From Anaerolineae bacterium (GTDB taxonomy: Bacteria > Chloroflexota > Anaerolineae > UBA4142 > SHND01): a stretch of DNA of 64,000 bases. The notes under the pieces are model-generated. The model made no database searches. It saw nothing but the letters and a program-made list of their open reading frames with translations, and had not been told where the DNA came from. This document shows positions 1 to 64,000 of this stretch, piece by piece (positions within the stretch are counted from its first letter, which is position 1; the number at the start of each line of letters is the position of its first letter). The stretch covers positions 1 to 64,000 of the forward strand of contig JADZCJ010000044.1 in the NCBI GenBank assembly GCA_020851635.1. Reading direction: 5' to 3'. A program made the translations under genes and the position numbers.

Positions 1-91
1 GGGCTTGTTCGTAGGTCTTCCAGTTCCGAATGCGATATAATGACTTTTGGCATGAGCGTGTTTTCTTGTTTTGGTTTGGCATAACCCAAGA

Positions 92-958
92 TTATACGCT
101 TATGCCACTTTCATGCACCAACGCCGAAACGAACGCATATTCGTTATAGACCATTCCGAGACTGATAATGTCGAACCAGGCGCGATTCACCTCCAGATCG
201 CCGCCCGGACCTGAAAACTTCCACAGCAGGACAGGGAGCGCCGCGAGGACAAACAACCCCAACCCGCTCGCAATCTTGGACCAGCCGATTTTGCGCCATT
301 CGATCAGGCAAACGAACAGAAACAGCCCGAGTGGAAAATTCGTGGAAAGCGCGTGCAGGTTGTACATCAAACCGAGCAGCAAAAACGCCAATAGGATGCG
401 CCCCCGCAAAAAAAGAATGACCGCTGCGATCAAAAAAGGCAAGACGAACGTTCGATTGAGCAAACTCCATTCAAACAGGGGCCAGCCGCCAAACCCGATA
501 TGTGGGAGGACGAACGCCGGGACACAGAGGAGATTGGTCAACGGGTTGTGAAACAGCTCCTCACTCAGTTTCCAAAACATCCACACGGTCAGATACGTCG
601 TGACAAGATGCAGGACGAATATCGTACTTTCCAGAATGCCGAACCGATAGAAAGGTTCCAAGAGCATCCAGAAATACGAATAGTGTTGAACTCGCAGGGC
701 AAGATACGAATCGCCCGGATAGAGCGACGGGTCCGCAAAGCTTTTCAACGCGGGAATATGGAGCGCCTGGTCAAACGTGCCAATGCTATAGCCATACAAG
801 AGGACGACCGTGAGCGTTGCCGCCACAAAGAGCGCATGTCTGGCTAGAGCGGATGTCTCGAAATATCTCGCCAGCCCGGGCAACCCGTCACTCCATCCCG
901 GCGCTTGCCGGAGCGTGGGGTAATCTGCATGACGGTCCAGATTTAGATTTTTTGACAT
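92..958 (-). CDS. Multi-pass membrane protein, DUF6798-like, possibly C-terminally shortened
   Basis: This 288-residue protein has a polar N-terminus of about 37 residues and then at least six hydrophobic segments, the first near residues 38-60. The loop after the first helix (TFDQALHIPALKSFADPSLYPGD) resembles my recollection of DUF6798 membrane proteins, but I cannot verify that. The ATG lies inside the end of the upstream glycoside-hydrolase-like gene (16-nt overlap), so the two are probably translationally coupled. The frame stops while still in a soluble loop, and related proteins as I remember them are longer, so the gene may be truncated. The bases between the stop and the window edge show no obvious continuation in another frame. 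Function is unknown; a role in envelope or polysaccharide handling is only suggested by the neighbours. Confidence -1.
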   Translation of the reverse strand: MSKNLNLDRHADYPTLRQAPGWSDGLPGLARYFETSALARHALFVAATLTVVLLYGYSIGTFDQALHIPALKSFADPSLYPGDSYLALRVQHYSYFWMLLEPFYRFGILESTIFVLHLVTTYLTVWMFWKLSEELFHNPLTNLLCVPAFVLPHIGFGGWPLFEWSLLNRTFVLPFLIAAVILFLRGRILLAFLLLGLMYNLHALSTNFPLGLFLFVCLIEWRKIGWSKIASGLGLFVLAALPVLLWKFSGPGGDLEVNRAWFDIISLGMVYNEYAFVSALVHESGISV

Positions 959-2025
959 TCAGGGTCCCTCCGAATCTCAAGTTGGGCGGCTTCTTGGCGC
1001 AGGGCGCACAAATGCCGACGCACGGTGTCAAACGCGAGTTTCTTTTGCCCATTTCCGCTGTGGTCCGGCAAACGGACAATGCCAAAATGAGCGAGAAAGG
1101 GAAATGCCAGGTTACGCGGCTCGTCATAGAGCTGATACCAGGAGATCAGGCGCAGACTTTTGGCTTGGCGCGTTTGCCAGACCTGATTTTGTCGGCGGAT
1201 TTCCGGCAACATGATGTTTGCCCATTCGAGTTGTTTTGTCTCATTTCGCAGAGGCGGCAAAAAAGTTGAAAAGCCGAATTCGACCAGCGCCGCCTGCTTG
1301 CCAAACCAAGAGTCCTGTGGGGCATTGACTCGCTCGAACAAGCGCTCCAAATCTCGAAATTCACTCCAACCCAGCGGCAGATACGAACTGCGGTAGAAAT
1401 CCAAACCGATAATGTCGAATGTATCCGCCGCTTGGTGAATGCAGGCGGTGACAAAACGCTCCCAGTTCGGCAAATCGGTTGTGACGTTGATCAGAATCTC
1501 GAGCGGTTGGATGGCAGGGCGCATGACCCCGGCGGCGACGTAAAGCATGTCATGGAAAAAACCATGATTGAAAATTCCCACGTGCGCGTGGGCGCGTTCC
1601 GCAATTTGCAGGACCGGATTGTTTGGCTCATTCCAGACCTGGACGAACCGAACGCGTCCCCCCATGATATCCACCGCCCGATCGCAAAAAACGCGCCAGT
1701 GATGAATGAACGCCCGCCGGTCTTGGCGCAGCAGTTTTGCCGCCCAGGGCGGAGCGCCAGCCAGGTTTACAATCGGCTCAAGTCCGAACGAATCAACCAT
1801 CAGCCGGACCAGGTCGCTGTACCACGCGATTTTACGGCTGTCCCAGAGACCCTGTTCGGGTTCGAGGTCAAACCAGGACATTTCAAAACGCGCGCCGTTT
1901 CCTCCAAGACCGCGGACCAACTCAAAGGCGTGCGCGGCGCGGACCGGTTCATAGCCAACATGATTCGAATGCAGGTGAAATGCGACCACCAGTTCCTCGT
2001 TTCCGGCGCTCCCTGACATTCCCAT
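943..2025 (-). CDS. Glycoside-hydrolase-like TIM-barrel protein
   Basis: About 360 residues with the layout of a clan-A (TIM barrel) glycoside hydrolase. An early strand carries FEMSWFDLEPEQG, a later strand ends in WNEPNN (acid/base Glu near residue 130), and ALVEFGFST near residue 248 supplies the likely nucleophile Glu. These paired Glu positions are typical of GH5, GH39 and related families; I cannot assign the family. The ATG at 2025 was chosen because GGAGGAG lies 6 nt upstream; an in-frame frame opens further upstream without such a site. There is no signal peptide from this start. It overlaps the following membrane-protein gene. A role in polysaccharide turnover fits the nearby sugar-transferase genes. 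The substrate is unknown. Confidence -1.
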   Translation of the reverse strand: MGMSGSAGNEELVVAFHLHSNHVGYEPVRAAHAFELVRGLGGNGARFEMSWFDLEPEQGLWDSRKIAWYSDLVRLMVDSFGLEPIVNLAGAPPWAAKLLRQDRRAFIHHWRVFCDRAVDIMGGRVRFVQVWNEPNNPVLQIAERAHAHVGIFNHGFFHDMLYVAAGVMRPAIQPLEILINVTTDLPNWERFVTACIHQAADTFDIIGLDFYRSSYLPLGWSEFRDLERLFERVNAPQDSWFGKQAALVEFGFSTFLPPLRNETKQLEWANIMLPEIRRQNQVWQTRQAKSLRLISWYQLYDEPRNLAFPFLAHFGIVRLPDHSGNGQKKLAFDTVRRHLCALRQEAAQLEIRRDPECQKI

Positions 2026-2210
2026 ATGAATCTCCTCCATTCGGGTTATCCTGAATCCCCCCGCGAGCGATGGATTAAAAGAACGACGCCCGCCGGGTCG
2101 GTTGATGATGCATAGAGCCACACTAGCCCGTGCCGACCGCCATTCCCAGCTCCCGAGCTGCCAATCACCGCCAACATAACTGTGAAAAGGAGAAAAAACC
2201 GTGCGGGGGC

Positions 2211-2252
2211 AAAAAGAAACGCCGACCTGATGGATAGGTCGGCGTTTGTTTT
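2211..2252 (-). terminator. Intrinsic terminator, possibly bidirectional
   Basis: The stem CGCCGACC (2220-2227) pairs with GGTCGGCG (2237-2244) around a 9-nt loop. Read on the minus strand it is followed by TTTCTTTTT, and on the plus strand by TTTGTTTT. It would end the minus-strand polysaccharide operon before the hydrolase gene. The 2026-2393 gap holds this terminator, a MITE-like element and presumably the promoter of the hydrolase gene; I see no gene there. Confidence -1.
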
Positions 2253-2299
2253 ACGCAATATTCCAGAGTTTTTTTGCCCCTCCGCGTTCGCGTGTCGCG

Positions 2300-2397
2300 C
2301 TAGCAGGTTGTCGGAGTGAAATCAAATAATAGCTATTTTTGAGATACTACGACGCGCGTTTATAGTTGCAAATGAGGTCTCTCCGACAACCTGCTAG
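2300..2397. mobile_element. MITE-like element with perfect 17-bp terminal inverted repeats
   Basis: CTAGCAGGTTGTCGGAG at 2300-2316 is repeated exactly in inverted orientation at 2381-2397, enclosing 64 bp of A+T-richer sequence without coding capacity. This is the structure of a miniature inverted-repeat transposable element. No transposase with these ends lies in the window, and I could not identify a clear target-site duplication. The right-hand repeat provides the TAG stop codon of the sugar-transferase gene. Confidence -1.
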
Positions 2398-3785
2398 TAC
2401 GCGCTCTTGTCCCTAAAGAACTTGAGCGCGGTCAGGATGAGGATTTTGAAATCGAACCAGAGCGACCAATTTTCAATGTAATACAGGTCATATTTGGTGC
2501 GCTCTGAAATCGAAGTGTCGCCGCGCAAGCCGTTGATCTGCGCCCAACCGGTGATGCCCGCTTTTTCGCGGTGTCGTTCCATATAGCGCGGCACGAGCTC
2601 GCGGAATTGCTCGACAAAGGCGGGCTGTTCGGGGCGGGGTCCCACCAAACTCATGTGCCCGAGAAAGACGTTGATGAACTGGGGGAACTCGTCGAGCGAC
2701 GTTTTCCGCAAAAGACGCCCGACGCGCGTGACGCGCGGGTCCGACGGCGTCGTCCAGCCGGGACCCTCTTTTTCGGCATCCGCCACCATGGAGCGAAACT
2801 TGAAAATCGGGAACGGTTTGGCGTCCAGACCCATCCGCACCTGGGTGAAAAGCACCGGACCCCGCGAGTCCAATTTCACCAGAATCGCAATGAGCATGTA
2901 AAGGGGCGACCACAAGACGAGCCAGATGGCGCTGAGAACCAGGTCAACCGCGCGTTTGAGCGTGAGCCGCCAGCCGCGCAGCGCCACATCGCGCATGGCG
3001 AGTAGCGGCAGTCCGGACAGGTCGCCAATGTTGATTTCGGCTGCCATGATTTGAAAGACGTCCGGGAACACTTTGATGCTCACGCCACCATCTTCGCACC
3101 TGCTGACGATTGAAAGAATCTGCTGGTGCGGCGCATCAGGCAAGGCGACGATCACTTCATCAATCTTCATCGCCCGCACGACGTCGCCCAAATCCTGGGT
3201 GTGCGCGACCACCGGCAAGCCGAGCACCTTGAGCCCCACCCGCTCATCGTCCAAAAACGCGACGGGGCGATAGCCCAGGCGCGGCGAGCCGCGGATTTTT
3301 TCGAGGATCATGTTTCCCGCTTCGCCCGCGCCCACAATCAAGACGCGCAGCTCGCCCCACCCGCGCGCGTACGCGAGCGAGCGCAGACCGCCGTGCACAA
3401 AACGACCCAACGCCACCAGGACCAGGGTAAAGACCCAGATAAAGACGAGCAGCAAGCGCGGGTATTCCAGACCGCGATAAAGCAGCGTCGTGACCGCCGT
3501 CGCCACAATGACGCCGATGGAGGTGGCGGGCACCAGCTTGTAAATTTCGTCAATGCGCGATTCGCCGCGCCGCTGGTGATACAACCGGTAGAAAAAATAG
3601 ACGCTAATGAGCGAAATGACCGTGGACAAAATCATCGGCGCAAATTCGATCAAATCAGGCGTCGGACCCGTGCCCGGGCTCATCGCAAAGGTCGCGCGGT
3701 ACGCCAGCACAAACGCCACGCTAATCAGCAAGGCGTCCAAAAGGAGCAGCGTTATCGCAAACACCAACTCGGCGCGACGGCGCAT
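2394..3785 (-). CDS. Polyprenyl-phosphate sugar phosphotransferase (WcaJ/WbaP type)
   Basis: This 463-residue inner-membrane enzyme would start exopolysaccharide or O-antigen repeat-unit synthesis by moving a sugar phosphate from a UDP-sugar to undecaprenyl phosphate. The N-terminus has about four or five membrane helices, followed by a Rossmann-like CoA-binding-3 domain (VLIVGAGEAGNMIL) and a C-terminal bacterial sugar-transferase domain. That domain has a hydrophobic anchor, FKFRSMVADA, the SLDEFPQ motif and the MSLVGPRP motif. The ending DKSAY resembles the usual family ending NAY, so the protein looks full length. The chosen ATG overlaps the upstream glycosyltransferase stop (TGATG). The stop codon is formed by the end of a MITE-like insertion. 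Confidence -1.
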   Translation of the reverse strand: MRRRAELVFAITLLLLDALLISVAFVLAYRATFAMSPGTGPTPDLIEFAPMILSTVISLISVYFFYRLYHQRRGESRIDEIYKLVPATSIGVIVATAVTTLLYRGLEYPRLLLVFIWVFTLVLVALGRFVHGGLRSLAYARGWGELRVLIVGAGEAGNMILEKIRGSPRLGYRPVAFLDDERVGLKVLGLPVVAHTQDLGDVVRAMKIDEVIVALPDAPHQQILSIVSRCEDGGVSIKVFPDVFQIMAAEINIGDLSGLPLLAMRDVALRGWRLTLKRAVDLVLSAIWLVLWSPLYMLIAILVKLDSRGPVLFTQVRMGLDAKPFPIFKFRSMVADAEKEGPGWTTPSDPRVTRVGRLLRKTSLDEFPQFINVFLGHMSLVGPRPEQPAFVEQFRELVPRYMERHREKAGITGWAQINGLRGDTSISERTKYDLYYIENWSLWFDFKILILTALKFFRDKSAY

Positions 3786-4741
3786 CAGCCCTTTGCCTCC
3801 TTTAGCTCGCGAACGCGGAAAAATTCGGGGGCGAGCGCCAGCCCGCCCTTGAGCGCGATGCCGCCCATGACAAGCCAATCCAGGTAAAACGGTGTGGTCG
3901 CGCGATAGTGCTTGGCATAAAAAATATACATGGCGCGATAAAATTCTACCTGCGCCTTTTTCGATTGTCTGGACGACTCGCGCTTGTAATGCATGATTTG
4001 CGCGCCGGGATAATAGTACGCGTTCCAACCCTTTTGTTTGATACGCAGCGCAAGGTCCAAGTCCTCGCCATACATGAAAAAAGTCTCGTCCAACAAGCCC
4101 GCCTGCTCCAGCGCCTGTGTCCGCATGAGCATCGCCGCGCCGACGACCGAATCCACCTGCGCGGTCTCGTTCTCGTCCAGATAGGTCAGATTGTAGCGCC
4201 CAAAGGTCCTGGATTTTGGAAACAATTTCGAGAGACCCAACATTCGATAGAACGAAATTTCCGGCGTGGGAAAGCTGCGGCGGCACGCCAGATCGAGCGA
4301 GCCATCGCGCAAGACGAGTTTGGGACCCACAATCCCCGCATCAGGATGGGCGTCGAGAAAATCCATCATCCGCGCGAGCGAATCGGGCGGCACGACCGTG
4401 TCGGTGTTGAGCAGCATGAGGGCGCGCGGGGGATTGGGGCGACTCAAAAATTCGCGCAGGGCGAGATTGTTGCCGAACGCATAGCCACCATTCGTCTCGC
4501 TCGCGATCAGACGCACATTCGGAAATTCGGCGCTCACCATCGCCACGCTGTTATCGGGCGAGGCATTGTCCACCACCGTGATATCGAGTTTGGGACCGCG
4601 CGTCGCCGCCAGGGAACGCAAACAATCGCGCAGCAAATTACGCGTGTTATAGTTGAGGACAATGATACCCAAATCCGCAGTGGGAGACCGGGGCTCCGGG
4701 ACCAGAGTCTGAGGATTCGACATGGACGATGAAACCCTCAT
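3785..4741 (-). CDS. Family 2 glycosyltransferase
   Basis: A 318-residue GT-A glycosyltransferase similar to rhamnosyltransferases. Visible motifs are an N-terminal IIVLNYNTRNLL, a VVDNASPDNS nucleotide-sugar loop, a metal-binding LNTDT motif and a late ED motif in FFMYGEDLDLALR. It would add a sugar to a lipid-linked or surface glycan on the cytoplasmic face; donor and acceptor are unknown. The ATG at 4741 shares one base with the stop of the exonuclease gene (TAATG), and the end overlaps the ATG of the priming transferase, so the three genes form one operon. A second in-frame ATG at 4723 is possible. Confidence -1.
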   Translation of the reverse strand: MRVSSSMSNPQTLVPEPRSPTADLGIIVLNYNTRNLLRDCLRSLAATRGPKLDITVVDNASPDNSVAMVSAEFPNVRLIASETNGGYAFGNNLALREFLSRPNPPRALMLLNTDTVVPPDSLARMMDFLDAHPDAGIVGPKLVLRDGSLDLACRRSFPTPEISFYRMLGLSKLFPKSRTFGRYNLTYLDENETAQVDSVVGAAMLMRTQALEQAGLLDETFFMYGEDLDLALRIKQKGWNAYYYPGAQIMHYKRESSRQSKKAQVEFYRAMYIFYAKHYRATTPFYLDWLVMGGIALKGGLALAPEFFRVRELKEAKG

Positions 4742-5559
4742 TATTCTTCAACCTTCATCTCGATGACGCGATCGAGACGGAAATTGCGCTCGGCGTCGCG
4801 GAGATGGCAAAAGGCGCGGACATAGATATATTCCTTTTGCGCGCGGACATCCACCACGCTCACCCAGCGTTCGCTTTTGCCCCCGTATTCGTCCACATAG
4901 CGCAAAAAGAGTTTGCGGCGACTCCGCAGCGCCTCTTCGAGCGCGGGCGGCAGGACCAACTCGTCTCGTACTGACGTATCCGCCCACGTCACTGTTCCAT
5001 CCTGCATGGCAAGCAGCTCGCGGAGGGTGGCGGGAGCGAGTTTTTCGACAATATGCTCGAATACCTTGTGGGTGGTCAGCACGTCCGCCAGCGCGCGGTG
5101 CGTGGTCTCGCGTTCAATGCCGAAGGCATTGGCAACGTTGGCAAGCGAATTGGACCGAAAGCGAAAATTGCGCCGTAATAATTTGAGCGTGTCGAGGACG
5201 AGATTGGCGGGAGAATTGACCCGCGCACGCCGAAATTCGTGCGTCAGAAACCCGAGATCGAACGGGGCATTATGGGCGACGAGGACCGCATTTTCCATCT
5301 CATCCCGAATCGGTTTCGCAACGTCACGAAACAGCGGCGCGTCGGACACGTCGCGAGCGGTGATGCCGTGAATGCGCGACGCGCCCGGCGAAATCGAACA
5401 TTCGGGGTTGAGCAGGGTGGTGTAGAAATTCTCCATCACACCGCCGCGAAAGCGAACGAGCGCGATTTCGAGCAGGCGGTCGCCAAAGCGCGGCGTCAGC
5501 CCCGTGGTTTCGGTATCGAGAAAGACGAGCGGAATTTCGTCGAGCGGCAGATCAAGCAT
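4741..5559 (-). CDS. DnaQ-like 3'-5' exonuclease fused to a WYL-like domain
   Basis: About 272 residues. Residues 10-180 are a DEDDh exonuclease: LDTETTGL (Exo I), HNAPFDLGFL (Exo II) and THRALADV with the catalytic His (Exo III), as in the proofreading subunit of DNA polymerase III. The last 70 residues have the pattern of a WYL domain: an LRYVDEYGGKSERWV strand pair and the ending RNFRLDRVIEM. WYL domains bind nucleic-acid ligands and often sit in DNA-damage or defence regulators. The ATG at 5559 was preferred over an upstream TTG at 5604; neither has a clear Shine-Dalgarno site. The domain pairing suggests ligand-controlled nucleic-acid processing rather than replication proofreading; that is inference. 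Confidence -1.
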   Translation of the reverse strand: MLDLPLDEIPLVFLDTETTGLTPRFGDRLLEIALVRFRGGVMENFYTTLLNPECSISPGASRIHGITARDVSDAPLFRDVAKPIRDEMENAVLVAHNAPFDLGFLTHEFRRARVNSPANLVLDTLKLLRRNFRFRSNSLANVANAFGIERETTHRALADVLTTHKVFEHIVEKLAPATLRELLAMQDGTVTWADTSVRDELVLPPALEEALRSRRKLFLRYVDEYGGKSERWVSVVDVRAQKEYIYVRAFCHLRDAERNFRLDRVIEMKVEE

Positions 5560-5653
5560 AAGATGGATGCGCCCAATCAGAGAGGACAGGCGCAGCTGCC
5601 CCAAATAATACTGAAAAGCGGCAGATTATCCAAAAATTTCCCAGAGTTTTATA

Positions 5654-5662
5654 TGCTACAAT
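5654..5662 (+). promoter_or_regulatory. Candidate extended -10 promoter for the moxR operon
   Basis: TGC followed by TACAAT forms an extended -10 element 20 nt before the moxR start. I see no convincing -35 hexamer, which extended -10 promoters can tolerate. It lies between the divergent exonuclease and MoxR genes. Confidence -1.
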
Positions 5663-5681
5663 AACGGATGACTCTACCCCT

Positions 5682-6623
5682 ATGGATATTTCCGACGCCG
5701 CCGCCGCACTGCGCGCCAACGTAGGACGCGTGATTGTGGGCAAGGATGAGATCGTCAACCTCGCATTCGTCGCCCTCTTGTGTGAAGGACACTTGCTGCT
5801 CGAGGATGTGCCGGGCATTGGCAAGACCACGCTCGCCAAAGCGCTCGCCAAATCGCTGGACTGTCAATTTCGCCGCGTCCAGTTTACGCCGGACTTGCTG
5901 CCGAGCGACCTGACCGGGCTGGCGATCTATAATCAAAAGACACAAGATTTCGAGTTTCGCCCCGGTCCCGTCCTGACCCAAATCCTGCTCGCCGACGAAA
6001 TCAACCGCGCCACGCCGCGCACCCAGTCCGCGCTGCTCGAAGCGATGCAAGAGCGGCAGGTTACGGTGGACGGCAGCACGATGAAATTGCCCCGTCCGTT
6101 TTTTGTCATGGCGACGCAGAACCCGATCGAACTGGAAGGCACCTTTCCCTTGCCCGAGGCGCAGGTTGACCGCTTTTTCATGCGCGTCGAGCTGGGTTAT
6201 CCGAGCGCGGCGCAAGAGAACGAAATCTTGAAGCGGTTCGAGCGCACCGAACCCTTGGACGAGCTCCAGCCGGTGCTCGACCACACCACCCTGTCCGCGA
6301 TGCAGCGCGCGGCGCAAATGATTCGCGTGGAAGACAGCATTCGCGAATACATTGTCGAGATCGCCCGCGCCACCCGCACACATCCTGCCGTCGAACTGGG
6401 CGCAAGCCCCCGCGGGACGCTCTATCTGTATCATGCCGCGCAGGCATACGCGGCGACGCAGGGGCGCGAATTTGTTTTGCCCGACGACATCAAATATCTC
6501 GCGCCCCATGTCCTCACCCATCGCCTGATTCTGGGCGCCCAGACCCGCTTGCGCGGACGCACCCCACGCGACATTGTCGCGGAAATCGTGGACGCGGTCC
6601 CCGCGCCGGTGGAAAAACCGTAA
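5682..6623 (+). CDS. MoxR-family AAA+ ATPase
   Basis: A 313-residue MoxR ATPase. Walker A is GIGKTTL (about residues 45-51), Walker B is LLADEINRA, and the sensor region MATQNPIELEGT matches the family closely. MoxR proteins act as chaperone-like ATPases that help assemble or activate membrane or secreted complexes and are usually encoded beside DUF58 proteins. That is the arrangement here: DUF58 and DUF4129 genes follow in the same direction. The length is normal and no residue is missing. The partner and target complex cannot be deduced from sequence. Confidence -1.
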   Translation: MDISDAAAALRANVGRVIVGKDEIVNLAFVALLCEGHLLLEDVPGIGKTTLAKALAKSLDCQFRRVQFTPDLLPSDLTGLAIYNQKTQDFEFRPGPVLTQILLADEINRATPRTQSALLEAMQERQVTVDGSTMKLPRPFFVMATQNPIELEGTFPLPEAQVDRFFMRVELGYPSAAQENEILKRFERTEPLDELQPVLDHTTLSAMQRAAQMIRVEDSIREYIVEIARATRTHPAVELGASPRGTLYLYHAAQAYAATQGREFVLPDDIKYLAPHVLTHRLILGAQTRLRGRTPRDIVAEIVDAVPAPVEKP

Positions 6624-6634
6624 ATGAATAAGGG

Positions 6635-6674
6635 ATGAACAATGAACTATGCAGATAGATTGTTCATTGTTCAT
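6635..6674 (+). repeat. Perfect 13-bp inverted repeat between moxR and the DUF58 gene
   Basis: ATGAACAATGAAC and its exact reverse complement flank a 14-nt loop, ending 20 nt before the TTG start of the next gene. No T-run follows, so it is probably not a terminator. It could stabilise mRNA ends or modulate translation of the downstream gene. Confidence -1.
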
Positions 6675-6694
6675 GCTTTGTTGTCCATTCCCTT

Positions 6695-7948
6695 TTGGTA
6701 ACTACCACCTGGTTCGAGTTTGCGCTGTTGATGGTTGTGCTGGCGGCGCTCTTGGGGCAAGAGGCGCTGCTTACGCTCGCGTCGCTGCTCGTCGTTTCAG
6801 TCCCATTCGGCTGGTTGTGGCAGCGCGTGGCGTTTTACGGGGTCTCGTATCAACGACATTTGACCGAAACGCGCGTCTTTGAGGGCGAAGCAGTGACGCT
6901 CACCCTGCGCGTGGCAAATCGCAAATGGCTGCCGCTGGCGTGGCTGCGCGTGGTGGACCAGATTCCCCTGGCGCTGCAACCGCTTGAAAAGGCGCTCACC
7001 CCTTCACATCTGCCCTTGACCGGGATGCTGGAAACGCGCGCGTCGCTGTTGTGGCACGAACGCGCTCGCTGGGAGTATCACATTCCGTGCAACAAGCGGG
7101 GTTATTATGCCATGGGTCCGGCTGTGCTTGCGTCGGGCGACCTGTTCGGCTTGTTTGAACGCGCGCTCGAATTCCCGCACAAGGAACGTTTGATTGTGTA
7201 TCCGCGGATTGATCCGTTGGAGGACTGGGGACTGCCCCCGAAAGAACCCTTTGGCGATGCGCGCACGCGGCTGAATGTATTCCAGGACCCCACGCGCATA
7301 CGCGGTTTGCGCGATTATCATCCCGAGGATGCGCCGAAACATATTCACTGGCGCGCGACAGCGCGGCACAATGCGCTCATGGTCAAGCAATACGACCCGA
7401 CGATCAATTACAACTGGGTCTTGTTCTTGAATCTCGCGACCTACGATCACGCGTGGCAAGGCGTGGATACCGAACTGGCGGAACGCGCGATTCGCCTCAC
7501 CGCCTCGCTGGCAAATTTTGCCGACGAAAACAAATACGCGTTCGGCTTGGTCGCCAACGGCACTTATCCCGATTCGGACCAGCGTCTGCGCATCATGCCC
7601 GGGCGCGACCCCGCACAGTTGCGTAACGTGCTCGAAGCGCTCGCCGCGCTTTCATATTTCGTCTCGGCGCCGATGGAAACGCTTCTCAAGCGCGAGAGTC
7701 CCAACTTGCCCTGGGGCTCGACGTTGATCGTGATCACCGCGCTCGTGACGGAGAATTTGCTGGCGGAAATCATGCGCCTGCATGACGTGGGTCGCCGAAT
7801 TGCGCTCGTTTCGCTCGATGAGAAATGGCGCGGGCAGCTGCCGCCGGGGATCAACGTCCATCACGCGCACGCGCCCGCACAGTCAAAAACGACTGTCGTG
7901 ATCGAGCAGCACGGCAGTCCGTCAAAGCCGGAGCCGGTTCTACAGTGA
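6695..7948 (+). CDS. DUF58-domain protein, MoxR partner
   Basis: A 417-residue protein with one or two N-terminal membrane helices and a C-terminal DUF58 domain. The family signature is visible as IRGLRDYHPEDAPKHIHW followed by RATARHNALMVKQYD. DUF58 proteins have a von-Willebrand-A-like fold and work with MoxR ATPases. The start is TTG at 6695, giving an N-terminal segment that runs straight into the first helix; an internal ATG would remove part of that helix. The gene end overlaps the next start (GTGA), indicating coupled translation. Confidence -1.
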   Translation: MVTTTWFEFALLMVVLAALLGQEALLTLASLLVVSVPFGWLWQRVAFYGVSYQRHLTETRVFEGEAVTLTLRVANRKWLPLAWLRVVDQIPLALQPLEKALTPSHLPLTGMLETRASLLWHERARWEYHIPCNKRGYYAMGPAVLASGDLFGLFERALEFPHKERLIVYPRIDPLEDWGLPPKEPFGDARTRLNVFQDPTRIRGLRDYHPEDAPKHIHWRATARHNALMVKQYDPTINYNWVLFLNLATYDHAWQGVDTELAERAIRLTASLANFADENKYAFGLVANGTYPDSDQRLRIMPGRDPAQLRNVLEALAALSYFVSAPMETLLKRESPNLPWGSTLIVITALVTENLLAEIMRLHDVGRRIALVSLDEKWRGQLPPGINVHHAHAPAQSKTTVVIEQHGSPSKPEPVLQ

Positions 7949-9357
7949 CATTGACCCTCCCTTTTGCCCGTTCCATTCGCCTGCGCGCCGAACTGCGGCT
8001 CGCGCTGATCGCCGCGGGCGAAACGTGCTGGTTGTACGCGATCGGGCTGATGGTCGGCGCAATGGCGGGACATTTGCGCGAGGTATCCCCGCTCGGAATT
8101 TTTTTTGTCTACTGGGTCGGCTTGTTCACGGGTCGGCTCGTGCCGCAAATACGCCAATCGTGGCGGTCCTTGCAGCTTCTCACGGTCCTCATTGCTTTTG
8201 CCGCCATTGTCATCGCCATCCGCATCGGGCTTTATTGGGACGTGGTCCTTGCAGACGTGTCATGGCTGCCAAACTATTTCGGGCGAGTTCTGGGCTTTTT
8301 TGAGCGCATCACACCCGAAGTCGTCTCGACCCTCCTCCTCGCAGCGGCGTTTATACGCGCGCTAAACCTCGCGGCAAGACCCCTGACGTTGTGGGAGGTG
8401 GGGTTTGCGTTTCGGCTGGGGATCGTGATCTTTTTCGTAATTTCGGTCCTTGCCGGGTTTGCCGCGCCGGTAGACCTGGTCGGACCGATTTTCTTTTATT
8501 TTGCGTTCTTTTTGCCCGGTATTGCGTTGGCGCGGATCGAGGACGCGGGACAACCGGGCGCGCTCGGATGGCGTTGGGCGGCGGTCATGCTCACCATGCT
8601 TGCCGTCGTCCTGCTGGCGGGACTTGCGCTGACCCGGTTGGTGACGCTCGACACCGTCAACGCGTTTTTCGCATTCATTTCGCCTGTCTTGATCGTTGTA
8701 CAAGCTATCGTGACGCTTGTGGCGGTCCCGCTCTTGCTCGTTCTCGAGTTCCTCATTCGACTGCTATTGCCGTTTTTGGAAATGATTGCCAAGGCGTTCT
8801 CGAACGCGTTTCCCCAACAAGCGCAGCTCGATCAGCCGCTCGGTCCCGCCCTCGAACAATTCTCCAATTCGTTCGCGTCGCTTGTGCCCTATCTGCGTCT
8901 GCTGGGCATCATCCTCATGGTGGCGTGGATCGCGTGGTTGATTGCCCGCGCGCTCAACAAGCGAATGAACCGGCTCGAAGGAGAATTGACAATCCACGAG
9001 CCGTTGAGTGATGCGGAAACCGCCGAAAAAGAAAAACGCCGTCGCGCCGCCGCGGCGCGGCGACCACACTATGACACCCGCGCCGAAACCGTGCGGCGCA
9101 TTTATGCCGCGCTGCAGGCGCAAGCCGAAGCGCTAGAGCTAAAACGGCGCGAGGCAGAGACGCCGCTCGAATATCTGCCGCGTCTTGTCGAGCGCTTTCC
9201 CGGGTCCGCGCCTGCGCTAAAAACAATCACCGATTCGTATGTTGCGGTGCATTATGCCCAACAACCGGCGACCGAGGACGAGGTGCGCGAGCTGCGCCGC
9301 TTGTGGCAAACCACACGTGACCAGATGCGAGCGACAGAGGTCAGACGCAAAACGTAA
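7945..9357 (+). CDS. Membrane protein with C-terminal DUF4129-like domain
   Basis: About 470 residues with eight to ten membrane helices in the first 360 residues, a basic helical linker rich in Lys, Arg and Glu, and a C-terminal soluble domain of about 90 residues. That domain (YAALQAQAEA, ETPLEYLPRL, TDSYVAVHYAQQ) matches the DUF4129 pattern, commonly found in transglutaminase-like membrane proteins beside MoxR and DUF58. No transglutaminase catalytic triad is visible. The GTG at 7945 was chosen because it overlaps the DUF58 stop (GTGA). It is the third gene of the MoxR operon; exact role unknown. Confidence -1.
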   Translation: MTLTLPFARSIRLRAELRLALIAAGETCWLYAIGLMVGAMAGHLREVSPLGIFFVYWVGLFTGRLVPQIRQSWRSLQLLTVLIAFAAIVIAIRIGLYWDVVLADVSWLPNYFGRVLGFFERITPEVVSTLLLAAAFIRALNLAARPLTLWEVGFAFRLGIVIFFVISVLAGFAAPVDLVGPIFFYFAFFLPGIALARIEDAGQPGALGWRWAAVMLTMLAVVLLAGLALTRLVTLDTVNAFFAFISPVLIVVQAIVTLVAVPLLLVLEFLIRLLLPFLEMIAKAFSNAFPQQAQLDQPLGPALEQFSNSFASLVPYLRLLGIILMVAWIAWLIARALNKRMNRLEGELTIHEPLSDAETAEKEKRRRAAAARRPHYDTRAETVRRIYAALQAQAEALELKRREAETPLEYLPRLVERFPGSAPALKTITDSYVAVHYAQQPATEDEVRELRRLWQTTRDQMRATEVRRKT

Positions 9358-9389
9358 AACGTCGTCCGTCTTTTGTCACGCTTAACATT

Positions 9390-11042
9390 ATGAAACTGGT
9401 AAATTCTATCCAAATGCGCGAGTTGGAAAAACGCGCGGATGCGTCGGGCAACAGCTTTGCCCGGATGATGGAACGCGCGGGGACATTGAGCGCACAAGCG
9501 CTGCTCGACCAATATCCTGCCGCAGACGAGAGTTTTCTAGTGTTCGTCGGTCCCGGCAACAATGGCGGCGACGGGCTGGTGTGCGCGCGGGCGCTGCACG
9601 ATGCGGGCGCGCGTGTGAAACTGTATCTGTGGAAACGCGTGCCGGATGAAAATGACTCGAATTGGAAGCTGGCGCAAGAGCGCGGGATTCCCTTTACTCG
9701 CGCCGAGACGGACGAGGGATTTGTCTTGCTCAGAAATCAGGTCGCGGAGGCGACGATTCTCGTTGATGCGCTGCTCGGCACGGGGGTTTCGAGACCCATT
9801 GAAGGGATATTAAAGGTTTTATTGGGAGTGGTGACGAGCGCATTGGACGAGTCAACCGCCGGTCTCGCCGGAATGCTGCCCACGTTCCTTGTGGAACGAC
9901 CGCACGTGGTTGCAATTGATCTACCTTCGGGACTGGACCCGGACACGGGTGCGCTCGACCCCGCCACGCTGCCCGCGGACCTCACGATAACCTTTGCTTT
10001 TCCCAAGGTTGGACAGTTTACGTTTCCGGGCGCAAACGCGGTAGGCGAGCTTGTGGTGGCGGATATTGGAATTCCACAGGAATGGGCGGACAAGGGCGCT
10101 CTCGATGTGTCGGGGGCAAAGGAAATTGCGTCCTTGCTGCCCGCGCGCCCGCGTGATGGCAACAAGGGCACATTCGGCAAGGTGATGATTGCGAGTGGTT
10201 CGTTGAATTATTCGGGGGCGCCGGTGCTGGCGGCGCGCGCGGCGGGACGCATCGGCGCGGGACTGGTCACGCTCGCCGTGCCGCAGACGATTCACGCCAT
10301 CGTCGCCAGCAGGATTGACCATGCCACGTTTCTGCCCCTGCCCGACCGTCTGGGAGATTGGCGACCGCGTGGCGCAAACGAACTGCTGGCGGCGCTGTGG
10401 GATGCAAATTATGACGCGCTGTTGGTCGGGTGTGGGCTGGGGCGCGCCGAAGGCACGCGCGAATTTCTGGAACGCCTGTTGGAGAATCTGCGCGCGCTGG
10501 AGAATCCGCCGCCGTTGATTCTGGACGCAGACGGCTTGAACCACCTGGCGAACATTCCCGAATGGTGGCGCCGCTTTGAATTTTCGGTCCCCCCCATTCT
10601 CACGCCGCATCCCGGCGAGATGGCGCGGCTGCTCGGCGTAACGACACAAGAGGTCCAACAGGACCGCGTGGGGGTTGCGCGCGCAGCCGCAGCAGAATGG
10701 AGTGCGGTGGTCGTTCTCAAGGGCGCATATACGGTCATTGCCGCACCCGACGGTTCAATAACGCTCAATCCGTTTGCGAACCCGGCGCTGGCGACGGCGG
10801 GCACGGGCGATGTTTTGGCAGGGGCGATTGCGGGGTTGGTCGCACAATATCGCGCCCAAGCCAAAAGAGACCCGAATACCGATTCTGCCCGCAGCGCGTA
10901 TAATGCAGCCGTTGTCGGAGCATATTTACATGCCCTGGCAGGCGAACTTGTCTTTGATTCGAGTTTTTCGGCTGGAATCCTCGCGGGCGACGTGGCAGAC
11001 CGTTTGCCCCAGGCGCGACAAGAGGTCACCCTTGCAAATTGA
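9390..11042 (+). CDS. nnr: Bifunctional NAD(P)HX epimerase/dehydratase
   Basis: A 550-residue two-domain repair enzyme that reconverts damaged hydrated NADH and NADPH. Residues 1-220 form the epimerase (YjeF_N) with VGPGNNGGDGLVCARAL. Residues 235-550 form the ADP-dependent dehydratase (carbohydrate-kinase fold), with NKGTFGKVMIASGS, LTPHPGEMARLLG and the C-terminal ATAGTGDVLAGAIAGL motif. Length and motif order match the E. coli-type fusion. The ATG at 9390 begins MKLVNSIQMRELE, the usual N-terminus. It follows the DUF4129 gene by 32 nt. Confidence -1.
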   Translation: MKLVNSIQMRELEKRADASGNSFARMMERAGTLSAQALLDQYPAADESFLVFVGPGNNGGDGLVCARALHDAGARVKLYLWKRVPDENDSNWKLAQERGIPFTRAETDEGFVLLRNQVAEATILVDALLGTGVSRPIEGILKVLLGVVTSALDESTAGLAGMLPTFLVERPHVVAIDLPSGLDPDTGALDPATLPADLTITFAFPKVGQFTFPGANAVGELVVADIGIPQEWADKGALDVSGAKEIASLLPARPRDGNKGTFGKVMIASGSLNYSGAPVLAARAAGRIGAGLVTLAVPQTIHAIVASRIDHATFLPLPDRLGDWRPRGANELLAALWDANYDALLVGCGLGRAEGTREFLERLLENLRALENPPPLILDADGLNHLANIPEWWRRFEFSVPPILTPHPGEMARLLGVTTQEVQQDRVGVARAAAAEWSAVVVLKGAYTVIAAPDGSITLNPFANPALATAGTGDVLAGAIAGLVAQYRAQAKRDPNTDSARSAYNAAVVGAYLHALAGELVFDSSFSAGILAGDVADRLPQARQEVTLAN

Positions 11043-11178
11043 CAGCCGGGGAGAATACGTTATAGAGTTGGCTGAAATGATTAAAATTATTGCTGCGACT
11101 GCGCGCGCATTGAACTTGCCGCTCGTAACCGCGGACCTGGCGATCGTCGAGTCCAATCTTGCACAGGTTATTTGGTAA
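11041..11178 (+). pseudogene. C-terminal remnant of a PIN-domain (VapC-like) toxin
   Basis: After the nnr stop, a different frame reads about 45 codons without an adequate start. It contains IIAATARALNLPLVTADLAI and ends in VIW. This is the characteristic last helix-strand-helix of PIN-domain ribonucleases (conserved D in VTAD). The catalytic N-terminal two-thirds is absent, so this is a decayed toxin gene. It ends on the first bases of the next gene. A full PIN gene of another subtype occurs at 38.8 kb. Confidence -1.
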
Positions 11179-13082
11179 TGCGCCATCATCGCGCCCACAA
11201 GTTTTGTCGGCATTTTTTGTTAGGTCTGTTTGCGTTTGCTGTCTGTGTATTGACCGCCTGCATCCCCTCGCCCACGGCGACGCCGCCGCGACAAACGCCC
11301 TTTCCGACTCTTCCGCTCCTCAAAGGGACTCGGACGCCCGGTTTTCCGCCAACCGTCCGGGTCGGCACACCCCATGCGGTGACGCCGTTACCCAGCCCCG
11401 CAGCAACGAATGTGCCGATTCCCACCTTGAGCGCATTGAGCACCGATACGCTCCGCCCCGTCGTCCAAATCACCGTTCAAGACCCCGAACTCCCCGTATC
11501 ACAGGGTCAGCAAGTCCCGATCAATGTGCTCGCGGCAGACAACAACATCATTGCGCGCCTCGAGCTCTATGACAATGACGAGCTCTATGCGCAAACCGCC
11601 GTGATCGTGCCATCCGCCGTATATATGAATCAGTTTGTATGGCAAGCTGACCGCGTTGGCACTCACTCTCTGCGCGCGGTCGTATACGACGCGCACGGCA
11701 ACGCCAGTCAACCTTCCGAAATCGCGCTCTCGGTCATTACAAACAATCGCGCGCCCGTGGTGCAAATCACATCACCTTCGGGTCACAAAGATGCCGAGAT
11801 TGGCGCGCCCATACTGATCCAGGGTGTGGCTACGGATGACGTGGCAGTGACGCGGATGGAACTGATCGTGGACAATCAGCTGGTGAGTTTTGCGGTGCCC
11901 GCCCCCCCGGACGGGACCACACCCTTTGCAGTCGCGATCCCCTGGACACCGATGACTACGGGGGCGCACAATATCGTCCTGCGAGCGTATGACAACCAGA
12001 ACCAGAGCGACGATTCGCTGCGGTATTCGATCCGGGTCTTTGACAATCAAACGCCGGTCGTGAACGCGCAACCGGAACACGAACTGATACCGCCGGGTGA
12101 AGTGGCGGTCATAAAAGCGCTGGCGCTCGCCAACAACGGCATCACCCGCATCGAGCTGCTGGCGGACGGACGATTGGCGGACGCGGTCAACAGCGCGTCA
12201 CCATCACAACAGACCCTAATGGAGGCGACACTGGGCGCCGCCGACCTCGGCATCGGCACACATACACTGTTGGTGCGCGCATACGATATGACGGGGCACG
12301 TTGTCGAAGCGCCGCCGATGACTGTCCAGGTCCGGGACGGCGCGCCGCGCATTTTCCGCGAAACGCTCGCGCCGGTCACGCGCACATCCGTGCCCCCCAC
12401 GCGCACCTCGACTCCTGCGCTGGTTTTGCCCGGCGCGCCGACCGTCGAGCTCGAACTGGTAAACGCGCCCGTGATTCTGCCGCGCGCGGCGCAAATCCGC
12501 ATCCGCGCCCGCGGCTCGGCGGAATTGGACCGCGTAGAGCTATGGGCGCGCTTGCCCGGTGAAACGACCGCACAGCTGTTGATGCACGAAGTGGTCAAAG
12601 GGGCTACCGACAAAGAGCTGATGTATGACTATAACCCGCCGCAAGCGGGTGTGGTAGAAATCTATGCGCGGGTATATGACAGTTTGCAGCAGACACAGTT
12701 ATCATTGCCCCTCCGTTTCAGTGTCCTTGCGCCGCCCGCCCCCACCTCTGTGCCCGCCGTGTTTGATTTCGGGCGGTCGTGGTACGCCGAATCGCCCGCC
12801 GCGCGCTTTGAGGTCGAGTTTGTCCAGATCGGGCGCGCGCTGCGCGGCGAATTTCTGGAACAGAGCGCCGACGGCAAACTTTCGAGCGGAAATATTGTCA
12901 GCGGCGCGGCGAGCGACACGGGCGTTGTATTCGCCGTAGATTTTGCGGCAGATGCGACCGGCTCGCTTCACACACTAGAGTTTGACTGCTCGTTCAACGC
13001 GCGCCCGCCCGTCCTCACCTGCAACTATTCCACCGAAAAACGCGAACGCGGCAGCGCGGTGTTTCAGGCGTTGGGACCTTGA
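11178..13082 (+). CDS. Ig-like-repeat lipoprotein
   Basis: A 634-residue exported lipoprotein. The signal sequence ends in a lipobox (VLTAC, Cys near residue 29), followed by a Pro/Thr-rich tether of about 60 residues. Residues 90-400 carry about three Ig-like beta domains of the bacterial Ig type (VVQITSPSGHKDAEIG, then IRVFDNQTPVV); a second Pro/Thr linker, a fourth beta domain and a C-terminal beta domain with two Cys follow. It is probably a cell-surface structural or binding protein. The ATG at 11178 was chosen over a TTG two codons upstream. No close family assignment is possible. Confidence -1.
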   Translation: MRHHRAHKFCRHFLLGLFAFAVCVLTACIPSPTATPPRQTPFPTLPLLKGTRTPGFPPTVRVGTPHAVTPLPSPAATNVPIPTLSALSTDTLRPVVQITVQDPELPVSQGQQVPINVLAADNNIIARLELYDNDELYAQTAVIVPSAVYMNQFVWQADRVGTHSLRAVVYDAHGNASQPSEIALSVITNNRAPVVQITSPSGHKDAEIGAPILIQGVATDDVAVTRMELIVDNQLVSFAVPAPPDGTTPFAVAIPWTPMTTGAHNIVLRAYDNQNQSDDSLRYSIRVFDNQTPVVNAQPEHELIPPGEVAVIKALALANNGITRIELLADGRLADAVNSASPSQQTLMEATLGAADLGIGTHTLLVRAYDMTGHVVEAPPMTVQVRDGAPRIFRETLAPVTRTSVPPTRTSTPALVLPGAPTVELELVNAPVILPRAAQIRIRARGSAELDRVELWARLPGETTAQLLMHEVVKGATDKELMYDYNPPQAGVVEIYARVYDSLQQTQLSLPLRFSVLAPPAPTSVPAVFDFGRSWYAESPAARFEVEFVQIGRALRGEFLEQSADGKLSSGNIVSGAASDTGVVFAVDFAADATGSLHTLEFDCSFNARPPVLTCNYSTEKRERGSAVFQALGP

Positions 13083-13156
13083 TGCTCAAACAGGACCACA
13101 GATGCAAGTTTCGGATGCTGCACAGCAGCGGCTCACCTCACAGCCACGTGATAGAC

Positions 13157-13196
13157 AAAAAATATTCCCGGTTCGCATGAATCGGGAATATTTTTT
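13157..13196. terminator. Bidirectional intrinsic terminator between convergent genes
   Basis: AAAAAATATTCCCG pairs perfectly with CGGGAATATTTTTT across a 12-nt loop. The T-rich tail is present on both strands, so it can stop the Ig-like lipoprotein gene and the oppositely oriented CapA gene. Confidence -1.
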
Positions 13197-13200
13197 ATGT

Positions 13201-14856
13201 CTACTTGAAACCGCTGGCGCCAAAGACGAGGTCGAGGATTGTGTTGGCTTGGTCGGGCGTCGCCCAGCGCGGCTGAACGTAATCGTAAAGCAGCGTGGGC
13301 AAGAGTTCAGTTTGAATCAGTTTGCCGTTGTGGATGGTGTGGCGCACGACCAGCCCCTGACGCACATTGTCGCTTTGCATCTGGTCGAAAAACAGATTGC
13401 CCAGCCCATACAAAATGATCTGCTTGCCGTCTGGGGAAAATTCCACCGCTTGCGGTTGGTGCGCCTGAACCCCCGTCACAACGTCCGCGCCCTTGGCAAG
13501 CGCATCGCGAAACATTTCGCGGTTGTTGCCATTCGGCTCGTATTGATACGTTTCGTCGCCTTGCATATCAAAAAAGACGACGTCGGCATTGGCGCGCGCC
13601 TCGGCAAGCTCTTGATGCAGAATGTCCTTGTCATATTGCTGCGCGCCCGGACGGTCGGCGGTCGCCCAAACGCTTTTGGGTCCAAAACTGTTCATGCCGA
13701 GAAAAGCGAGTTTGTTGCCGTGGTCCTCGACGACGAGGACGCGTTTCGCTTCGTCGCTGTTGCGCCCGCCGCCAAACACCTTGAACCCTTCTTGATCGAA
13801 CAGGTCGAGCGTTTCGCGAAAGGCATCCAGCCCGAAATCGTTCATGTGATTGCCCGTCGAACTGATCAGGTCAACACCCGCCACCTTGAGCGTCTCGATA
13901 TACGAGGGACGACTGCACAGTTGCAGCGTGCCGAGGACCGGCGTGCAAGACTCGGTAAAGGGCACTTCGTTGCTGACGTGCGTAATGTCCGCCGCCGCCA
14001 GCACATCGCCGACCGCGCGCGCGGGCAGCGCGGGGTCGCCCGCCGCATCAATCTTGAACGCGCTCGTGCGCGAAATTGCCGTGACGCCCGTCATGATCAA
14101 TTCGGTCATGCGTTCGGGAACGCGATTCGTCACCGCGTTCTTTTTTGCAAACGCCGAGGTGAAACCCTTGACGAACGTATCGTCACCCGAAATGTAAAGA
14201 CGCGTGACGAGCGGGTATGCGTCGCTCCGGGCATCGCGGTCAAGCAGGTTAATGTCGTCAATCCGCAGCGCCTTGACGCGCGGCACGAGTTGGTCAAAAG
14301 GCATGATCGCCAGCGCGGTCTTGTTGTTCCAGATCGCTTCGACCAGTTGGTCGGCGGGAACACTGACAATATTTTCACCCGGCGCGCCCCATAATGCCGT
14401 GAGCGCCGCGAGCGTTTCCGGCGCCATGAGCAGAGTGTCAATGGCCTCTGCCGTGGGATGCCCCTGCCACAAGTCCAAAAGTTCTTCCGAGCCGAGATTG
14501 GTAAACCGCGTCGGGAACCAGTCCACAACCGCGTAATATTCTTCCGCGAGGACCTGCGCGTTTGGAGAGCGTTGGGTCGAAATCACCACATCGGCGCTGG
14601 CTTTATTTTCTGCCGCATTGAGAGCAAGCAATTTTGCGGCGTCCATCAGGGCGACGCGCGCCGAGTCCGACAGTTCGGCGGGGACAAAAATCGTCGGCTG
14701 GCGCGGCGCGGTCGGGCTTGGCGGTGGGCGGGTGGCGGTCGGGACAGTCGTCGCGGGAGGACGTTCGGTCGGCGGCGGCGCGGTCGGTTCCTCCCCCGCG
14801 CAGCTCGCCAACAGCAATAGGCAAATCAAGATCAAAAATGTATTCCGTCTGTTCAT
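13201..14856 (-). CDS. CapA-type metallophosphatase-fold lipoprotein with a binding-protein-like N-domain
   Basis: A 551-residue lipoprotein: signal sequence with lipobox LLASC near residue 20, Pro/Thr linker to about residue 55, then two domains. The first 220 residues after the linker resemble a periplasmic solute-binding fold (VVISTQRSPNAQVLAEEYYAV; VTRLYISGDD). Residues 280-550 match the CapA/PGA-synthesis family: NEVPFTE, ISSTGNHMNDFG, HQPQAVEF and ILYGLGNLFFDQ, the metal-binding histidines and asparagines of the calcineurin-like fold. The ATG at 14856 begins MNRRNT before the hydrophobic segment; an upstream extension lacks signal-peptide character. The family is linked to poly-gamma-glutamate capsules, but no capBC genes are present. 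Confidence -1.
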   Translation of the reverse strand: MNRRNTFLILICLLLLASCAGEEPTAPPPTERPPATTVPTATRPPPSPTAPRQPTIFVPAELSDSARVALMDAAKLLALNAAENKASADVVISTQRSPNAQVLAEEYYAVVDWFPTRFTNLGSEELLDLWQGHPTAEAIDTLLMAPETLAALTALWGAPGENIVSVPADQLVEAIWNNKTALAIMPFDQLVPRVKALRIDDINLLDRDARSDAYPLVTRLYISGDDTFVKGFTSAFAKKNAVTNRVPERMTELIMTGVTAISRTSAFKIDAAGDPALPARAVGDVLAAADITHVSNEVPFTESCTPVLGTLQLCSRPSYIETLKVAGVDLISSTGNHMNDFGLDAFRETLDLFDQEGFKVFGGGRNSDEAKRVLVVEDHGNKLAFLGMNSFGPKSVWATADRPGAQQYDKDILHQELAEARANADVVFFDMQGDETYQYEPNGNNREMFRDALAKGADVVTGVQAHQPQAVEFSPDGKQIILYGLGNLFFDQMQSDNVRQGLVVRHTIHNGKLIQTELLPTLLYDYVQPRWATPDQANTILDLVFGASGFK

Positions 14857-15031
14857 AGTTTTCCGGGTTCGCGGACGAAAAAATTTGTACCACCGCGATA
14901 GCGTTGTGTCAAGAAATGGCTGCCGATGGATGCCCACATCTCTCCTGCCGCTCGTCAAGCCCCCGGGTGTTTCTGAAAACACATGCGGTCTTGAGGTGCC
15001 AGTAAATGGCTGATAGCTGGACGCTTGTCTA

Positions 15032-15040
15032 TGCTATAAT
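15032..15040 (+). promoter_or_regulatory. Candidate extended -10 promoter for the partner-switching cassette
   Basis: TGC followed by TATAAT forms a strong extended -10 element about 150 nt before the anti-sigma-kinase-like gene. The 14857-15188 gap between divergent genes otherwise shows no gene or repeat that I can support. Confidence -1.
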
Positions 15041-15188
15041 CGTCAACAGGGTTCGATCCGGATGGATTGTCCTCTTGCCAAGCTCTGGATGCGTGGGTCT
15101 GCGCGGGACTGTTTGCGTTTCCGTGGCGAGACGCCGCTTCCGGGCAAGGCCGAGGCGAAAGCAACATCCAATGATGGAGTAAACGATC

Positions 15189-15611
15189 TTGGCGCAGGCA
15201 CAATTGTTCCTCTTGAACATTACGAGTGATATGCAGAACCTGGAGCGCGTCGCCAACTTTGTGGCGGACGCCGCCGCCAAAACCAACCTCACCGCACGCC
15301 AATTCGATGATTTGCAAATGGCGGTTGACGAAGCCGTCACGAATGTGATGGAACATGCCTATGCGGGCATGTCGGACGGCAACATTGCCATCAAACTGCG
15401 GATTGACGACAAATTGATCCTCGTCGAGATTCGTGACCAGGGCAAGCCGTTTGACCCGAAAAAGGTCAAAAAGCCAAACATCAAGGGACCCCTCTCTGAA
15501 CGCGCGATCGGCGGGCTTGGGGTTTTTTTTATGAAAAAGCTGATGGACAAGGTCGAGTTTATGCGGGATGACGCGGGCAATGTCACTCGCATGACCAAAA
15601 AGCGCAAATGA
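15189..15611 (+). CDS. RsbW/SpoIIAB-like anti-sigma factor kinase
   Basis: A 140-residue HATPase-c domain protein. The N-box region reads DDLQMAVDEAVTNVMEHAY, the G1 box is EIRDQGKPFD, and GGLGVFFMKKLMDKV forms the later ATP lid region. Such kinases phosphorylate a STAS-domain antagonist and can bind a sigma factor or another output protein. The start is TTG at 15189; no ATG gives the complete N-terminal strand. It overlaps the STAS gene by 4 nt, and a SpoIIE phosphatase follows, forming a compact partner-switching module. No sigma factor is encoded nearby, so the target is unknown. Confidence -1.
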   Translation: MAQAQLFLLNITSDMQNLERVANFVADAAAKTNLTARQFDDLQMAVDEAVTNVMEHAYAGMSDGNIAIKLRIDDKLILVEIRDQGKPFDPKKVKKPNIKGPLSERAIGGLGVFFMKKLMDKVEFMRDDAGNVTRMTKKRK

Positions 15612-15943
15612 GCGAAATCCAAATCATCCGACCGGAAGGTCGTCTCGATGCTCTGGGCGCTCGCAGCGTGTGGACCGACCTGGAGCCGATGACTCGACAG
15701 CCCGGCACACGCATGCTGCTGGACATGAGCGCTGCCAAGTATGTCAGTTCCGATGGCTTGCGGGTGTTGATGCGCGCCAGCAAAGCAGCCAAACAGAATG
15801 AAGGCAAGCTGGTGCTGTGCTGCTTGACCCCGCGCCTGAGCGAGATCATTTCGATGGCGGGTCTGGATCATATTCTTGAAATATATCCCACGCGCAGCGC
15901 GGCGCAGCGCGCCTTGGAAGCGCATCCAACCGCGCGAGACTAG
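15608..15943 (+). CDS. STAS-domain anti-sigma factor antagonist
   Basis: A 111-residue SpoIIAA/RsbV-type STAS protein. The phosphorylatable Ser is probably in AKYVSSDGLRVLMRA (about residue 51-53), which matches the conserved DSSGL-like site. It would be phosphorylated by the upstream kinase and dephosphorylated by the downstream SpoIIE-type phosphatase. The ATG overlaps the kinase stop (ATGA). Length is normal. Confidence -1.
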   Translation: MSEIQIIRPEGRLDALGARSVWTDLEPMTRQPGTRMLLDMSAAKYVSSDGLRVLMRASKAAKQNEGKLVLCCLTPRLSEIISMAGLDHILEIYPTRSAAQRALEAHPTARD

Positions 15944-15986
15944 CGCCCCGTCACACGTATGCCGCCATCACCTGAAGCTCTATCCG

Positions 15987-18900
15987 ATGCGTTCACCTCT
16001 CCCCCGTTTGGTCTTTTCCTTTTCAGTCGCCTTTATCGGGCTGGCAGCGCTGGTCTATCTTACCGATTGGGCTGTCCTGCGGCATGACCTCCTGCCGCTT
16101 TTGTTTTTTATCATCCTCTCGTTCATTATCAAACGCGCGGGCGTCTATACCAACCCCGATACGCTGCACAGTCTGGTCGGCATTGTGGACCTGGCGGCGG
16201 TGTTTATTTTTGGACCCGTGCCCGGGGCGTGGGTCCCCGCCCTTTCATCATTGTTTTACATCCTGGTCAACAATCTCGAATACCGCCGCCGCGAATTTCT
16301 CATCCTGTTCGAATCGCCCCTTTTTAATGCGGGGCTAAAGGCGCTGATGGGGCTTGCCTGTGGCGGCGTCTTTGTCGCGCTCGGCGGCTCGCTGCCGCGT
16401 CCTGATTTTGGCATTGGCAACCTCATCCCCTCGGTCGCCGCCATGTTGTTGTGGTATCTGCTCGACAATCTCGGTTGGGGCTTGTGGGAGACGATTCGAC
16501 TTGGGAGCAAGAACTTTGGCAGGATTTTCCGCGAAACGCTCGCCGCCTCGATTCTGGTCGAACTCATTCCCCTGCCCTTTTCGATGGTCATTGCGGTTGT
16601 GTATACGTCGTTTGGCGGGCTGACCAGCGTCGTCTTTCTGGTCCTCTCGGCGGGGCTGATTCAAGTCGCCTTTGTGATTCAACGCTATGCCATCAGCGAA
16701 GAGCGTCTCAACCGCCGCACTGCAGAGCTTGCCGTCCTGAACGAATTCAATCAGGCGGTCACACAGGCAGGATTCAATACCGACCGCGTGATCGAACTGC
16801 TGCTCGAATATGCGAGTCGCGTGCTGTATGCCCAATTAGTGCGCGTCGAACTTTACGGACCCGAGCGCGACGTCGTGACGGTGCGCGCAGAAATATGCGA
16901 CAGCGAGATCGAGTGGGACCGGCAACTCGCGTCGCTGACCCCGGCGCTGGTGTTTATGCGCGACCATCCCGCCTCGCTGGCGGTGGATGATTTGCGCGAG
17001 CGCAGACTGCCGTTCGAATTTGCGGCGCAGACGCAAGGAGCGCACGCGCGAGCTGCCGTTTTTGTGCCGATGATTACGGGGGACACGGTGATCGGGCTGG
17101 TGACGGCGCTCAGCATCCAGCCCTATGCTTTGAGCATGGTCAACGCGCGAACGCTCAATGTCCTGGCGGGACAGGCGGCGGTGGCGCTGGAGAACGCGCG
17201 GCTCTATGCGGTAGAACGGCGGCGCGCGACCCAGCTGGCAATCGTGAGCGAAGTGGGCGCGCGTGTCGCGCAGCTTTCCGAACTGGACGAATTGCTGCCG
17301 CAGGTGGTGCACGAAATTCAGAATCGTTTTGGGTATAATCCCGTGCATGTGTTGTTGGAACAGGACAATCGCGACCTTTTGATTTTTGCGACCACGCATC
17401 CGCTGGGCGAACAATGGCGGCAGCGCGGCGAGCGGATGCGCCACGCCGAAGGCATTACCGGCTGGGTCGCCGCCAACGCCGAGCCGCTCGTCGTTTCGGA
17501 TGTGCAGGAGGACTCGCGCTATGCGCCCGGACCTGATGCAGAGACGATCAATACGCGCTCGGAACTTGCCGTGCCGTTGATCGTGGGCGAACGCGTGGTG
17601 GGCGTGCTGGATGTGCAAAGCGAGCGCGTGAGCGCGTTCAGCGATGACGATTTGTTTGTCATCAAGACGCTCGGCGCGCAGCTCGCCATCGCCATCGAAA
17701 ACGCGCGCCTGTATGAAGCACAGCAGATCGAAGCGTACTATTTGAATGCGCTGTTGAACGTCGCAGAGAACCTTGCGGAACAGGAATCGCTCGACGACGC
17801 CCTGGACACGATCGTGCGTTTGACGACTCTGCTCGTCGGCGTCAAGCGCGCATCCGTGTTTTTGTTCGAGCCCGCAGCGCGCGAATTTCGCGCCGCCAAA
17901 GCGTATGGGCTGACCCCCAAACTGGAAAGCCAGTTCCAACGCCTGCGCTTTCCGCTCGATGCGCCCATCCATGATGTCTTTACCGAGCTCTGGGAGTCTC
18001 GCGAACCCGTTCAGGTTGCCAACGCACAATCGTCCGAGCTGGTGCAGCCGAATCTCGCGACGTTATTTGAATTGGAATCCATTGTCCTGTTCCCGCTGAT
18101 TGCGCGCGGCGAGATGGTGGGCGCGCTCGGCGTGGACCAGGGTGAAAGGGAGCATATTTTCAGCGACGAAGAGAATCGTGTGCTGTATGGGATCGCGAAT
18201 CAAGCCGCCGTCGCCATCGAACGGGCGCGGCTCGACGAACAGGCGGAACTCAAAAAACGGCTCGATTACGAGTTGGGGCTGGCGCATCAAATCCAGACCT
18301 CTTTTTTGCCTGCGCGGCCCCCGCGTTTGCCCGAGTATGACATTGCCGCCGCATGGCACGCCGCGCGATCGGTCGGCGGCGATTTTTATGACATGATCCC
18401 GCTGCAGCACCAACGGCTCGGTTTCGTCATTGCCGATGTTTCGGACAAGGGACTCGCGGCGGCATTGTTCATGGCGCTCACGCGCACGGTGATTCGCACA
18501 ATGGCAATCGGCAAACCGACGCCGCGCGAGGCGCTCGAACGCGCAAACGACGTCATTATTGCGGATGCCCAATCCGACATGTTTGTCACCGCCTTTTACG
18601 CGGTGCTCGAAAGCATGGATGGGGCCATTTCATTTGTGAATGCGGGGCATAACCCGCCGCTGGTCTATCACCATGCCACGCGCACCGTGACGCCGCTCAA
18701 AGAGCACGGCATCGCGCTCGGCATCATGTCCAATATTGAGCTGCCGCAAGGACATTTGCAGATGGAATGTGGCGATGTGCTCGTGCTGTATACCGATGGC
18801 GTCACCGATGCGCTCGACCAGAGCGGTGAAGATGAATTTGGCGCCAGTCGTCTGACCGAGGTAGTGCTGGAGCACGGCGCCAAATCCGCACAAGCGCTCA

Positions 18901-18992
18901 CCGATGAAATTCTCGGCGCGGTCCGCGACTTTGTGCAGAGCGCGCCCCAGTTTGACGACCTGACCTTGCTGGTCGTCAAGCGAAACCCATAA
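15987..18992 (+). CDS. Membrane GAF-domain SpoIIE-type PP2C phosphatase
   Basis: A roughly 1001-residue sensor phosphatase. Residues 1-235 contain six to eight membrane helices. Three GAF-like domains follow, at about 250-405, 415-580 and 595-750, each ending in AVAIENARLYE-like helices. A short linker (LGLAHQIQTSFLP) leads into the PP2C/SpoIIE domain from residue 760 to the end, with SVGGDFYDM, IADVSDKGLAAALFMA, VNAGHNPPLVY and YTDGVTDA. These carry the metal-binding Asp and Gly residues. It would reactivate the STAS antagonist in response to a membrane or small-molecule signal. The ATG at 15987 is just before the first helix. Confidence -1.
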   Translation: MRSPLPRLVFSFSVAFIGLAALVYLTDWAVLRHDLLPLLFFIILSFIIKRAGVYTNPDTLHSLVGIVDLAAVFIFGPVPGAWVPALSSLFYILVNNLEYRRREFLILFESPLFNAGLKALMGLACGGVFVALGGSLPRPDFGIGNLIPSVAAMLLWYLLDNLGWGLWETIRLGSKNFGRIFRETLAASILVELIPLPFSMVIAVVYTSFGGLTSVVFLVLSAGLIQVAFVIQRYAISEERLNRRTAELAVLNEFNQAVTQAGFNTDRVIELLLEYASRVLYAQLVRVELYGPERDVVTVRAEICDSEIEWDRQLASLTPALVFMRDHPASLAVDDLRERRLPFEFAAQTQGAHARAAVFVPMITGDTVIGLVTALSIQPYALSMVNARTLNVLAGQAAVALENARLYAVERRRATQLAIVSEVGARVAQLSELDELLPQVVHEIQNRFGYNPVHVLLEQDNRDLLIFATTHPLGEQWRQRGERMRHAEGITGWVAANAEPLVVSDVQEDSRYAPGPDAETINTRSELAVPLIVGERVVGVLDVQSERVSAFSDDDLFVIKTLGAQLAIAIENARLYEAQQIEAYYLNALLNVAENLAEQESLDDALDTIVRLTTLLVGVKRASVFLFEPAAREFRAAKAYGLTPKLESQFQRLRFPLDAPIHDVFTELWESREPVQVANAQSSELVQPNLATLFELESIVLFPLIARGEMVGALGVDQGEREHIFSDEENRVLYGIANQAAVAIERARLDEQAELKKRLDYELGLAHQIQTSFLPARPPRLPEYDIAAAWHAARSVGGDFYDMIPLQHQRLGFVIADVSDKGLAAALFMALTRTVIRTMAIGKPTPREALERANDVIIADAQSDMFVTAFYAVLESMDGAISFVNAGHNPPLVYHHATRTVTPLKEHGIALGIMSNIELPQGHLQMECGDVLVLYTDGVTDALDQSGEDEFGASRLTEVVLEHGAKSAQALTDEILGAVRDFVQSAPQFDDLTLLVVKRNP

Positions 18993-19016
18993 TCTCAGAA
19001 ACGGATATTCTCAGAC

Positions 19017-20762
19017 ATGGCGATTGACCTGACGCACCAGTTGACTGAATCCAGCGAAGCGCTGACGCCGGATGAAGCGCGGCGAATCGCGCCCTATTTT
19101 TCAAACACCGACCGCTCGGTCGTCGCGCTCGTGAACCTGCCCGAAGTGGTCAAAGGCGCGCTCTTTTCGCGCTACAGCCGCTCCGCCAAAGGCGTGCGTC
19201 GCTTGTTTCTCGACGAATTCTTTGGCAAGAGCGAATTGGCGATTGATCGCCCGCTCGAGGGGACCGACTCGGCGCGCATCCTCGCGCAAACGAGCGAGGC
19301 GCGCGCCAAAGCGGAAGCGTTTTACACGCGCGTGCTGTCGGATTATGGCGATGATTCGGTCGGGGAACTGGGCGGCGCGCATCTGGCATTTCAGGAGATT
19401 TCACAGATTGCCGCCAAGACCATCGAAGACCATCGCATCGGGCTTGCCTTTCTCGAAAAATCGTCGCGCTATGTGCCTTTTGACGACAAGGTAAACGGAC
19501 GCTATCGCTACTATCGCGACCGCACGCTCATCGGTTCAACATATCGGGATAGGGTGATTCAGCATCTCGACGGACTGTTTGATGCCTATGCCGAGATGCT
19601 GCCCCGCATGATCGCGCATCTGCAAGAGACGCACCCGATTGACGAGATCGAATTTGAGAACGCGATCACGGGCAAAATACAAAAATTCGCCAACATCACC
19701 GATCCGGAGTTTTCCGCGAGCGCGTCATTTGCGTACAAGTCCGCCGTGCGCGCGCAGGCATGTGACCTTTTGCGCTGTTTCCTGCCGATGGCGACCTTGA
19801 CCAATGTGGGGGTCTGGGGCAACGGGCGCGCGCTGGAATATCTCTTGCTCCACCTTTACGCCGACCCTTTTGAGGAAAATCGCATCCTCGGACATGCCGG
19901 GGCGCATGAATTGGATGCCGTGATCGGACCGTTTATCAAACGCGCCGACGACGAAAAAGGCAAACGCCTTCAAGAGTATTTGCAGGGGCGGCGCGCGACG
20001 CAGCGCGAGCTGGTCAAGCAGTATCTGGGTGAGGTCCGGCGCGCGCAGGCGGCGTCGCCTGAACCGAAAGTAACCCTCACACGGTTTGATGCAGATGCGG
20101 TTGACGCCGTTGTGTCCGCGATTTTGTATGGGGCGACGGACACGCCCAAGAGAGATGTAAACGCGCGCGTGCGTGAATTGTCGGCAGCGCAAAAAACGGA
20201 AATTCTCCGCGCCTATGTGGGTCTTCGCGGCAACCGGCGGCACAAACCCGGGCGCGCGTTCGAACATGCGCGCTATGAATTTGATTTGCTGATCAACATC
20301 GGCGAATTTCGCGATCTGCAGCGGCATCGCCTCGTCACACCCGACCGCCAGCAGTATACGACCGCGCACGGATACGACACAAACGACCAAATCAACGCCG
20401 TGCCCGAGATTCGCGACGCGTACAATGCGCGGATGGAATGCGCCGACAAACTGTATCGCGAATTGGCAGACAAATATCCCAACCAGGCACAGTATCTGGT
20501 GCCTTTTGGGTACCGCGTGCGCTACAACATTGAATTAAACCTGCGAGAGCTGTATCATTGGTGCGAGCTGCGGACGGTGGAACAGGGACATCCCGATTAC
20601 CGCCTGACGAGCCAGCAAATGTATTATGCCGTGCGCGAGGCACAGCCCGAATTGGTCGAGGGTATGACGTTTGTCAATCTGAACCCCAACCCGCCCATGA
20701 GCCGACTCCGCGCCGAGATGCGGAGCGCAAGAAAAAAAAAGAGTGGTGAGACCAAATCCTGA
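19017..20762 (+). CDS. Tandem ThyX-like (flavin-dependent thymidylate synthase family) protein
   Basis: A 581-residue protein with two regions resembling ThyX. The first (residues 20-300) has a degenerate form of the ThyX signature: DHRIGLAFLEKSSRYV instead of RHR-x2-S-x-N-x2-S-x-RY. The second (residues 330-570) has EFRDLQRHRLVTPDRQQY. Classical ThyX is about 220-250 residues, works as a homotetramer and methylates dUMP with FAD and methylenetetrahydrofolate. A covalent tandem could make an active dimer of dimers, but the missing Ser in both signatures leaves activity uncertain. It starts 25 nt after the phosphatase gene. I give no gene symbol because function is not secure. Confidence -1.
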   Translation: MAIDLTHQLTESSEALTPDEARRIAPYFSNTDRSVVALVNLPEVVKGALFSRYSRSAKGVRRLFLDEFFGKSELAIDRPLEGTDSARILAQTSEARAKAEAFYTRVLSDYGDDSVGELGGAHLAFQEISQIAAKTIEDHRIGLAFLEKSSRYVPFDDKVNGRYRYYRDRTLIGSTYRDRVIQHLDGLFDAYAEMLPRMIAHLQETHPIDEIEFENAITGKIQKFANITDPEFSASASFAYKSAVRAQACDLLRCFLPMATLTNVGVWGNGRALEYLLLHLYADPFEENRILGHAGAHELDAVIGPFIKRADDEKGKRLQEYLQGRRATQRELVKQYLGEVRRAQAASPEPKVTLTRFDADAVDAVVSAILYGATDTPKRDVNARVRELSAAQKTEILRAYVGLRGNRRHKPGRAFEHARYEFDLLINIGEFRDLQRHRLVTPDRQQYTTAHGYDTNDQINAVPEIRDAYNARMECADKLYRELADKYPNQAQYLVPFGYRVRYNIELNLRELYHWCELRTVEQGHPDYRLTSQQMYYAVREAQPELVEGMTFVNLNPNPPMSRLRAEMRSARKKKSGETKS

Positions 20763-20784
20763 ACGAACTATAGGTGAAACGCGA

Positions 20785-21984
20785 ATGCCGCCAATCCCCC
20801 CCACCCCCGATCAATTTCCCTCTACGCTTTATGGCATTCATGATGTGCAAGGGTCGAGTTTTTTGCTGGAAAACAACTGTCGCGGTTGGCTCGTTCAGTC
20901 GGTCAAGGTGACCGCTGATCCGCCCGCCGATTACACCGCGCTGGTCAACGCAGGGTGCCGCGTCCTGGTGCGCTTGAATCATGGTTACGGCAGCGAAGGC
21001 ACGATTCCGCTTCCGGAGGGTTATGAAACGTTCGCGCGGCAGTGCGCCGACTGGGTCGCGGCAAGCAGGGGCGCACAACTGTTTATCATCGGCAACGAAA
21101 TGAACACAGCTGCCGAGCGCCCCCAGGGTCAGCCGATTCTGCCCGCAGATTACGCTCGCTGTTTCCTCAAATGCCGCGCGGCAATTCAAGCCAAGCCCGG
21201 ATTCGCCGACGCCAATGTGATTCCCGGCGCGATCGGTCCCTACAATATCGAAACAACCTATCCCGCCAACCCGACGGGCGATTGGGTCAAATATTATGCC
21301 GATGTGATGGCGCTGCTGAAAAATCAGTGTGACGGTATCGCAATTCACTGCTATTCACGCGGGCAGAAACCGGCTGACATTGTCAACCAGGACAAATTCC
21401 CGCCGCCGTATCAGAATAATTATCGCGGCTTTTTGGCATACCAGAATTTTATGCGCGCGGTCCCCGCAAGCATGAATAAATTGCCCGTGTATATTACCGA
21501 GACTCAGCCGCTGATCAACGACGAGCCAAACTGGCTGAATCAAAACACGGGTTGGGTGACGGCGGCGTTTGCTGAAATCAACCGCTGGAACTCGATTTCG
21601 AGCAATCAACCGATTCAGGCGCTCACAATGTTTCGTTGGTTGAATACCGACGACAACTGGTGTTTCAGCACTCGCCCGAATGTGCTCGATGATTTTCGCA
21701 ACGCCATCGCGCAAAATTTCCCGGTCCGGCTGCCCGGCGGGATGGTTCCGGGACAAACGCTGGAACAAGCGGTTATGACCGCCGTCAATCAGGTGCCGTG
21801 GATGCCCGTCAACAACACCGCCGCCTTGTGGAAATTCGCCAAAGCGAACGGACTGCAAGACCAGCAAACGGACGAGCTGCCCATGATATATGTGGGGGAT
21901 AATTACATTGTGCAGGTGTTTAATCTGGGGATCGTGTATGTCAAGGTGGGAGACTGGGGCAACATCAGGGTAATACCGAAATAG
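20785..21984 (+). CDS. Glycoside-hydrolase-like TIM-barrel protein
   Basis: A 399-residue protein with a clan-A-like barrel. LFIIGNEMN (about residue 108-116) provides a candidate acid/base Glu, and PVYITETQP (about residue 243) a candidate nucleophile Glu. The last 100 residues form an extra small domain containing a LPGGMVPGQTLEQAV segment and a C-terminal beta region. No signal peptide is visible. It is distantly similar in style to the hydrolase-like protein at 0.9-2.0 kb. Substrate and family are not recognisable. It converges with the GT-C gene; I see no clear terminator between them. Confidence -1.
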   Translation: MPPIPPTPDQFPSTLYGIHDVQGSSFLLENNCRGWLVQSVKVTADPPADYTALVNAGCRVLVRLNHGYGSEGTIPLPEGYETFARQCADWVAASRGAQLFIIGNEMNTAAERPQGQPILPADYARCFLKCRAAIQAKPGFADANVIPGAIGPYNIETTYPANPTGDWVKYYADVMALLKNQCDGIAIHCYSRGQKPADIVNQDKFPPPYQNNYRGFLAYQNFMRAVPASMNKLPVYITETQPLINDEPNWLNQNTGWVTAAFAEINRWNSISSNQPIQALTMFRWLNTDDNWCFSTRPNVLDDFRNAIAQNFPVRLPGGMVPGQTLEQAVMTAVNQVPWMPVNNTAALWKFAKANGLQDQQTDELPMIYVGDNYIVQVFNLGIVYVKVGDWGNIRVIPK

Positions 21985-22016
21985 CAAGAGTGGCAGCCAA
22001 AACCGGAACCGCGTCC

Positions 22017-23699
22017 TCAATCACCTGCCAGCGCGCCGAGCGTCTGTTTGTCCACTCGATAGATCGCAATGTCCCCCGCCACATCATTATAGAGTTCCAC
22101 GAGCGCCCGCGCCTCGATCAACGGCGCGATAGTGGTCAGAAAACGAGTCATACGAGGGACCCGCAGTTTCCGGACCTCGATGACGGGCGCAGCGCCGAAA
22201 GGGGCGATCACATAACTCGCTTGATTGGCGATCAAATAATGGCGCAGTTCCGCCGTCCCGATGCGGGCGCGGGGGATTTTGACAAATCGCTGTGGCGAAT
22301 AGAGAAAATCGGTCTCGGCGCGTGAACTGAGGACGATCGCGTCAGCGGGAATATGGCGCTCCAAGACCGCCGCGCGCGCCATCTGGTCGCCGGGCAAGAG
22401 CATCGTGCGCGTCAAACGCAGGTCCAACCAGACCCAACCGCCCAACCACAACAACACGACTGCAACCGACGCGATCGCCAAAAGACGCCGATCGTTTCCG
22501 GGCAGGCGCGCGGCGAGTCGGGACCCGACCGCATACAGCCCCAGCATGAGCGCGAGGAATAGTTGGGGCTGCACGGGATACATCAAGCGAGAACCGTTCC
22601 ACCCCCATAGCATCAACATCAAAATATAGGGCGGCGCGACTATTATCAATAGAGTCGCGCCCGTCAGCCGCATCCAGACTATCGCGCCCAGAATGACCAG
22701 CGCCAACGCCCCCACTATCGGAACATAGCGCATAAACGGCGTGCCCATTTGGTCCGTCGCATCAATGACGGCGCGTTCCATCTGATACGGCAGCTTGTCG
22801 GCAATGTCCAGATGGTTGAGCAAGGTAACACTGCCTCTGGAAATGATCTCGAGCGACGCGTCTGCGAAACCCGGCACAGCCGGGTCTGCGGTCTCTGCGC
22901 CCGGACGCGTCCCGGATGGAATCGGGCTGCGGTAGAGGACCGAGAGCTGTGCCAGATATTCTTGCGGCAGCAAATCAACCGGACGCACCGTTGTAAGGGT
23001 CACAATCAATACCAAGAGCGCCGCCATCGTCGCGGCTGCCACCCCCAACTGTCGCCCGACCGTGCCGCGCAGTTTCCATATCAAATACGCCACGGCGGGC
23101 AACAAAAACGCCCAACCAACCGTGCGCGAATACACCGTGCCGACCGCGATGACGCCGAGCAAGACCCCCCACGCTCGCGGCGAGCGCTCGACAACATATT
23201 CGACCCACAGGACCAACAACAAGACAAACAACAAAAATACGGCTTCGGACATGACGGTCCGCCCGTGCAAGATCGTGACGGGTGACAATGCCAACACGGC
23301 GGTCAACGCAAGTCCCCACCAATACGACAGCCCGCCGCCAAACCATCCCCATCCCCAAAATAATACGGTCAAGAGGGCGAGGGTAGCCGCGAGCGACACG
23401 ATGCGGAGGGCGTCCAGATTATCGGGGAACCACACGCGCAGAGGCGCAAGCAGCAGCGGATAAACAAAGGGGAATTGCGTCGGCTCGAACTCGGCAGGGT
23501 CGAGAAACATCCCATAATTGCCGTCATACAAGAGCGATTCGGTCGCCGCCACATACGACCCGTCATCGCCATACGTGCCGACCTGGTAACCCGACCAATC
23601 ATACAGGAGCAAATACAGAGTGACCAGCATGAGCGCGCCCCATAGAATGATGTGGAGGCGCGTGGGAAACATGCGAGACTTGATCAGAGAATGAGACAT
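22017..23699 (-). CDS. GT-C family (ArnT/PMT-like) membrane glycosyltransferase
   Basis: About 560 residues with 11-12 predicted membrane helices. The first periplasmic loop has an acidic motif (GTYGDDGSYVAATESLL), matching the D-D/E metal-binding loop of GT-C and family 39 transferases that use polyprenyl-phosphate sugars. The C-terminal 120 residues form a soluble domain (AVLERHIPADAIVLSS). The ATG at 23699 starts directly before the first helix; a much longer frame continues upstream through the iteron region and is not credible as protein. Donor and acceptor are unknown. Confidence -1.
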   Translation of the reverse strand: MSHSLIKSRMFPTRLHIILWGALMLVTLYLLLYDWSGYQVGTYGDDGSYVAATESLLYDGNYGMFLDPAEFEPTQFPFVYPLLLAPLRVWFPDNLDALRIVSLAATLALLTVLFWGWGWFGGGLSYWWGLALTAVLALSPVTILHGRTVMSEAVFLLFVLLLVLWVEYVVERSPRAWGVLLGVIAVGTVYSRTVGWAFLLPAVAYLIWKLRGTVGRQLGVAAATMAALLVLIVTLTTVRPVDLLPQEYLAQLSVLYRSPIPSGTRPGAETADPAVPGFADASLEIISRGSVTLLNHLDIADKLPYQMERAVIDATDQMGTPFMRYVPIVGALALVILGAIVWMRLTGATLLIIVAPPYILMLMLWGWNGSRLMYPVQPQLFLALMLGLYAVGSRLAARLPGNDRRLLAIASVAVVLLWLGGWVWLDLRLTRTMLLPGDQMARAAVLERHIPADAIVLSSRAETDFLYSPQRFVKIPRARIGTAELRHYLIANQASYVIAPFGAAPVIEVRKLRVPRMTRFLTTIAPLIEARALVELYNDVAGDIAIYRVDKQTLGALAGD

Positions 23700-23839
23700 C
23701 ACCGTTTCTTGCGTTCGCCGGTATCCGGGCATGAGGCGCATCATAATCGAACCCATTCGGGCAAACAAGCGCGCCGAAAGGAATTGACGGTAAGGACCCA
23801 AAGCCGTTTTACCAGTCTTGTCGCCCGGTCCTTGCGCGC

Positions 23840-23867
23840 TTGACAAGCAATCGTTCACAGATAGAAT
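23840..23867 (+). promoter_or_regulatory. Candidate promoter of the purine operon
   Basis: TTGACA (23840-23845) and TAGAAT (23862-23867) are separated by 16 nt, a good vegetative sigma-factor promoter pointing toward purL. Transcription from here would create a leader of about 325 nt carrying the iterons and the terminator. The gap 23700-24199 has no supported gene. Confidence -1.
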
Positions 23868-23954
23868 ACCCGCACGGCAACCAAGCCCGTGCCTCTGATC
23901 TATTTTTTTTTGCAGCAACAATGTCGTTGCGTTCCAATTCGCCATCACGGCAGG

Positions 23955-24044
23955 CGTGATCATTACAGATTGCGTGATCATCACACAATACGTGATCATC
24001 ACACAATACGTGATCATCACACAATACGTGATCATCACACAATG
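23955..24044 (+). repeat. Five tandem 18-bp iterons in the purL leader
   Basis: Five head-to-tail copies of an 18-bp unit, typically CGTGATCATCACACAATA, with a sixth partial copy after them. The first copy is diverged and three middle copies are identical. Each unit contains the near-palindrome GTGAT-C-ATCAC, so the array could be five operator sites in DNA or five small hairpins in RNA. There are no unique spacers, so it is not CRISPR. Confidence -1.
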
Positions 24045-24155
24045 CGTGATGACGAATTTTCCTTTGGACGAACATGCTGCAACAACCGTTGACTGCAATT
24101 GGACGAGTGTGCCGTCGGATTTCCGGCTCAGCGCGCGCGCGATTTCTGTATTGGT

Positions 24156-24189
24156 AGAGAGCCACGTCATGTGGCTCTCTCTTTTTTTT
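24156..24189 (+). terminator. Intrinsic terminator just upstream of purL (candidate attenuator)
   Basis: AGAGAGCCAC pairs with GTGGCTCTCT across a 5-nt loop and is followed by CTTTTTTTT. It ends 10 nt before the purL ATG, with no upstream gene on this strand that it could serve. Placement in the leader of a biosynthetic operon is typical of transcription attenuation. Confidence -1.
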
Positions 24190-24199
24190 CCTCTTGCCG

Positions 24200-27025
24200 A
24201 TGTCCGAATCGCCCATTCACTGCCTGGTGGTCTCGACCCGCGCAGAATCCAACGTGCCCGCCCTCGTCGCCGATGCGCACGCGCTCGGCGTGACCAATCT
24301 CGCACACATCGAAAAACACGACCTCTATTTCCTGCGCGGCGAACTGGAACCCGCTCAATTGAACCAATTGGCAGTTGAACTGCTCACCGACCCCGTCACC
24401 CATACATTTGTGTGGCGGAACGACGGTGACATGTCGGACGTTCAAGCTCTGGAGGTGGCGCTGCGCCCCGGTGTCACTGACCCGGTCGCCCACGAAATCG
24501 TCCGCGCGGCGCACGCGCTCGGCATCACAGCCGTCGAGGAGGCGGCGACGGGTCAACGGTATACATTTCGCGGCGCTCTCGCCAAGCCCCTTGCGACAGA
24601 CGATCTGCTCACGCTGGCGCGGCGGCTGCTGGCGAACGACGTGATTCAGCGTTATGCCATCGGCGAAATCGAGCCGACCTTTCCACAGGATGCCCATGCT
24701 CTGGGCGTCGTCGAGACGATTCCACTCACCGAATTGACCGACGGCGAATTGCTCGCCCTCTCCCGCGACCGTCGTGCGGCGTTGGATTTGAACGAAATGC
24801 GCGCAATTCAGTCCTATTACCGTTCACGCGGGCGCCAAGCTACCGACGTCGAATTTGAAATGATTGCCCAGACCTGGAGCGAACATTGCGTCCACAAGAC
24901 TTTTAAAGCCAACATCAGTCTCTCGTCTTTGGTCTCGAATCCTCCCACCGTCATCAACGGCATACTCAAGACCTACCTCCGCGCGGCAACCGACAAGATC
25001 AGCGCGCCCTGGGTGCGCTCGGCGTTCGTGGACAATGCGGGGATTCTGGATTTTGACGACGAGCATGAAATCTCGTTCAAGGTCGAAACGCACAACCATC
25101 CCTCCGCGATTGAACCCTTTGGCGGCGCAAACACGGGCGTCGGCGGAGTGATTCGGGATATTTTGGGCGTAAGCGCCAAGCCGATTGCCGCAACCGATGT
25201 GTTGTGCTTTGGTCCGCAAGAGCTGGACCCCGGGCAATTGCCCGAAAACGTGCTGCACCCGCGTCGGATTCGTTCGGGCGTCATCGCCGGTGTGCAGGAC
25301 TATGGCAACAAGATCGGCATTCCGACGGTCAGCGGCGCGATCTATTATGACGAGGGCTATACCGCGAACCCACTCGTGTTTTGCGGCTGTGTGGGAATTG
25401 CGCCCAAAGACAAACACCCGCGCGCCCCACAGCCGGGCGACCGCATTATTGTGCTCGGCGGGCGAACGGGGCGTGATGGCTTGCGCGGCGCGACTTTTTC
25501 TTCCATGACCATGGACGCGCAGACAGCTCAGATAGCGGGCGCATCGGTGCAGATCGGCGACCCGATTACGGAAAAAGGGCTGATCGAGGTCATTACGCGC
25601 GCGCGGGATGCGGAGCTTTATACCGCGATCACCGATTGCGGCGCGGGTGGTCTTTCATCGGCAGTGGGCGAAATGGCAAGCGACACGGGCGCGGAGGTGG
25701 CGCTGGACGACGTGCGACTCAAATATCCCGGTCTCGCGCCGTGGGAGATCTGGCTTTCGGAAGCGCAAGAGCGCATGGTGCTGGCAGTGCCTCCCCAATC
25801 GGTGAACGCCCTCAACGCGTTGTGTGATACATATTCTGTTGAGCTGACCGATATTGGCGCGTTCAACGACAGCGGGCACACCCGTGTCCATTACGGCAGT
25901 CGTCAGGTCCTGGATTTGGAAAATCATTTTCTCCATCATGGGATTCCCCAACGTCACCTCACGGCGACACCCCCCCCTCCCTCGAACGCGCGGCAGGCAG
26001 CCCCCGCCAATTTTGAGCAGCGCCTGCTCGACCTCTTGTCGCATCCCAACATTGCTTCCAAATCGGATGTGATTCGCCTTTACGATCACGAAGTGCAGGG
26101 GGGCACGGTGGTAAAACCGCTGACCGGCGCACAAAACGACGGTCCCTCCGATGCGGTGGCGTTAAAACCCATCGGCACGCAGGGGGCGCGCGGCATTGTG
26201 CTGTCGTGCGGGCTAAATCCCGAATACGGCAAACACGATGCCTACGGGATGGCGTTGAGCGTGATTGACGAGGCGGTCCGCAACGCGGTCGCCGTGGGGG
26301 CAGACCCGTCGCGCATCGCGCTGCTGGACAATTTTTGTTGGGGCGACCCGAAACGTCCCGAGACGCTCGGCGCTTTGGTCGAGGCGGCGCGCGGGTGTCA
26401 TGACGGCGCGTTGTTGTTTGGCGCCCCATTCGTTTCGGGCAAAGACTCGCTAAACAACGAATATCTCGGCGCGGACGGAGCGCGCCATGCCATCCCGCCG
26501 ACGCTGTTGATTTCCGCCATCGGTTACCTGGACAATGTCGGCGATGCGGTGACGATGGACCTGAAACGGGCGGGCAATCTCGTCTATCGAGTGGGAATCT
26601 TGTCGGAATCAGACGCCATCGTGCCGCCGCTCGCGCCGGAAACGCCGCGCGTGTATCGGGCGCTCCATCAAGCGATGCGCGCGGGGCTTGTGCGCGCGTG
26701 CCACGATTCGAGCGAGGGCGGGCTTGCGGTCAGCGCGGCGGAAATGTGCATCGGCGGACGACTGGGCATGTCCATCGAGCTCGAATCGCCCGCCGCCCTG
26801 TTTCGCGAGACCAACGGCACGCTGCTCGTCGAAATCGAACCGCAAAACGCGGCCGCCTTTGAGGAACATTTTCGAACGCTTCTGCAAGCGCTCGCCAATC
26901 TCGGGAGCGTGACCGACCATCCCAAACTGGAAATACGCGCGAACGGCAAAACACTCGTCTCGCACACGCTCGATTCACTCGTCAGCGCATGGAACCGCGG
27001 ACCGGGACGGTATCCCGAAACGTAG
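24200..27025 (+). CDS. purL: Phosphoribosylformylglycinamidine synthase, PurL with fused N-terminal PurS-like domains
   Basis: About 941 residues. It makes FGAM from FGAR with ATP and glutamine-derived ammonia. The first 170 residues contain two PurS-like units (VSTRAESNVPALVADAHALGV and VALRPGVTDPVAHEIVRAAHALG). The synthase then follows, with TWSEHCVHKTFK, the ETHNHPSAIEPFGGANTGVGG motif, the ITDCGAGGLSSAVGEMA repeat and SGKDSLNNEY. Most bacteria encode PurS separately, so this is a fusion of the small subunit with a duplication. ATG at 24200 has no Shine-Dalgarno site; a TTG two codons upstream is possible. It is the first gene of the operon, behind an attenuator-like terminator. Confidence -1.
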   Translation: MSESPIHCLVVSTRAESNVPALVADAHALGVTNLAHIEKHDLYFLRGELEPAQLNQLAVELLTDPVTHTFVWRNDGDMSDVQALEVALRPGVTDPVAHEIVRAAHALGITAVEEAATGQRYTFRGALAKPLATDDLLTLARRLLANDVIQRYAIGEIEPTFPQDAHALGVVETIPLTELTDGELLALSRDRRAALDLNEMRAIQSYYRSRGRQATDVEFEMIAQTWSEHCVHKTFKANISLSSLVSNPPTVINGILKTYLRAATDKISAPWVRSAFVDNAGILDFDDEHEISFKVETHNHPSAIEPFGGANTGVGGVIRDILGVSAKPIAATDVLCFGPQELDPGQLPENVLHPRRIRSGVIAGVQDYGNKIGIPTVSGAIYYDEGYTANPLVFCGCVGIAPKDKHPRAPQPGDRIIVLGGRTGRDGLRGATFSSMTMDAQTAQIAGASVQIGDPITEKGLIEVITRARDAELYTAITDCGAGGLSSAVGEMASDTGAEVALDDVRLKYPGLAPWEIWLSEAQERMVLAVPPQSVNALNALCDTYSVELTDIGAFNDSGHTRVHYGSRQVLDLENHFLHHGIPQRHLTATPPPPSNARQAAPANFEQRLLDLLSHPNIASKSDVIRLYDHEVQGGTVVKPLTGAQNDGPSDAVALKPIGTQGARGIVLSCGLNPEYGKHDAYGMALSVIDEAVRNAVAVGADPSRIALLDNFCWGDPKRPETLGALVEAARGCHDGALLFGAPFVSGKDSLNNEYLGADGARHAIPPTLLISAIGYLDNVGDAVTMDLKRAGNLVYRVGILSESDAIVPPLAPETPRVYRALHQAMRAGLVRACHDSSEGGLAVSAAEMCIGGRLGMSIELESPAALFRETNGTLLVEIEPQNAAAFEEHFRTLLQALANLGSVTDHPKLEIRANGKTLVSHTLDSLVSAWNRGPGRYPET

Positions 27026-27052
27026 GGGCAGTGGGCTGCGGCTCTCCCGGCC

Positions 27053-27125
27053 CGGAACATCAATCAAAAGTCAAAAACCAGAAATCAGCAATCATAAATC
27101 AGCAATTACAGACCAGTCTCCAATC
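27053..27125 (+). repeat. A-rich micro-repeat leader before purQ
   Basis: About 70 bases of imperfectly repeated words such as AATCAAAAGTCAAAAAC and AATCAGCAATCA, far more A-rich than the surroundings and without a Shine-Dalgarno sequence. Similar sequence precedes purE, purN and purH. It could be an unstructured ribosome-loading leader. Confidence -1.
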
Positions 27126-27128
27126 TCT

Positions 27129-27917
27129 ATGCTGCCAAAAGCCCTCATCCTCCACGCGACCGGCACAAATCGCGACCACGACGCCGCCCGCGCGCTCGAT
27201 CTGGCAGGCGCGCAGCCCGAAATCGTGCCGCTTTTACATCTGCGCGCGGGCAGCCGTCGCTGGCGTGATTATCAGATGCTCGTCCTGCCCGGGGGGTTTG
27301 CGTATGCGGACGCATTGGGGGCGGGCAAACTCTTGGCGCTCGATTTGAATTTGTATTTTGCCGACGCAGTGAACGATTTTGTGGCGGCGGGCAAACCCGT
27401 GCTCGGCATTTGCAACGGGTTTCAGGCGCTCGTCAAAGCAGGTCTGCTCCCGTCCCCCGACGGGACGCCGGAACGCGACCCGGGACGGGCGACGCTGACG
27501 TTCAACGCTAAAGGTCACTTTGAATGTCGCTGGGTGACGCTTCGAGCCGCGTCGCAAAAATGTATCTGGACCCGGGGCATGAACGAAACGATCTATTGCC
27601 CCATCGCGCACGGCGAGGGCAATTTTCAACTGGCGGATTCTAGAGACCTGGAACGTCTGCGCGCCCGGGACCAGATTGCCCTGCGCTATGCACGCGGGGA
27701 TGGCGCGGCGGCGGCGGGCGCGTACCCCTTGAATCCGAACGGCTCGCTGGACGATATTGCGGGTGTTTGCAACCCACAGGGCAATGTGTTGGGGTTGATG
27801 CCTCATCCCGAAGACCATATTTTCAATTATCAACACCCGCGCCACACACGCGGGGAATGTGGGCAGTCGGGGCTGCCACTCTTTGTCAATGGCGTGCAAT
27901 ACGCCGCGCAGATTTAG
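27129..27917 (+). CDS. purQ: FGAM synthase glutaminase subunit
   Basis: A 262-residue class I glutamine amidotransferase. The oxyanion loop is VLPGGFAYADALGAGKLL, the nucleophile Cys is in LGICNGFQ (about residue 98), and the catalytic His-Glu pair is in LMPHPEDH near residue 223. It supplies ammonia to PurL. The ATG follows an A-rich leader rather than a Shine-Dalgarno site. Length is slightly above the 230 residues of B. subtilis PurQ. Confidence -1.
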   Translation: MLPKALILHATGTNRDHDAARALDLAGAQPEIVPLLHLRAGSRRWRDYQMLVLPGGFAYADALGAGKLLALDLNLYFADAVNDFVAAGKPVLGICNGFQALVKAGLLPSPDGTPERDPGRATLTFNAKGHFECRWVTLRAASQKCIWTRGMNETIYCPIAHGEGNFQLADSRDLERLRARDQIALRYARGDGAAAAGAYPLNPNGSLDDIAGVCNPQGNVLGLMPHPEDHIFNYQHPRHTRGECGQSGLPLFVNGVQYAAQI

Positions 27918-27923
27918 CTCCTC

Positions 27924-28913
27924 ATGCCGTCTTTCGACCAAATCCGCGCGGCGCTGCCCCTCGCGCTCGCCGAAACAAATCTGCCTCTGCCCGGCAAGCG
28001 CGCGGGCAAGGTGCGCGACGCGTATCCGCTAGACGGGGAACGCGTCCTGTTTGTGACAACGGACCGGCTCTCTGCGTTTGACCGCATCCTCGCCGCCGTG
28101 CCGTTCAAGGGACAGGTGTTGAATCAACTGGCGGCATGGTGGTTCGAACAAACGCGCGACATTATTCCGAATCACGCGCTCGCCGTGCCGGACCCCAACG
28201 CGCTCGTCGCGCGTGCGGCGCAGCCATTTCGGGTCGAAGTGATCGTGCGCGGATTCATCACGGGGGTCACGACAACCGCGCTGTGGTATCGTTATGCCCT
28301 CGGCGAACGCGAAATTTACGGACATCATTTTCCCGAGGGATTGCGGAAAAACCAGGCGCTGCCGTCGCCCATCGTCACCCCCACGACCAAAGGCGACGCG
28401 GGCGCGCATGATGAACGACTCACGTCGGCGCAGGTTGTGAGCGCCGGCTATCTGGATGCAAAAGCGTGGGACACCGTGCAGAGCGCGGCGCTGGAGCTGT
28501 TTGCGCGCGGGCAAAAGATTGCAAGACAGACGGGGCTGATTCTGGTGGATACCAAATACGAATTTGGGCGCGCGCCGGACGGCACGATCCTGTTGATTGA
28601 CGAAATGCACACGCCCGACTCGTCGCGGTTCTGGCAAGCTGATACCTACGCCGCACGTTTTGAGCAAGGGGACGAGCCGGAGAATTTCGACAAAGAGTTT
28701 GTGCGGCTGGCGTATGCGAAACAAAATTATCGCGGCGACGGCGAACCTCCAACGATGCCCGACGACCTCTGGCTGCAGACGGCGGAACGGTATATCACGA
28801 TCTATGAAATGCTGACGGGGAAAACATTCGCGCCGGGCGCGTATCCTGTCGAGCCGCGACTGGTCAAGAATTTCACGGCGTGGCTGAAAGATCAATCAAA
28901 AATCGAAATTTGA
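27924..28913 (+). CDS. purC: SAICAR synthetase
   Basis: A 329-residue enzyme joining CAIR and aspartate. The N-terminal ATP-binding part has [12 protein letters not shown] and the family motif RLSAFDRIL. The centre has [16 protein letters not shown], and VDTKYEFG with [15 protein letters not shown] mark the active site. The length is nearer to the approximately 300-residue yeast/Bacteroidetes type than to the 240-residue E. coli enzyme. It starts 6 nt after purQ. Confidence -1.
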
Positions 28914-28932
28914 AAACCGAAAAGCGGAAATC
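28888..28932 (+). repeat. A-rich leader before purE
   Basis: A run of words such as ATCAATCAAAAATCGAAATT overlaps the purC end and fills the gap to purE. There is no Shine-Dalgarno site. It resembles the leaders of purQ, purN and purH. Confidence -1.
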
Positions 28933-29445
28933 ATGAATCCAATGCCCTCTCCTCTCGTTTCCGTCATTATGGGTTCGCGGTCTGATTGGGAAACCATGCA
29001 GCATGCCGCGCAGACTCTCGACACGCTCGGGATCCCGCACGAAACGCGCGTCGTTTCCGCCCACCGCACGGCGGACTTGATGTTTGATTTTGCCGAAAAG
29101 GCAGAGGCGCGCGGGATCCGGGTCATTATCGCGGGAGCGGGCGGCGCGGCACACCTGCCGGGCATGGTCGCATCGAAAACCCTTGTGCCCGTCCTCGGGG
29201 TGCCAGTCCAGTCCAAAACGCTAAACGGGCTGGATTCGCTGCTTTCCATCGTCCAGATGCCCGCGGGTGTTCCCGTCGCCACGTTCGCCATCGGACGCGC
29301 GGGCGCGATCAACTCCGCGCTTTTTGCGGCTGAATTGTTGGGGCTGACGCATCCCGAGATTCGTGCGGCGCTGCGCGCCTATCGAGCCGCGCAGACGCAA
29401 GCCGTGCTGGACCATCCCGACCCGTCCATAGATCAAACCACATGA
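28933..29445 (+). CDS. purE: N5-CAIR mutase
   Basis: A 170-residue class I Pur[31 protein letters not shown] and [17 protein letters not shown] match the active-site loops (Ser, Asp, His). It moves the carboxyl group of N5-CAIR to C4 to give CAIR. It overlaps purK by 4 nt, so PurE and PurK are probably made together. Confidence -1.
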
Positions 29446-30557
29446 CAATCATCGGCATTGTCGGCGGGGGACAATTGGGGCGCATGTTGGCGCTGGCGGC
29501 GTATCCGCTCGGCGCGCGGGTTGCCTTTTTGGACCCCGCGCCCGATGCGCCCATGAGCTATCTGGCGCAGCAAATCACGGGCGCTTACGACGACGAGCTC
29601 GCGCTCGACATGCTCGCCCAGGTGTCAGATGTGGTTACGTATGAATTTGAAAATGTCCCCGTCACCTCCGCCGAGCGCATTGCACAGCACGTCCGCGTGT
29701 ATCCGCCGCCCGCCGCGCTCGGCGTCTCGCAGGACCGGGTGGAGGAAAAGAGTTTTTTTCGAGCGCTCGAAATTCCGACGCCGCAGTTTGTAGAGATAGA
29801 TTCCCTCTGGGACCTGGAAGCGGGCGTGGCGCAGTTGGGATTGCCCGCCGTACTCAAGACGCGACGGCTCTGTTATGACGGCAAAGGACAGTTCGTCCTT
29901 CGTCGTCCCGACCAGCTCGAAAACGCTTTTCGTGCGCTCCCGAACACGCGATTGATTCTCGAACCTTTTGTCTTGTTTGACCGTGAATTGTCCATCCTCG
30001 CGGTGCGGGGAGCAGACGGCGATAGCGCGTGCTATCCGCTCGTCGAAAATCATCACCGCGAGGGCATCCTGCGGAAATCTATCGCGCCCGCGCCCGATAT
30101 CGCGCCTCAACTCCAAGACCTGGCGCAGGACTATGTCCGGCGCGTGCTGGATGCGTTAGGGTATGTCGGAGTGCTCGCCATCGAATTGTTCCAGGTCAGA
30201 GACCAGCTGCTCGCCAACGAAATCGCGCCGCGCGTGCACAACTCGGGACATTGGACCATCGAGGGCGCGGCGACAAGCCAGTTTGAGAATCACGCCCGCG
30301 CAATTCTCGGCTTGCCGCTCGGTTCCGCCGACGCGCGCTTTCACAGCGTCATGTTGAATTTTATCGGCGCCCTGCCCGACACGAGCGCGCTTTTGCAGAT
30401 TCCCGATGCGCGCCTGCACCTGTATGACAAGGCGCCGCGCGCGGGACGGAAACTGGGGCACGTGACTCTTGTCGCCAATGACGCACAGACCTTGCTCGAA
30501 CGCGCGGACCGGGCAGCCCGGATCATTTCGCTGGAACACACAACTTTCAGCCGCTGA
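29442..30557 (+). CDS. purK: N5-carboxyaminoimidazole ribonucleotide synthase
   Basis: A 371-residue ATP-grasp enzyme with [15 protein letters not shown] at the N-terminus, [11 protein letters not shown] in the central domain and [18 protein letters not shown] in the ATP-binding site. It carboxylates AIR with bicarbonate and ATP. The ATG lies in the purE stop (ATGA). Confidence -1.
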
Positions 30558-30612
30558 TTTTCGGTCGGGTGACGCAAAACCACCTCCGCAAAATACGCGG
30601 CGTCTAAACCTG

Positions 30613-32031
30613 ATGAATGAACTCGACAAACCCAAAGAAGAATGTGGCGTGATCGGCGTCTTTGCTCCGAATGAAAATGTCGCCCGCATGATCTTTTTTG
30701 GACTGTATGCGTTACAGCATCGCGGGCAAGAGGCGGCGGGCATCGCCGTGTCGGACGGCAGCTCGATGCGCCTGCACAAAGACGTGGGGCTTGTCGCCCA
30801 AGTCTTTACAGCCGAAAATCTGGCGCAGCTCGAGGGGCATTATGCGGTCGGACACAATCGCTATTCCACGACGGGTTCCTCGCACCGCCGCAACGCGGGT
30901 CCGTTCATGATCGAGACGTTTCACGGACCGCTCGCCGTCGCTCACAACGGCAACCTGGTGAATGCGATGGAACTGCGTCAAAAAATCCTCCAGCGCGGCG
31001 TCGGGCTTTCGTCGTCATCCGACAGCGAAGTCATGACCATGATGCTCGGCGGCGCCGAAGGCGATACGTGGGAAGAACGCATCGCCAACGTCATGCCGCA
31101 GTGGCACGGCGCGTACTCGCTCGTCATTCTCACGCGCAATCAGGTCCTGGCTGTGCGCGATCCGTGGGGTTTTCGCCCGTTGAGCGTGGGGCGCTTGCCG
31201 GGCGGTGGGCACGCCGCCGCCTCAGAGACCGGCGCACTCCGCACGCTGGGCTGCCAGGAAATTCGCGAAGTGAAACCGGGCGAAATCGTCACCCTGAGCA
31301 ACACCGTGCTGCGAATTCGACAGGGCATGTCCGCCAAACCCTTGCTCGCGCGCTGTATTTTCGAGCACATTTATTTTTCGCGTCCCGATGCGTTCTGGGA
31401 CGGGATGCGCGTGCATCAGGTGCGCCAAAAACTCGGTCAGGAGCTGGCGCGCGAGGCGCCCATCGAAGCGGACGTCGTCGTGCCGGTGCCCGATTCGTCC
31501 CTGCCCGCCGCCATCGGCTATGCGCGCCAGTCCGGGATCCCCTATAACGAGGGATTTACCAAAAACAGATACATTGCCCGCACCTTTATTCAGCCCACCG
31601 ATTCTCTGCGAAAACAGGGAATTGCGCTCAAGTTCAACGCGCTCGAAGAGAACCTGCGCGGGCAGCGCGTGGTGATGATTGACGACAGCATCGTGCGCGG
31701 CAATACATCGGGTCCGCTCGTCAAACTCTTGCGTAACGCGGGCGCGCGTGAGGTGCATGTGCGAATCACCTGCCCGCCCATCGCGCATCCTTGCTTTATG
31801 GGCGTGGACATGGGCACGTATGAAGAAATGATCGCGCACAAACACACGCTCGAAGAGATTCGCGACTATATCGGCGCGGACTCGCTCAGCTTTTTGTCGG
31901 TCGAAGGCATGATGCGCGCGCTCGATCGCCGCGAGGGGTATTGCAACGCCTGCTTTACGGGCGTCTACCCGCTGGAAATTGACCGCGCACATGTCAAGAC
32001 GGGGTTCGAGCGGGCGTTGGACGCAAAATAG
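30613..32031 (+). CDS. purF: Amidophosphoribosyltransferase
   Basis: About 472 residues, catalysing the first committed purine step (PRPP plus glutamine to phosphoribosylamine). The N-terminus MNELDKPKEEC is a 10-residue propeptide before the nucleophile Cys (ECGVIGVF), as in B. subtilis. RYSTTGSSHRRNAGPF and AHNGNLVN belong to the glutaminase domain, and VVMIDDSIVRGNTSG is the PRPP site. Cys residues in LLARCIFEH and GYCNACFTG could bind a 4Fe-4S cluster, as in the Bacillus enzyme. The frame opens upstream, but ATG 30613 gives the canonical propeptide. Confidence -1.
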   Translation: MNELDKPKEECGVIGVFAPNENVARMIFFGLYALQHRGQEAAGIAVSDGSSMRLHKDVGLVAQVFTAENLAQLEGHYAVGHNRYSTTGSSHRRNAGPFMIETFHGPLAVAHNGNLVNAMELRQKILQRGVGLSSSSDSEVMTMMLGGAEGDTWEERIANVMPQWHGAYSLVILTRNQVLAVRDPWGFRPLSVGRLPGGGHAAASETGALRTLGCQEIREVKPGEIVTLSNTVLRIRQGMSAKPLLARCIFEHIYFSRPDAFWDGMRVHQVRQKLGQELAREAPIEADVVVPVPDSSLPAAIGYARQSGIPYNEGFTKNRYIARTFIQPTDSLRKQGIALKFNALEENLRGQRVVMIDDSIVRGNTSGPLVKLLRNAGAREVHVRITCPPIAHPCFMGVDMGTYEEMIAHKHTLEEIRDYIGADSLSFLSVEGMMRALDRREGYCNACFTGVYPLEIDRAHVKTGFERALDAK

Positions 32032-32078
32032 GGACTGGAGACTGGTGACTGGAGAACTGGAGAACTGGAGACTGGATG
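32031..32078 (+). repeat. CTGGAGA micro-repeat upstream of the four-helix-bundle gene
   Basis: Seven near-copies of the word ACTGGAG or ACTGGTG run from the purF stop to the start of the inserted gene. The reverse-complement words flank the other side of that gene, giving an inverted arrangement. Confidence -1.
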
Positions 32079-32079
32079 T

Positions 32080-32604
32080 ATGCCAACAGAACTTGAAGAA
32101 TTGAGGGTTTTGCAGAGCGCGGAGCAATTTTCGGATGAGGTGTGGCGAATTGTGGCCGCCTGGGAGCCGTTTGCGCGCGATGTAGTTGGAAAGCAAATCA
32201 CACGTGCTGCCGATTCCATCGGGGCGAATATTGCAGAGGCGTACGGTCGGTTTCATTACGGAGAGAAAATCAATCTCTTGTATTATTCGCGCGGTAGTGT
32301 TTACGAAACCAAATACTGGCTGAACCGCTGCCATGCTCGTAACCTGATGAACGATGCCATATCGCAAGAAATGATCCAGCGTCTCGTCGAGGTCACGCGC
32401 CAAATCAATTCATTCGTCGCAAATCTCAAGTCACAGCGCAGTCAACACAAGCCCAAATCCTTGCGCGAAGATAGCGCGGAATACAACACTAACAAAATTG
32501 ATGCAGTTGAAATCTTTACCGCTAGCGATTTAGCTTGGCTCTTGTCTGACGACCCTGCGCAAGAGCCGCCACTAGAATTCGAGACCGCAGTCTCCAGTCT
32601 CTAG
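32080..32604 (+). CDS. Four-helix-bundle protein (23S rRNA intervening-sequence protein family)
   Basis: A 174-residue protein. Residues 20-125 have the family pattern: VGKQITRAADSIGANIAEAYGR, then a YYSRGSVYETKYWL helix and a QRLVEVTRQINSFVANL helix. Related proteins are encoded within 23S rRNA insertions and at scattered chromosomal sites; the Avd proteins of DGRs share the fold. The C-terminal 45 residues are polar and probably disordered. The gene interrupts the purF-purD pair and is bordered by inverted CTGGAGA micro-repeats, which suggests acquisition as a small cassette. The molecular role is not established. Confidence -1.
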   Translation: MPTELEELRVLQSAEQFSDEVWRIVAAWEPFARDVVGKQITRAADSIGANIAEAYGRFHYGEKINLLYYSRGSVYETKYWLNRCHARNLMNDAISQEMIQRLVEVTRQINSFVANLKSQRSQHKPKSLREDSAEYNTNKIDAVEIFTASDLAWLLSDDPAQEPPLEFETAVSSL

Positions 32605-32618
32605 TCTCCAGTTACTAT
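32583..32618 (+). repeat. Inverted copy of the CTGGAGA micro-repeat
   Basis: CAGTCTCCAGTCTCTAGT and a further CTCCAGT are the reverse complement of the words before the four-helix-bundle gene. They overlap the last codons of that gene and end just before purD. Confidence -1.
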
Positions 32619-32625
32619 TACATTG

Positions 32626-33891
32626 ATGAACATTCTACTGATTGGCTCCGGCGCTCGCGAACACGCCATCGCATGGAAACTCGAACAATCGCCGCGCGTC
32701 AACAAAATCTTTGTCGCCCCCGGCAACGCCGGCACCGCGCTCGCCGCGACCAATGTTGACCTGCCTTTTCCGGTCTCTGGTCTTTATTCCCTGGTCAACA
32801 CTCTCCAAGTCTCGCTCGTCATCATCGGTCCCGAAGCTCCCCTCGCCGAGGGAATGGCAGATGCACTGCGCGCGGCGAATATTCCTGTGTTTGGTCCAAA
32901 CAAGAATGCGGCAGAAATAGAATCGTCCAAAGCGTTTGCCAAAGCGTTCATGGCGCGGCACAATATCCCCACCGCGCGTTATGCGTCGTTCACCGATTTT
33001 GATGCAGCTATGCGCCATCTCGAATCGGTGGAGTATGAGATTGTGCTCAAGGCGTCGGGGCTGGCGGGGGGCAAGGGGGTGATTCTGCCAAACTCTTTCG
33101 AGGAGGCGTGCGATGCGCTTTATCAAATCATGGTCGCGCGCGAGTTTGGCGCGGCGGGCGACGAGGTGGTGATCGAAGAACGATTGCGGGGCGAGGAAGT
33201 GTCAGTGCTTGCATTCAGCGATGGGACGCACGTTCGGGTAATGCCGCCCGCGCAAGACCACAAGCGGCTGCTCGACGGCGACCTGGGACCGAATACCGGC
33301 GGGATGGGCGCATACGCGCCCGTGAATTTGCCGGGAGGATTGATGGACAAAATCACGCATAGCATTGTCCAGCCCGCGATTGACGGTCTGCGCGCCGAGG
33401 GGCGTCCGTTCGTCGGCGTGCTGTATCCCGGGCTGATGCTCACGGACGACGGACCGCGTGTGCTGGAATTCAACTGTCGTTTTGGCGACCCCGAAACCGA
33501 GGTGGTCCTTTCGCTGTTGGAAACCGATTTGTTGGACGTGGTGGAAGCGTGTCTCGACGGCACGTTGGACCGGATCGAGGTGAAATGGAAGCGCGGCGCG
33601 GCGGCGTGCGTGGTGCTTGCGTCGGGCGGCTATCCGGGCAAATATGCGACGCAGCTGCCGATAGATGGGCTGGACTGCGCGCCGGGTCCCAACGCGACCA
33701 TTTTTCATGCGGGCACGACGTTAAAGGACCAAAGGGTCGTCACAAACGGCGGGCGCGTGCTGGCGGTCACGGGCTGGGGCGAAACGCTCGGCGATGCGCT
33801 CGACGCGGCGTATGATGCTCTGCGTCCGATTCGTTTCGAGGGGATGCAGTTCCGCCGCGATATTGCACAAAAAGGATTGACCACCCCATGA
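32626..33891 (+). CDS. purD: Phosphoribosylamine-glycine ligase
   Basis: A 421-residue ATP-grasp enzyme making GAR from phosphoribosylamine and glycine. MNILLIGSGAREHAI is the standard N-terminus, GLAGGKGVILPNSFEEA the ATP-binding loop, PNTGGMGAYAP and FNCRFGDPETEVVLSLL the active site. The ATG at 32626 was chosen over a TTG one codon upstream. It overlaps purM by 4 nt. Confidence -1.
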   Translation: MNILLIGSGAREHAIAWKLEQSPRVNKIFVAPGNAGTALAATNVDLPFPVSGLYSLVNTLQVSLVIIGPEAPLAEGMADALRAANIPVFGPNKNAAEIESSKAFAKAFMARHNIPTARYASFTDFDAAMRHLESVEYEIVLKASGLAGGKGVILPNSFEEACDALYQIMVAREFGAAGDEVVIEERLRGEEVSVLAFSDGTHVRVMPPAQDHKRLLDGDLGPNTGGMGAYAPVNLPGGLMDKITHSIVQPAIDGLRAEGRPFVGVLYPGLMLTDDGPRVLEFNCRFGDPETEVVLSLLETDLLDVVEACLDGTLDRIEVKWKRGAAACVVLASGGYPGKYATQLPIDGLDCAPGPNATIFHAGTTLKDQRVVTNGGRVLAVTGWGETLGDALDAAYDALRPIRFEGMQFRRDIAQKGLTTP

Positions 33892-34949
33892 GTTCCGCGT
33901 ATACCGCAAGCGGCGTCAACATTGATGCGGGCAATCGCGCGGTCGCGTTGATGCGCGAGGCGGTGCAAGCGACCTACAACGCAAACGTGCTGGCGGGCAT
34001 CGGCGCGTTTGGCGGGTTGTTTGATGCGCGCCACATTCAAAAGATGCGCGCCCCCGTGCTCGTCGCCTCGACCGACGGCGTCGGCACCAAAGTCAAAATC
34101 GCCGCGCAGACGAATCGCTATGAAAACATCGGACGCGATCTGGTCAATCACTGTATCAACGATATTCTGGTGCAGGGCGCGCGCCCGCTGTTTTTTCTGG
34201 ATTATATCGCCGCGTCAAAAACAATCCCCGAGCGGGTCGCAGCCATCGTCACAAGCATGGCGGAAGCATGTCGCGAGGCAAACATGGCGCTGCTCGGCGG
34301 CGAAACGGCGGAAATGCCGGACGTGTATCACGAGCAAGAGTTTGATGTGGCGGGGACAATTGTCGGCGTGGTGGAGCGCGACAATGTCCTCCCGCGCTCT
34401 GATTTGCGCGCGGGCGATGTGCTGATCGGACTCGGTTCGACGGGACCCCACACGAACGGGTATTCGCTCCTCCGCAAGATTTTTGCGGACGTGCCGCTCG
34501 ACACGGTGTTTCCCGAAATCGGCGTGCCGCTCGCGGATGCGCTGCTCGCGCCGCATCGCTCCTATTTGTCCGCCCTCGAACATTTTGTCGCGCAGCCGTC
34601 ACCCATCAAGGCGCTCGCGCACATCACGGGCGGCGGCATCATTGAAAATCTGCCGCGCGTTCTGCCCGACCACCTCTCCGCCGACATTCATATCGGTTCC
34701 TGGGACGTGCCGCCGCTCTTTGCTCTCACCCAACAGCGCGGCGATATTCCCACCGCCGAAATGTTTCGCGTATTCAACATGGGGATCGGGATGATCGTCG
34801 TCGTCTCCAAAAACCATGCCGCAGAATTTCAGCGCAATTTGGGGCACGAATCGTTTGTCATTGGCGAGTTGATCGAGGCGGACAGACGAGTGGTCCTGAC
34901 GTCCGACGATAAAGTCAAGCGTGAAACGTCAATCGGCAGTCGCGGCTAG
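33888..34949 (+). CDS. purM: AIR synthetase
   Basis: A 353-residue enzyme closing the imidazole ring of FGAM to give AIR. VASTDGVGTKVKIAAQ, ALLGGETAEMPDVY, TGGGIIENLPRVL and FNMGIGMIVVV are family motifs. The ATG overlaps the purD stop (ATGA). Length is normal. Confidence -1.
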   Translation: MSSAYTASGVNIDAGNRAVALMREAVQATYNANVLAGIGAFGGLFDARHIQKMRAPVLVASTDGVGTKVKIAAQTNRYENIGRDLVNHCINDILVQGARPLFFLDYIAASKTIPERVAAIVTSMAEACREANMALLGGETAEMPDVYHEQEFDVAGTIVGVVERDNVLPRSDLRAGDVLIGLGSTGPHTNGYSLLRKIFADVPLDTVFPEIGVPLADALLAPHRSYLSALEHFVAQPSPIKALAHITGGGIIENLPRVLPDHLSADIHIGSWDVPPLFALTQQRGDIPTAEMFRVFNMGIGMIVVVSKNHAAEFQRNLGHESFVIGELIEADRRVVLTSDDKVKRETSIGSRG

Positions 34950-34964
34950 GCAGCGTCAATCGAA

Positions 34965-35011
34965 AATCGAAACTCGAAAATCACAAATCAGCAATCACAA
35001 ATCAACAATCC
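34965..35011 (+). repeat. A-rich micro-repeat leader before purN
   Basis: Repeated words such as AATCGAAAATCG, AAATCACAAATCAGC and AATCACAAATC fill the purM-purN gap. There is no Shine-Dalgarno site before the purN ATG. Confidence -1.
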
Positions 35012-35012
35012 C

Positions 35013-35600
35013 ATGCCCCGTCTCGTTGTCCTCATTTCCGGTAACGGCTCGAACTTGCAGGCGATTTTGGACGCGTGCGCGAGCAAATCTCTTGATGCGC
35101 GGGTCGTCGCGGTGGTCTCGAACAATCCCGATGCGTTCGGGTTGACGCGGGCGCGCCGTGCGGGTGTGCACGCGGTGCTAAAAACTCGCGACAGGGCACA
35201 GGACCGCCGCGCGTATGATGCGGAACTCGCCGCGCTGGTGGCGTCGTACGAACCCGATTATGTCGTGCTCGCGGGGTGGATGCGAATTCTGTCGTCTGCG
35301 TTTCTGGACCGCTTTCCGAATCGCGTCCTCAACCTCCACCCTGCTCTGCCCGGCGCGTTCCCCGGCGTCCATGCCATCGAGCGCGCGTTTGACGCTTATC
35401 AACGCGGCGAAATCACGCAAACGGGCGTGATGGTCCACCTCGTCCCCGACGAAGGCGTGGATTCCGGTCCCGTGCTCGCGCAAGAGAGCGTTCCCATTGA
35501 GCCCAACGACACGATCGAGGCATTGCAAGCGCGCATCCATCAGGTCGAACATCGCTTGCTGGTGGATACGCTGAGAGGATTGCTGACGGCGGACCGCTGA
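35013..35600 (+). CDS. purN: GAR formyltransferase
   Basis: A 195-residue folate-dependent transformylase. VLISGNGSNLQAI binds the phosphate, AGWMRILSSAFLDRFPNRVLNLHPALPGAFPG contains the catalytic Asn-His and the folate loop, and DEGVDSGPVLAQ holds the catalytic Asp. It adds the C8 formyl group to GAR. Located in the purine operon behind an A-rich leader. Confidence -1.
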   Translation: MPRLVVLISGNGSNLQAILDACASKSLDARVVAVVSNNPDAFGLTRARRAGVHAVLKTRDRAQDRRAYDAELAALVASYEPDYVVLAGWMRILSSAFLDRFPNRVLNLHPALPGAFPGVHAIERAFDAYQRGEITQTGVMVHLVPDEGVDSGPVLAQESVPIEPNDTIEALQARIHQVEHRLLVDTLRGLLTADR

Positions 35601-35636
35601 CGACAGACGGCGAACGTCAAACCTGAAACGCAAGTA

Positions 35637-35700
35637 TGTTCCAATCGAAAATCGAGTTTTGAAAATCAAAAATCATCAATCAGAAATCAGAAAGCCACAC
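35637..35700 (+). repeat. A-rich micro-repeat leader before purH
   Basis: Words such as AATCGAAAATCG, AAAATCAAAAATCATC and AATCAGAAATCAG precede purH, in the style seen before purQ, purE and purN. No Shine-Dalgarno site is visible. Confidence -1.
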
Positions 35701-35701
35701 C

Positions 35702-37222
35702 ATGCCAAAAGCCATTCTTTCCGTCCACGACAAAACAAACCTCATTCCGCTCGCCCGCGGGCTGTCCGGGCTCGGTTGGACGCTGATTGCGTCGGGCGGG
35801 ACAGCAAAAGCGGTCCGAGACAACAACATTCCTGTCACCGAGGTCGCGGAGTATACCCATTCGCCCGAGATTTTGGGCGGGCGCGTCAAAACGCTCCATC
35901 CCGCCATCCACGGCGGTCTCCTCGCGCGCGACACGGCAGGCGACCTCGCCGAATTACAGGCGCTGCATTGGGACTATATTGACCTCGTCGCGGTCAACCT
36001 TTATCCGTTCGAGGAAACGATTGCCAAACCGGAGGTGACGCTCGATCAAGCGATTGAAAACATTGACATTGGCGGCGTCGCGCTGATTCGCGCGGCTGCC
36101 AAGAACTATCGGCGCGTCACGCTGCTCTCTGACCCCGCCGATTATGAGGGCGCGCTGGATGAACTGCGCGCGGGCGGCATTTCCGAAACCACGCGCCGCG
36201 CGTTCGCCCTCAAGGGTTTTGCGCTCACAGCGCGCTATGACACCGCGATCCACGCCTATTTGACCGATTCTGCCGCCGGCGCGCCTCTGCAGTTGACCGC
36301 GTATCCCATCCAGGACCTGCGCTATGGCGAAAACCCGCACCAGCGCGCGACCGTGTATTCGTTTGCGCCCGGTGCGGGCGCGCTCGGCGGGCGCGTCCTG
36401 CAGGGCAAGGAACTCTCGTACAACAACATTCTCGACCTCGATGCGGCGTGGCGCGGCGCAGTCTCTTTTCCGGAAACCGCCATCGTCATTGTCAAACACC
36501 TTTCGCCCTGTGGCATCGCGACGGCGGAAACTCTGCGCGATGCGTTCCAACACGCGTTGGCATCCGACCCGGTCTCGGCGTTTGGCGGCGTGATTGCGGC
36601 GAATCGCCCGTTCGACGCCGACACGGCGAACGCGTTGGGCGAGCTCTTTGTCGAGTGCATCGCCGCGCCGGAATTTTCGGACGCGGCGCGCGAGACACTG
36701 GCGAAACGGAAAAATTTGCGGCTCGTCGAAATGCCCGACCCGAAAATCACCCCCCCCTATGAACTGCGGACAATCACGCGCGGGCTGGTCAAGCAAGACA
36801 TTGATTTTGGCGACCCGGCGGGCACGGAATGGAAGGTGGTTTCCAAACGTCAGCCGACCCCCGGCGAGCTGCGCGCGCTGCGATTTGCATGGAAAGCGTG
36901 CCAGCACGTGAAATCTAACTCGATTGTGTTTGCGCGCGCGTTTGCGAACGCCGCGGCGACCGTCGGCATCGGCGGCGGACAGCCGAACCGCGTGGATTGT
37001 GTCAAGATTGCGATGGAACGCGCGGGCGAAAAATCTCGAGGCGCGGTGATGGCGTCCGACGCGTTTTTCCCGTTTCCCGATTCCGTCGAACTTGCCGCCC
37101 GCGCGGGCATCACCGCCATCGTCCATCCCGGCGGCAGCGTGCGCGATGCCGAATCTCTCGCCGTCGCCGATGCGAATGCTATTGCGATGATCACAACCGG
37201 AGTGAGACACTTTCGCCACTAA
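35702..37222 (+). CDS. purH: AICAR transformylase/IMP cyclohydrolase
   Basis: A 506-residue bifunctional enzyme for the last two steps to IMP. Residues 1-195 are the MGS-like cyclohydrolase domain (LIASGGTAKAVRDN, GGRVKTLHPAIHGGLLA). The rest is the transformylase: DLRYGENPHQRA, IVKHLSPCGIA (catalytic Lys-His) and SNSIVFARAF. Length and motif order are normal. Confidence -1.
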   Translation: MPKAILSVHDKTNLIPLARGLSGLGWTLIASGGTAKAVRDNNIPVTEVAEYTHSPEILGGRVKTLHPAIHGGLLARDTAGDLAELQALHWDYIDLVAVNLYPFEETIAKPEVTLDQAIENIDIGGVALIRAAAKNYRRVTLLSDPADYEGALDELRAGGISETTRRAFALKGFALTARYDTAIHAYLTDSAAGAPLQLTAYPIQDLRYGENPHQRATVYSFAPGAGALGGRVLQGKELSYNNILDLDAAWRGAVSFPETAIVIVKHLSPCGIATAETLRDAFQHALASDPVSAFGGVIAANRPFDADTANALGELFVECIAAPEFSDAARETLAKRKNLRLVEMPDPKITPPYELRTITRGLVKQDIDFGDPAGTEWKVVSKRQPTPGELRALRFAWKACQHVKSNSIVFARAFANAAATVGIGGGQPNRVDCVKIAMERAGEKSRGAVMASDAFFPFPDSVELAARAGITAIVHPGGSVRDAESLAVADANAIAMITTGVRHFRH

Positions 37223-37229
37223 TTTAATC

Positions 37230-37317
37230 TGGGACCGCCAATCTCCTGATTGGCACGCGCGCGCCAATCAGGAGATTGGCGCGCCCAATTCCACCAATCG
37301 GGAGATTGGTGGTCCCA
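37230..37317. repeat. Three RAYT-type palindromes between purH and guaB
   Basis: Three hairpins with 7-bp stems and 4-nt loops stand at 37237-37254, 37263-37280 and 37293-37310. The cores are GCCAATCTCCTGATTGGC, GCCAATCAGGAGATTGGC and ACCAATCGGGAGATTGGT. The outer two are in opposite orientation with flanking TGGGACC and GGTCCCA, so the whole block is also a large imperfect inverted repeat. The third copy has a paired change of both stem ends (G-C to A-T). Confidence -1.
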
Positions 37318-37336
37318 GTTCCAGAAATGAGGAAAC

Positions 37337-38821
37337 ATGAACGACCAGCTATTTGAACAACTCGACGCGTTGACATTTGATGATTTGTTGATCGTCCCCG
37401 GCTATACACAGGTCCTGCCCGACCAGACACAGGTGCAAACGCAACTGACCCCGACCCTCCGGCTCAACATTCCCCTGCTCTCTGCCGCGATGGACACGGT
37501 CACCGAAGCGCGCATGGCAATCGCCCTCGCGCGCGAAGGGGGGCTTGGCATCTTGCACCGCAACCTGTCGCCCGAAGCACAGGCGGATGAAGTGGAAAAA
37601 GTGAAACGCAGCGAGTCGGGCATGATCGTTGACCCGATCACCCTTTCGCCCGACGCCACGCTCAAACAAGCCGAAGAGCTGATGGCGCGCTATCGCATCA
37701 GCGGCGTGCCCATCACCGACGGCAACAAACTCGTCGGCATTCTCACGAATCGCGACACGCGCTTTGTGGAGCCGTCCGACCTGGCGCGCCCCGTCCGCGA
37801 GTTCATGACGCACGAAAAACTCGTCACGGGTCCCGTCGGCACCACGCTCGACCAGGCAAAAGCTATTCTTCAGAAACATCGCATTGAAAAACTGCCGCTC
37901 GTGGATGAGGACGGCGTCCTCAAGGGACTCATCACGGTCAAGGACATTCAAAAGAAACGCGATTATCCCAATGCGGCGACGGATGCGCGCGGGCGTTTGC
38001 TCGCAGGCGCGGCAGTCGGCGTCGGGTCCGATCTGGAAACGCGCGTCGAGCTGCTGGTGGACAAGGGCGTGGATGTGATCGTCGTGGACACGGCGCACGG
38101 GCACTCGGCGGGCGTGGTCAATGCCATCAAGCGCATCAAAGCCAACTGGCGCGAGGTGCCCGTGATTGCGGGGAATGTCGTAACCAAAGAGGGGGCGAAC
38201 TTGCTGCTGGACGCGGGCGCGGATGTGTTAAAAGTGGGCGTCGGCGCGGGGTCCATCTGCACCACGCGCGTGATTTCGGGCGCGGGGATGCCGCAAATGA
38301 CCGCCATCTGGGAATGTGCCCGCGCGGCGCACGCCCGCGGCGCGACGATCATTGCCGACGGCGGCGTCAAATACAGCGGCGACATTGTCAAGGCGATCGT
38401 CGCGGGTGCGGACGCGGTCATGCTCGGCAGTCTGCTGGCGGGGCTGGACGAATCGCCCGGCGACCTGATTCTCTACGAAGGTCGGCAGTTCAAAATGTAT
38501 CGCGGGATGGGTTCCATCGGCGCGATGGCGGGACGCTATGCCGCCGACCGTTACGCGACCGGACAAAACGGTTCGGGCAAACTCGTGCCCGAAGGCATCG
38601 AAGGTATCATCCCGTATCGCGGCACGGCGCACGAATACATTTATCAACTCGTCGGGGGTTTGCGTTCGGGGATGGGGTATGCGGGTGCGGCGACGCTGGC
38701 AGACCTGCAAACAAGAACGAGACTGCGCCGCATCACAAATGCGGGGCTGATCGAGTCGCATCCGCACGATGTGACGATCACGCGCGAAGCGCCAAATTAT
38801 CAGTCGAGGGGTGGAAACTAA
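37337..38821 (+). CDS. guaB: IMP dehydrogenase
   Basis: A 494-residue enzyme oxidising IMP to XMP. The catalytic loop [17 protein letters not shown] holds the active-site Cys, and [12 protein letters not shown] and GMGSIGAM bind IMP. Two CBS domains occupy about residues 95-205 ([12 protein letters not shown] and [13 protein letters not shown]). It starts 20 nt after the palindrome block and directs the pathway toward GMP. guaA and purB are not present in the window. Confidence -1.
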
Positions 38822-38824
38822 TTT

Positions 38825-39244
38825 CTAGAGTCGCGCAGACAAAAGAACAAGAAATTGATCGGGAGATACAACCGAGAGCTCGGCGCCCACATAATCACCG
38901 GTATTCCGTGTGACAACCAGATCCAATGACATGACTCTGGCGCTGGCAACTTGTACCGCATCCTCATAATCCTGCAGATTGAGGTCCAAAGCCTGTTGCA
39001 GCGCCGAGTGATCGGTAGTTGCGATCCGGCATACAGCCAGCAGACCGCGAACTGCTCTGCGCGCCGCGACATCTCCCTTTAGTTTGCGAGCAACATAGTA
39101 GAGATTGACCGGCGTAATCGCCGATACAAACGCCTCAAATTCGCCCTTTATCGCTGCTTGCCAGATTTCACTTGCGGCATGCACGAATGGCTCGCGGGAG
39201 AGGAGATAATCCAGGACGATATCAGTATCCAGCAGTGCGCGCAT
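38825..39244 (-). CDS. PIN-domain ribonuclease (VapC-like toxin)
   Basis: A 139-residue PIN protein. The conserved acidic residues appear in ALLDTDIVLDYLL (Asp6 region), in DYEDAVQVASA and in VTRNTGDY. These form the metal site of the RNase. The start codon is at 39244, where the stop of the upstream antitoxin-like gene also lies, so the two genes overlap by one or a few bases. It converges with guaB, 3 nt apart. Typical toxin of a type II pair; target RNA unknown. Confidence -1.
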   Translation of the reverse strand: MRALLDTDIVLDYLLSREPFVHAASEIWQAAIKGEFEAFVSAITPVNLYYVARKLKGDVAARRAVRGLLAVCRIATTDHSALQQALDLNLQDYEDAVQVASARVMSLDLVVTRNTGDYVGAELSVVSPDQFLVLLSARL

Positions 39245-39471
39245 TATTTATACTTTTGGATCAGATAATTGATATAGTCGTCTTGCAGCTCCTCATCCGA
39301 TGGAATTCGCTCTTCGGGTCGAAGCATTCCCCTGGTCAACGAATCCGCCATAACCGGTTCCGAAACCTGCGCCAATTCCTGGCGCACCGATTCGGCAATA
39401 ATTTCAACCAGCGCAAGCCGAGTGAGCAACGGGAGTTGTCTTATTTCGAGAACGAGCGAATCGAGCATCAT
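39244..39471 (-). CDS. Probable antitoxin of the PIN-domain pair
   Basis: A 75-residue acidic protein starting MMLDSLVLEIRQLPLLTRLALVEII. The helical N-terminal half and acidic C-terminal half (EELQDDYINYLIQKYK) fit small antitoxins related to the DUF2281 or addiction-module type. It lies directly before the PIN gene with start-stop overlap. The assignment is from context more than from sequence. ATG 39468 is an alternative start. Confidence -1.
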   Translation of the reverse strand: MMLDSLVLEIRQLPLLTRLALVEIIAESVRQELAQVSEPVMADSLTRGMLRPEERIPSDEELQDDYINYLIQKYK

Positions 39472-39543
39472 AAGTCACCTCATCATCTCATTCTACCATA
39501 AGGTTTTTGCTGCCGCACACAGCCGTATGCAGAGATTTTTGAC

Positions 39544-41256
39544 CTAAATCGCTATGTCTGCCTCCACCAGCCACGCAACCTCAAAAGCTCCCAGTTCCAA
39601 CGCATCCTCCGGGGAACGCGCCCCGTCCCCCAAAATATCGCGCCAGTTTTTGGATCCTCCGGGCTTTGGAATCGTGACGCGCACGTTCTGGTCGGTCACA
39701 TTATGCGCGCACAGCACCCGACTCGCCGGGTCTTGTGACTCGCGCAAAACTACCATGACGCGCGAGTCCGTATCAAGCACCGTCTGCGCCGCTTTGGGAT
39801 GAAACGCCGCGTGCGCCCGGCGCGCCCGCACGAGCCGGCGCATCCCCCCAAAAATCTGCGCGCGGCGTGAGGAGGGGTCCGCCAACTCGCGCTCTAGCAC
39901 CGCGCGCTCCAATTTCTCGCGGTTGATCCGGCGCGGAATGCCGCTCGCATCCGCCCCCGCCCGGTCGCCGCGTGAACCAAACAAAGAATGAAAATAAATC
40001 CCCGGCACGCCCGCGAGCGAGAGCAGGATCGCATGCGCGCACAACATGCGCGCGGTCGAATGGTCGGTCGGCTCGTTCGGGACGGTCAGCGCATCGAGAT
40101 AATTGATATTCATCTCGTACGGACTGCGTGACCCGTCCGGATTGTTTTTATAGCTCACCAACCCGCCCCGCCCTAACGTGCGCGTCACCAGCGCCTCGAT
40201 CTCTGTCTCGGTCAAAATGCCTCGCGCGGGATTCAAGCCGACCCCATCATGCGACGCGAGAAAATTGAAAAAAGCCGTGTCGTCGGATGGCGTCGCCAGC
40301 GTCTGTGCCCAATGGGTGAGCCGGGTCGTGTCGCCCGTTTGCAGCGTGTGCAGGGTGAGCGGCGGCAGGGCAAAGTTATAGACCCAATGCGCCTCGTTCG
40401 TGCCATCGCCAAAATAGGATATGTTGTCCGCGTGCGGCACATTGGTCTCGGTGATCAAAATCACGTGCGGCGCAGCCCGTTCCATCACCGCGCGCACGAG
40501 TTGAATCAACGCGTGCGTCTGCGGCAGGTGCAGGCACGTCGTCCCGATCTCTTTCCACATAAAGGCGATGGCGTCGAGACGGATGAACCGCGCCCCTTGC
40601 GCGACATAAAACAGCAGAATATCCAGCACGCGCAATGCGAGTTCGGGATCCTTGTAGTTGAGGTCAATCTGGTCGGCGCTGAATGTGGTCCACACCTTTT
40701 TTTCGCCCGAAGGGGTTTGAAAGGTCGTCAACAGCGGCAGGGCGCGCGGGCGCACCACCTGCGACAGGTCGGGGTTGCCCTCAACCACGACAAAATAATC
40801 GCGGGTCGCGGGGTCGTCACGCAAGAAACCCTGAAACCATTCGCCCTGCGCCGAGACGTGATTGATGACCGCATCAAACATCAAGTCAAAATGTTCGCCC
40901 ACGCGCGCCACATCGTCCCAGGTGCCCAGGCGCTCGTCCACGGCGTAATACTCCTTGACCGAGAACCCGTCATCCGAAGAAAACGGGTAAAACGGCAAAA
41001 TGTGAACACCGCTGAGAATGTCGCGCGCTTGTGCATCGAGAAATTCGCCCAGAGTCCGCAGGGGTGTCGCGTTTTCGCTCGTGACCTGGTCGCCGTAGGT
41101 GATGAGCAGTGCCGTTTTCTGGTCAATCGGCGGGGGGGGGTGTTTCCGCACCGCATCTTGAATACGCGGCGCATATTCCCGCAGCAGGGCATCAATGCGC
41201 GGTTCCAGCTCCTCTGCCGCCGCTCCGCCGTAGAGCAGGTTCAATAACTCTTTCAT
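39544..41256 (-). CDS. GH13 sucrose-phosphorylase-like enzyme
   Basis: A 570-residue GH13 subfamily-18-like enzyme. LLITYGDQVTSEN and LPFYPFSSDDGFSV belong to the N-terminal barrel, FDAVINHVS is region I, GARFIRLDAIAF supplies the nucleophile Asp, LITETNVPH the acid/base Glu, and FLASHDGVGLNPA the third acidic residue. Such enzymes phosphorolyse sucrose, sucrose-6-phosphate or glucosylglycerate/glycerol; I cannot tell which. The ATG at 41256 begins MKELLNLLYGG; the longer frame upstream runs through a terminator and is not coding. Confidence -1.
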   Translation of the reverse strand: MKELLNLLYGGAAAEELEPRIDALLREYAPRIQDAVRKHPPPPIDQKTALLITYGDQVTSENATPLRTLGEFLDAQARDILSGVHILPFYPFSSDDGFSVKEYYAVDERLGTWDDVARVGEHFDLMFDAVINHVSAQGEWFQGFLRDDPATRDYFVVVEGNPDLSQVVRPRALPLLTTFQTPSGEKKVWTTFSADQIDLNYKDPELALRVLDILLFYVAQGARFIRLDAIAFMWKEIGTTCLHLPQTHALIQLVRAVMERAAPHVILITETNVPHADNISYFGDGTNEAHWVYNFALPPLTLHTLQTGDTTRLTHWAQTLATPSDDTAFFNFLASHDGVGLNPARGILTETEIEALVTRTLGRGGLVSYKNNPDGSRSPYEMNINYLDALTVPNEPTDHSTARMLCAHAILLSLAGVPGIYFHSLFGSRGDRAGADASGIPRRINREKLERAVLERELADPSSRRAQIFGGMRRLVRARRAHAAFHPKAAQTVLDTDSRVMVVLRESQDPASRVLCAHNVTDQNVRVTIPKPGGSKNWRDILGDGARSPEDALELGAFEVAWLVEADIAI

Positions 41257-41288
41257 GAAACGAATATAAACCAAAAGAGGGCAATCAA

Positions 41289-41323
41289 AAAACCTTCGAG
41301 GATTTCGAATCCTCGAAGGTTTT
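41289..41323. terminator. Long perfect hairpin between divergent genes
   Basis: AAAACCTTCGAGGATT pairs perfectly with AATCCTCGAAGGTTTT around TCG. Its stem base (AAAACCTTCG) is the same as in the terminator at 60481. It lies between two divergently transcribed genes, where it cannot terminate either one, unless unannotated antisense transcription exists. Confidence -1.
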
Positions 41324-41368
41324 GCGCGCCCCATTGCGTTTGCGCCCGTTTTCGATAGAATTTCCGCA

Positions 41369-42340
41369 ATGGACCTTATCTCTGCGCTGGTGTGTTTGGT
41401 GGGACTCGCGGCGCTGCTCCTCGCCCTGCTCGCGCCGCTCGAATCCCTGCGCTGGTGGGCGGGTTGGACAAAGGACGCGCCGCCGGAAGCTCCTCTGGCG
41501 ACGCGCCCCACGGATGGGTCGAGCGCGCCGTTATACGTCGTCTATCTGTCGGGCGTGGCTGCCATTGACCCCAATCAGATGCACCACAAAGAGTCCGGCT
41601 TTTTGGACCTGGTCGCAGAAAAAATCCGACCCGCCGTCCTCGTCCGCGACGTCTTTCCCTACTCGGTCACCAACAACCCCCTGACCGGCGATCGTCCTCT
41701 GCGCGGACTTTACGAGCGCGTCAGCCGGGTCTCGAACAAACGCAGCAAATCCTTCGCCGACTGGGGCTCGCTGGGGCTGGTCATTCTGCGCAATCTCTTG
41801 CAAATCCTCGTCTCTGCCGACCCGCGCTATGGTCCGCCGACGAGTTTTGGAGTCGCCAAAGAAATCGCCGAGGCGCTACTGGCAAAAGGATACCGCCTCG
41901 ACAGCGGCGCGCCCGTCATGCTGCTCGGTTATTCGGGCGGCGGGCAGGTGTCCGTCGGCTGTGCGCCGTATCTCAAACAGATTTTGCAGTGTCCCGTCTA
42001 TGTCATCGGCATCGGCGGGGTGTATTCGGATGACCCGGGAATCCTGTCCGTCGAGCATCTCTACCAGTTGGCGGGGAGCAAGGACTATACGCGCAGTGTG
42101 GGCGATTTGCTCTTTCCCGGACACTGGTTTCTTTTCCCCAACTCGGCATGGCATCGAGCCAAACGCGCGGGCAAACTGACCACGCTCGACATGGGCCCCA
42201 TGAAACACACGCTCAAGGGCGACTATTTTTCGCGTTCGAGCAAATTGCCCGACGGCGCGTCTCACGCCGAAAAAACGGCGGCCGCGATTGGCGAGTTGGT
42301 CGCCGCTCATTTGCCCGCGACGCCCGCGCAGGAAACGTAA
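41369..42340 (+). CDS. Membrane-anchored protein with alpha/beta-hydrolase-like motif
   Basis: A 323-residue protein with an N-terminal membrane helix (residues 3-22) and a soluble domain containing VMLLGYSGGGQVSVG near residue 185, a nucleophile-elbow pattern G-x-S-x-G of lipases and esterases. The final His is not certain; GPMKHTLKGDYF is a candidate. Substrate unknown. It abuts the next membrane-protein gene with no gap, suggesting a two-gene operon. Confidence -1.
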   Translation: MDLISALVCLVGLAALLLALLAPLESLRWWAGWTKDAPPEAPLATRPTDGSSAPLYVVYLSGVAAIDPNQMHHKESGFLDLVAEKIRPAVLVRDVFPYSVTNNPLTGDRPLRGLYERVSRVSNKRSKSFADWGSLGLVILRNLLQILVSADPRYGPPTSFGVAKEIAEALLAKGYRLDSGAPVMLLGYSGGGQVSVGCAPYLKQILQCPVYVIGIGGVYSDDPGILSVEHLYQLAGSKDYTRSVGDLLFPGHWFLFPNSAWHRAKRAGKLTTLDMGPMKHTLKGDYFSRSSKLPDGASHAEKTAAAIGELVAAHLPATPAQET

Positions 42341-42985
42341 ATGGACATCCTCCAATTTCTCCGCGACCTGTGGTCCTGCATCACCGCCGCGCTCACGCTC
42401 GACACAACCGCGCTGTCCACGCTTTTGTTAGCGTCCAATGCGAGATTGTTGGCATTGTGCGTGGCGCTCCTCGCAGGCGTTTCGAAACTGGCGGGTGACA
42501 GCATCGCGCTGTTTGTGAATCGCGTGTCGCCGCGTCGCTTTGTGCTGGCGCTGTTGGGCGGAGCCGTCACCTTTGCGCTCGAGCTCTTGCTATGGGCGAC
42601 CAGCATCTGGGTGATCGCAACGCTCTTGTTTCCATTCGACAAAACGCTCACGGCGATGTGGGTCCTCGTTGCGGTTGCGAGCGCGCCGTGGGTCTTTGGC
42701 TTTTTGGTCTTTGTGCCGACCTTTGGCGCATTGATTCGTTGGGTCCTGCGCATCTGGAGTTGGCTGATTGTGTTGGTCCTCCTGCGCGACGCGTCCGGTC
42801 TATCTCTCGCCGCATCGTTCGTAGCAGCGACCGTCGGCTGGCTCGCCCTCCGCGCGCTCGGTATATTGTTCGCGCGACGCTCAGGTGCGTTCCACGCGCG
42901 CCTCTGGAAACGCCTGACCGGAGTTCAAGCCGAACTGACCTTTGAGGAACAAGCACAGGCGCTGGCAAAACGACTGAGGACGTGA
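42341..42985 (+). CDS. Multi-pass membrane protein of unknown function
   Basis: A 214-residue protein with about five hydrophobic segments in residues 20-180 and a charged C-terminus (VQAELTFEEQAQALAKRLRT). No family is recognised. The ATG follows the preceding stop immediately. It is probably produced with the hydrolase-like protein upstream. Confidence -1.
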   Translation: MDILQFLRDLWSCITAALTLDTTALSTLLLASNARLLALCVALLAGVSKLAGDSIALFVNRVSPRRFVLALLGGAVTFALELLLWATSIWVIATLLFPFDKTLTAMWVLVAVASAPWVFGFLVFVPTFGALIRWVLRIWSWLIVLVLLRDASGLSLAASFVAATVGWLALRALGILFARRSGAFHARLWKRLTGVQAELTFEEQAQALAKRLRT

Positions 42986-42986
42986 C

Positions 42987-43766
42987 ATGAACAATTCTTC
43001 TGGGAACGCCCCTGGGAACGCCAATCTCCCGATTGGCGAAGGGCCGTCAACTAACAACGCCAATGTGGAAATTGGCGGTCCCAGCGGCAATGCCAATCAG
43101 GAGATTGGCGGTCCCAGGGACGGTCCCAGGGACGGTCCCGGGGAGTATTGGCACAGTCGCGGGTATTTGCCACATTTTGAAAGCCCGGACGTGATTCAGC
43201 ATGTCACGTGGCATCTGGCGGACAGTATGCCAAAATCAGCCCTGGATCGTATGACTGACGAGCTCAAACACCTGCCGCCCGACAAGCAGCGCGCCGAACG
43301 ACGCATCCGCATCGAGGCGTGGCTGGACGCCGGTCACGGCGCATGCATTCTCCGCGAACCCTCGCTCGCCCAAATGACTCAAGCTTGCCTCCTCCATTTT
43401 GACGGCGCGCGCTATCGCATGTTGGCATGGGTCGTAATGCCGAACCACGTGCACACCCTGTTCCAACCCCTCAACGGCTGGACGGTCGCCAAAATCGTCG
43501 CATCATGGAAAAAATTCACCGCCCGCCAAATCTCCTCTGGGAACGCCCCTGGGATCGCCAATCTCCCGATTGGCGCTCTTTGGCACCGCGAGTATTATGA
43601 CCGCTTTATCCGCGACGAACGACACTTTCACACCGCGCGGAATTACATTCACCAGAACCCGGTCAAGGCGGGATTGTGCGCGCGGGAAGAGGATTGGGTT
43701 TGGAGCAGCGCGTATGCGGGGGGGAAGGACGCCAATCGGGAGATTGGCGGTCCCAGGGGCAAGTGA
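42987..43766 (+). CDS. REP-associated tyrosine transposase (RAYT, Y1/HUH type)
   Basis: A 259-residue protein. Residues 1-53 are largely translated palindrome copies (NLPIG, NVEIGG, NQEIGG and a Gly-Pro-Arg-Asp repeat). The core starts at EYWHSRGYLPHF. The HUH metal motif is in VVMPNHVHTLF (about residue 155), and YIHQNPVKAGL near residue 216 carries the likely catalytic Tyr. RAYTs cut single strands at REP palindromes and are thought to spread them. A further palindrome (residues 187-200) sits between FTARQI and LWHREYYDRFIRDE, and another forms the C-terminus. The core motifs are intact, so the protein may be active. Confidence -1.
   Translation: MNNSSGNAPGNANLPIGEGPSTNNANVEIGGPSGNANQEIGGPRDGPRDGPGEYWHSRGYLPHFESPDVIQHVTWHLADSMPKSALDRMTDELKHLPPDKQRAERRIRIEAWLDAGHGACILREPSLAQMTQACLLHFDGARYRMLAWVVMPNHVHTLFQPLNGWTVAKIVASWKKFTARQISSGNAPGIANLPIGALWHREYYDRFIRDERHFHTARNYIHQNPVKAGLCAREEDWVWSSAYAGGKDANREIGGPRGK
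43020..43109. repeat. Three palindromes inside the 5' part of the RAYT gene
   Basis: Copies at 43020-43037 (GCCAATCTCCCGATTGGC), 43059-43076 (GCCAATGTGGAAATTGGC) and 43092-43109 (GCCAATCAGGAGATTGGC). The middle copy has lost one stem pair. They are followed by three tandem copies of GGTCCCAGGGAC-like sequence. All are in frame with the transposase. Confidence -1.
43557..43574. repeat. Palindrome inside the RAYT catalytic core
   Basis: GCCAATCTCCCGATTGGC preceded by CCCCTGGGATC. The 5' flank of about 17 bases nearly matches the flank of the copy at 43020, indicating a single larger unit that was copied. It is read in frame as NLPIG. Confidence -1.
43731..43748. repeat. Palindrome at the 3' end of the RAYT gene
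   Basis: GCCAATCGGGAGATTGGC in the opposite orientation, followed by GGTCCCAG. It encodes the last residues of the transposase, ending 15 nt before the stop codon. Confidence -1.
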
Positions 43767-43784
43767 CTTTGTTGGGTATGCGCA

Positions 43785-43813
43785 TTGACGCTCGCTTGGC
43801 GTCGTGCTAGAAT
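43785..43813 (+). promoter_or_regulatory. Promoter of the DGR target gene
   Basis: TTGACG (43785-43790) and TAGAAT (43808-43813) are 17 nt apart, with a TGC extended -10 motif. It lies between the RAYT stop and the NACHT gene and points toward the latter. Confidence -1.
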
Positions 43814-43899
43814 TTTTTGATAAAGAATATCTCAAAGATGACTGACTTGTCTTATCGGCAGAAATAGCAAGACCTTTGATTGCAGTCTGAGGTTATCTC

Positions 43900-46680
43900 A
43901 TGCCCTCTCGCAAATCCTCTCCCAAAAAGAAAACGTCAACAGCAAAACATAAATCAGCGCCCGCGCGCGTGACGCGCAACGTGATCGGCGGACACAGTCA
44001 CGTCGCGTGCGCGGACTTTGTCGGCGGCGACAAGCGCACGATCAATTACGGTTTTACCCCCAGAGACGTCGAGCGGCTGATTGTCAAGGTGCTTGCCTTT
44101 TTGGAACGCGGCGCGGCGTTTCTGCCGGACGAACGCCAGCGTGAGGTATTGCGCGCACAGGTGGATGGTGAGACGCTCACTTTTCATGCGGGCGCGGCGC
44201 TGAAATTGTGGGGCCGGCGAGATGAACGCTCCTATCTCCTCTCCCTGACGGTGCGGCGCGAGTACCAGATGTGGGCGACCAAGTTCATTCCACTTGCCGC
44301 GCGGGTAGACGCCAAGCGGGATATTCAGGCACTGGATATGCCGGTGCAGTTTAGCGAATTTCGCGTGCCGCGCGGAGGTTCCGACGCATTGGCGCAAGTC
44401 ACATTTGAGCCGCTCCCCGACATTACCGAGGCGCTGGACCGGCACAGCGCCTTTGTGATTCTGGGGGAGCCGGGCGCAGGCAAGACCACGACGCTGCAAA
44501 AGATCGCTTTCGAAGCCGCGCGCCGTCTGCTGGCAACGGGTGATGGGCGCGTGCCGTTGTTTGTGCGGTTGAGCGAGCAAAGCAATCGTGAGCCGTTCGA
44601 ATTTTTGCGCGACGAATGGGAACGCCACACCGGTTCCGATTTCGCCGATGCATTGGCGGCGGGGCGTGTGTTGGTCCTTGCGGATGGAATCAACGAGCTG
44701 CCGCGCGAAGGACGCCTCAAGGCCTGGCGCCTGTTTGCCCTGGACCAAGCCGAAGCGAATCGAATCGTCTTTACGGGTCGCGAACGCGATTATGACCGCC
44801 AACTTTATTTGCCGCGCGTGCGTGTCGAACCGCTCGACGAGGCGCGCATCGCAGACTATTTGGAACGGAACGATGCCGGAGGGCTGGCGGCGCTGCTCGA
44901 CGATCCAAACACGCGTCTGCGCGAGATGGCGGGCAATCCGTTCAATCTCGCCCTGCTGGTGGCTGCGTATCGAGATAATCAGCGCGACATGGCGAATCGC
45001 GGGCGTCTCATGGAATGGTTTGTGGACGAATTATTCAAGCGCGAAGAAAAGTTAGAGCACCGCGACTGGCTGCATCGCGACGTGCAGACGCGTGCCCTCG
45101 CCCAACTCGCGTATGCGATGCAGGAACAGGGGGAGGGCACGACTCTATGGCTCCGCACCGCGCCGGCGCTCTTGCCGCAATCGGTGGAACACGCCGGCCA
45201 GGACGTGCCCGTCAAACCGGCTGACCTGTTTCGTTGCGCCCGCGCGGCGACGCTGCTTGACCCCGCGACCGACCCGAAGGACATTCGCTTTTATCATCAC
45301 CTGTTGCAGGAATACTTTGCCGCTCTCGACCTCTTGCGGCGATATGATAAAGGGGAGGACTTGTCCGGCTTGTGGCGCGCCAAACGACTCGCCGACGAGA
45401 TGCCGCCCGCTGACGTTGGGGAATGGGATGCCCTGCCTGAACCGCCCGCGACGGGTTGGGAGGTCACGACCATCCTTGCGTGTGGGCTGGCAAAGGACCC
45501 CGCGCGGTTGATCGAGACCATCCGTCCCCTCAATTCCGTCCTCGCGGGTCGCTGTCTGGACGAGAGTGGGATTGACAAGCCAATCGCGGTCACCAACAGC
45601 GTGCGCGCCGACCTGTTGTCAGACCTCAACAACCCGGCAATTCATCTGCGCGCGCGCTTGCAGGCGGGCTATACGCTCGGGCGAATTGACGACCCGCGTT
45701 TTGTTCCACAACTCTTTAACGGCGTCAAGGTGATTGTGCCGGTGATGGCGCCTGTGCCGCCGGGCGAGTATCACATCGGCAGCGCGGACGATGATCAAAA
45801 CGCTGATGACGACGAAAAACCACAACACACGGTTTCCATCCCGGCTTTTGAAATCGGACGCTATCCCGTGACGAACGCAGAATTTGCCTGTTTTATTAAA
45901 GCGGACGGATACAAACAAGACAAATATTGGGAGACCGATTTGGCAAAGCGTTGGCTACAGGGTGAAGATGTCACCGGGGGGCAATTCGGGGCATGGCTCG
46001 ATGAATGGCGCTGGATGCAAGATACTTTTGATTGGAAAGAACGACACGAACGAAGCGGGAATTATTCGCCCGACGAAATCAAGACGTTGGAATATATCGC
46101 AAGCTTGAGTGAAGACGAATTGAGACGGGTTGTGACATCTCAACTCGGCCAAAAATCGCGCGAGCACCCGCACTATTGGGACGACGCGCAGTACAATAAC
46201 GCGTCCCAACCCGTCGTCGGCATCACGTGGTTTGAGGCGCGCGCCTACTGCGCGTGGCTCACCGAGATGACGGGCAAGTGGTATCGCCTGCCGACCGAAG
46301 CGGAATGGGAAGCGGCGGCGCGTGGGAAACAAGCTCACATATACGCGTGGGGCGACGACTGGGACGCGACGAAAGCAAACACGATTGAAGGGCGCGTGTT
46401 GAAACCTTCGCCCGTCGGCGTGTATGATGCGGTGGCTCCAAGTCCTTTTGGGACGTCTGACCAAACCGGGAATGTTTGGGATTGGACGAGCACGCTCCAT
46501 CAGCCGTATCCGTATGCCATAGATGACCGTGAGGATGAAAATGCGGGTGGTGAACGCGTCGTGCGCGGCGGGTCGTTCCCCGATTTTCGTATCTATGCTC
46601 GCTGTGCGAATCGTGGCAGGGACGCACCCGTCAATTTCTACTACAATTTGTGTTTTCGGGTGTTGTCCCCTGGCTCATAG
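43900..46680 (+). CDS. NACHT-NTPase with C-terminal FGE/C-type-lectin domain, DGR target protein
   Basis: A 926-residue protein. Residues 1-30 are basic; 30-70 contain VIGGHSHVACADFVGGD, a glycine-rich segment. The NACHT NTPase follows, with Walker A GEPGAGKTTT (about 189-198), Walker B VLVLADGINEL, and a helical region to about 600. Residues 620-926 are an FGE-sulfatase/C-type-lectin domain: PPGEYHIGSADDD, GRYPVTNAEFACF, YRLPTEAEWEAAARG and NVWDWTST. The end, VVRGGSF...ARCANR...CFRVLS, is the usual diversified region of DGR target proteins. An RT gene follows. Such proteins are proposed defence or conflict sensors in which the lectin-like domain binds variable ligands. Confidence -1.
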   Translation: MPSRKSSPKKKTSTAKHKSAPARVTRNVIGGHSHVACADFVGGDKRTINYGFTPRDVERLIVKVLAFLERGAAFLPDERQREVLRAQVDGETLTFHAGAALKLWGRRDERSYLLSLTVRREYQMWATKFIPLAARVDAKRDIQALDMPVQFSEFRVPRGGSDALAQVTFEPLPDITEALDRHSAFVILGEPGAGKTTTLQKIAFEAARRLLATGDGRVPLFVRLSEQSNREPFEFLRDEWERHTGSDFADALAAGRVLVLADGINELPREGRLKAWRLFALDQAEANRIVFTGRERDYDRQLYLPRVRVEPLDEARIADYLERNDAGGLAALLDDPNTRLREMAGNPFNLALLVAAYRDNQRDMANRGRLMEWFVDELFKREEKLEHRDWLHRDVQTRALAQLAYAMQEQGEGTTLWLRTAPALLPQSVEHAGQDVPVKPADLFRCARAATLLDPATDPKDIRFYHHLLQEYFAALDLLRRYDKGEDLSGLWRAKRLADEMPPADVGEWDALPEPPATGWEVTTILACGLAKDPARLIETIRPLNSVLAGRCLDESGIDKPIAVTNSVRADLLSDLNNPAIHLRARLQAGYTLGRIDDPRFVPQLFNGVKVIVPVMAPVPPGEYHIGSADDDQNADDDEKPQHTVSIPAFEIGRYPVTNAEFACFIKADGYKQDKYWETDLAKRWLQGEDVTGGQFGAWLDEWRWMQDTFDWKERHERSGNYSPDEIKTLEYIASLSEDELRRVVTSQLGQKSREHPHYWDDAQYNNASQPVVGITWFEARAYCAWLTEMTGKWYRLPTEAEWEAAARGKQAHIYAWGDDWDATKANTIEGRVLKPSPVGVYDAVAPSPFGTSDQTGNVWDWTSTLHQPYPYAIDDREDENAGGERVVRGGSFPDFRIYARCANRGRDAPVNFYYNLCFRVLSPGS
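46561..46677 (+). other. Putative DGR variable region (VR)
   Basis: The 3' end of the NACHT gene encodes RGGSF-PDFRIY-ARCANR-GRDAPVNFYYN-LCFRV. In DGR-diversified FGE domains the residues between the conserved RGGS, RCA-R and FRV blocks arise from template AAC/AAT codons; here they are mixed (Asp, Phe, Arg, Ile, Tyr, Gly, Val, Asn), as expected of a mutagenised VR. Boundaries are approximate because no template was found. Confidence -1.
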
Positions 46681-46737
46681 TCCTGCTTTCTGGCTCCTGA
46701 ACTCTGGTTTCTGCAGTTCTGCAATCCTGCGGGGGGT

Positions 46738-46760
46738 GCAGGGGGGCTGTGCCCCCCTGC
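46738..46760 (+). repeat. GC-rich hairpin downstream of the VR
   Basis: GCAGGGGGGC and GCCCCCCTGC form a perfect 10-bp stem with a TGT loop, 58 nt after the target gene. DGRs often have a hairpin or cruciform shortly downstream of VR that promotes retrohoming; this may be that element. Between the stop codon and the hairpin is a TTTCTGG-like micro-repeat. Confidence -1.
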
Positions 46761-46797
46761 CGAACGCGCGAAAAATTTTTTACAGGAGGTGACGACC

Positions 46798-47883
46798 ATC
46801 AAGACGTTCAAACATTTGTATCCTCAAATCACCGCGTTCGAGAACCTGTATCGCGCGTTCAGGGGCGCAGCGCGCGGCAAGCGCAGTCATCCCGATGTGG
46901 CAGCGTTCGAGTATGACCTGGAACAAAATCTGGTGCGCCTGCAAATGGAACTGCAAGCGCAATCCTATCGCCCCGGCGCGTATCACAATTTCCAGATTCA
47001 AGACCCCAAGCCCCGACTCATTTCTGCCGCTCCTTTCCGCGACCGCGTCGTCCACCATGCGCTGTGCCAAATCATCGAACCGATTTTCGAACGGCGTTTT
47101 ATCTCGGATTCGTATGCGTGCCGCAAGCGCAAGGGCACGCATGCCGCGGTCAACCGCGCCCAGCAGTTTGCGCGCCGGTATCGCTATGTCCTGAAATGCG
47201 ACATCGAGCACTTTTTCCCCCGCATTGACCATGCGATATTGCGCGCCGAAATCGCCCGCCGGATTGCGGATGGGGATGCGATGAACATGGTTGACCTGAT
47301 CCTCGCAAGCGGGCAGTCGGTGCACCGCGACGAGCCGCCCGTCTGGTTCGAGGGCGACGACCTGTTTGCCGCGCTCCGCCCGCGCGGTCTGCCCATCGGC
47401 AATCTCACTTCCCAGTTTTGGGCGAATGTATATCTCAATCCGCTCGACCAATTTATCAAGCGCGAACTGAAATGTCACGGCTATGTGCGCTATGTGGATG
47501 ATTTCCTGCTCTTTTCCGACGACAAGGCGACTCTGCACGAATGGCGCGCCAGGGTGATTGCGTTTGCGGCGGCGCTTCGTCAGCGTCTGCATGAAAATGA
47601 ATCGGTTGTGTTTCCCACCCGGACAGGAATTCCCTTTCTCGGCTGGCGCGTGTATCCCGACCACCGGCGGCTGAAGCGGCGCAACGGCGTCCGGTTTGCG
47701 CGGCGGCTCGCGCTCTTGTGCGGGCAGTTGGAACGCGGCGAGATTCCGCTCGAAAGGGTTGCCGTTTCGGTGAATGGCTGGCTCGCGCATGTCCGGCATG
47801 GCGACACGTGGGGCTTGCGGCGCGCGCTCTTGTCACGCGTGGTCATGCCGCGTCCTATCCCGGTCAAAAGCGAGACATCATGA
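46798..47883 (+). CDS. DGR reverse transcriptase
   Basis: About 361 residues. The N-terminus KTFKHLYPQITAFENLYRAF matches DGR RTs. GLPIGNLTSQFWANVYLN (from 47386) is the DGR-type motif 4, RYVDDFLLF (YVDD at 47491-47502) is the catalytic site, and a thumb-like C-terminus follows. It copies a template RNA with adenine-specific errors to diversify the target. The conserved start position is ATC at 46798, five nt after a perfect AGGAGGTGA Shine-Dalgarno sequence. GTG at 46789 is in frame but overlaps the Shine-Dalgarno itself. Expression may be weak or lost. Confidence -1.
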   Translation: MKTFKHLYPQITAFENLYRAFRGAARGKRSHPDVAAFEYDLEQNLVRLQMELQAQSYRPGAYHNFQIQDPKPRLISAAPFRDRVVHHALCQIIEPIFERRFISDSYACRKRKGTHAAVNRAQQFARRYRYVLKCDIEHFFPRIDHAILRAEIARRIADGDAMNMVDLILASGQSVHRDEPPVWFEGDDLFAALRPRGLPIGNLTSQFWANVYLNPLDQFIKRELKCHGYVRYVDDFLLFSDDKATLHEWRARVIAFAAALRQRLHENESVVFPTRTGIPFLGWRVYPDHRRLKRRNGVRFARRLALLCGQLERGEIPLERVAVSVNGWLAHVRHGDTWGLRRALLSRVVMPRPIPVKSETS

Positions 47884-48116
47884 ACCAATCACCGATTTTC
47901 TCCAAGACCTATGATTTCGTCGCGTGGCTCATCCCGCTGACGTGCAAATTCCCACGGCAGCACCGCTTTGTCATGGCAGCCGCGTTACAGCGCGATACTC
48001 TGCGCTTTCAGGAACTGCTCAAAGCCAAATATCAAACCCGACCCATTCCCTCCGGTAGTTTCCTTCCTCCAATAAAGGCGGGAATCGAACGTTGGAATGG
48101 GTCGCTTCTCTCTTGA
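47880..48116 (+). CDS. Truncated Avd (DGR accessory variability determinant)
   Basis: A 78-residue protein starting in the RT stop codon (ATGA overlap). SPIFSKTYDFVAWLIPLTCKFP and QRDTLRFQELLKAKY match the first two helices of Avd, the four-helix-bundle partner that binds the RT and template RNA. Normal Avd is about 110-130 residues. The last 28 residues (from about TRPIPSG) do not look like helices three and four, and I find no continuation in other frames. Probably C-terminally truncated and inactive. Confidence -1.
   Translation: MNQSPIFSKTYDFVAWLIPLTCKFPRQHRFVMAAALQRDTLRFQELLKAKYQTRPIPSGSFLPPIKAGIERWNGSLLS
48039..48104 (+). repeat. 11-bp inverted repeat at the broken end of avd
   Basis: CGACCCATTCC (48039-48049) and GGAATGGGTCG (48094-48104) are perfect reverse complements flanking 44 nt. 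They coincide with the point where similarity to Avd ends, so they may mark the insertion or deletion that truncated the gene. Confidence -1.
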
Positions 48117-48160
48117 TCCCCCTGCACCACATTTTTAATGTTACAAACCCCTGACACGTA

Positions 48161-48213
48161 TTGACGCGCCCGCGCTTTTCCTTTAGGATTAGAACAGACG
48201 TTCTAATCCTAAA
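48161..48213 (+). promoter_or_regulatory. LexA/SOS-like operator and promoter of the LuxR-type gene
   Basis: TTGACG (48161-48166), 17 nt, then TAGGAT (48184-48189). A perfect palindrome, TTTAGGATTAGAAC-AGAC-GTTCTAATCCTAAA (48182-48213), overlaps the -10. Its centre GAAC-N4-GTTC has the form of Gram-positive-type LexA boxes. The gene starts directly after it. Confidence -1.
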
Positions 48214-48588
48214 ATGGTCCTCGATTCCTCGCTCGTCATCATTGCGCTGCTCGTCCTCGTCCTGCTCGTCGTGCTCTGGCAAGCCAAATCGGACGCCCGG
48301 CGGCGCGACAAACCCCCGGCGCAAAATTCGGACGCGCCGCAGTTTCACGCGAGCGGCGTCACCCCGCGCCCCGAAAACAACGCGCCCGCCTCCCTGCGCG
48401 CCCTCACCCGCCGCGAGCGCGATATCGTGCGTCTCGTCCGGCGCGACCTGAGCAACGACGAGATTGCGCGCGAACTCGACATCAGCAAGCGCACCGTCGA
48501 AAAACATCTCGAAAATATTTTCCGCAAACTCGAAATTCGTTCGCGCGCCGACCTCGTGGCGGGTCCGCCCGACGACGATGAAAATTGA
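48214..48588 (+). CDS. Membrane-anchored LuxR-type HTH regulator
   Basis: A 124-residue protein. Residues 5-21 form one membrane helix, a polar linker follows, and residues 63-117 are a LuxR/GerE-type helix-turn-helix: LTRRERDIVRLV, SNDEIARELDISKRTVEKHLENIFRKL. There is no receiver or ligand domain. It is the first gene after the DGR and lies under a SOS-like operator, with a terminator following, so it may regulate the phage-like operon or the cell's response to damage. The start ATG is about 18 nt from the expected transcription start, and no Shine-Dalgarno sequence is visible. Confidence -1.
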   Translation: MVLDSSLVIIALLVLVLLVVLWQAKSDARRRDKPPAQNSDAPQFHASGVTPRPENNAPASLRALTRRERDIVRLVRRDLSNDEIARELDISKRTVEKHLENIFRKLEIRSRADLVAGPPDDDEN

Positions 48589-48593
48589 GCATA

Positions 48594-48637
48594 AAAAGCC
48601 AAGCCTCGGTATTTCCGGGTCTTGCTTTTTTTGCGCC
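48594..48637 (+). terminator. Intrinsic terminator after the LuxR-type gene
   Basis: An imperfect stem with CGG-TATTT-CCG at its tip and AAGC/GCTT at its base is followed by seven T. It separates the regulator from the structural phage operon. Confidence -1.
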
Positions 48638-48724
48638 CACCCCCCTCACGTATTCCACACGTATTCCACACGAATTTCTCGCGCGTCTACGTGAAAAATC
48701 CGTGCAAACTACGTGCGACACGTA

Positions 48725-48753
48725 TTTACATTCTAGAACCCTTGTTCTAAATT
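48725..48753 (+). promoter_or_regulatory. LexA/SOS-like operator within the phage operon promoter
   Basis: TTTACA (48725-48730), 17 nt, then TAAATT (48748-48753). The spacer contains the palindrome TAGAAC-CCTT-GTTCTA (48734-48749), the same GAAC-N4-GTTC core as the operator before the LuxR-type gene. Upstream are two direct copies of CACGTATTCCA (48647-48670). Confidence -1.
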
Positions 48754-48795
48754 ATTCGCATCCATTCGATTTCCGATGGATGCGAATAATTTTTT
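48751..48795 (+). terminator. Hairpin with T-run before the first phage gene
   Basis: ATTATTCGCATCCAT pairs perfectly with ATGGATGCGAATAAT (15 bp, 10-nt loop), followed by TTTTTT. It resembles a terminator or attenuator, but its left arm overlaps the -10 region of the promoter, so a transcript from that promoter would lack part of the stem. Confidence -1.
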
Positions 48796-48806
48796 GAGGA
48801 GGGAAC

Positions 48807-49166
48807 ATGCAGTCCAAAACAACTTTTGCGGACCTCTTTCGCGAGAGCGTGATTTTTCAGGGGTTGATCGCCGTCCTGTGCATCGTCGGCACCTTCGCCC
48901 TGCTCTTGCTCGAGCGTCCGATTCCCGATTTTGTCTGGATGATTGACGCGACGGCGGTCGGTTTCTTTTTTGGCGCGCGCAACCTGATGACGGCGCGCAA
49001 CGGCGCCAAAGAAATGGCGGAAGTGGCGACCAAATTGGCGGTCGAGAACGGGCGCATCGTCCAGGCGCTCTCCACCATGGGCTTGAGCGGACCGCTGGGG
49101 AGCGGCGTGCGCGGCGCGGTCAGTCAAGAACATTCCTACGGTGAACGAAAGGGAGACCGGGGATGA
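48807..49166 (+). CDS. Small membrane protein, holin-like in form
   Basis: A 119-residue protein. One hydrophobic segment near residues 16-36 is followed by DFVWMIDATAVGFFFGARN, possibly a second helix, and a helical polar tail (MAEVATKLAVENG). Small two-helix proteins of phage clusters are often holins, but no endolysin is present, so the assignment is weak. A good GAGGAGGG site precedes the ATG. It overlaps the next gene by 4 nt. Confidence -1.
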   Translation: MQSKTTFADLFRESVIFQGLIAVLCIVGTFALLLLERPIPDFVWMIDATAVGFFFGARNLMTARNGAKEMAEVATKLAVENGRIVQALSTMGLSGPLGSGVRGAVSQEHSYGERKGDRG

Positions 49167-49561
49167 GCGAACAGCATGAACCCACGACCCGACCAAATGG
49201 TCGCGAAATTTTGCGCCTGCGCGAACTGATGGATGTCCAGGTGACCGATGCCATGTGGGCTGCGATTATCCGCGAACTGGTCCAGGTGGCGACCGGCGGC
49301 GAAAAGGGCGCTGTCCAGGCGGCAAAACTCCTCTTTTCCTACCAGTTTGGGCTGCCCAATCAGAAATTGGGACCAAACCAGGCGCCCCCCATCCAGATTC
49401 GAACGATCACAGCATTGCTAAATGAACGAAAAACAACTCGCCACGATTCATCCGGAACTGGACGGCTGGGGAATGACGCTGGACCTGCACCCGGGACAGA
49501 CGCAGGCGTGGAAGTCGAACAAGCGCTTTGTCCTGGTGATGGCGGGGACACAGGGGGGTAA
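49163..49561 (+). CDS. Putative terminase small subunit
   Basis: A 132-residue protein. Residues 15-65 are helical (LRELMDVQVTDAMWAAIIREL, GGEKGAVQAAKLLFSYQFG), like terminase small subunits of the helix-turn-helix type. It lies directly before the large terminase and overlaps it by 140 nt. The last 45 residues, within the overlap, are Gly/Asp-rich and look like frame-shifted sequence. In the other frame a TAA lies just before the large-subunit ATG, so a frameshift may have extended this gene. Confidence -1.
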   Translation: MSEQHEPTTRPNGREILRLRELMDVQVTDAMWAAIIRELVQVATGGEKGAVQAAKLLFSYQFGLPNQKLGPNQAPPIQIRTITALLNERKTTRHDSSGTGRLGNDAGPAPGTDAGVEVEQALCPGDGGDTGG

Positions 49562-50759
49562 GACCTCTTTTGGTCCCTACTGGCTCTATCGCGAAATCAT
49601 CACCTGCGGACCCGGCGATTACCTCATTGTCACGCCGACCTTTCAACTCCTCGAACGAAAACTGCTCGGCGAGTTTCGGCGGGTCTTTGAAAAGGTTCTC
49701 GACGTTGGACGCTACCGGGCATCCCCAATGCGAGTGTTTGAATTCTCCGACGATGGCGAGCGCCGCACGCACCGGGACCGCTACGACCCCAATGTGCGCA
49801 CCCGCGTCCAGTTTGGCTATGCCGAGGATTCGGACTCGCTCGAAAGCATGACCGCCCTTGCCTGCTGGTGCGACGAGGCGGGGCAAAAGAAATTCCGGCT
49901 CGATTCGTGGCAGGCCATTCTGCGGCGGCTGTCACTGACCAAAGGCCGCGTGCTCGTGACCACCAGCGTGTATTCGCTCCATTGGCTCAAGGGTCTCATC
50001 GAAAAAGCGAACGCGGGCGACAAATCCATCGAGGTCGTGCGATTCGACAGCACCGAGAACCCGACCTTTCCCGCAGAGGAATTCGAACGCGCCCGCCGCG
50101 ATCTCCCTGCTTGGAAATTCAACATGCTCTATCGCGGCATGTTCGACCGCCCGGCGGGTCTCATCTATGACTGTATTGATGAATCGGTCCAGCGCGTCCC
50201 GCGCTTTACGATTCCTCCCGAATGGAAACGCTGCCTGGGTCTCGATTTTGGCACGGTCAATACGGCGGGCGTCTATGTCGCCGAGGAGCCCGAAACAAAG
50301 CGGCTCTACATCCATCAGACCTATCACCACGGTGGCGAATCGGCGCAGGGACACGTTCGGCGGTTGCTGCAGAGCCAATACGGCATTCCCTACGCGGTCG
50401 GCGGGTCTTGGAGCGAGGACGACTGGCGCACCGAGTTTCGCAAAGCCGGTCTCCCCGTCCGCAAGCCCAAAATTCGCGATGTCGAAGTGGGCATCACTCG
50501 CACCTACGGCGCATGGCAGCGCGGCGAACTCTACGCCTTTGATGATTTGGATGAATTCTGGGATGAGGTGAATACCTACAGCCGCGCCCTCGATGAGAAC
50601 GGCGAGCCGACCGACAAGATCGAGGACGCGCACGCGTTTCACCTGATGGATGCCCAACGCTACATCATCAGCGATTTGCGCGGCGGCGCGGCGGACTATG
50701 CGCCGATTGTGATTCCGGCGGCGGACCCGTTGGCAGCGATGGATCGGGCGGGATTTTGA
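49422..50759 (+). CDS. Phage terminase large subunit
   Basis: A 445-residue packaging ATPase-nuclease. Walker A is AGTQGGKTS (about residues 40-48), Walker B is in ALACWCDEAGQKKF (about 150), and coupling motif LVTTSVY follows. The RNase H-like nuclease starts at LGLDFGTVNTAGVYV (about 272) with later acidic residues in YAFDDLDEF and EDAHAFHLMDAQRY. It powers DNA packaging and cuts concatemers. Length and motif order fit a complete enzyme. No Shine-Dalgarno sequence is seen at the chosen ATG. Confidence -1.
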   Translation: MNEKQLATIHPELDGWGMTLDLHPGQTQAWKSNKRFVLVMAGTQGGKTSFGPYWLYREIITCGPGDYLIVTPTFQLLERKLLGEFRRVFEKVLDVGRYRASPMRVFEFSDDGERRTHRDRYDPNVRTRVQFGYAEDSDSLESMTALACWCDEAGQKKFRLDSWQAILRRLSLTKGRVLVTTSVYSLHWLKGLIEKANAGDKSIEVVRFDSTENPTFPAEEFERARRDLPAWKFNMLYRGMFDRPAGLIYDCIDESVQRVPRFTIPPEWKRCLGLDFGTVNTAGVYVAEEPETKRLYIHQTYHHGGESAQGHVRRLLQSQYGIPYAVGGSWSEDDWRTEFRKAGLPVRKPKIRDVEVGITRTYGAWQRGELYAFDDLDEFWDEVNTYSRALDENGEPTDKIEDAHAFHLMDAQRYIISDLRGGAADYAPIVIPAADPLAAMDRAGF

Positions 50760-50802
50760 CGACGCAAGAGGAAGGATAAAAGACGGATGGAGCGCAAAAC
50801 CT

Positions 50803-50891
50803 TTTCCCGCGAATAAACGCGAATTTACACGAATCAGGAATAATCATTAGCGAAAATTCGCGCAGATTCGCGGGAATAATTTCGCGGGAAA
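50803..50891 (+). repeat. CGCGAAT-type repeat with terminal inverted copies between terminase and portal
   Basis: TTTCCCGCGAA (50803-50813) and TTCGCGGGAAA (50881-50891) are inverted copies. Between them are several further CGCGAAT or ATTCGCG words in both orientations. No gene is seen in the 50760-50918 gap. Confidence -1.
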
Positions 50892-50918
50892 GATTTGTGG
50901 GGTGACGAGGAATTTTAC

Positions 50919-52412
50919 ATGAACATTTTTGAGCGCATGACCAATCGCGTTTTCGGTTCCCGCATCCAAGCGTTGGTGAGCGCGCGGGTCAATCTCGCGG
51001 TGGCGGCGCGCGACGATCTGCGCGACCGACAGTGGGGCGCGAACCCGACACGCCAGGACCGCTATGCGTGGAAACGCGCCGACGTGCTGCGCGATGCGTT
51101 CACCGCCTGGCGCGAGAACCCGTTGGCGCGGCGCATCGTGGGCTTGACGAGTCAATACGTGGTCGGCGGCGGGCTGGCGGTCTCGTCGGACGACGCGGCG
51201 ACGAATGATTTTTTGCAGGAATGGTGGACGCACCGTCTGAACCGCATGACGATTCGCGCGTTCGAATGGTGCGACGAACTCACGCGGGCGGGCGAATTGT
51301 TTGTCGTGATTTCGACGGACGCGGGCGGGATGTCGTATGTGCGGGCGATTCCGGCGAGCGAGATCCAAGAGATCGAGACCGCGCCGAATGATATCGAGCA
51401 GGAACAAGCCTTTATTCAAAAGCCACAAGCGGGCGACCGGGACCCGACGCGCTGGCACGCGTATGACGAGCTGAGCGATGGGAGCGCCAATCTCCCGATT
51501 GGCGGAAGCGATGGGAGCGCCAATCTCCCGATTGGCGGAAGCGATGGGAGCGCCAATCTCCCGATTGGCGGACCCGGCTTGGGCGACGTGATGCTGCATT
51601 ACGCCATCAATCGGCCGGTGGGCGCGAAATTTGGCGAAAGCGACCTTGCCCCGCTCTTGAAATGGCTGGCGCGCTATGGGGCGTGGCTGGAAGACCGGGC
51701 GCGGCTCAACAAGTATCGCCAAACTTTTCTCTATTGGGTCAAAAAACCGTTCCGCGACAGCGCCGAACGTCTGGCGCGCCAGAGCGAGCTGAACGCCAAC
51801 CCGCCCAATCCCGGCACCATTTTTGTGACCAACGACGACGAGGAATGGTCGGTCATACACCCCAAACTCGACTCGTTCGAGGCGGGCGAGGACGGGCTGG
51901 CGATGAAAAAGACGATTGCGGCGGGCGCGGGCGTGCCCCTGCATTTTCTCGCCGAGCCCGAATCGTCCACGCGCACCACCGCCGAACAGGCGGGCGGTCC
52001 CACCTTTCGCCATTTCGAACAGCGCCAGATCTTTTTTCTCTGGATGCTGACCGACCTCGCGCGCATCGTCGTGCGCCGCGCCGCCGCCGCGGGACGGCAG
52101 GGAATTTCCGTTGACTCGGACCTCAAGGCGCGCGGCACGGACATTTTCTCGCGCGACAACGCAAACCTCGCGGCTTCCGCCTCCGCCATCATCGAGGGCT
52201 TTGGAATGCTGCGCGACCGCGGGCTGATTGACGACGCCGAATACGTGCGGCTCGCCTATCGCTTTGCAGGTGAGGTGGTGGACGTGGCAAAAATCCTCGC
52301 GGATGGAAAAAAAGCGGGCGCGACGACCACCGGCAAAAAAATCGGCAAGATTGGCGCGGACAGCGCGGCAACCGTGCCGACGGCGGGTGAGATCGCCAGG
52401 AGAGACGGGTGA
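50919..52412 (+). CDS. Phage portal protein
   Basis: About 497 residues. The N-terminus has RWAARAARDDLRDRQ-like helix content, then NPLARRIVGLTSQYVVGGG, a typical portal wing region. YVRAIPASEIQEIETAPND, then MLHYAINRPVGAKFGESDLAPLL and a long stem-clip helix region follow, ending in EYVRLAYRFAGEVVDV. Related to lambda/HK97-type portals. Residues 189-216 (three copies of DGSANLPIGGS) come from in-frame palindromes and are absent from what such proteins normally contain. The ATG at 50919 follows a GAGG site. It sits between terminase and capsid genes, as usual. Confidence -1.
   Translation: MNIFERMTNRVFGSRIQALVSARVNLAVAARDDLRDRQWGANPTRQDRYAWKRADVLRDAFTAWRENPLARRIVGLTSQYVVGGGLAVSSDDAATNDFLQEWWTHRLNRMTIRAFEWCDELTRAGELFVVISTDAGGMSYVRAIPASEIQEIETAPNDIEQEQAFIQKPQAGDRDPTRWHAYDELSDGSANLPIGGSDGSANLPIGGSDGSANLPIGGPGLGDVMLHYAINRPVGAKFGESDLAPLLKWLARYGAWLEDRARLNKYRQTFLYWVKKPFRDSAERLARQSELNANPPNPGTIFVTNDDEEWSVIHPKLDSFEAGEDGLAMKKTIAAGAGVPLHFLAEPESSTRTTAEQAGGPTFRHFEQRQIFFLWMLTDLARIVVRRAAAAGRQGISVDSDLKARGTDIFSRDNANLAASASAIIEGFGMLRDRGLIDDAEYVRLAYRFAGEVVDVAKILADGKKAGATTTGKKIGKIGADSAATVPTAGEIARRDG
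51486..51569. repeat. Three tandem palindromes within the portal gene
   Basis: Identical cores GCCAATCTCCCGATTGGC at 51486-51503, 51519-51536 and 51552-51569, with a 33-bp period. Each unit adds 11 residues and preserves the frame. They are in the same orientation, unlike the purH-guaB copies. Confidence -1.
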
Positions 52413-52479
52413 CGAATGACGAGCGACCAAGGACGCTTGACGTTTGACAAATGCTTTCTGCGATACGCAAGGAGGAACG

Positions 52480-54552
52480 ATGGAGGAGCGAACACAATTG
52501 CGCGCGAACGCGACGCCGAACGCGCAGGGTTTGTTTGAGGTGGTGCTGATTACGGCGGGGCAAGGCAACGGGTGGAATTTTTCGGCGCAGGTGCTCGAGG
52601 ATTCCGTCAAGCTGTGGGACGGGTGCGAGTGTTTTGTGGACCACGCTGGCGCGATGCAGGGCGGGCAGTCGCTGCGAAACCTGTGCGGCGTGTTTTATGA
52701 CGTGACGTTTGACGAACAGGTCGGCGGCGTCAGGGCGAAACTCAAAACACTCGGTCCGTCGGGTCCGCTGGCGGCGCAGTTGGGCAAGGAATGGCTCGCC
52801 GAGCAAGAGCCGCGTCCCGCGGTGGGTTTTTCGGCGGACATTGGATTTATTGCGTCGAGTACGACGCCGTCGAATACGACGCACGCGCAGGGGCGCGAGG
52901 TGCTCCAGATCACGCGCGTGTACTCGTGCGACATGGTGTTTGAACCCGCGCGCGGCGGGACGTTCGTCCGCGCGCTGAATGGCACCCCTGGGATCGCCGT
53001 TCTCCCGAACGGCACTCTCTCCGGAACCACCATTCAGCACAAACCAAACGGCGGCGCAAGCTGCCACGATTCACAGGAGGCAAACATGGACCCAAAACCA
53101 CTGCGCCAGCTTGGGCCTGACGCAGATCAAAGCATTGGAAAAGGCGCGAACGCGACAGAGCAAACCCCGCTCGCGTACAGCGCAGAGCAAGCGCACAAGA
53201 TGCGCGCACAAATGTGCGCCTATCTGTTGGATGCGGGCTTGAACGCATCCGCGCTGCCGCAAGCGGTGCAGGAACGCATCCGCAAACAGTTCGCGGGGCA
53301 GGTTTTTGAACCGCAAGCGCTTCAAAGCGAAATTGACGATGCGCGGGCGATGGTGAGCCAGCTGACGGGCGGCGCGGCAGTCGCGGGGTTGCGCACGGCG
53401 GTTGCGGGCATGTTCAATTCGGACGATCAACTGCGGCTGGCGGTGGAAGATTTGCTCGGGGTCGAGCGGGACGAAAAGGAAAAGGGGCTCAAGGTCGCGC
53501 GGCTGAGCGGCATCAAAGAGCTCTACATGGGCATGCAGGGCGATTTTGACCTGTATGGCGGTTTCTATCCCGAACGGGCGCGCTTTCAGCACACGACTAC
53601 CACGTTTGCGGGTCTGGTCAAAAACGCGCTCAACAAGGCGGTTGTGCGCCATTGGAACCAGCTCGGACGCGCCGGCTATGACTGGTGGACCAAGATCGCG
53701 CACGTCGAACATTTCGAGTCCATCAACCAGATCACCTGGGTGATTTTCGGCACGATTGCCTCGCTCCCCACAGTCGCCGAGGGCGGCGAATACACCGAAC
53801 TCAAAATCGCCGACTCGCCGGAAACGTCCAGCTTTACCAAATACGGCGGCTATGTGGGCATCACGCTCGAAGCGATTGACCGCGATGATACGCGCAAATT
53901 ACGCATGGTGCCGCGTGAACTGGCGAGCGCGGGGATTCGCAACATCTCGTCGCTGGTCGCCGCCCTCTTTACCTCCAATTCAGGCGTGGGTCCGACCCTG
54001 GCGGACGGCGGCGCGCTTTTCAACAACACGGCGGTCACGACGGCGGGGGGTCACGCAAACCTGTTGACAACGGCGCTCGGCACCGATTACACGGCGTGGG
54101 ATGCGGCAGCCAAAGCCATGTTCAATCAGCCGCTGTTGGTGGCGAATGAATCGGGCTATTACGGGGCGGGCAGCAAAATGGCGCTTGACCCGAAATACTG
54201 TCTCGTCCCGCGCGCCCTCAAAGCGCAAGCGGAAGCGTTGTTCATGCCGCGCTGGGCTTCGAGCGTGGACAGCATCGCGAGCGCGGGCGGTCCCACCTAT
54301 GGCGGACACGTCGTCCCCATCACCGTCCCCGAATGGACCGACGCAAACGACTGGGCGGCGGTGGCGGACCCGCTGTTGGCGCCGGGTGTGTGCATCGGCG
54401 AGCGTTTTGGGCTGCTCCCCGAAGTCTTTATCGCGGGCGACGAGACCGACCCTGCCATGTTGGCGAATGACGAGTCGCGCATCAAGGTGCGGCATTTTAT
54501 CGCCGTCGGCGTCGCCGATTTTCGACCGCTCCACAAATCCAACGTCACATAA
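52480..54552 (+). CDS. Fused prohead protease-major capsid protein
   Basis: About 690 residues. Residues 1-170 resemble a phage prohead protease: ATPNAQGLFEVVLITAGQGNG, ECFVDHAGAM with a candidate catalytic His, and PAVGFSADIGF with a candidate Ser. Residues 180-330 are helical and scaffold-like. Residues 340-690 resemble an HK97-fold capsid: FPERARFQHTTTTFAGL, YGGYVGITLEAIDRDD, ALDPKYCLVPRAL and VHFIAVGVADFRPL. The start at 52480 has a strong GGAGG site. An internal ATG at 53086 also has one. One palindrome sits at the protease-scaffold junction. Usually the two functions are separate genes. Confidence -1.
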   Translation: MEERTQLRANATPNAQGLFEVVLITAGQGNGWNFSAQVLEDSVKLWDGCECFVDHAGAMQGGQSLRNLCGVFYDVTFDEQVGGVRAKLKTLGPSGPLAAQLGKEWLAEQEPRPAVGFSADIGFIASSTTPSNTTHAQGREVLQITRVYSCDMVFEPARGGTFVRALNGTPGIAVLPNGTLSGTTIQHKPNGGASCHDSQEANMDPKPLRQLGPDADQSIGKGANATEQTPLAYSAEQAHKMRAQMCAYLLDAGLNASALPQAVQERIRKQFAGQVFEPQALQSEIDDARAMVSQLTGGAAVAGLRTAVAGMFNSDDQLRLAVEDLLGVERDEKEKGLKVARLSGIKELYMGMQGDFDLYGGFYPERARFQHTTTTFAGLVKNALNKAVVRHWNQLGRAGYDWWTKIAHVEHFESINQITWVIFGTIASLPTVAEGGEYTELKIADSPETSSFTKYGGYVGITLEAIDRDDTRKLRMVPRELASAGIRNISSLVAALFTSNSGVGPTLADGGALFNNTAVTTAGGHANLLTTALGTDYTAWDAAAKAMFNQPLLVANESGYYGAGSKMALDPKYCLVPRALKAQAEALFMPRWASSVDSIASAGGPTYGGHVVPITVPEWTDANDWAAVADPLLAPGVCIGERFGLLPEVFIAGDETDPAMLANDESRIKVRHFIAVGVADFRPLHKSNVT
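52996..53013. repeat. Palindrome variant in the protease-capsid gene
   Basis: GCCGTTCTCCCGAACGGC: stem and loop as in the RAYT copies but with two stem pairs changed on both sides (AAT/ATT to GTT/AAC), so it still pairs. The 5' flank CCCCTGGGATC is identical to the RAYT copy at 43557. Confidence -1.
53075..53088 (+). promoter_or_regulatory. Internal ribosome-binding site and start in the protease-capsid gene
   Basis: AGGAGG (53075-53080), five nt, then ATG at 53086 in the same frame (MDPKPLRQLGPD). It allows a separate product lacking the protease domain, as in the nested lambda C-Nu3 arrangement. Confidence -1.
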
Positions 54553-54556
54553 TTTT

Positions 54557-54584
54557 GCGACACGCATTATTTCGCGACACGCAT
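54557..54584 (+). repeat. 11-bp direct repeat after the capsid gene
   Basis: GCGACACGCAT occurs at 54557 and 54574. The 100-nt gap around it is made of imperfectly repeated short words and contains no gene. Confidence -1.
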
Positions 54585-54652
54585 AGCAAAACGCAGAGCA
54601 CAGAATACAGAGCTTTTCTGTCATCTGTTATCCGCACAAGGAATGAATCTCA

Positions 54653-55285
54653 ATGAACGAATCTCTTTTGAGCGGCGTGTTTCTCACCGTCGCATCGCTT
54701 GTCGGTCTTTTGGTCTTGGTCGTCATCGTCCCGCAGTGGGAACAGGTCCGCAACTGGGCGCGTTCGCTTGCAGGCGAGACCGGCGGTTACGTTCACGACA
54801 CCGGCGCGAGCCAATGGATTGACCCCGCCCTGATCGCCAAAAGCGCAGGCACCTGGACACCCACCTACTCGACCAACAAAATTTTTCATCGGCGCACGGC
54901 GGGCGATGCGACCTTCAACCTGTTTATTCCCGTGGTCGTCAAATCCAACAGCTCATCGCAAAAAGGCGCTTATCTCAAGAGCATTGATGTTTTTTACAAC
55001 GTCACCAACGCGCTCGATGACCTCGCCACCGTTGAACTAAACAAGCAATCGCTCTCATCCGTCGGCGCGCACACGGCGGGGGCTGTCACGACTACGCTTG
55101 ACAGCGGGCACGACTCGGCCGCCGAACGCAAAGCTGCGGGCGAGCACAAGATGACCGTCACCCTCGCTACCCCCGCCTGGGTGGACGACGACGAATCTTA
55201 CGTGCTCTATATGGTGTGCGACGCTGCCGCAACCAGCGTATTTGATCTCGTCGGCGCGCGGGCAAACTACACCCTGCGGGTGTAA
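54653..55285 (+). CDS. Phage-module protein with N-terminal membrane helix
   Basis: A 210-residue protein. Residues 8-26 are strongly hydrophobic (VFLTVASLVGLLVLVVIV), then a beta-rich domain (GDATFNLFIPVVVKSNSS, KSIDVFYNVTNALDDL, HKMTVTLATPAWVDD). The domain could be a jelly-roll-like surface protein with a membrane anchor, which is unusual for a virion structural gene. No family recognised. It has a weak AAGGAATG site. Confidence -1.
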   Translation: MNESLLSGVFLTVASLVGLLVLVVIVPQWEQVRNWARSLAGETGGYVHDTGASQWIDPALIAKSAGTWTPTYSTNKIFHRRTAGDATFNLFIPVVVKSNSSSQKGAYLKSIDVFYNVTNALDDLATVELNKQSLSSVGAHTAGAVTTTLDSGHDSAAERKAAGEHKMTVTLATPAWVDDDESYVLYMVCDAAATSVFDLVGARANYTLRV

Positions 55286-55350
55286 CACGCGGCGGGAGGT
55301 CACAGGCAGATGTTCGCGCTTGTCATGTGACCTCTCGCCCCACATAAACG

Positions 55351-55665
55351 ATGGAGATTTCTGCAACCGAAATGGCGTGTTTTATCTATCACGTTTCGCA
55401 AAACGAAATTCTCGCGGCGACGCTGTGTCCGGATGGCGGTTTGGCGGTGGTGATTGACCGGGGCATTCAGAGCGCGCCAAAATATGCGCTGACACGAGAT
55501 GAAACAGAACAAGCGATGGCGCGCTATTCTGCGCGCGCCGCGCGATGGCGCGCTATTCTGCGCGCGCCGCGCGCCGTGAACTGGCGGCAGCGACGGACAA
55601 AACACAACCCGCGACCGGGACGCGGGCAAGCAGAACAAAAAAAGGAGCATGAGCCATGCCGCTGA
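55351..55665 (+). CDS. Small protein of unknown function with internal tandem duplication
   Basis: A 104-residue protein. The first 55 residues (ACFIYHVSQNEILAATLCPDGG) look like a small folded domain. A 29-bp tandem repeat (55513-55570) shifts the reading frame between copies. The Arg-rich C-terminal part is therefore not conserved-looking. It overlaps the next start. Function unknown. Confidence -1.
   Translation: MEISATEMACFIYHVSQNEILAATLCPDGGLAVVIDRGIQSAPKYALTRDETEQAMARYSARAARWRAILRAPRAVNWRQRRTKHNPRPGRGQAEQKKEHEPCR
55513..55570 (+). repeat. 29-bp tandem duplication
   Basis: Two direct copies of a 29-bp unit starting GCGATGGCGCGCTATTCTGC. The length is not a multiple of three, so the duplication moves the coding frame. 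Confidence -1.
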
Positions 55666-56363
55666 CGCTGGCACAATACGAAACACAAATATCCGCGCTC
55701 TTGATGGACCCGACCAACGCGGTGTTTTCGACCGCGGTGATTGATGCGGCGGTCCGTCAGGCGTTGGGCGATTACACCCAGGCGAATCCGCTGACGACCG
55801 AAACCGTGATCGCGCTGCCGGGAGTCGGTCGCGAGATTGCGCTAAACGGAGTGAGCGGACTGATTCAGGTGACCGATGTGTGGTGGCCCTATGATTCGAG
55901 CGCAGCATCAGAAACCTGGCCCCGCAATGATCCGCTTGGGTTTCGGCTCTGGTGGGATGACGGCGCGCCGGTCCTGTTTCTGAATTCGCGCGAGGGGGCG
56001 CAACCGCAGCAAAATGACGAAATTCGCGTTTTCTATGCCAAAGCGCACACGATTCAGGACCTGGACCGGGCCGCGGCGACAACGCCCCTGCCCGCCCACG
56101 AATACATGCTTGTGCGCGGCGCGGCAGGGCTGGCATGTATCGGGCGCGCGGCTGATTTGAACGAAACTTCTTCGAACATGGCGGTCTCGACGCCCAACTA
56201 TGCGGCATTGGGCAAGCTCTTTTTGTTCGGAGACGAATTTGATCTGGGGTTTTACCCCTGGCTCGCGCTCTTGAGAACGCAGGGACAGGTGCGAGGGGAT
56301 GCATTTCCGCGAGCGGGCTGGAAGTTGGACAAATACGATGCGCTGACAGGGTGGGCAAGTTAA
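55656..56363 (+). CDS. Putative phage head-tail connector protein
   Basis: A 235-residue protein. The N-terminus (LAQYETQISALLMDPTNAVFSTAVIDAAVRQALGDYTQ) is a helical repeat typical of phage head-completion or connector proteins that sit below the portal. A beta segment (TVIALPGVGREIALNG) and the ending AGWKLDKYDALTGWAS follow. Location after the capsid gene agrees. I cannot name the family. The start overlaps the previous gene, and it ends directly before the next ATG. Confidence -1.
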   Translation: MPLTLAQYETQISALLMDPTNAVFSTAVIDAAVRQALGDYTQANPLTTETVIALPGVGREIALNGVSGLIQVTDVWWPYDSSAASETWPRNDPLGFRLWWDDGAPVLFLNSREGAQPQQNDEIRVFYAKAHTIQDLDRAAATTPLPAHEYMLVRGAAGLACIGRAADLNETSSNMAVSTPNYAALGKLFLFGDEFDLGFYPWLALLRTQGQVRGDAFPRAGWKLDKYDALTGWAS

Positions 56364-57290
56364 ATGTCGCGCAACTTGAAACGCCCCTCGCGCGACGCTC
56401 GCCGCCGAAAAACGACGGACGATTTTGTGCGCGTCTCGCGGGCGACCATCGGTCTCGTCCACGCTTACATCATCAAGGTCGGCACGGCAATCCTCGGCGG
56501 CGACCTAACCGGCAACGCACGCGGTCAATATGCGATTGACATCCAAACCGACCGTCTACCGGACGCGGGCGGCGAAACGCAGGTCGCAAGCGGCGATTAT
56601 GCCGTGCAGCTCGGCGCGCTCAACACGGTGACGGGCGACTATGGCGTCCGGGTGGGTTACGGCGGCGCGGTCTCGGGTTTGTCGGGTGTCGGCATCGGCA
56701 GCAACGCAAATGCAGAGGGTGAAGCGGCGGTCTCCATCGGACTGAATGCTTATGCCGGCGCGCAAGATTCGATTGCAATCGGCGGCGCGACAGTTTTCAC
56801 AGAGGGCGCATTGGGCATCGGGGCGACTGCGAAACTGCTAAACGCGGGATATGTCCTCAATACCGGCGTCGCGCCCATCGTCAAACGCGCGGCAGGTCTG
56901 GCGGCAGAGGCGAACTGGTCCCGCCATCTCGCGGGAGCATTGTCCGTTTTCACCAGTGGACTGATTGACCTGACAAGCACGGGGTTATACACGCTGGCTC
57001 TGCCCGCCGGGTGCAAAATCTGGCTCGCGGCGCTCGGTATCGTCGCCGTGAGCTGGGACAATGTGACCGTCCAACCGACTGTGCGATTCGGCGCAACCTT
57101 TGACGATACAAAATACGTCGCCGACCGCATCACCACACAACTAACGACTGCAGCCAAGCGCGAGCACTATCTGCCCGAAACGCTCAGCGATTTCGAGACC
57201 AGTCCAAATTTCACGGTTGTCACCGGCGCAACCGCAACCACCATGACCGCGCGCGTCTATTGGGTTGGGTTGTTGTTGGAGGATGAGTAA
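56364..57290 (+). CDS. Phage structural protein with YadA-head-like repeats
   Basis: A 308-residue protein. A basic N-terminus is followed by residues 75-150 with repeats of the form GxxAxAxG-x-SxAxG: GVGIGSNANAEGEAAVSIGLNA and GAQDSIAIGGATVFTEGALGIGA. These match the left-handed beta-roll of trimeric adhesin (YadA) heads. A C-terminal domain (IDLTSTGLYTLALPAGCK, VTVQPTVRFG) is beta-rich. Probably a trimeric fibre that binds the host surface. Phage tail fibres and bacterial adhesins share such repeats. Confidence -1.
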   Translation: MSRNLKRPSRDARRRKTTDDFVRVSRATIGLVHAYIIKVGTAILGGDLTGNARGQYAIDIQTDRLPDAGGETQVASGDYAVQLGALNTVTGDYGVRVGYGGAVSGLSGVGIGSNANAEGEAAVSIGLNAYAGAQDSIAIGGATVFTEGALGIGATAKLLNAGYVLNTGVAPIVKRAAGLAAEANWSRHLAGALSVFTSGLIDLTSTGLYTLALPAGCKIWLAALGIVAVSWDNVTVQPTVRFGATFDDTKYVADRITTQLTTAAKREHYLPETLSDFETSPNFTVVTGATATTMTARVYWVGLLLEDE

Positions 57291-57291
57291 T

Positions 57292-57332
57292 GTTTTCACC
57301 TACGGTGAAAACATTCGTTTTGCTCCGCAAAA
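57292..57332 (+). repeat. Two consecutive hairpins between fibre genes
   Basis: GTTTTCACC-TAC-GGTGAAAAC (extended by flanking AT and T) and GTTTTGC-TCC-GCAAAAC follow each other in the 48-nt gap. They could be processing or stability elements for the mRNA. Confidence -1.
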
Positions 57333-57338
57333 CAAATA

Positions 57339-58226
57339 ATGTCAAACTTCAAACTCGCCGACAATGTGAACGTCCTCACCGATTTCACCGACGGCTATAC
57401 CGTCTATGACGCGCGCTACGCCCTCGCATCACATACCCACACCGCGCCGGATCACGGCGCGCTGTCCGGTCTCACGGACGACGACCATTCACAATACGCC
57501 CTACTCGCCGGACGTTCGGGCGGGCAAACTCTCATCGGCGGCACCGCGTCGGGCGATGACCTCACCCTGCAATCCACAAACCACGCGACCAAAGGTTCAA
57601 TTTTCTTTGGCGCGGCGGGCAACAGTTTTTATGATGAGGTCAACGACCGATGGGGGTTGGGACATTCGTCCGTTGGCTCGGGGTATGCCGTGCGCGCGTC
57701 GCAGAGCATCATGGTAGATTCATCTACCAACAATTCGGGTTTTGTCGCGCGTTTTACGGGATCATCGAGTTCGGGCGTCGGACCGCAAAACGGGTTTGTG
57801 ACGAACGACGGTGCGGCGATGGCAAGCGCAGACCGCATCGGCGCATTTCTGTTCAACGGCTATGACGGTTCGGCGGAAGTCCTCGGCGCCGCAATGCTCG
57901 TACAGACCACGCAGGCGTGGAGCACGACGGCGCGCGGCACAAAAATCACGTTCTACACCACGCCCAACAGCACAACCACACTCACCGCCGGACTCGTCCT
58001 CGAACAGGATGGCACCGCCACCATCACCAACAATGCCAACGTCGGGGGCGAATACCGCGTGGACAATACGCGCGTCGTCACCAACCGCGTGACCGGCTGG
58101 GCCGCCGCAAGCGGCACCGCATCCCGCGCCACGTTCGCCACCGGCACCGTGACGACCGCACAGCTCGCCCAGCGCGTCAAAGCATTGATCGACGACCTGA
58201 TGACGCACGGACTCATCGGAACCTAA
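57339..58226 (+). CDS. Phage tail-fibre/spike-type protein
   Basis: A 295-residue protein. Residues 15-60 have the pattern YDARYALASHTHTAPDHGALSGLTDDDHSQYALLAGR, common in phage tail fibres. Low-complexity beta repeats follow (TLIGGTASGDDLTLQS, SGFVARFTGSSSSG) and a C-terminal helix (AQLAQRVKALIDDLMTHG) that could trimerise. No enzymatic or chaperone domain is visible. Together with the preceding fibre it would mediate adsorption. Confidence -1.
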   Translation: MSNFKLADNVNVLTDFTDGYTVYDARYALASHTHTAPDHGALSGLTDDDHSQYALLAGRSGGQTLIGGTASGDDLTLQSTNHATKGSIFFGAAGNSFYDEVNDRWGLGHSSVGSGYAVRASQSIMVDSSTNNSGFVARFTGSSSSGVGPQNGFVTNDGAAMASADRIGAFLFNGYDGSAEVLGAAMLVQTTQAWSTTARGTKITFYTTPNSTTTLTAGLVLEQDGTATITNNANVGGEYRVDNTRVVTNRVTGWAAASGTASRATFATGTVTTAQLAQRVKALIDDLMTHGLIGT

Positions 58227-58238
58227 CACCCTGGGACC

Positions 58239-58272
58239 GCAAATTTCCCAATTTGCGCCATTTCCCAATTTG
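58239..58272. repeat. Variant palindromes after the tail-fibre gene
   Basis: GCAAATTTCCCAATTTGC (58239-58256), preceded by CTGGGACC, keeps the stem-loop but has another set of paired changes. A degenerate second copy follows directly. They lie between the fibre stop and the next start, with flank CTGGGACC as in other copies. Confidence -1.
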
Positions 58273-58286
58273 CGCCCTTGACACCC

Positions 58287-58535
58287 ATGCAAACCGACAC
58301 CCTCACCCTTGAACTCACCCCCGAAGAGCTCCAAGCCCTAAAATTCTGGCTCTCGGTCATTCAATTCCAAGGCACCCGCGAGCAGGTGCGAAAGCCGCTG
58401 GAAGTGTATGACGCGGTGGTGGGCAAGATCGAGAAACAGATTGATTCATGCCCAACAAATGACATGGTTCCGGCGGTCGCTCGCAAACCGCAGAATGAGC
58501 AGCCGTTCAAAAAACAAACACCGCAAGTCAATTGA
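58287..58535 (+). CDS. Small acidic phage-module protein
   Basis: An 82-residue protein (LTLELTPEELQALKFWLSVIQF, then EVYDAVVGKIEKQ), mostly helical. Chosen start is ATG 58287; a TTG three codons upstream is possible. Function unknown. It is the last gene before the terminator. Confidence -1.
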   Translation: MQTDTLTLELTPEELQALKFWLSVIQFQGTREQVRKPLEVYDAVVGKIEKQIDSCPTNDMVPAVARKPQNEQPFKKQTPQVN

Positions 58536-58551
58536 CTTGCGGTGTTTGTTT
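58512..58551. terminator. Perfect 40-nt palindromic terminator
   Basis: The 20-nt left arm from 58512 is the exact reverse complement of the right arm to 58551, with T-rich sequence at the end (TTTGTTT). It ends the phage module and overlaps the last codons of its final gene. Confidence -1.
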
Positions 58552-58617
58552 CGCTCTGCACGTCGAGATGCAGGTCTGATTCGATTGTTGCGAGGGTGCT
58601 GCATCTGACGATGCGAG

Positions 58618-58691
58618 CGGAAGTGACGGGGCTCGAACCCGCGATCTCGGCCTTGACAGGGCCGCGTGTTAACCGGCTACACCACACCTCC
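58618..58691 (-). tRNA. tRNA-Asp (GTC)
   Basis: On the minus strand the 74-nt sequence folds into a complete cloverleaf: acceptor GGAGGTG/CACTTCC, anticodon stem GGCC/GGCC with loop CTGTCAA (anticodon GTC) and T-arm GGGTTCGAGCCCC-like. The discriminator is G and no CCA is encoded. Its 3' end faces the end of the phage module. Confidence -1.
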
Positions 58692-58723
58692 AAAATTTCG
58701 CGCCCTGATTTCGGGCGCGGGAC

Positions 58724-58752
58724 AATATAACATGCCAAAACACGCGTGTCAA
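58724..58752 (-). promoter_or_regulatory. Promoter of tRNA-Asp
   Basis: On the minus strand TTGACA (58752-58747) and TATATT (58729-58724) are 17 nt apart, directly upstream of the tRNA. A GC-rich hairpin lies between the promoter and the tRNA. Confidence -1.
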
Positions 58753-58812
58753 ATTTTCCGTCGGGTTGCGCCCGACCTCTGCCGTCGCCGTTTACTCGGC
58801 AGATTTTTGACG

Positions 58813-59610
58813 CTATCCTTGTGCTTGTTCGGACTCGCCGATCTCTTGAGCGCCCTGCGCCATATCTTCCAGACCGTCCAGCGCGATCTCGCGGCTCACT
58901 CGAGTCATGCCCTCGGCAGCTGCCAGCTCTGCCAGACCCTCGGCGATTTTTTCCTGCCCCGATTGCGCCGCCAGATCGCTCGCGTCCGCCGCGATTGCCG
59001 CCGCCGCCATCGCCTCCATGCCGTCCCGCACTTCGCCTCTGCCAAACTCGGCGACTTGCTGCCCGCTCGAATTGATCGAACGCGCCAGCTGCCGCGTGCC
59101 GCGGGCGCGCACCAGGTCGCCGACCGCAAATGCTTTCATCCTCAAACTCATATCATCAAGAAACGCGCTCAGCGCATCCATTCCCATCCCGCTGACCACC
59201 TGGGCGACCACACCCATCTGCCCCGACATACCCGCCATCTCCATGCCGCGCGCCAGGTCCCCTACGCTTATGGCGCCGACGATCGCGCTCATCCCCTCGA
59301 TCCGCTGCGATACGTCAAGCATCCCCGCCCCTTGCGTCACATCGCGCAGTGCATCCGCGGCTTCGGCATCGCTCAACGCCGCCATCTGCGTCGCAATCTG
59401 CATCTCATCCAGTCCGCTCGACACATTTGCCGCGCCGCTGGCTGCCGCATCCTTGCTCGCGCGGTTCAGCTCGCTGGCTGCCAGCAGAGAATCCTCACCG
59501 CGTGACATTTTTGCCGCGCCCGCCATTGCCTTGCCCGCCGCTTGCAGCTGCGCCTCTTTTTTCGGCGACGTTTTCGCCGCGTTCGTCTTTTTGCCCTTTG
59601 GCTTTGCCAT
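58813..59610 (-). CDS. Ala/Met-rich helical protein with basic N-terminal tail
   Basis: About 265 residues. The N-terminal 20 residues are Lys-rich (AKPKGKKTNAAKTSPKK). The rest is almost wholly helical, rich in Ala, Gly and Met, with repeated short blocks such as GMEMAGMSGQMG and ALSDAEAADALRD. No signal peptide or membrane segment is seen, and no family recognised. A basic tail on a helical body is compatible with nucleoid- or granule-associated proteins, but that is speculation. Start at 59610 has an AAAGGAG site. Confidence -1.
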   Translation of the reverse strand: MAKPKGKKTNAAKTSPKKEAQLQAAGKAMAGAAKMSRGEDSLLAASELNRASKDAAASGAANVSSGLDEMQIATQMAALSDAEAADALRDVTQGAGMLDVSQRIEGMSAIVGAISVGDLARGMEMAGMSGQMGVVAQVVSGMGMDALSAFLDDMSLRMKAFAVGDLVRARGTRQLARSINSSGQQVAEFGRGEVRDGMEAMAAAAIAADASDLAAQSGQEKIAEGLAELAAAEGMTRVSREIALDGLEDMAQGAQEIGESEQAQG

Positions 59611-59705
59611 GCCTCGCTCCTTTGGGAATGTTGTTGCTCTATGCGTGTCCAATCGTAAATTGAAAACCGAAAATGGCAACCCTTTTTACCGCGCAAATCT
59701 CCAAT

Positions 59706-60449
59706 TCATAAATCTCGTCCTTGCCAACCCAGCTCTCTCAGCGCTTGCCTGTCTTCTTCCGTCAAGACGGCCCGCGCAAGCAGATCGGGACGCCGTTCCA
59801 ACGTGCGCCGCAAAGACTCGTTGCGCCGCCAGCGTTCAATTTTTGCATGATGACCCGAAAGCAAAATCTCGGGGACCGCCATCCCGCGAAATTCCGGCGG
59901 GCGCGTATAGTGCGGATGCTCCAGCAGACCCGTCGCATGCGAGTCCCGGTGCGGCGCGCCCGGGTCGCCCACCACGCCCGGCACAAACCGCGATACGGCA
60001 TCCACGACCACCATCGCGGGAATTTCGCCGCCCGTCAGCACATAATCCCCAATCGAAATCTCGTCCGTCACCAGCGCGCGCACCCGCTCGTCAATCCCCT
60101 CGTACCGCCCGCAAATCAGCGCCAACCGCGGCAGTTGAGAAAACTCACGCGCAATCTGTGTCGTCAGGATCCGTCCCTGCGGAGTCAACAAGACGACGGG
60201 CGGACGCGTCGCGGGGTCCGTCCCGAGGACCGATTCAACCGCTTCGAAAATCGGCTCGGGTTTCATGATCATTCCGCCCCCGCCGCCATAGCCCGTCTCG
60301 TCCGTCACATGATGCTTGTCATGTGTATAGGCGCGGATGTCATGCAGAAAAATCTCGATGCGTCCCGTTTCGCGCGCGCGCCGCAAAATACTCTCGTCAA
60401 ACGCCCCCGCAAAGATGCCGGGAAACAACGTAAAAATATCAAACCGCAT
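59706..60449 (-). CDS. trmD: tRNA (guanine-N1-)-methyltransferase
   Basis: A 247-residue SPOUT methyltransferase that modifies G37 of tRNAs. [10 protein letters not shown] is the N-terminus, [33 protein letters not shown] and [12 protein letters not shown] form the trefoil-knot SAM site, and [17 protein letters not shown] follows. Length and motifs are normal. The usual neighbours rimM, rplS and rpsP are not here. Confidence -1.
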
Positions 60450-60480
60450 CGCGCGCTATTCTAGCACAAAACAGATAAAA

Positions 60481-60511
60481 AAAACCTTCGGGACGCTTGC
60501 CCGAAGGTTTT
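60481..60511 (-). terminator. Intrinsic terminator of the secreted-protein gene
   Basis: AAAACCTTCGGG pairs with CCCGAAGGTTTT around a 7-nt loop; on the minus strand it is followed by eight T. It lies 6 nt after the stop of the secreted protein gene. The AAAACCTTCG stem is shared with the hairpin at 41289. Confidence -1.
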
Positions 60512-60516
60512 AGAGT

Positions 60517-62154
60517 TTATTGAATCCTGGTGCAGGCATATCCCGTCGTGCCTGTCGCCTTGGGGTTGGCATAGGGGTCTATCACCGATACGACCAGATT
60601 TGGTTTTCCGCCGCCCTTGGCAAACACCGTCGTCATCCCCTGGTAATTTGTCCCCGCCGAGGCAAACGCCGCATCCGAAAACAACACCGTCTTACTCGCG
60701 TTTGGCGCAATCGTCACTTTGGCTTGCGCGACCTTGGCGCCCGTTTCTTTGTCAAACAACCGCACAACCGCTTTGGTCGTCGCTGTATCACTCGTATTCA
60801 AGATCGCCAGCTGCGTGTTGTTGGTCCCGTTCCGCGCCGTGTCCCCGCACACATATCTGGCGCTCGCCGCGCTGTTTGCAAGCGCATTGACGCTATAGAG
60901 CCGCTTGCCCTTGTTCATAGCTTGCAGGTTTGTCGCCGTCAACGGCTCCCCACCGGACCGAATTTTTACCCAGCCGTTGAATTTCGCCCCGAGCGGGTCA
61001 AACGCCGCATCCTTTAATAGGAATTGGGCAGTCCCGTTCGGCGGCACAGCTGAGGCGCTCGCCGAATGGACCAGCGCGCCACTTGTCGAGTAAAAATCGA
61101 GCATCACATCGGTTGCGCTGCCGCCGTTGTTCCGCACAAAGATCTCGGACCAGTTGACCGCAACACCCGTGAATTTGATTTTGCGCGCGGCTTGGCTCAA
61201 AAAGAGCGTCGTGTCCGCCTCGTCCGGCGACAGCCCTTCAAACGCCGCCGTATCTTTGAAATACAGCGTTTGCGCCGCCACAGCTACGTTCTGGCTCGCG
61301 TTCACCCGCGCACTGCCGACGAATGTGCCGCCCGTAAAAATGTCGTCTGTATTCAGATACGCGCTCTGATGTCCCGCAATCTGCAAATTCTGCGAGTTTG
61401 CCGTCGAACCGTCCAAATTGTAAAACGTCACCGTAACATCAGCTTGTGTCCCTGTCGTATTCTGGACCGCCAACGTGGTGCGTTGAGTGTTTGCCGTCAA
61501 ATGACGCACCAACGGCAGCGTCACTTGACCCGCGGGCGCGGTGGCGCCCCGATATGCATCACGCGCTGTCTTGTTATCGTTGGCGGCGACCACGATCGCT
61601 TCGACGTTCTTGTCCGAGGAAATCTGCGCGCCGCCCTGGAAATTCGTGCCCAGCGAACCGGGCAGCCCCACGAGTTTGGCGCCGTTCGCGCTCACATTCA
61701 CGGTGGTGGAATACGCCACCGCGCCCGAGCCATCATAAATATCCACCTGCACCGTCGCGGCGCCGGACGTATCGGGATTGAAAATCAGGATGCTCGACGA
61801 CATCGGACCCGGCGCGGTCGGCGCAAGCTCCGACGCCTCGACAGCCCGCGCTATCGGCGGCACAGCAGAGGGTTCTGCCGGAGCCGCCGGTTGAGCTGCC
61901 GGTTGAGCTGCGGGCTGAGCTGCTGCCGCAGGCACTTCAGTCGGCACAGCTGTAGCTTCGGGCGTAAGCGTTGCCAACGGGGGCAGCCCGCGCGTCGCGC
62001 GGCGGGTTGCCCGTCGGTCCGGGTCCCGCGTGGGACGCGGGGTTTCCGTCGCCGATTCCTGCATCGGCGGCGCGGCGTTCGCCCAATTATTTGCGAGAAA
62101 CAATGCAAGCAGCAATGCGCCCAGAGTTACAAAAACAAGAATTTGTCTCGGCAT
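60517..62154 (-). CDS. Large secreted beta-repeat protein
   Basis: A 545-residue protein. A signal peptide (VFVTLGALLLALFLANNWANA) is followed by a Pro/Thr/Arg-rich and Pro/Ala-rich linker of about 90 residues, then four or so beta-sandwich-like units (SSILIFNPDTSGAATVQVDIYD, TTLAVQNTTGTQADVTVTFYNL, SEIFVRNNGGSATDVMLDFYS, TQLAILNTSDTATTKAVVRL) with a regular period of about 100 residues. It is probably exposed on the cell surface. A terminator follows. Function unknown. Confidence -1.
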   Translation of the reverse strand: MPRQILVFVTLGALLLALFLANNWANAAPPMQESATETPRPTRDPDRRATRRATRGLPPLATLTPEATAVPTEVPAAAAQPAAQPAAQPAAPAEPSAVPPIARAVEASELAPTAPGPMSSSILIFNPDTSGAATVQVDIYDGSGAVAYSTTVNVSANGAKLVGLPGSLGTNFQGGAQISSDKNVEAIVVAANDNKTARDAYRGATAPAGQVTLPLVRHLTANTQRTTLAVQNTTGTQADVTVTFYNLDGSTANSQNLQIAGHQSAYLNTDDIFTGGTFVGSARVNASQNVAVAAQTLYFKDTAAFEGLSPDEADTTLFLSQAARKIKFTGVAVNWSEIFVRNNGGSATDVMLDFYSTSGALVHSASASAVPPNGTAQFLLKDAAFDPLGAKFNGWVKIRSGGEPLTATNLQAMNKGKRLYSVNALANSAASARYVCGDTARNGTNNTQLAILNTSDTATTKAVVRLFDKETGAKVAQAKVTIAPNASKTVLFSDAAFASAGTNYQGMTTVFAKGGGKPNLVVSVIDPYANPKATGTTGYACTRIQ

Positions 62155-62325
62155 GATTCCTAACTTTCCTGAACTTGAGCGGACCCCTCCGTCCGCCGCT
62201 TGGTTGTATCCTCGTTCACCTGACGTGTGTGGTGTGCGGCGCGCTGCGGCGAGCGTGCCCTACACGCAATCAAAAATATGACTCACACCACGACGAGTGT
62301 AGCATGGGGGCAAAGAATCAACAAA

Positions 62326-62334
62326 TGGTATAAT
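62326..62334 (+). promoter_or_regulatory. Candidate extended -10 promoter for rpiB
   Basis: TGG followed by TATAAT lies about 95 nt before the start of the isomerase gene. No clear -35 hexamer is present. The 62155-62428 gap has no gene. Confidence -1.
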
Positions 62335-62428
62335 TTGCCTATTACAGCGTAAAATTCACTGTATTTTTGGCGCCCGGCGCTCGCGCACGCCGCATGTCAC
62401 GGGCGAAACGCTCGCACACAGGAAACGT

Positions 62429-62896
62429 ATGAAACTTGCCGTTGGTTCCGACGAAAAAAACCATTTTACCGATATGCTCGTCGCCGAGCTCGAAAAACGC
62501 GGGCATCAGGTGACCCTGCTGGGTCCCCTGCGCGGCGACGCGCTGAATTGGACGCAGGTTGCGCAGGCGGCTGCCGAACGCGTGGCAGAGCAGCAGAGCG
62601 ATGAAGGCATCCTGTGCTGTTGGACGGGCACGGGCGTATGTCTTGCCGCCAACAAAGTTCCGGGCATCCGCGCCGCCCTTTGTCACGACGCCGAGACCGC
62701 CAGGGGCGCGCGGCTTTGGAATCATGCCAATGTCCTCTGTCTCAGTCTGCGCAGCACCTCCGAAACAGTGGCGCGCGAAATTCTCGACGCCTGGTTCGAC
62801 ACGCCTGTCGGGACCGACCCGGCAGACGTGCTCGCGGTCGAGCAGGTCGCGCTCCTTGAAAACAAATACGCGCGCGTCCGGCATCCCGCCGGGTAA
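62429..62896 (+). CDS. rpiB: RpiB-like sugar-phosphate isomerase
   Basis: A 155-residue enzyme of the RpiB/LacAB family. MKLAVGSDEKNHFTDML is the N-terminus, GILCCWTGTGVCLAANKVPGIRAALC carries the active-site Cys (about residue 64) and the phosphate loop, and RLWNHANVLCLSLR follows. RpiB interconverts ribose-5-phosphate and ribulose-5-phosphate. The GTG-TG-C motif differs slightly from the usual GTGIG, so an allose- or galactose-6-phosphate role is possible. The stop overlaps the next start by one base (TAATG). Confidence -1.
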   Translation: MKLAVGSDEKNHFTDMLVAELEKRGHQVTLLGPLRGDALNWTQVAQAAAERVAEQQSDEGILCCWTGTGVCLAANKVPGIRAALCHDAETARGARLWNHANVLCLSLRSTSETVAREILDAWFDTPVGTDPADVLAVEQVALLENKYARVRHPAG

Positions 62897-63585
62897 TGGC
62901 GCCGACGGACTCGCCCACCCGGACACCCCTCCGCGCTCTCGTCCGTCGGGGGTTGGACCTGCTCTATACCCATTTCGCGTTTGCCTACGACCTCGTCAGC
63001 GCGCTGGTCTCGCGCGGCGAATGGCGCGCCTGGACGCGCGCCTGCATCCCCTTCATTCAAGGCACGCGCATCCTCGAAATCGCGCACGGCTCTGGCAACC
63101 TGCACCTCGATCTAGACGCGGCGGGTTTCAAACCCACCGGCATTGACCTTTCGCCTCAAATGGGCGCGCTCACACACAAAAAATTCCGCGCCCATTCGCT
63201 TCCCCTGCCCCGTCTCGTCCGCGCGCGCGTGCAAACGCTCCCCTTTCCCGCCGCGTCCTTTTCCACCCTCATCATGACGTTTCCGCCCGGGTTTGTTTAC
63301 GATCTCGACGCGATGCGCGAGTTGTGGCGCGTTCTGGAACCGCGCGGGACGCTCTTGTGGGTGGACGCGCCGGTCATTTACCCGCGCGACGTGTGGTCGC
63401 GATTTTTGAATTGGATGTTTCTTGTCACGGGCGGCTGCGCCAACCCCGAGAGGGATGAAATCGGGCGCCTCGTGAGCGAATCGCACGATGGCGCGCTGTG
63501 GCAGATGTGGACATGGCGGGTAGAACGGGTAGAATCAAAATACAGCGCCGTGCATGTGTTTGTGGGCATCAAGAATGAGGATTAA
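62896..63585 (+). CDS. Class I SAM-dependent methyltransferase
   Basis: A 229-residue protein. Motif I is RILEIAHGSGNLHLDL (the glycine loop reads HGSGN), followed by TGIDLSPQMGALT, PFPAASFSTLIMTFPPGFVYD and LEPRGTLLWVDAP. It begins with a basic helix. The target molecule is unknown. It is coupled to rpiB. Confidence -1.
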   Translation: MAPTDSPTRTPLRALVRRGLDLLYTHFAFAYDLVSALVSRGEWRAWTRACIPFIQGTRILEIAHGSGNLHLDLDAAGFKPTGIDLSPQMGALTHKKFRAHSLPLPRLVRARVQTLPFPAASFSTLIMTFPPGFVYDLDAMRELWRVLEPRGTLLWVDAPVIYPRDVWSRFLNWMFLVTGGCANPERDEIGRLVSESHDGALWQMWTWRVERVESKYSAVHVFVGIKNED

Positions 63586-63646
63586 AATCAACAACAGTAT
63601 TGATATTGACGATTCCCGCCCCGCTTTTCGCCCGGAAAGAATACTA

Positions 63647-64000
63647 ATGCAAGAACACTATATCGAAATAAACGGCTGGCGCACGCGCTATGTCACGGCA
63701 GGCAGGCGCGGTCCCGCCGTTATCCTCCTACACGGGCTGGGCGCGTCCCTCGAATCCTGGCATCTGAATGTGGACGCGCTCGGCGAATCCTGTCGCGTCT
63801 TTGCGCCGGATATTGTCTATTTTGGCAAGAGCGCCAAGCCGGAACGTGATCCCGAATACAAAGACTTTGTTGATTTCTGCCGATATTTTATGGACGCGTT
63901 CGACCTCGAGCGCGCGCTCCTGGTCGGCAACTCGATGGGCGGCATGATCGCCGCCAAAGCGGCGATGCTCTATCCCGAACGCGTGGCGGGCGTCGCGCTC
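63647..64000 (+). CDS. Alpha/beta hydrolase, partial (cut by window end)
   Basis: The first 118 residues of an alpha/beta hydrolase. The oxyanion segment is VILLHGLGASLESW, the strand with VFAPDIVYFGKSAKP follows, and the nucleophile elbow is LVGNSMGGMIA (Ser near residue 97). The acid and His lie beyond the window. An enzyme class cannot be assigned. Confidence -1.
   Translation, partial: MQEHYIEINGWRTRYVTAGRRGPAVILLHGLGASLESWHLNVDALGESCRVFAPDIVYFGKSAKPERDPEYKDFVDFCRYFMDAFDLERALLVGNSMGGMIAAKAAMLYPERVAGVAL

Follow-up and report, generated by a model that had tools for sequence, protein, structure and literature searches.

The purL locus and its leader

The purL gene studied here heads a purine operon in the 5.8-Mb genome of an uncultured Chloroflexota, assigned to class Anaerolineae from its named relatives, within a 64,000-nucleotide stretch of DNA that was analyzed as a whole (the window). 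More purine genes follow purL, ending with a purF-like frame at 32031; all names in the operon other than purL were taken from translations alone. The features of the leader are collected in Table 1. For comparison we used six genomes of the window genus, of which five, including the window genome itself (G000), contain purL. Our literature search turned up no account of purine-synthesis control in Anaerolineae and no report of a comparable purL leader in Chloroflexota.

Table 1. Features of the purL leader, with positions in the window
Feature	Position	Strand	Details
Sigma-70-type promoter, TTGACA-16-TAGAAT	23840..23867	+	11/12 matches; hexamers and 16-nt spacer at 5/5 genus purL loci
Core 5' block, TTTGCAGCAACAATGTCGTTGCGTTCC	23909..23935	+	P1 5' arm, 23910-23917; possible side hairpin, 23916-23929; P2 5' arm, 23930-23935
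Variable apical loop, AATTCG-(array)-CGAATT in window genome	23936..24058	+	Of different sequence and length in each relative
18-bp tandem array, unit GTGATCATCACACAATAC	23955..24050	+	Period 18, 5.3 copies, 93% matches, TRF score 157; private to window genome
Core 3' block, GGACGAACATGCTGCAA	24066..24082	+	P2 3' arm, 24066-24070; joining strand, 24071-24074; P1 3' arm, 24075-24082
Hairpin P3, G+C-rich, variable sequence	24107..24136	+	Present in the predicted fold of each of the five leaders
Intrinsic terminator, AGAGAGCCAC-GTCAT-GTGGCTCTCT plus T-run	24156..24189	+	10 nt 5' of purL ATG (24200)
purL	24200..27025	+	941 aa; PurL with PurS-like N-terminal region; first gene of operon

The original prediction had placed a good promoter at the head of this leader and an intrinsic terminator just before the purL start codon. 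Both are present, and neither is missing from any of the five purL loci in the genus. TTGACA and the 16-nt spacer occur in all five promoters, with TAGAAT in four of them and TACAAT in its place in G004. The terminator stem (positions 24156 to 24180, with a T-run extending to 24189) has a folding energy of -17.9 kcal/mol, and the GAGAGCC/GGCTCTC pairing with a T-run recurs at each locus, the 5' arm reading GAGAGTC in G004. A terminator scan by itself is weak evidence, as it found one terminator where 1.1 were expected in shuffled sequences; it is the conservation at all five loci that makes this terminator convincing. It lies 4 to 13 nt from the purL start codon in three genomes and roughly 80 to 100 nt from it in G004 and G005. 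The 332-nt leader as a whole folds far more stably than its shuffles (z = -5.0). A sigma-70-like scan of the plus strand from 23868 to purL showed no further promoter-like site, so the operon should be expressed only by passage through the terminator or, failing that, from a promoter of a different kind.

A conserved hairpin core flanks a private repeat array

The 18-bp tandem repeats with GTGAT-C-ATCAC palindromes that were noted originally are confirmed (Table 1), and their units are self-complementary. They are not, however, the conserved part of the leader. The array is absent from the purL leaders of all four relatives that have the gene, and its unit was not found elsewhere in the window genome. 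The conserved element is a hairpin core of 44 bases that flanks the array, which the original prediction missed in looking to the repeats for control. Its two blocks, TTTGCAGCAACAnnGnCGTTGCGyTCC and GrACGAACATGCTGCAA, are common to G000, G003, G004, and G005 and are identical at 40 to 42 of 44 bases (91 to 95%) in every pair of these genomes. Fourfold-degenerate sites in purL show 44 to 51% identity when the window genome is compared with the other three and 68 to 79% among those three. The fifth genome, G001, has diverged and retains CATGCTGC and the basal stem of the core hairpin.

This basal stem (P1) is formed by the arms TTGCAGCA and TGCTGCAA, which pair with each other. In G001, two adjacent pairs have changed on both sides and a third has gone from C-G to U-G, leaving all eight pairs standard. 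Across the five genomes, 40 of 40 cells are paired, and the covariation score, which was reached by 13 of 500 shuffles, is lost when the partner strand is slid. We regard this covariation as modest evidence because it comes from one diverged sequence and from an alignment built of trimmed pieces, in which the window sequence was entered without its array. Taken at that value, the sequence comparison makes it more likely that the core acts as RNA than as DNA. A three-way junction, with a side hairpin (CAAC-AATGTC-GTTG) and a joining strand (AACATG), fits four genomes; it is offered as a suggestion, given that no pair varies among the four and that the side hairpin is unclear in G001.

Between the two blocks, G004 has AATTCG-ATGTCA-CGAATT and a short tail, and G003 and G005 have unrelated sequence. 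The arms are about 20 to 25 bp apart in the relatives versus 130 bp in the window genome. The loop thus varies freely in both length and sequence, so that the constraint falls on the arms, and the array lies within the apical loop. Folded alone, the array region stands well apart from its shuffles (z = -5.7) and lengthens the hairpin stem. The best reading of these comparisons is that the array is probably a slippage expansion of the hairpin loop, rather than a conserved operator or regulator-binding array, and that the self-complementarity of its units is why it is tolerated. In effect it is a natural insertion experiment, in which about 110 nt were added to the loop with the arms left intact. 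Immediately 5' of its core, G005 carries a different small tandem array (locus L043; about three copies of GCAAGCAAA units), so the neighborhood of the hairpin may be slippage prone. The 18-bp array may also be an assembly artifact. A viral origin was considered and rejected, as the array had no exact match in viral contigs.

Other repeats occur in the window. The palindrome GCCAATCnnnnGATTGGC is present in nine copies, against 0.02 expected, and is partly organized in 30- to 33-bp tandem units (37237-37280, 43020-43109, 43557-43748, and 51486-51569); it forms a dispersed repeat family. Heptamer-like tandem arrays, with units such as GACTGGA and AATCAGA, lie at 27062-27106, 32033-32076, 32588-32612, and 34958-35010. 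Similar short repeats are found within purL itself, near residue 600, in G004 (L016) and G001 (L024), where they interrupt the alignment and leave the frame open.

Proposed attenuation and its alternatives

A promoter, a leader, and an intrinsic terminator stand ahead of the first gene of the operon and are conserved in relatives, which is the arrangement by which an attenuator is recognized. With middling confidence, we propose that the purL leader works by transcription attenuation, with the core as the element recognized for readthrough and the array as an expansion of its loop. Transcription would start about 7 nt past 23867 and, where RNA polymerase receives no help at the terminator, stop there (24189), yielding a leader RNA of roughly 315 nt. 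The conserved core (23909-23935 with 24066-24082) would be recognized by a protein or by RNA polymerase itself and would set readthrough to match the need for purines. A functional terminator, regulated readthrough, a sensor role for the core, and purine supply as the signal are all inferred. The original prediction of a multi-hairpin RNA controlling termination survives in its promoter-leader-terminator layout and its hairpin RNA, and falls where it made the repeats the controlling element. Absence of the repeats and terminator from relatives had been named in advance as grounds for refutation; the promoter and terminator withstand this check, as relatives retain both, and the repeats do not.

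Several points weigh against the attenuation reading: its covariation derives from a single diverged sequence, its core is single copy and limited to one genus, and its switching step has no visible basis. The predicted antiterminator partners of the terminator 5' arm differ by species, and the best duplexes between leader and terminator arm are no better than those in shuffled leaders. With neither a conserved partner nor an excess over shuffles, a classical pairing switch is not visible, and we do not claim that subtype of attenuator. A leader peptide was also considered, as visual inspection of G003, G004, and G005 shows short frames starting with MPCR and ending at or near the terminator. 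It was not supported, as neither the frame nor its length is kept in the window genome and P3 explains the conserved stretch equally well.

The lack of a visible switching structure would sit comfortably with an independent small-RNA gene having its own promoter and terminator, with purL reached by leaky readthrough or from an unrecognized promoter. Promoter, structured RNA, and terminator do make up a complete unit, and the wider gap between terminator and purL in G004 and G005 also speaks for this reading. We nevertheless consider it unlikely: the core occurs only before purL, the terminator all but abuts the start codon in the other three genomes, no second sigma-70-like promoter was seen, and the 6S RNA of these genomes is encoded elsewhere.

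A riboswitch or classical attenuator, with the core as the binding site for a protein or a purine-related metabolite and with the terminator disrupted through alternative pairing, would account for the aptamer-like combination of a strongly conserved core sequence with a variable peripheral loop, and also for the purine operon downstream. It is improbable in view of the species-specific, shuffle-like partners of the terminator arm, the lack of an Rfam match, and the single copy of the core per genome.

The high sequence conservation of the core blocks, and the inverted repeat that they form in DNA, could also mark an operator for a regulator acting downstream of the promoter. CGAAC and GTTC in the blocks bear what we take to be a faint resemblance to PurBox halves. 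A DNA operator would have to accommodate the wide range of arm spacings, from about 20 to 130 bp, and the compensatory changes in the stem, and no Bacillus-type PurR scored over its cutoff in the genus; we judge this reading very improbable. Least credible of all is the idea, originally put forward as one of two options, that the array consists of iterons for a repeat-binding regulator. Its regular 18-bp spacing and near-palindromic units speak in favor of this; against it, the array is found neither at this locus in the four relatives nor elsewhere in the genome and lies in a freely varying loop, and G005 has a small array of another sequence next to its core.

Comparison with known systems

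The original prediction recognized no known purine riboswitch core, and our searches agree: no Rfam 15 covariance model gave a relevant match to the window leader or to those of its relatives, whether at gathering cutoffs or at permissive E values. With E values up to 5, the window leader matched only animal microRNA models, far below their cutoffs. The purine-related riboswitches (G-box purine, RF00167; ZTP/pfl, RF01750; and PRPP/ykkC) likewise combine a leader RNA and a terminator before purine genes; the purL leader differs in having neither an Rfam match nor a detectable terminator-antiterminator exchange. Being single copy and limited to one genus, the core also differs from most known metabolite-sensing leaders.

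The purL leader also resembles processive-antitermination leaders such as the LoaP-dependent dfn leader of Bacillus velezensis, in which a hairpin is required for readthrough of a terminator that it does not overlap (PMC12691694). There, as at purL, a small conserved hairpin lies in a long leader with a distant intrinsic terminator; antiterminator pairing is not needed in such systems and is not visible at purL, where the terminator lies some 70 to 110 nt beyond the conserved hairpin. The purL hairpin is different, with no UNCG tetraloop seen, it precedes a housekeeping purine operon, and its partner is hypothetical. It is a rather doubtful proposition that the core represents a new class of leader RNA, one that would carry RNA polymerase through a remote intrinsic terminator by processive antitermination, with no antiterminator structure involved, and so control a core biosynthetic operon. 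Were the core to drive readthrough in this way, a housekeeping operon would join the antibiotic, capsule, and phage genes for which the mechanism is better known.

A second NusG-like protein is encoded in five of the six genus genomes. In the window genome this paralogue (L274/L276, contig C55) is RfaH/UpxY-like, scores below the RfaH, UpxY, and LoaP cutoffs, and adjoins polysaccharide-type genes (glycosyltransferase, acetyltransferase, and GHMP-kinase-like). Because of those scores and that polysaccharide cluster, any link between the paralogue and purL is speculative.

Two other candidates were set aside. Bacillus PurR with its PurBox also controls pur operons but acts on DNA near the promoter, and the purR_Bsub model (TIGR01743) gave only partial phosphoribosyltransferase matches below its cutoff in the genus. 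A 6S RNA at the purL leader was rejected because RF00013 matches each genome once and never here, the matches lying on different contigs or at different positions; of these six matches, two are over the cutoff and four just or clearly below it. The 6S RNA gene of the window genome is over the Rfam cutoff (L255, contig C1:21269-21451). The cyanobacterial 6Sa/Yfr7 RNA, which is related to 6S RNA and adjoins purK on its downstream side (PMC1242208), resembles the purL leader as a structured RNA beside a purine gene; unlike that case, the 6S RNA of this genus is encoded elsewhere.

purL upstream regions across the Anaerolineae

A covariance model of the core found it only before purL in the window genus, once in each of four genomes, and gave nothing credible in 20 genomes of the order or 396 of the class. 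As the model was built from those four loci, the four matches arise by construction, and the information lies in the absence of others. The best match outside the genus (G046, E = 6.7e-6) is antisense within a membrane-protein gene and was taken as a false positive. On these sequence comparisons, the leader is a lineage-limited, attenuator-like, structured candidate, and the analysis defines within it a precise 44-base candidate regulatory RNA told apart from the repeats.

Other families have arrangements of their own. Of the five purL loci in the sister family f2, four combine a promoter with another type of terminator hairpin (CACCTAT...ATAGGTG and variants), and promoter-proximal terminator hairpins particular to each family precede purL in f28, f30, and f35. 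Comparison of the core with f2 leaders, which have a CCGC-AATGAK-GCGG hairpin in G008 and G019, did not establish homology. A terminator-like hairpin detector run on 188 purL upstream regions reported hairpins in a minority, a frequency that is approximate because some hairpins visible by eye were missed and some of those reported may end the upstream gene.

Most sampled Anaerolineales have, instead of a promoter-plus-terminator leader, the site TTGACTAGACAA on the -35 element. When up to two mismatches are allowed, 57 of the 80 named relatives have this site within 150 nt upstream of purL, and shuffling the 188 purL upstream regions produced no occurrence; it is absent upstream of purL in the window genus. 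It usually overlaps the -35 element of a purL promoter near the start codon, as in most of the loci L068 to L138 (e.g., L077, L081, and L091), and is probably the operator of a putative regulator. Anaerolineae purL genes thus have at least two layouts, one with an operator-like site on the -35 element and one with a promoter-proximal terminator.

In genus g134 (G244, G285, G277, G293, G269, G195, and G207), an apparent tRNA gene is followed by a conserved hairpin (GCCC..TGTCA..GTGG..CCAC..TGACA..GGGC) and a T-run just before purL, which may end the tRNA transcript or control purL.

What the first reader, a model, noticed from the sequence alone, without database searches (positions are those of the whole stretch)
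43900..48116. DGR attached to a NACHT-FGE conflict-type protein
The 926-residue protein couples a signalling NTPase to an FGE/C-type-lectin domain ending in a typical variable region, followed by a DGR reverse transcriptase and Avd. This matches the idea that DGRs diversify binding domains of defence NTPases. Its N-terminus with VIGGHSHVACADFVGGD is not a domain I recognise.
Basis: partly seen in the sequence, partly recalled or inferred. Interest (0 to 1): 0.8.

Follow-up and report, generated by a model that had tools for sequence, protein, structure and literature searches.

The report
Immune-receptor mutator that lost its template
A bacterial immune-type receptor sits next to the reverse transcriptase of a system that rewrites receptor tips, but a deletion of about 0.5 kb has removed the template and half of the accessory protein gene, so this copy is probably frozen; the parts are of a known kind.

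Summary
The genes are there: a 926-aa NACHT-FGE protein (43900-46680), a full-length DGR reverse transcriptase (46789-47883; nearest solved structures 8ub7-8ube, E 6e-55) and the start of avd. But avd stops matching after codon 47 (nt 48020), and no template repeat (TR) is found in the window or anywhere in the 5.8-Mb assembly. The DNA resumes 2 nt later inside the 3' hairpin of the RNA that follows the TR in intact relatives. I found this hairpin in 30 related DGRs (10 bp, every pair covarying, not in Rfam). A model trained without the window finds exactly three copies in this genome: two belong to complete DGRs, the third is at 48023-48105. So a deletion of about 480 nt removed avd's 3' half, the TR and most of the spacer RNA. 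The other two TRs do not fit this VR (23 and 30 non-A mismatches; true pairs 0-2). DGR-diversified NACHT-FGE receptors and degenerate DGR loci are already described (Dore 2024). An ortholog is a true DGR target; this copy is most likely a frozen receptor. New leads: the hairpin family, and a small partner protein beside orthologous receptors that shares their N-terminal motif, absent here.

The parts
43900..46680 (+). DGR target-type protein, 926 aa, NACHT NTPase plus C-terminal FGE/C-type-lectin domain
   Evidence: Pfam NACHT and FGE above cut-off; orthologs 64-76% identical in G001, G006, G008, G012; model resembles NLRC4/NOD2
43978..44049 (+). N-terminal motif region (residues 27-50, about VIGGHSHVACADFVGGDKRTINYG)
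   Evidence: no Pfam match; similar GxD..GDK/GNQ motif in relatives and in the small neighbour protein; pLDDT below 50
44452..44865 (+). NACHT domain
   Evidence: PF05729 E 7e-10, residues 185-322
45742..46665 (+). FGE-sulfatase (C-type-lectin fold) domain
   Evidence: PF03781 E 2e-48, residues 615-922; also matches Treponema DGR target 2y3c E 4.5e-4
46567..46677 (+). variable region by position (VR)
   Evidence: aligns to the VRs/TRs of G001 and G008; 27 of 37 codons end in a pyrimidine against 449 of 889 in the rest, Fisher p 0.005
46789..47883 (+). DGR reverse transcriptase, 364 aa, YVDD active site, IGNLTSQ motif, no stop codons
47880..48116 (+). truncated avd; real homology only 47880-48020 (47 codons), the rest is read-through
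48020..48023 (+). deletion junction: avd codon 47 joined to the end of the spacer RNA; 477 nt lie between these points in G008, 559 nt in G001 (which has an insert of about 90 nt)
48023..48105 (+). retained 3' terminal hairpin of the DGR spacer RNA (normally about 90-200 nt after the TR)
   Evidence: covariance model R1 46.8 bits, window not in training; fold z -4.1

Best explanation
This is a degenerate DGR locus. A NACHT-FGE protein of the NLR-like (STAND) type was once the target of a DGR with the order target - RT - avd - TR - spacer RNA. One deletion of roughly 480 nt removed avd from codon 48, the whole TR and the 5' part of the spacer RNA, leaving the RT and the terminal spacer hairpin. 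Shown: the intact target and RT genes, the avd truncation, the absence of a TR in the assembly, the junction, and working TR/VR pairs in close relatives. Inferred: that without TR and complete Avd no mutagenic cDNA is made for this gene, so the receptor tip is now fixed and changes only by ordinary mutation. Also inferred, from NLRs and the published proposal for such targets: the FGE tip senses an invader protein, the NACHT module oligomerises, and the signal passes to an effector. In relatives that effector may be the small helical neighbour protein that shares the N-terminal motif; this genome lacks a recognisable copy.
For: Avd match ends at codon 47. No TR in window or genome, with positive controls. 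The spacer hairpin is found blind at 48023-48105, and only two others exist in the genome, both in complete DGRs. The other two TRs are incompatible with this VR. TRs in sister G001 and ortholog locus G008 fit their VRs at adenines. The VR has excess NNY codons, as past AAY-templated mutagenesis would leave.
Against: The RT is intact and shows no relaxation against its sister (raw syn/nonsyn changes 57/38 versus 49/40), so either the deletion is recent or the RT is still used. The genome is a draft (144 contigs, 97.7% complete); a TR could lie in a gap, or the deletion could be one strain's variant or an assembly join. Past diversification of this very copy rests on codon bias and orthologs, not on a TR.
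Confidence: 0.8

Rival explanations
1. The DGR is still active: an unseen TR elsewhere in the cell is used in trans by this RT, with Avd from one of the two complete DGRs of the genome.
For: Trans action is reported for Thiohalocapsa PB-PSB1 (PMC10907252); two complete avd genes exist in this genome; the RT is intact.
Against: Neither known TR fits (23 and 30 non-A mismatches); no third spacer RNA apart from the window's own; blastn finds no VR-like copy.
Confidence: 0.1
2. The deletion is an assembly artefact or a strain polymorphism, and the organism carries an intact DGR here.
For: Draft assembly of many contigs; in sister G001 the contig breaks inside this very region; Dore 2024 saw intact and broken variants side by side.
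Against: The breakpoints lie in avd and in the spacer hairpin, not in the TR/VR repeats that could be collapsed; the contig is 244 kb long and continuous.
Confidence: 0.12
3. The RT has been taken over for another role (for example a template-free or self-primed defence RT) and the receptor is coincidental.
For: The RT stays open with an intact active site although TR and Avd are lost.
Against: Its nearest relatives are ordinary DGR RTs; the NCBIfam matches are far below their cut-offs; the DRT models in PADLOC match only as general RT homology.
Confidence: 0.03

Closest known systems
DGRs with STAND/NACHT-FGE targets (RT clade 5D of Dore et al. 2024, PMC10907252)
   Same: NACHT, KAP or other NTPase fused to a C-terminal C-type-lectin VR, several DGRs per genome, unknown N-terminal extensions
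   Different: Here TR and half of avd are gone; I did not place the RT in their tree
Degenerate DGR loci of Thiohalocapsa PB-PSB1 (e.g. DGR 7, TR replaced by MITE-like repeats)
   Same: Key machinery lost while the target gene remains
   Different: Here a plain deletion leaving the RT and the spacer hairpin; no matching TR elsewhere in the assembly
Bordetella phage BPP-1 DGR (mtd, avd, TR, spacer, brt)
   Same: RT 38% identical over 93%; TR followed by a structured spacer RNA
   Different: Gene order differs; target is a tail protein; the hairpin model does not match the BPP-1 spacer. Only a loose core motif does, seen in 2% of shuffles and in only 19 of 40 spacers of this set
Animal NLRs and bacterial Avs/bNACHT STAND defence proteins
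   Same: NACHT module with C-terminal sensor; predicted model matches NLRC4/NOD2 (E 9e-11)
   Different: No recognised effector domain; the sensor is an FGE domain

Membership tests
Diversity-generating retroelement | DGR-type reverse transcriptase | tested here: met
   8ub7_A E 6e-55 against E 1e-21 for the best group II RT; BPP-1 brt 38% over 93%; IGNLTSQ motif
Diversity-generating retroelement | complete Avd accessory protein | tested here: not met
   47 codons only
Diversity-generating retroelement | template repeat | tested here: not met
   with positive controls
Diversity-generating retroelement | VR differing from TR at adenines | not testable with these tools
   no TR for this copy; met in the ortholog of G008 (15 A, 2 other)
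Diversity-generating retroelement | C-type-lectin/FGE target domain | tested here: met
   PF03781 E 2e-48
Diversity-generating retroelement | structured spacer RNA after the TR | tested here: inconclusive
   only its 3' terminal hairpin remains
STAND / NLR-like NACHT protein | NACHT NTPase with P-loop | tested here: met
   PF05729 above cut-off; GEPGAGKTT in sequence; NLRC4/NOD2 fold match
STAND / NLR-like NACHT protein | N-terminal effector or adaptor domain | tested here: inconclusive
   no Pfam domain; short shared motif only
Bacterial amyloid signalling motif (BASS) | motif shared by receptor and neighbouring effector and able to form amyloid | not testable with these tools
   a similar motif occurs in a neighbour protein in relatives; no BASS profiles were available and no assay is possible

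The most novel reading that the evidence does not exclude
In this lineage the DGR-diversified NACHT-FGE receptor works as a two-gene system: its short N-terminal GxD..GDK/GNQ motif pairs, perhaps prion-like, with the same kind of motif on a small helical, glycine-rich-tailed neighbour protein that acts as the effector. The window copy is a frozen orphan that has lost template, Avd and partner.
Probability: 0.3. Interest if true: 0.7.

Novelty: new member of a known kind. Interest (0 to 1): 0.45.

Why it matters
It shows at base resolution how a DGR-linked immune-type receptor can stop diversifying while the receptor gene stays intact, which bears on whether hypermutation is a permanent or a temporary state of these systems. 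The covarying spacer hairpin gives a way to find DGR templates, including orphan ones, in draft genomes. The partner protein gives the missing effector a testable candidate.

Tried and rejected
DGR as prophage cargo: phage head genes lie downstream (terminase at 49422), but the related loci in G008 and G001 show no homologs of these genes, so the neighbourhood looks coincidental. RT as group II intron maturase: the NCBIfam hit is below cut-off and the solved DGR-type RT is far closer. A tblastn check for TR peptides failed its own positive controls because of a wrong option and was repeated with controls passing. The hairpin model does not match BPP-1, BalMu-1 or ANMV-1. The genome-contig scan gave one distant relative only (Anaerolineaceae MAG, 29%), so the host's name is not established; Anaerolineae-like Chloroflexota is inference. 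No remnant of the partner gene was found near the window copy or in its genome. Structure prediction was shallow (10 sequences, mean pLDDT 66.5; VR poorly modelled). The paper on BPP-1 spacer RNA structure (Handa 2025) was not held.

Full report
What is there. The 926-aa ORF 43900-46680 has a NACHT domain (residues 185-322) and a C-terminal FGE-sulfatase domain (615-922), both above Pfam's cut-offs. It is followed by an intact 364-aa reverse transcriptase, 46789-47883. Against solved structures the RT's best match is the 8ub7-8ube set (E 6e-55), a 328-residue 'Reverse transcriptase' that I take, from its length and my own knowledge, to be the BPP-1 DGR RT. Group II RTs are far behind (E 1e-21). 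BPP-1 brt itself is 38% identical over 93% of the query. Closer relatives, of about 55-80% identity, lie in genomes of the same class. The first half of the reading is therefore right.

What is missing. The avd gene starts at 47880. Its product matches Avd only over about the first 47 codons. The window has no TR. My scan tolerates mismatches at template adenines. It finds the TRs of the two other DGRs of this genome (C103: 22 adenine and 0 other mismatches; C109: 19 and 0) and nothing for the window copy. A whole-genome blastn with the VR finds only itself and weak noise, whereas true VR-TR pairs score E 1e-20 or better at that search size.

How it was lost. Sister genome G001 carries an RT 80% identical and an avd start 94% identical to the window's. 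Its contig C251 overlaps C40 by 99 nt, and C40 holds the TR. Window DNA follows avd to nt 48020, then resumes at 48023 in the sequence that lies about 110 nt downstream of the G001 TR. The same two points are 477 nt apart in G008 and 559 nt apart in G001, which has an insert in avd. One deletion of about 480 nt therefore explains the loss of avd's 3' half, the TR and the 5' spacer.

The spacer hairpin. To test this I collected 60 RT loci of the class, found TR-VR pairs in most of them, and took the DNA after each TR. A module GGGCRAAUA-nn-AA followed by a 10-bp stem recurs. On 30 sequences, without the window, 98.7% of cells pair, all ten pairs change on both sides, and there are 67 double-change cells against 13 in shuffles; every slid control is far lower. 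The stem was read off these same sequences, which favours it over the slid versions, but not to this degree. No Rfam family matches. The covariance model built from these 30 finds the window at 48023-48105 with 46.8 bits. In the whole own genome it finds only C109, C103 and the window; the next match is at E 4.8. Among eight new matches in other genomes of the phylum, five have a TR-like peptide about 90-180 nt upstream and a sixth has RT and Avd beside it. Spacer RNA after the TR is known from BPP-1 (PMC12875486). The model does not match BPP-1, and a loose shared core motif is weak evidence only.

Could it still work? The C103 and C109 TRs differ from the window VR at 23 and 30 non-adenine positions; true pairs mostly differ at 0-2. 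No orphan spacer RNA exists in the assembly. Unless a template is missing from this draft (144 contigs, 97.7% complete), the VR cannot be rewritten. Past rewriting is likely: the G008 ortholog's VR fits its TR with 15 adenine and 2 other mismatches, and 27 of 37 VR codons here end in a pyrimidine against 449 of 889 elsewhere (p 0.005). The RT shows no excess of amino-acid changes against its sister, so the loss may be recent.

Function. NACHT/KAP-FGE targets of DGRs, their proposed role as antigen sensors, and degenerate loci with missing TR or RT are published (PMC10907252; see also PMC7159879). The predicted model of this protein resembles NLRC4 and NOD2, at moderate confidence. The N-terminus has no Pfam domain. 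In G006 (two loci), G012, G008 and G001 (two loci beside a receptor, one more on a short contig) there is a small protein of about 150-220 aa, mostly encoded directly beside the receptor. It shares an N-terminal motif with it (G008 receptor TIGTMKGG..GNQ; G006 partner KIGTMKGG..GRD..GNQ) and ends in a glycine-rich hydrophobic helix. Homotypic signalling through this motif is an inference. This genome has no recognisable copy.

Verdict. It is a new member of a known kind, a template-less degenerate DGR beside an NLR-like receptor, with two useful by-products: the covarying hairpin and the partner protein.

Noticed in passing
42987-43766: IS200-like (Y1_Tnp) transposase, probably REP-associated, directly upstream of the receptor, with palindromes GCCAATCTCCCGATTGGC in and around it; ten copies (up to 2 mismatches) in the window against none expected.
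   Followed up: partly
51474-51572: Three perfect tandem 33-nt copies of a unit holding that palindrome, in frame inside a phage portal-like gene, encoding GSANLPIGGSD-type repeats.
   Followed up: no
49163-58226: Phage head genes (terminase, portal, protease-capsid fusion), terminase up to 59% identical to IMG/VR viruses, ending near a tRNA-Asp at 58617-58691; no integrase seen.
   Followed up: partly
L055 1-164, 1483-1569, 3670-3828, 4633-4781: The 3' end of the gene I take for IMP dehydrogenase (window 37337-38821) is repeated four times in G001, as if elements had integrated there repeatedly; the receptor lies about 5 kb downstream in both genomes.
   Followed up: no
L058 6390-6509 and L080 1-118: In G001 the avd gene is interrupted near its end by a palindromic insert of about 90 nt, like the MITE-type decay reported for other DGRs.
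   Followed up: partly
L055 5613-8389: The G001 ortholog of the receptor is broken into two frames and has no RT beside it.
   Followed up: partly
L131, L143, L148, L152, L167, L204: Spacer hairpin at a DGR RT locus but no FGE-type TR peptide detected upstream; either other template types or further template losses.
   Followed up: no
L054 4681-15584: G008 array: three NTPase-FGE targets served by one RT, one avd and one TR (15-18 adenine mismatches each).
   Followed up: yes

Follow-up and report, generated by a model that had tools for sequence, protein, structure and literature searches.

Previously, REP elements and their associated tyrosine transposases (RAYTs) have been established as a bacterial class, and stem residues that differ between sub-families yet remain complementary have already been published. 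The present study adds a new host to this class. The part of PMC2817692 that deals with element structure and abundance gives more than 100 REPs per genome as usual and places a GA spacer between head and palindrome in Pseudomonas/Xanthomonas REPs. In assays of group-3 TnpAREP, as given in the recognition section of PMC8266576, a stem mismatch affects or nearly eliminates cleavage; the letters of the stem matter less, while the loop bases matter.

The window, a stretch of 64,000 nucleotides from an Anaerolineae genome, carries a RAYT gene of the HUH/Y1 family together with REP copies inside and around it (Table 1). The encoded protein scored 88.9 bits against the REP-associated profile NF047646 (cut-off 80), which places it among the Y1 HUH, REP-associated proteins, and 38.7 against PF01797 (cut-off 23). 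A search of the genome with PF01797 returned this gene as the sole match. The closest solved structure is TnpArep (PDB 4er8, E 4.4e-5). Furthermore, the NHVH motif (NHLH in one sequence) and the tyrosine of Y-[IMV]-x-x-NPV, present as YIHQNPV in the window gene, are conserved in 12/12 aligned sequences; we take these to be the catalytic residues. The reading frame is lengthened on its 5′ side through REPs and holds one further REP internally. Inverted REPs lie on both flanks, at 43013 (+), 43058 (-) and 43092 (-) on the 5′ side and at 43730 (-) on the 3′ side.

Table 1. REP copies and RAYT gene in the window
Feature	Position	Strand	Details
purH-guaB REP 1	37230..37254	+	stem GCCAATC/GATTGGC, loop TCCT
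purH-guaB REP 2	37262..37287	-	loop TCCT, head TGGGC
purH-guaB REP 3	37292..37317	-	paired change G-C>A-T, ACCAATC/GATTGGT
RAYT gene (REP-associated tyrosine transposase, HUH/Y1 family)	42987..43766	+	profiles NF047646, PF01797
REP at 5′ end of RAYT frame	43013..43038	+	stem GCCAATC/GATTGGC, loop TCCC
REP with loop-closing pair unpaired (T.C)	43058..43083	-	GCCAATT/CATTGGC, loop TCCA
REP on 5′ side of RAYT	43092..43116	-	stem GCCAATC/GATTGGC, loop TCCT
REP inside RAYT gene	43550..43575	+	in frame, separating HUH and Tyr parts
REP inverted at RAYT 3′ end	43730..43755	-	
Three tandem REPs within phage portal gene	51479..51570	+	in frame, 33-bp period; encode SDGSANLPIGG x3
Capsid-gene REP	52989..53013	+	stem GCCGTTC/GAACGGC; linker between protease and capsid parts, single reading frame
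Fibre-side REP	58232..58257	+	stem GCAAATT/AATTTGC; directly after gene ending at 58226

The first-pass annotation had singled out the capsid-gene, fibre-side and third purH-guaB copies as hairpins in which every stem change is matched on the opposite arm. The sequences quoted for the first two match exactly at 52996-53013 and 58239-58256. Relative to GCCAATC/GATTGGC, the capsid-gene copy has two pairs changed (A-T>G-C and A-T>T-A) and the fibre-side copy another two (C-G>A-T and C-G>T-A), all of them matched and with the loop TCCC in both; the change in the third purH-guaB copy is likewise matched. The paired-change pattern in these hairpins is real and above chance. As a statement about the whole REP family, however, complete matching does not hold, because seven unpaired changes exist and the outermost pair, next beyond the 7-bp core, is C-G in 26/58 copies and broken in 32/58. 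In the capsid copy this pair is an unpaired C.A, and the minus-strand copy at 43058-43083, which the annotation does not mention, carries an unpaired change within the window itself. When folded as single-stranded DNA, the capsid and fibre-side copies both form the hairpin described (z about -3.2). The fibre-side copy belongs to a 12-copy subfamily and is no lone divergent copy; with same-left-arm copies left out of training, it scored 40.1 bits, against 14.9 for the best of 20 Markov 64-kb sequences.

The capsid copy has the lowest score among the window copies (22.8 bits) under R1, our sequence-only model of the family, and its stem occurs once, as might be expected of a chance palindrome in coding DNA. 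We regard such an origin as extremely improbable, since the copy retains 21.3 bits without same-left-arm copies in training, against 16.9 for the best of 20 Markov 64-kb sequences, shares 85% of its letters over 34 nt with the RAYT-internal REP, and occupies a linker that differs in 18/18 distinct aligned homologs. The portal-gene insertion is absent in 24/24 homologs spanning the site. These in-frame copies indicate that viral structural genes, too, take up REPs where a linker tolerates them. The divergent stems could instead be separate REP families imported by different phages or hosts. The location of the capsid copy in a phage gene fits such an import, as does a viral contig (L197), encoding portal and capsid relatives, that bears four stems together, every one paired. 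However, the capsid stem was found in no viral contig searched for a sign of import and, among 400 genomes of a phylum sample that included the window's own, occurred only as itself. Moreover, the own-genome stems lie single pairs apart, have head and loop in common, and are in two cases connected via intermediates. Separate import is thus rather unlikely, and the pairing constraint would hold even if it were true.

As a separate observation on the neighboring DNA, a short alignment found no template/variable repeat pair of a diversity-generating element near 46-48 kb.

The seeds of R1 carry a pairing filter, since the alignment A1 was built from rows having at least five of eight pairs. A1 comprises 31 sequences. 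It takes in 30 of the 35 seed rows, leaving aside a chance row, a duplicate and three tandem copies that were identical, and the REP at 43058-43083 was added to them. At E <= 1, R1 gave at least 63 matches in the genome (150 of 4190 first-look candidates scored). Five of the 63 rows were dropped: a contig end truncates one, two have no right arm because the next unit begins there, and two more are weak (E 0.21 and 0.74), with a right arm that could not be recognised. This left 58 complete copies. Watson-Crick pairs fill 393/406 inner stem cells of these copies, and 47/58 are perfect, or 47/62 if the last four dropped rows count as unpaired. The copies are dispersed over the genome as many singles, some inverted pairs (C23:35807/35842) and tandem arrays, and are fewer than the usual number in the abundance part of PMC2817692. 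A REPIN, whose unit is an inverted REP doublet, would show copies mostly in inverted pairs at a constant spacing.

A minimal tree of the own-genome copies contains seven paired replacements, five of them one-step and two via surviving intermediates: C-G>T-G>T-A at pair 8, via C84:40938, and G-C>C-C>C-G at pair 2, in the array C44:116133-116215. Random placement of changes (20,000 runs) produced a mean of 0.28 one-step paired replacements and a maximum of 3. The first-pass annotation had held that unpaired stem substitutions as common as paired ones would count against its reading, and a plain count of events does give parity, with seven unpaired changes, one of which adjoins the RAYT gene. We judge parity to be the wrong yardstick because chance expects about 0.28 one-step paired replacements, not equal numbers. 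In A1, both sides have changed at 6/8 pairs, and the covariation score is 0.280, compared with 0.094 for shuffled alignments (0/500 reach the observed score) and at most 0.059 for slid ones. Thus, a covariation first spotted by eye has here been counted against a null. Stems found at two or more separate places include 4/7 paired and 0/8 imperfect ones (Fisher P 0.026); the imperfect stems may be confined merely through youth.

The exact TGGGA...TCC form gave proper matches at the window's own RAYT locus only, with one chance-like match in L041 and zero at the remaining relative loci. A looser head (GGA) was therefore used. With the right arm unconditioned, the RAYT loci of 11 relatives yielded 35 matches in 8/11 loci, of which 28 were perfect, with 13 stems; the reversed text yielded 0 matches. 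Class-wide, among 150 matches listed from a larger number and with the window's own genome absent from the list, 21 were perfect, with nine stems, against a shuffled mean of 0.745 and maximum of 4. Among the pooled distinct rows, 22/40 were perfect and 245/280 cells were paired (shuffled mean 140.5). The REP family was found in 0/5 congeners, and G340 alone among the 12 genomes examined has it (11 matches, 10 on its RAYT contig). Across genomes, head and loop are conserved and the stem is variable. This near-constant head and loop beside a free stem, in distant genomes, provides a natural mutation set for recognition tests. We also considered that head (GGGA) and loop (TCCC) might pair, either in a kissing contact or to guide cleavage; the relatives show no head-loop covariation, and we set the idea aside because GGA stays constant while their loops read TCC, TCT, GCCA or ATT.

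From the covariation, the first-pass annotation had argued for selection on the folded structure. The genome-wide test and the other genomes back a constraint on the fold, while selection is the cause that we infer for it. Template switching at replication (quasi-palindrome correction), which copies one arm onto the other, would produce paired changes in one event without selection. Five of the seven replacements have no surviving intermediate, the capsid copy has changed at two adjoining pairs together, and the covariation test used cannot separate selection from correction, all of which would suit such a process. We nevertheless hold it to be unlikely, though worth serious consideration: two replacements keep an unpaired or wobble intermediate, the dispersed stems are the pairing ones, and correction fails to explain why head and loop are conserved across genomes beside a variable stem.

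Two reasons had been offered for the fold, namely that single-stranded hairpins are the transposase substrate or that the RNA fold matters. We prefer the former because a REP-associated tyrosine transposase gene sits among the copies; the latter found no specific support. A hairpin kept at each site for mRNA stability, attenuation or termination would agree with roles assigned to REPs elsewhere, and GT pairing is read as a hint of RNA function in the relevant part of a published survey (PMC3733652). In our copies, however, only 1/13 non-Watson-Crick cells is a G-T wobble, both orientations occur in one spacer (37230 +; 37262 and 37292 -), copies also lie within coding frames, and an Rfam search gave no match except a tRNA. 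An RNA role is therefore very unlikely.

The hairpins are very probably REP elements of the RAYT at 42987-43766, spread by recognition and cutting with selection for pairing. A REP exposed as single-stranded DNA would fold into a hairpin of 7-8 bp, whose unpaired head ((C)TGGGA), shape and TCC(C/T) loop the RAYT would read. By cutting and rejoining the strand, the enzyme would spread copies into spacers and into protein linkers that tolerate them, whether singly, as inverted pairs or through tandem duplication at a later stage. The stem letters would barely be read, complementarity being decisive. One stem mutation would make a copy less used and a second, matching one would restore its use, so that the spreading stems would be pairing stems, giving subfamilies that differ by paired replacements.

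The RAYT-flanking stem GCCAATC has 14/17 copies, or 5/7 three-kilobase bins, on the RAYT contig. As this contig makes up 4.2% of the genome, the binomial P is 2.5e-6. The stems GCAAATC and GCAAATT, with 2/25 copies there, are scattered. Spread mostly close to the own RAYT gene is quite doubtful, and we treat it only as a lead, given a draft genome of unordered contigs. If true, a paired stem change would signal that spread had turned from local to genome-wide, and every stem would be its own lineage.

Among described systems, the group 3 'REPtrons' of Stenotrophomonas and Marinomonas, as presented in part of PMC8266576, resemble the window family in having a short perfect hairpin, an unpaired 5′ head and REPs that flank the gene. 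Loop bases and complementarity outweigh stem letters in both, by assay in that report and from sequence in ours. In contrast to group 3, the window family has the head (C)TGGGA instead of GTAG/GTGG, and its loop is TCC(C/T). The classical GTAG/GTGG head 5′ of the hairpin is thus missing from the own-genome copies; a relative (L071) does carry a GTGG-GA head. The commonest six head letters are CTGGGA (39/58 copies). The GTAG-1 REPs of Pseudomonas/Xanthomonas, in the structural description of PMC2817692, share with our copies the order of TGG, then GA plus one base, then palindrome. They differ in stems and loop and in the first head base, since the base preceding TGG is C in 53/58 window-family copies and G in 1/58, that copy reading GCGGGG. 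Subclass 2.4 TnpAREP, with in-frame REPs within the gene in the portion of PMC6006769 on that subclass, appears to match the window gene and that of G340, both of which have an in-frame REP between the HUH and Tyr parts. The GTAG repeat sub-families described in PMC3733652 show the same covariation, with alternative complementary stem residues in most families treated in that part of the survey; they are expressed there as consensus codes, whereas the window family has been counted against a null. This counted covariation agrees with the in-vitro results on other RAYTs, in which complementarity, not the letters, is needed.

In the REPs (short hairpin repeats) of the window, head and loop are constant, while the letters of the stem are free and their complementarity is kept. 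Twelve copies share a TGGGA (or TGGGC) head, one free base, a stem of 7 to 8 bp and a TCC(C/T) loop; one additional copy has the loop TCCA. The first-pass annotation had claimed that paired stem changes preserve the hairpin in divergent copies, and both hairpins that it quoted were found where it placed them. With the common stem GCCAATC/GATTGGC as reference, matched changes were confirmed at two pairs in the capsid-gene copy, two in the fibre-side copy and one in the third purH-guaB copy, none of which carries an unmatched change. An unpaired change, absent from that annotation, was found in another copy, adjoining the gene of the REP-associated tyrosine transposase (RAYT). When same-left-arm copies were withheld from training, the capsid-gene copy scored 21.3 bits (best of 20 Markov windows, 16.9); for the fibre-side copy the score was 40.1 bits (best of another 20, 14.9).

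Coordinates of the hairpin copies, the RAYT gene and neighboring features in the window
Feature	Position	Strand	Description
Tandem repeat	23943-24050		18-bp unit, CATCACACAATACGTGAT-like
A/T-rich repeats	27054-27122, 28893-28947, 34943-35025, 35642-35696		~14-bp period, AAATCAGCAATCAC-like; no resemblance to REPs
Third purH-guaB copy	37292-37317	-	REP
RAYT reading frame	42987-43766	+	259 codons; NF047646 above cut-off; Pfam Y1_Tnp
Copy adjoining RAYT gene	43058-43083		REP with unpaired change
Candidate diversity-generating element	43900-48116		926-aa protein (NACHT + FGE-sulfatase fold), then reverse transcriptase
Reverse transcriptase	46789-47883		PF00078
Avd	47718-48116		Weak match (phrog_3206), after reverse transcriptase
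Phage block	46789-58691		Terminase, portal, protease-capsid fusion, tail-needle-like match
Capsid-gene copy	52989-53013		REP
Fibre-side copy	58232-58257		REP
Repeated REP fragment	58239-58273		Fragment of fibre-side REP (ATTTCCCAATTTGCGCC) repeated once in tandem behind it
tRNA-Asp	58617-58691		Near end of phage block

The window copies cluster around and inside the RAYT frame, which is the only PF01797 match in this 5.8-Mb genome (a draft assembly of 144 contigs) and whose sole match among solved structures at E <= 0.01 is TnpArep 4er8. One REP lies in frame inside the gene, between its HUH and Tyr parts. A related RAYT gene, that of genome G340 (65% protein identity over query residues 5-148 and 57% over 144-198), has REPs at the same internal site; ten other relatives have none there. 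The G340 frame (L136:2063-3196, 377 aa) is extended on its N side by a REP array of 69-bp period read as protein. By enzyme, arrangement and repeat form, we file the hairpins and the gene as a REP/RAYT system with a deviating head. The RAYT-flanking stem GCCAATC has 14 of its 17 copies on the RAYT contig; copies with GCAAATC or GCAAATT stems are scattered, 2 of 25 lying on that contig.

REPs also lie within phage genes. Three in tandem, in frame, occupy a site in the portal gene that is without the insertion in all 24 homologs spanning it (39 loci examined, 27 of which gave a homolog). The capsid-gene copy sits in the linker of the protease-capsid frame; 18/18 distinct aligned homologs have a different sequence there (20 loci in, 19 rows out, two from one record). 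The region at 43900-48116 looks like a diversity-generating element adjoining the phage genes; a quick alignment found no template/variable repeat pair in it.

Pairing was counted across the whole genome. A search with R1, a sequence-only REP model in which pairing itself cannot raise a score, gave 63 hits at E <= 1 from 150 scored of 4190 first-look candidates, so very degenerate copies, whose inclusion would raise the unpaired share, may be missed. In the 58 copies complete on both arms (5 hits were dropped), the seven inner pairs were Watson-Crick in 393 of 406 cells, T-G in 1 and mismatched in 12; 47 copies were perfect, and the outermost pair was C-G in just 26 copies. In the 31-sequence alignment behind R1, the named structure outscored each of 500 shuffles on all five measures, as well as every slid version. 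Among 15 distinct stems, 7 are paired (17, 13, 12, 2, 1, 1 and 1 copies) and 8 imperfect (2, 2 and 2, then five singletons).

A minimum spanning tree of these stems has 22 site changes. Five paired replacements are one-step and two are two-step, with surviving intermediates; beside them stand six more single breaks, plus a double change that is unpaired. The first-pass annotation had named unpaired changes as frequent as paired ones as the outcome that would speak against selection on the fold, and plain counting does give parity, 7 and 7. However, chance expectation lies far below parity: random placement of equal numbers of changes yielded a mean of 0.28 one-step replacements (maximum 3 in 20,000 runs). 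The chief rival for the origin of the pairs, template-switch correction, would itself supply the paired changes; we consider it rather unlikely. Paired stems occur at separate places in 4 of 7 cases and imperfect ones in 0 of 8 (P 0.026); this confinement of dispersal to paired stems is weak evidence, because the imperfect copies could just be recent.

RAYT relatives were found in 39/149 genomes at E <= 1e-10 (own genome included) and, at E <= 1e-8, in 9/17 genomes for which REP content was the main ground of choice; five named records, including four from Verrucomicrobia, also carry one. A search of eleven RAYT loci required only the head, a GC at the left base and the start of the loop, leaving the right arm free. 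Eight loci gave matches, with a perfect right arm in 28/35 (13 different stems) and 4 to 6 of 7 pairs in the remaining seven; the reversed text of these loci gave no match. Of the three loci without matches, L044 has hairpins whose base differs and whose loop is TCC or TCCT; L072 and L073 contain paired hairpins whose loops differ. Class-wide, 21 of 150 among the matches listed were perfect (9 stems), against a mean of 0.745 and a maximum of 4 with shuffled right parts. The exact common REP occurs in four viral contigs, and 14/17 right-arm-free matches were perfect in these contigs, which, however, were chosen by exact match to one paired stem. In one of the four, L197 (IMGVR_UViG_3300010379_001560), the stretch 6923-7252 contains four REPs, each with a different and perfectly paired stem, adjoined by portal and capsid relatives. 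In the pooled distinct rows, 22/40 were perfect and 245/280 cells paired, versus 140.5 with shuffled arms.

A constant head and loop with a free but complementary stem is the pattern expected from an enzyme that reads a folded single strand. RAYT would act on the folded single-stranded REP, reading head and loop; we infer that the RAYT is active, that REPs pass through a single-stranded step and that selection acts as copies spread. In assays reported for group-3 TnpAREP, cleavage was affected or almost abolished by mismatches in the stem, responded less when blocks of stem letters were changed, and depended critically on the bases of the loop (PMC8266576).

The window family lacks the GTAG/GTGG head that is a defining mark of REPs. 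According to published accounts, GTAG repeats form sub-families with alternative complementary stem residues, and their group is also known from Chloroflexi and Verrucomicrobia (PMC3733652). Those accounts likewise term compensatory changes common in REPIN hairpins (PMC3116915), and describe RAYT-REP coevolution and the GA spacer (PMC2817692) and REPs in frame within the gene (PMC6006769).
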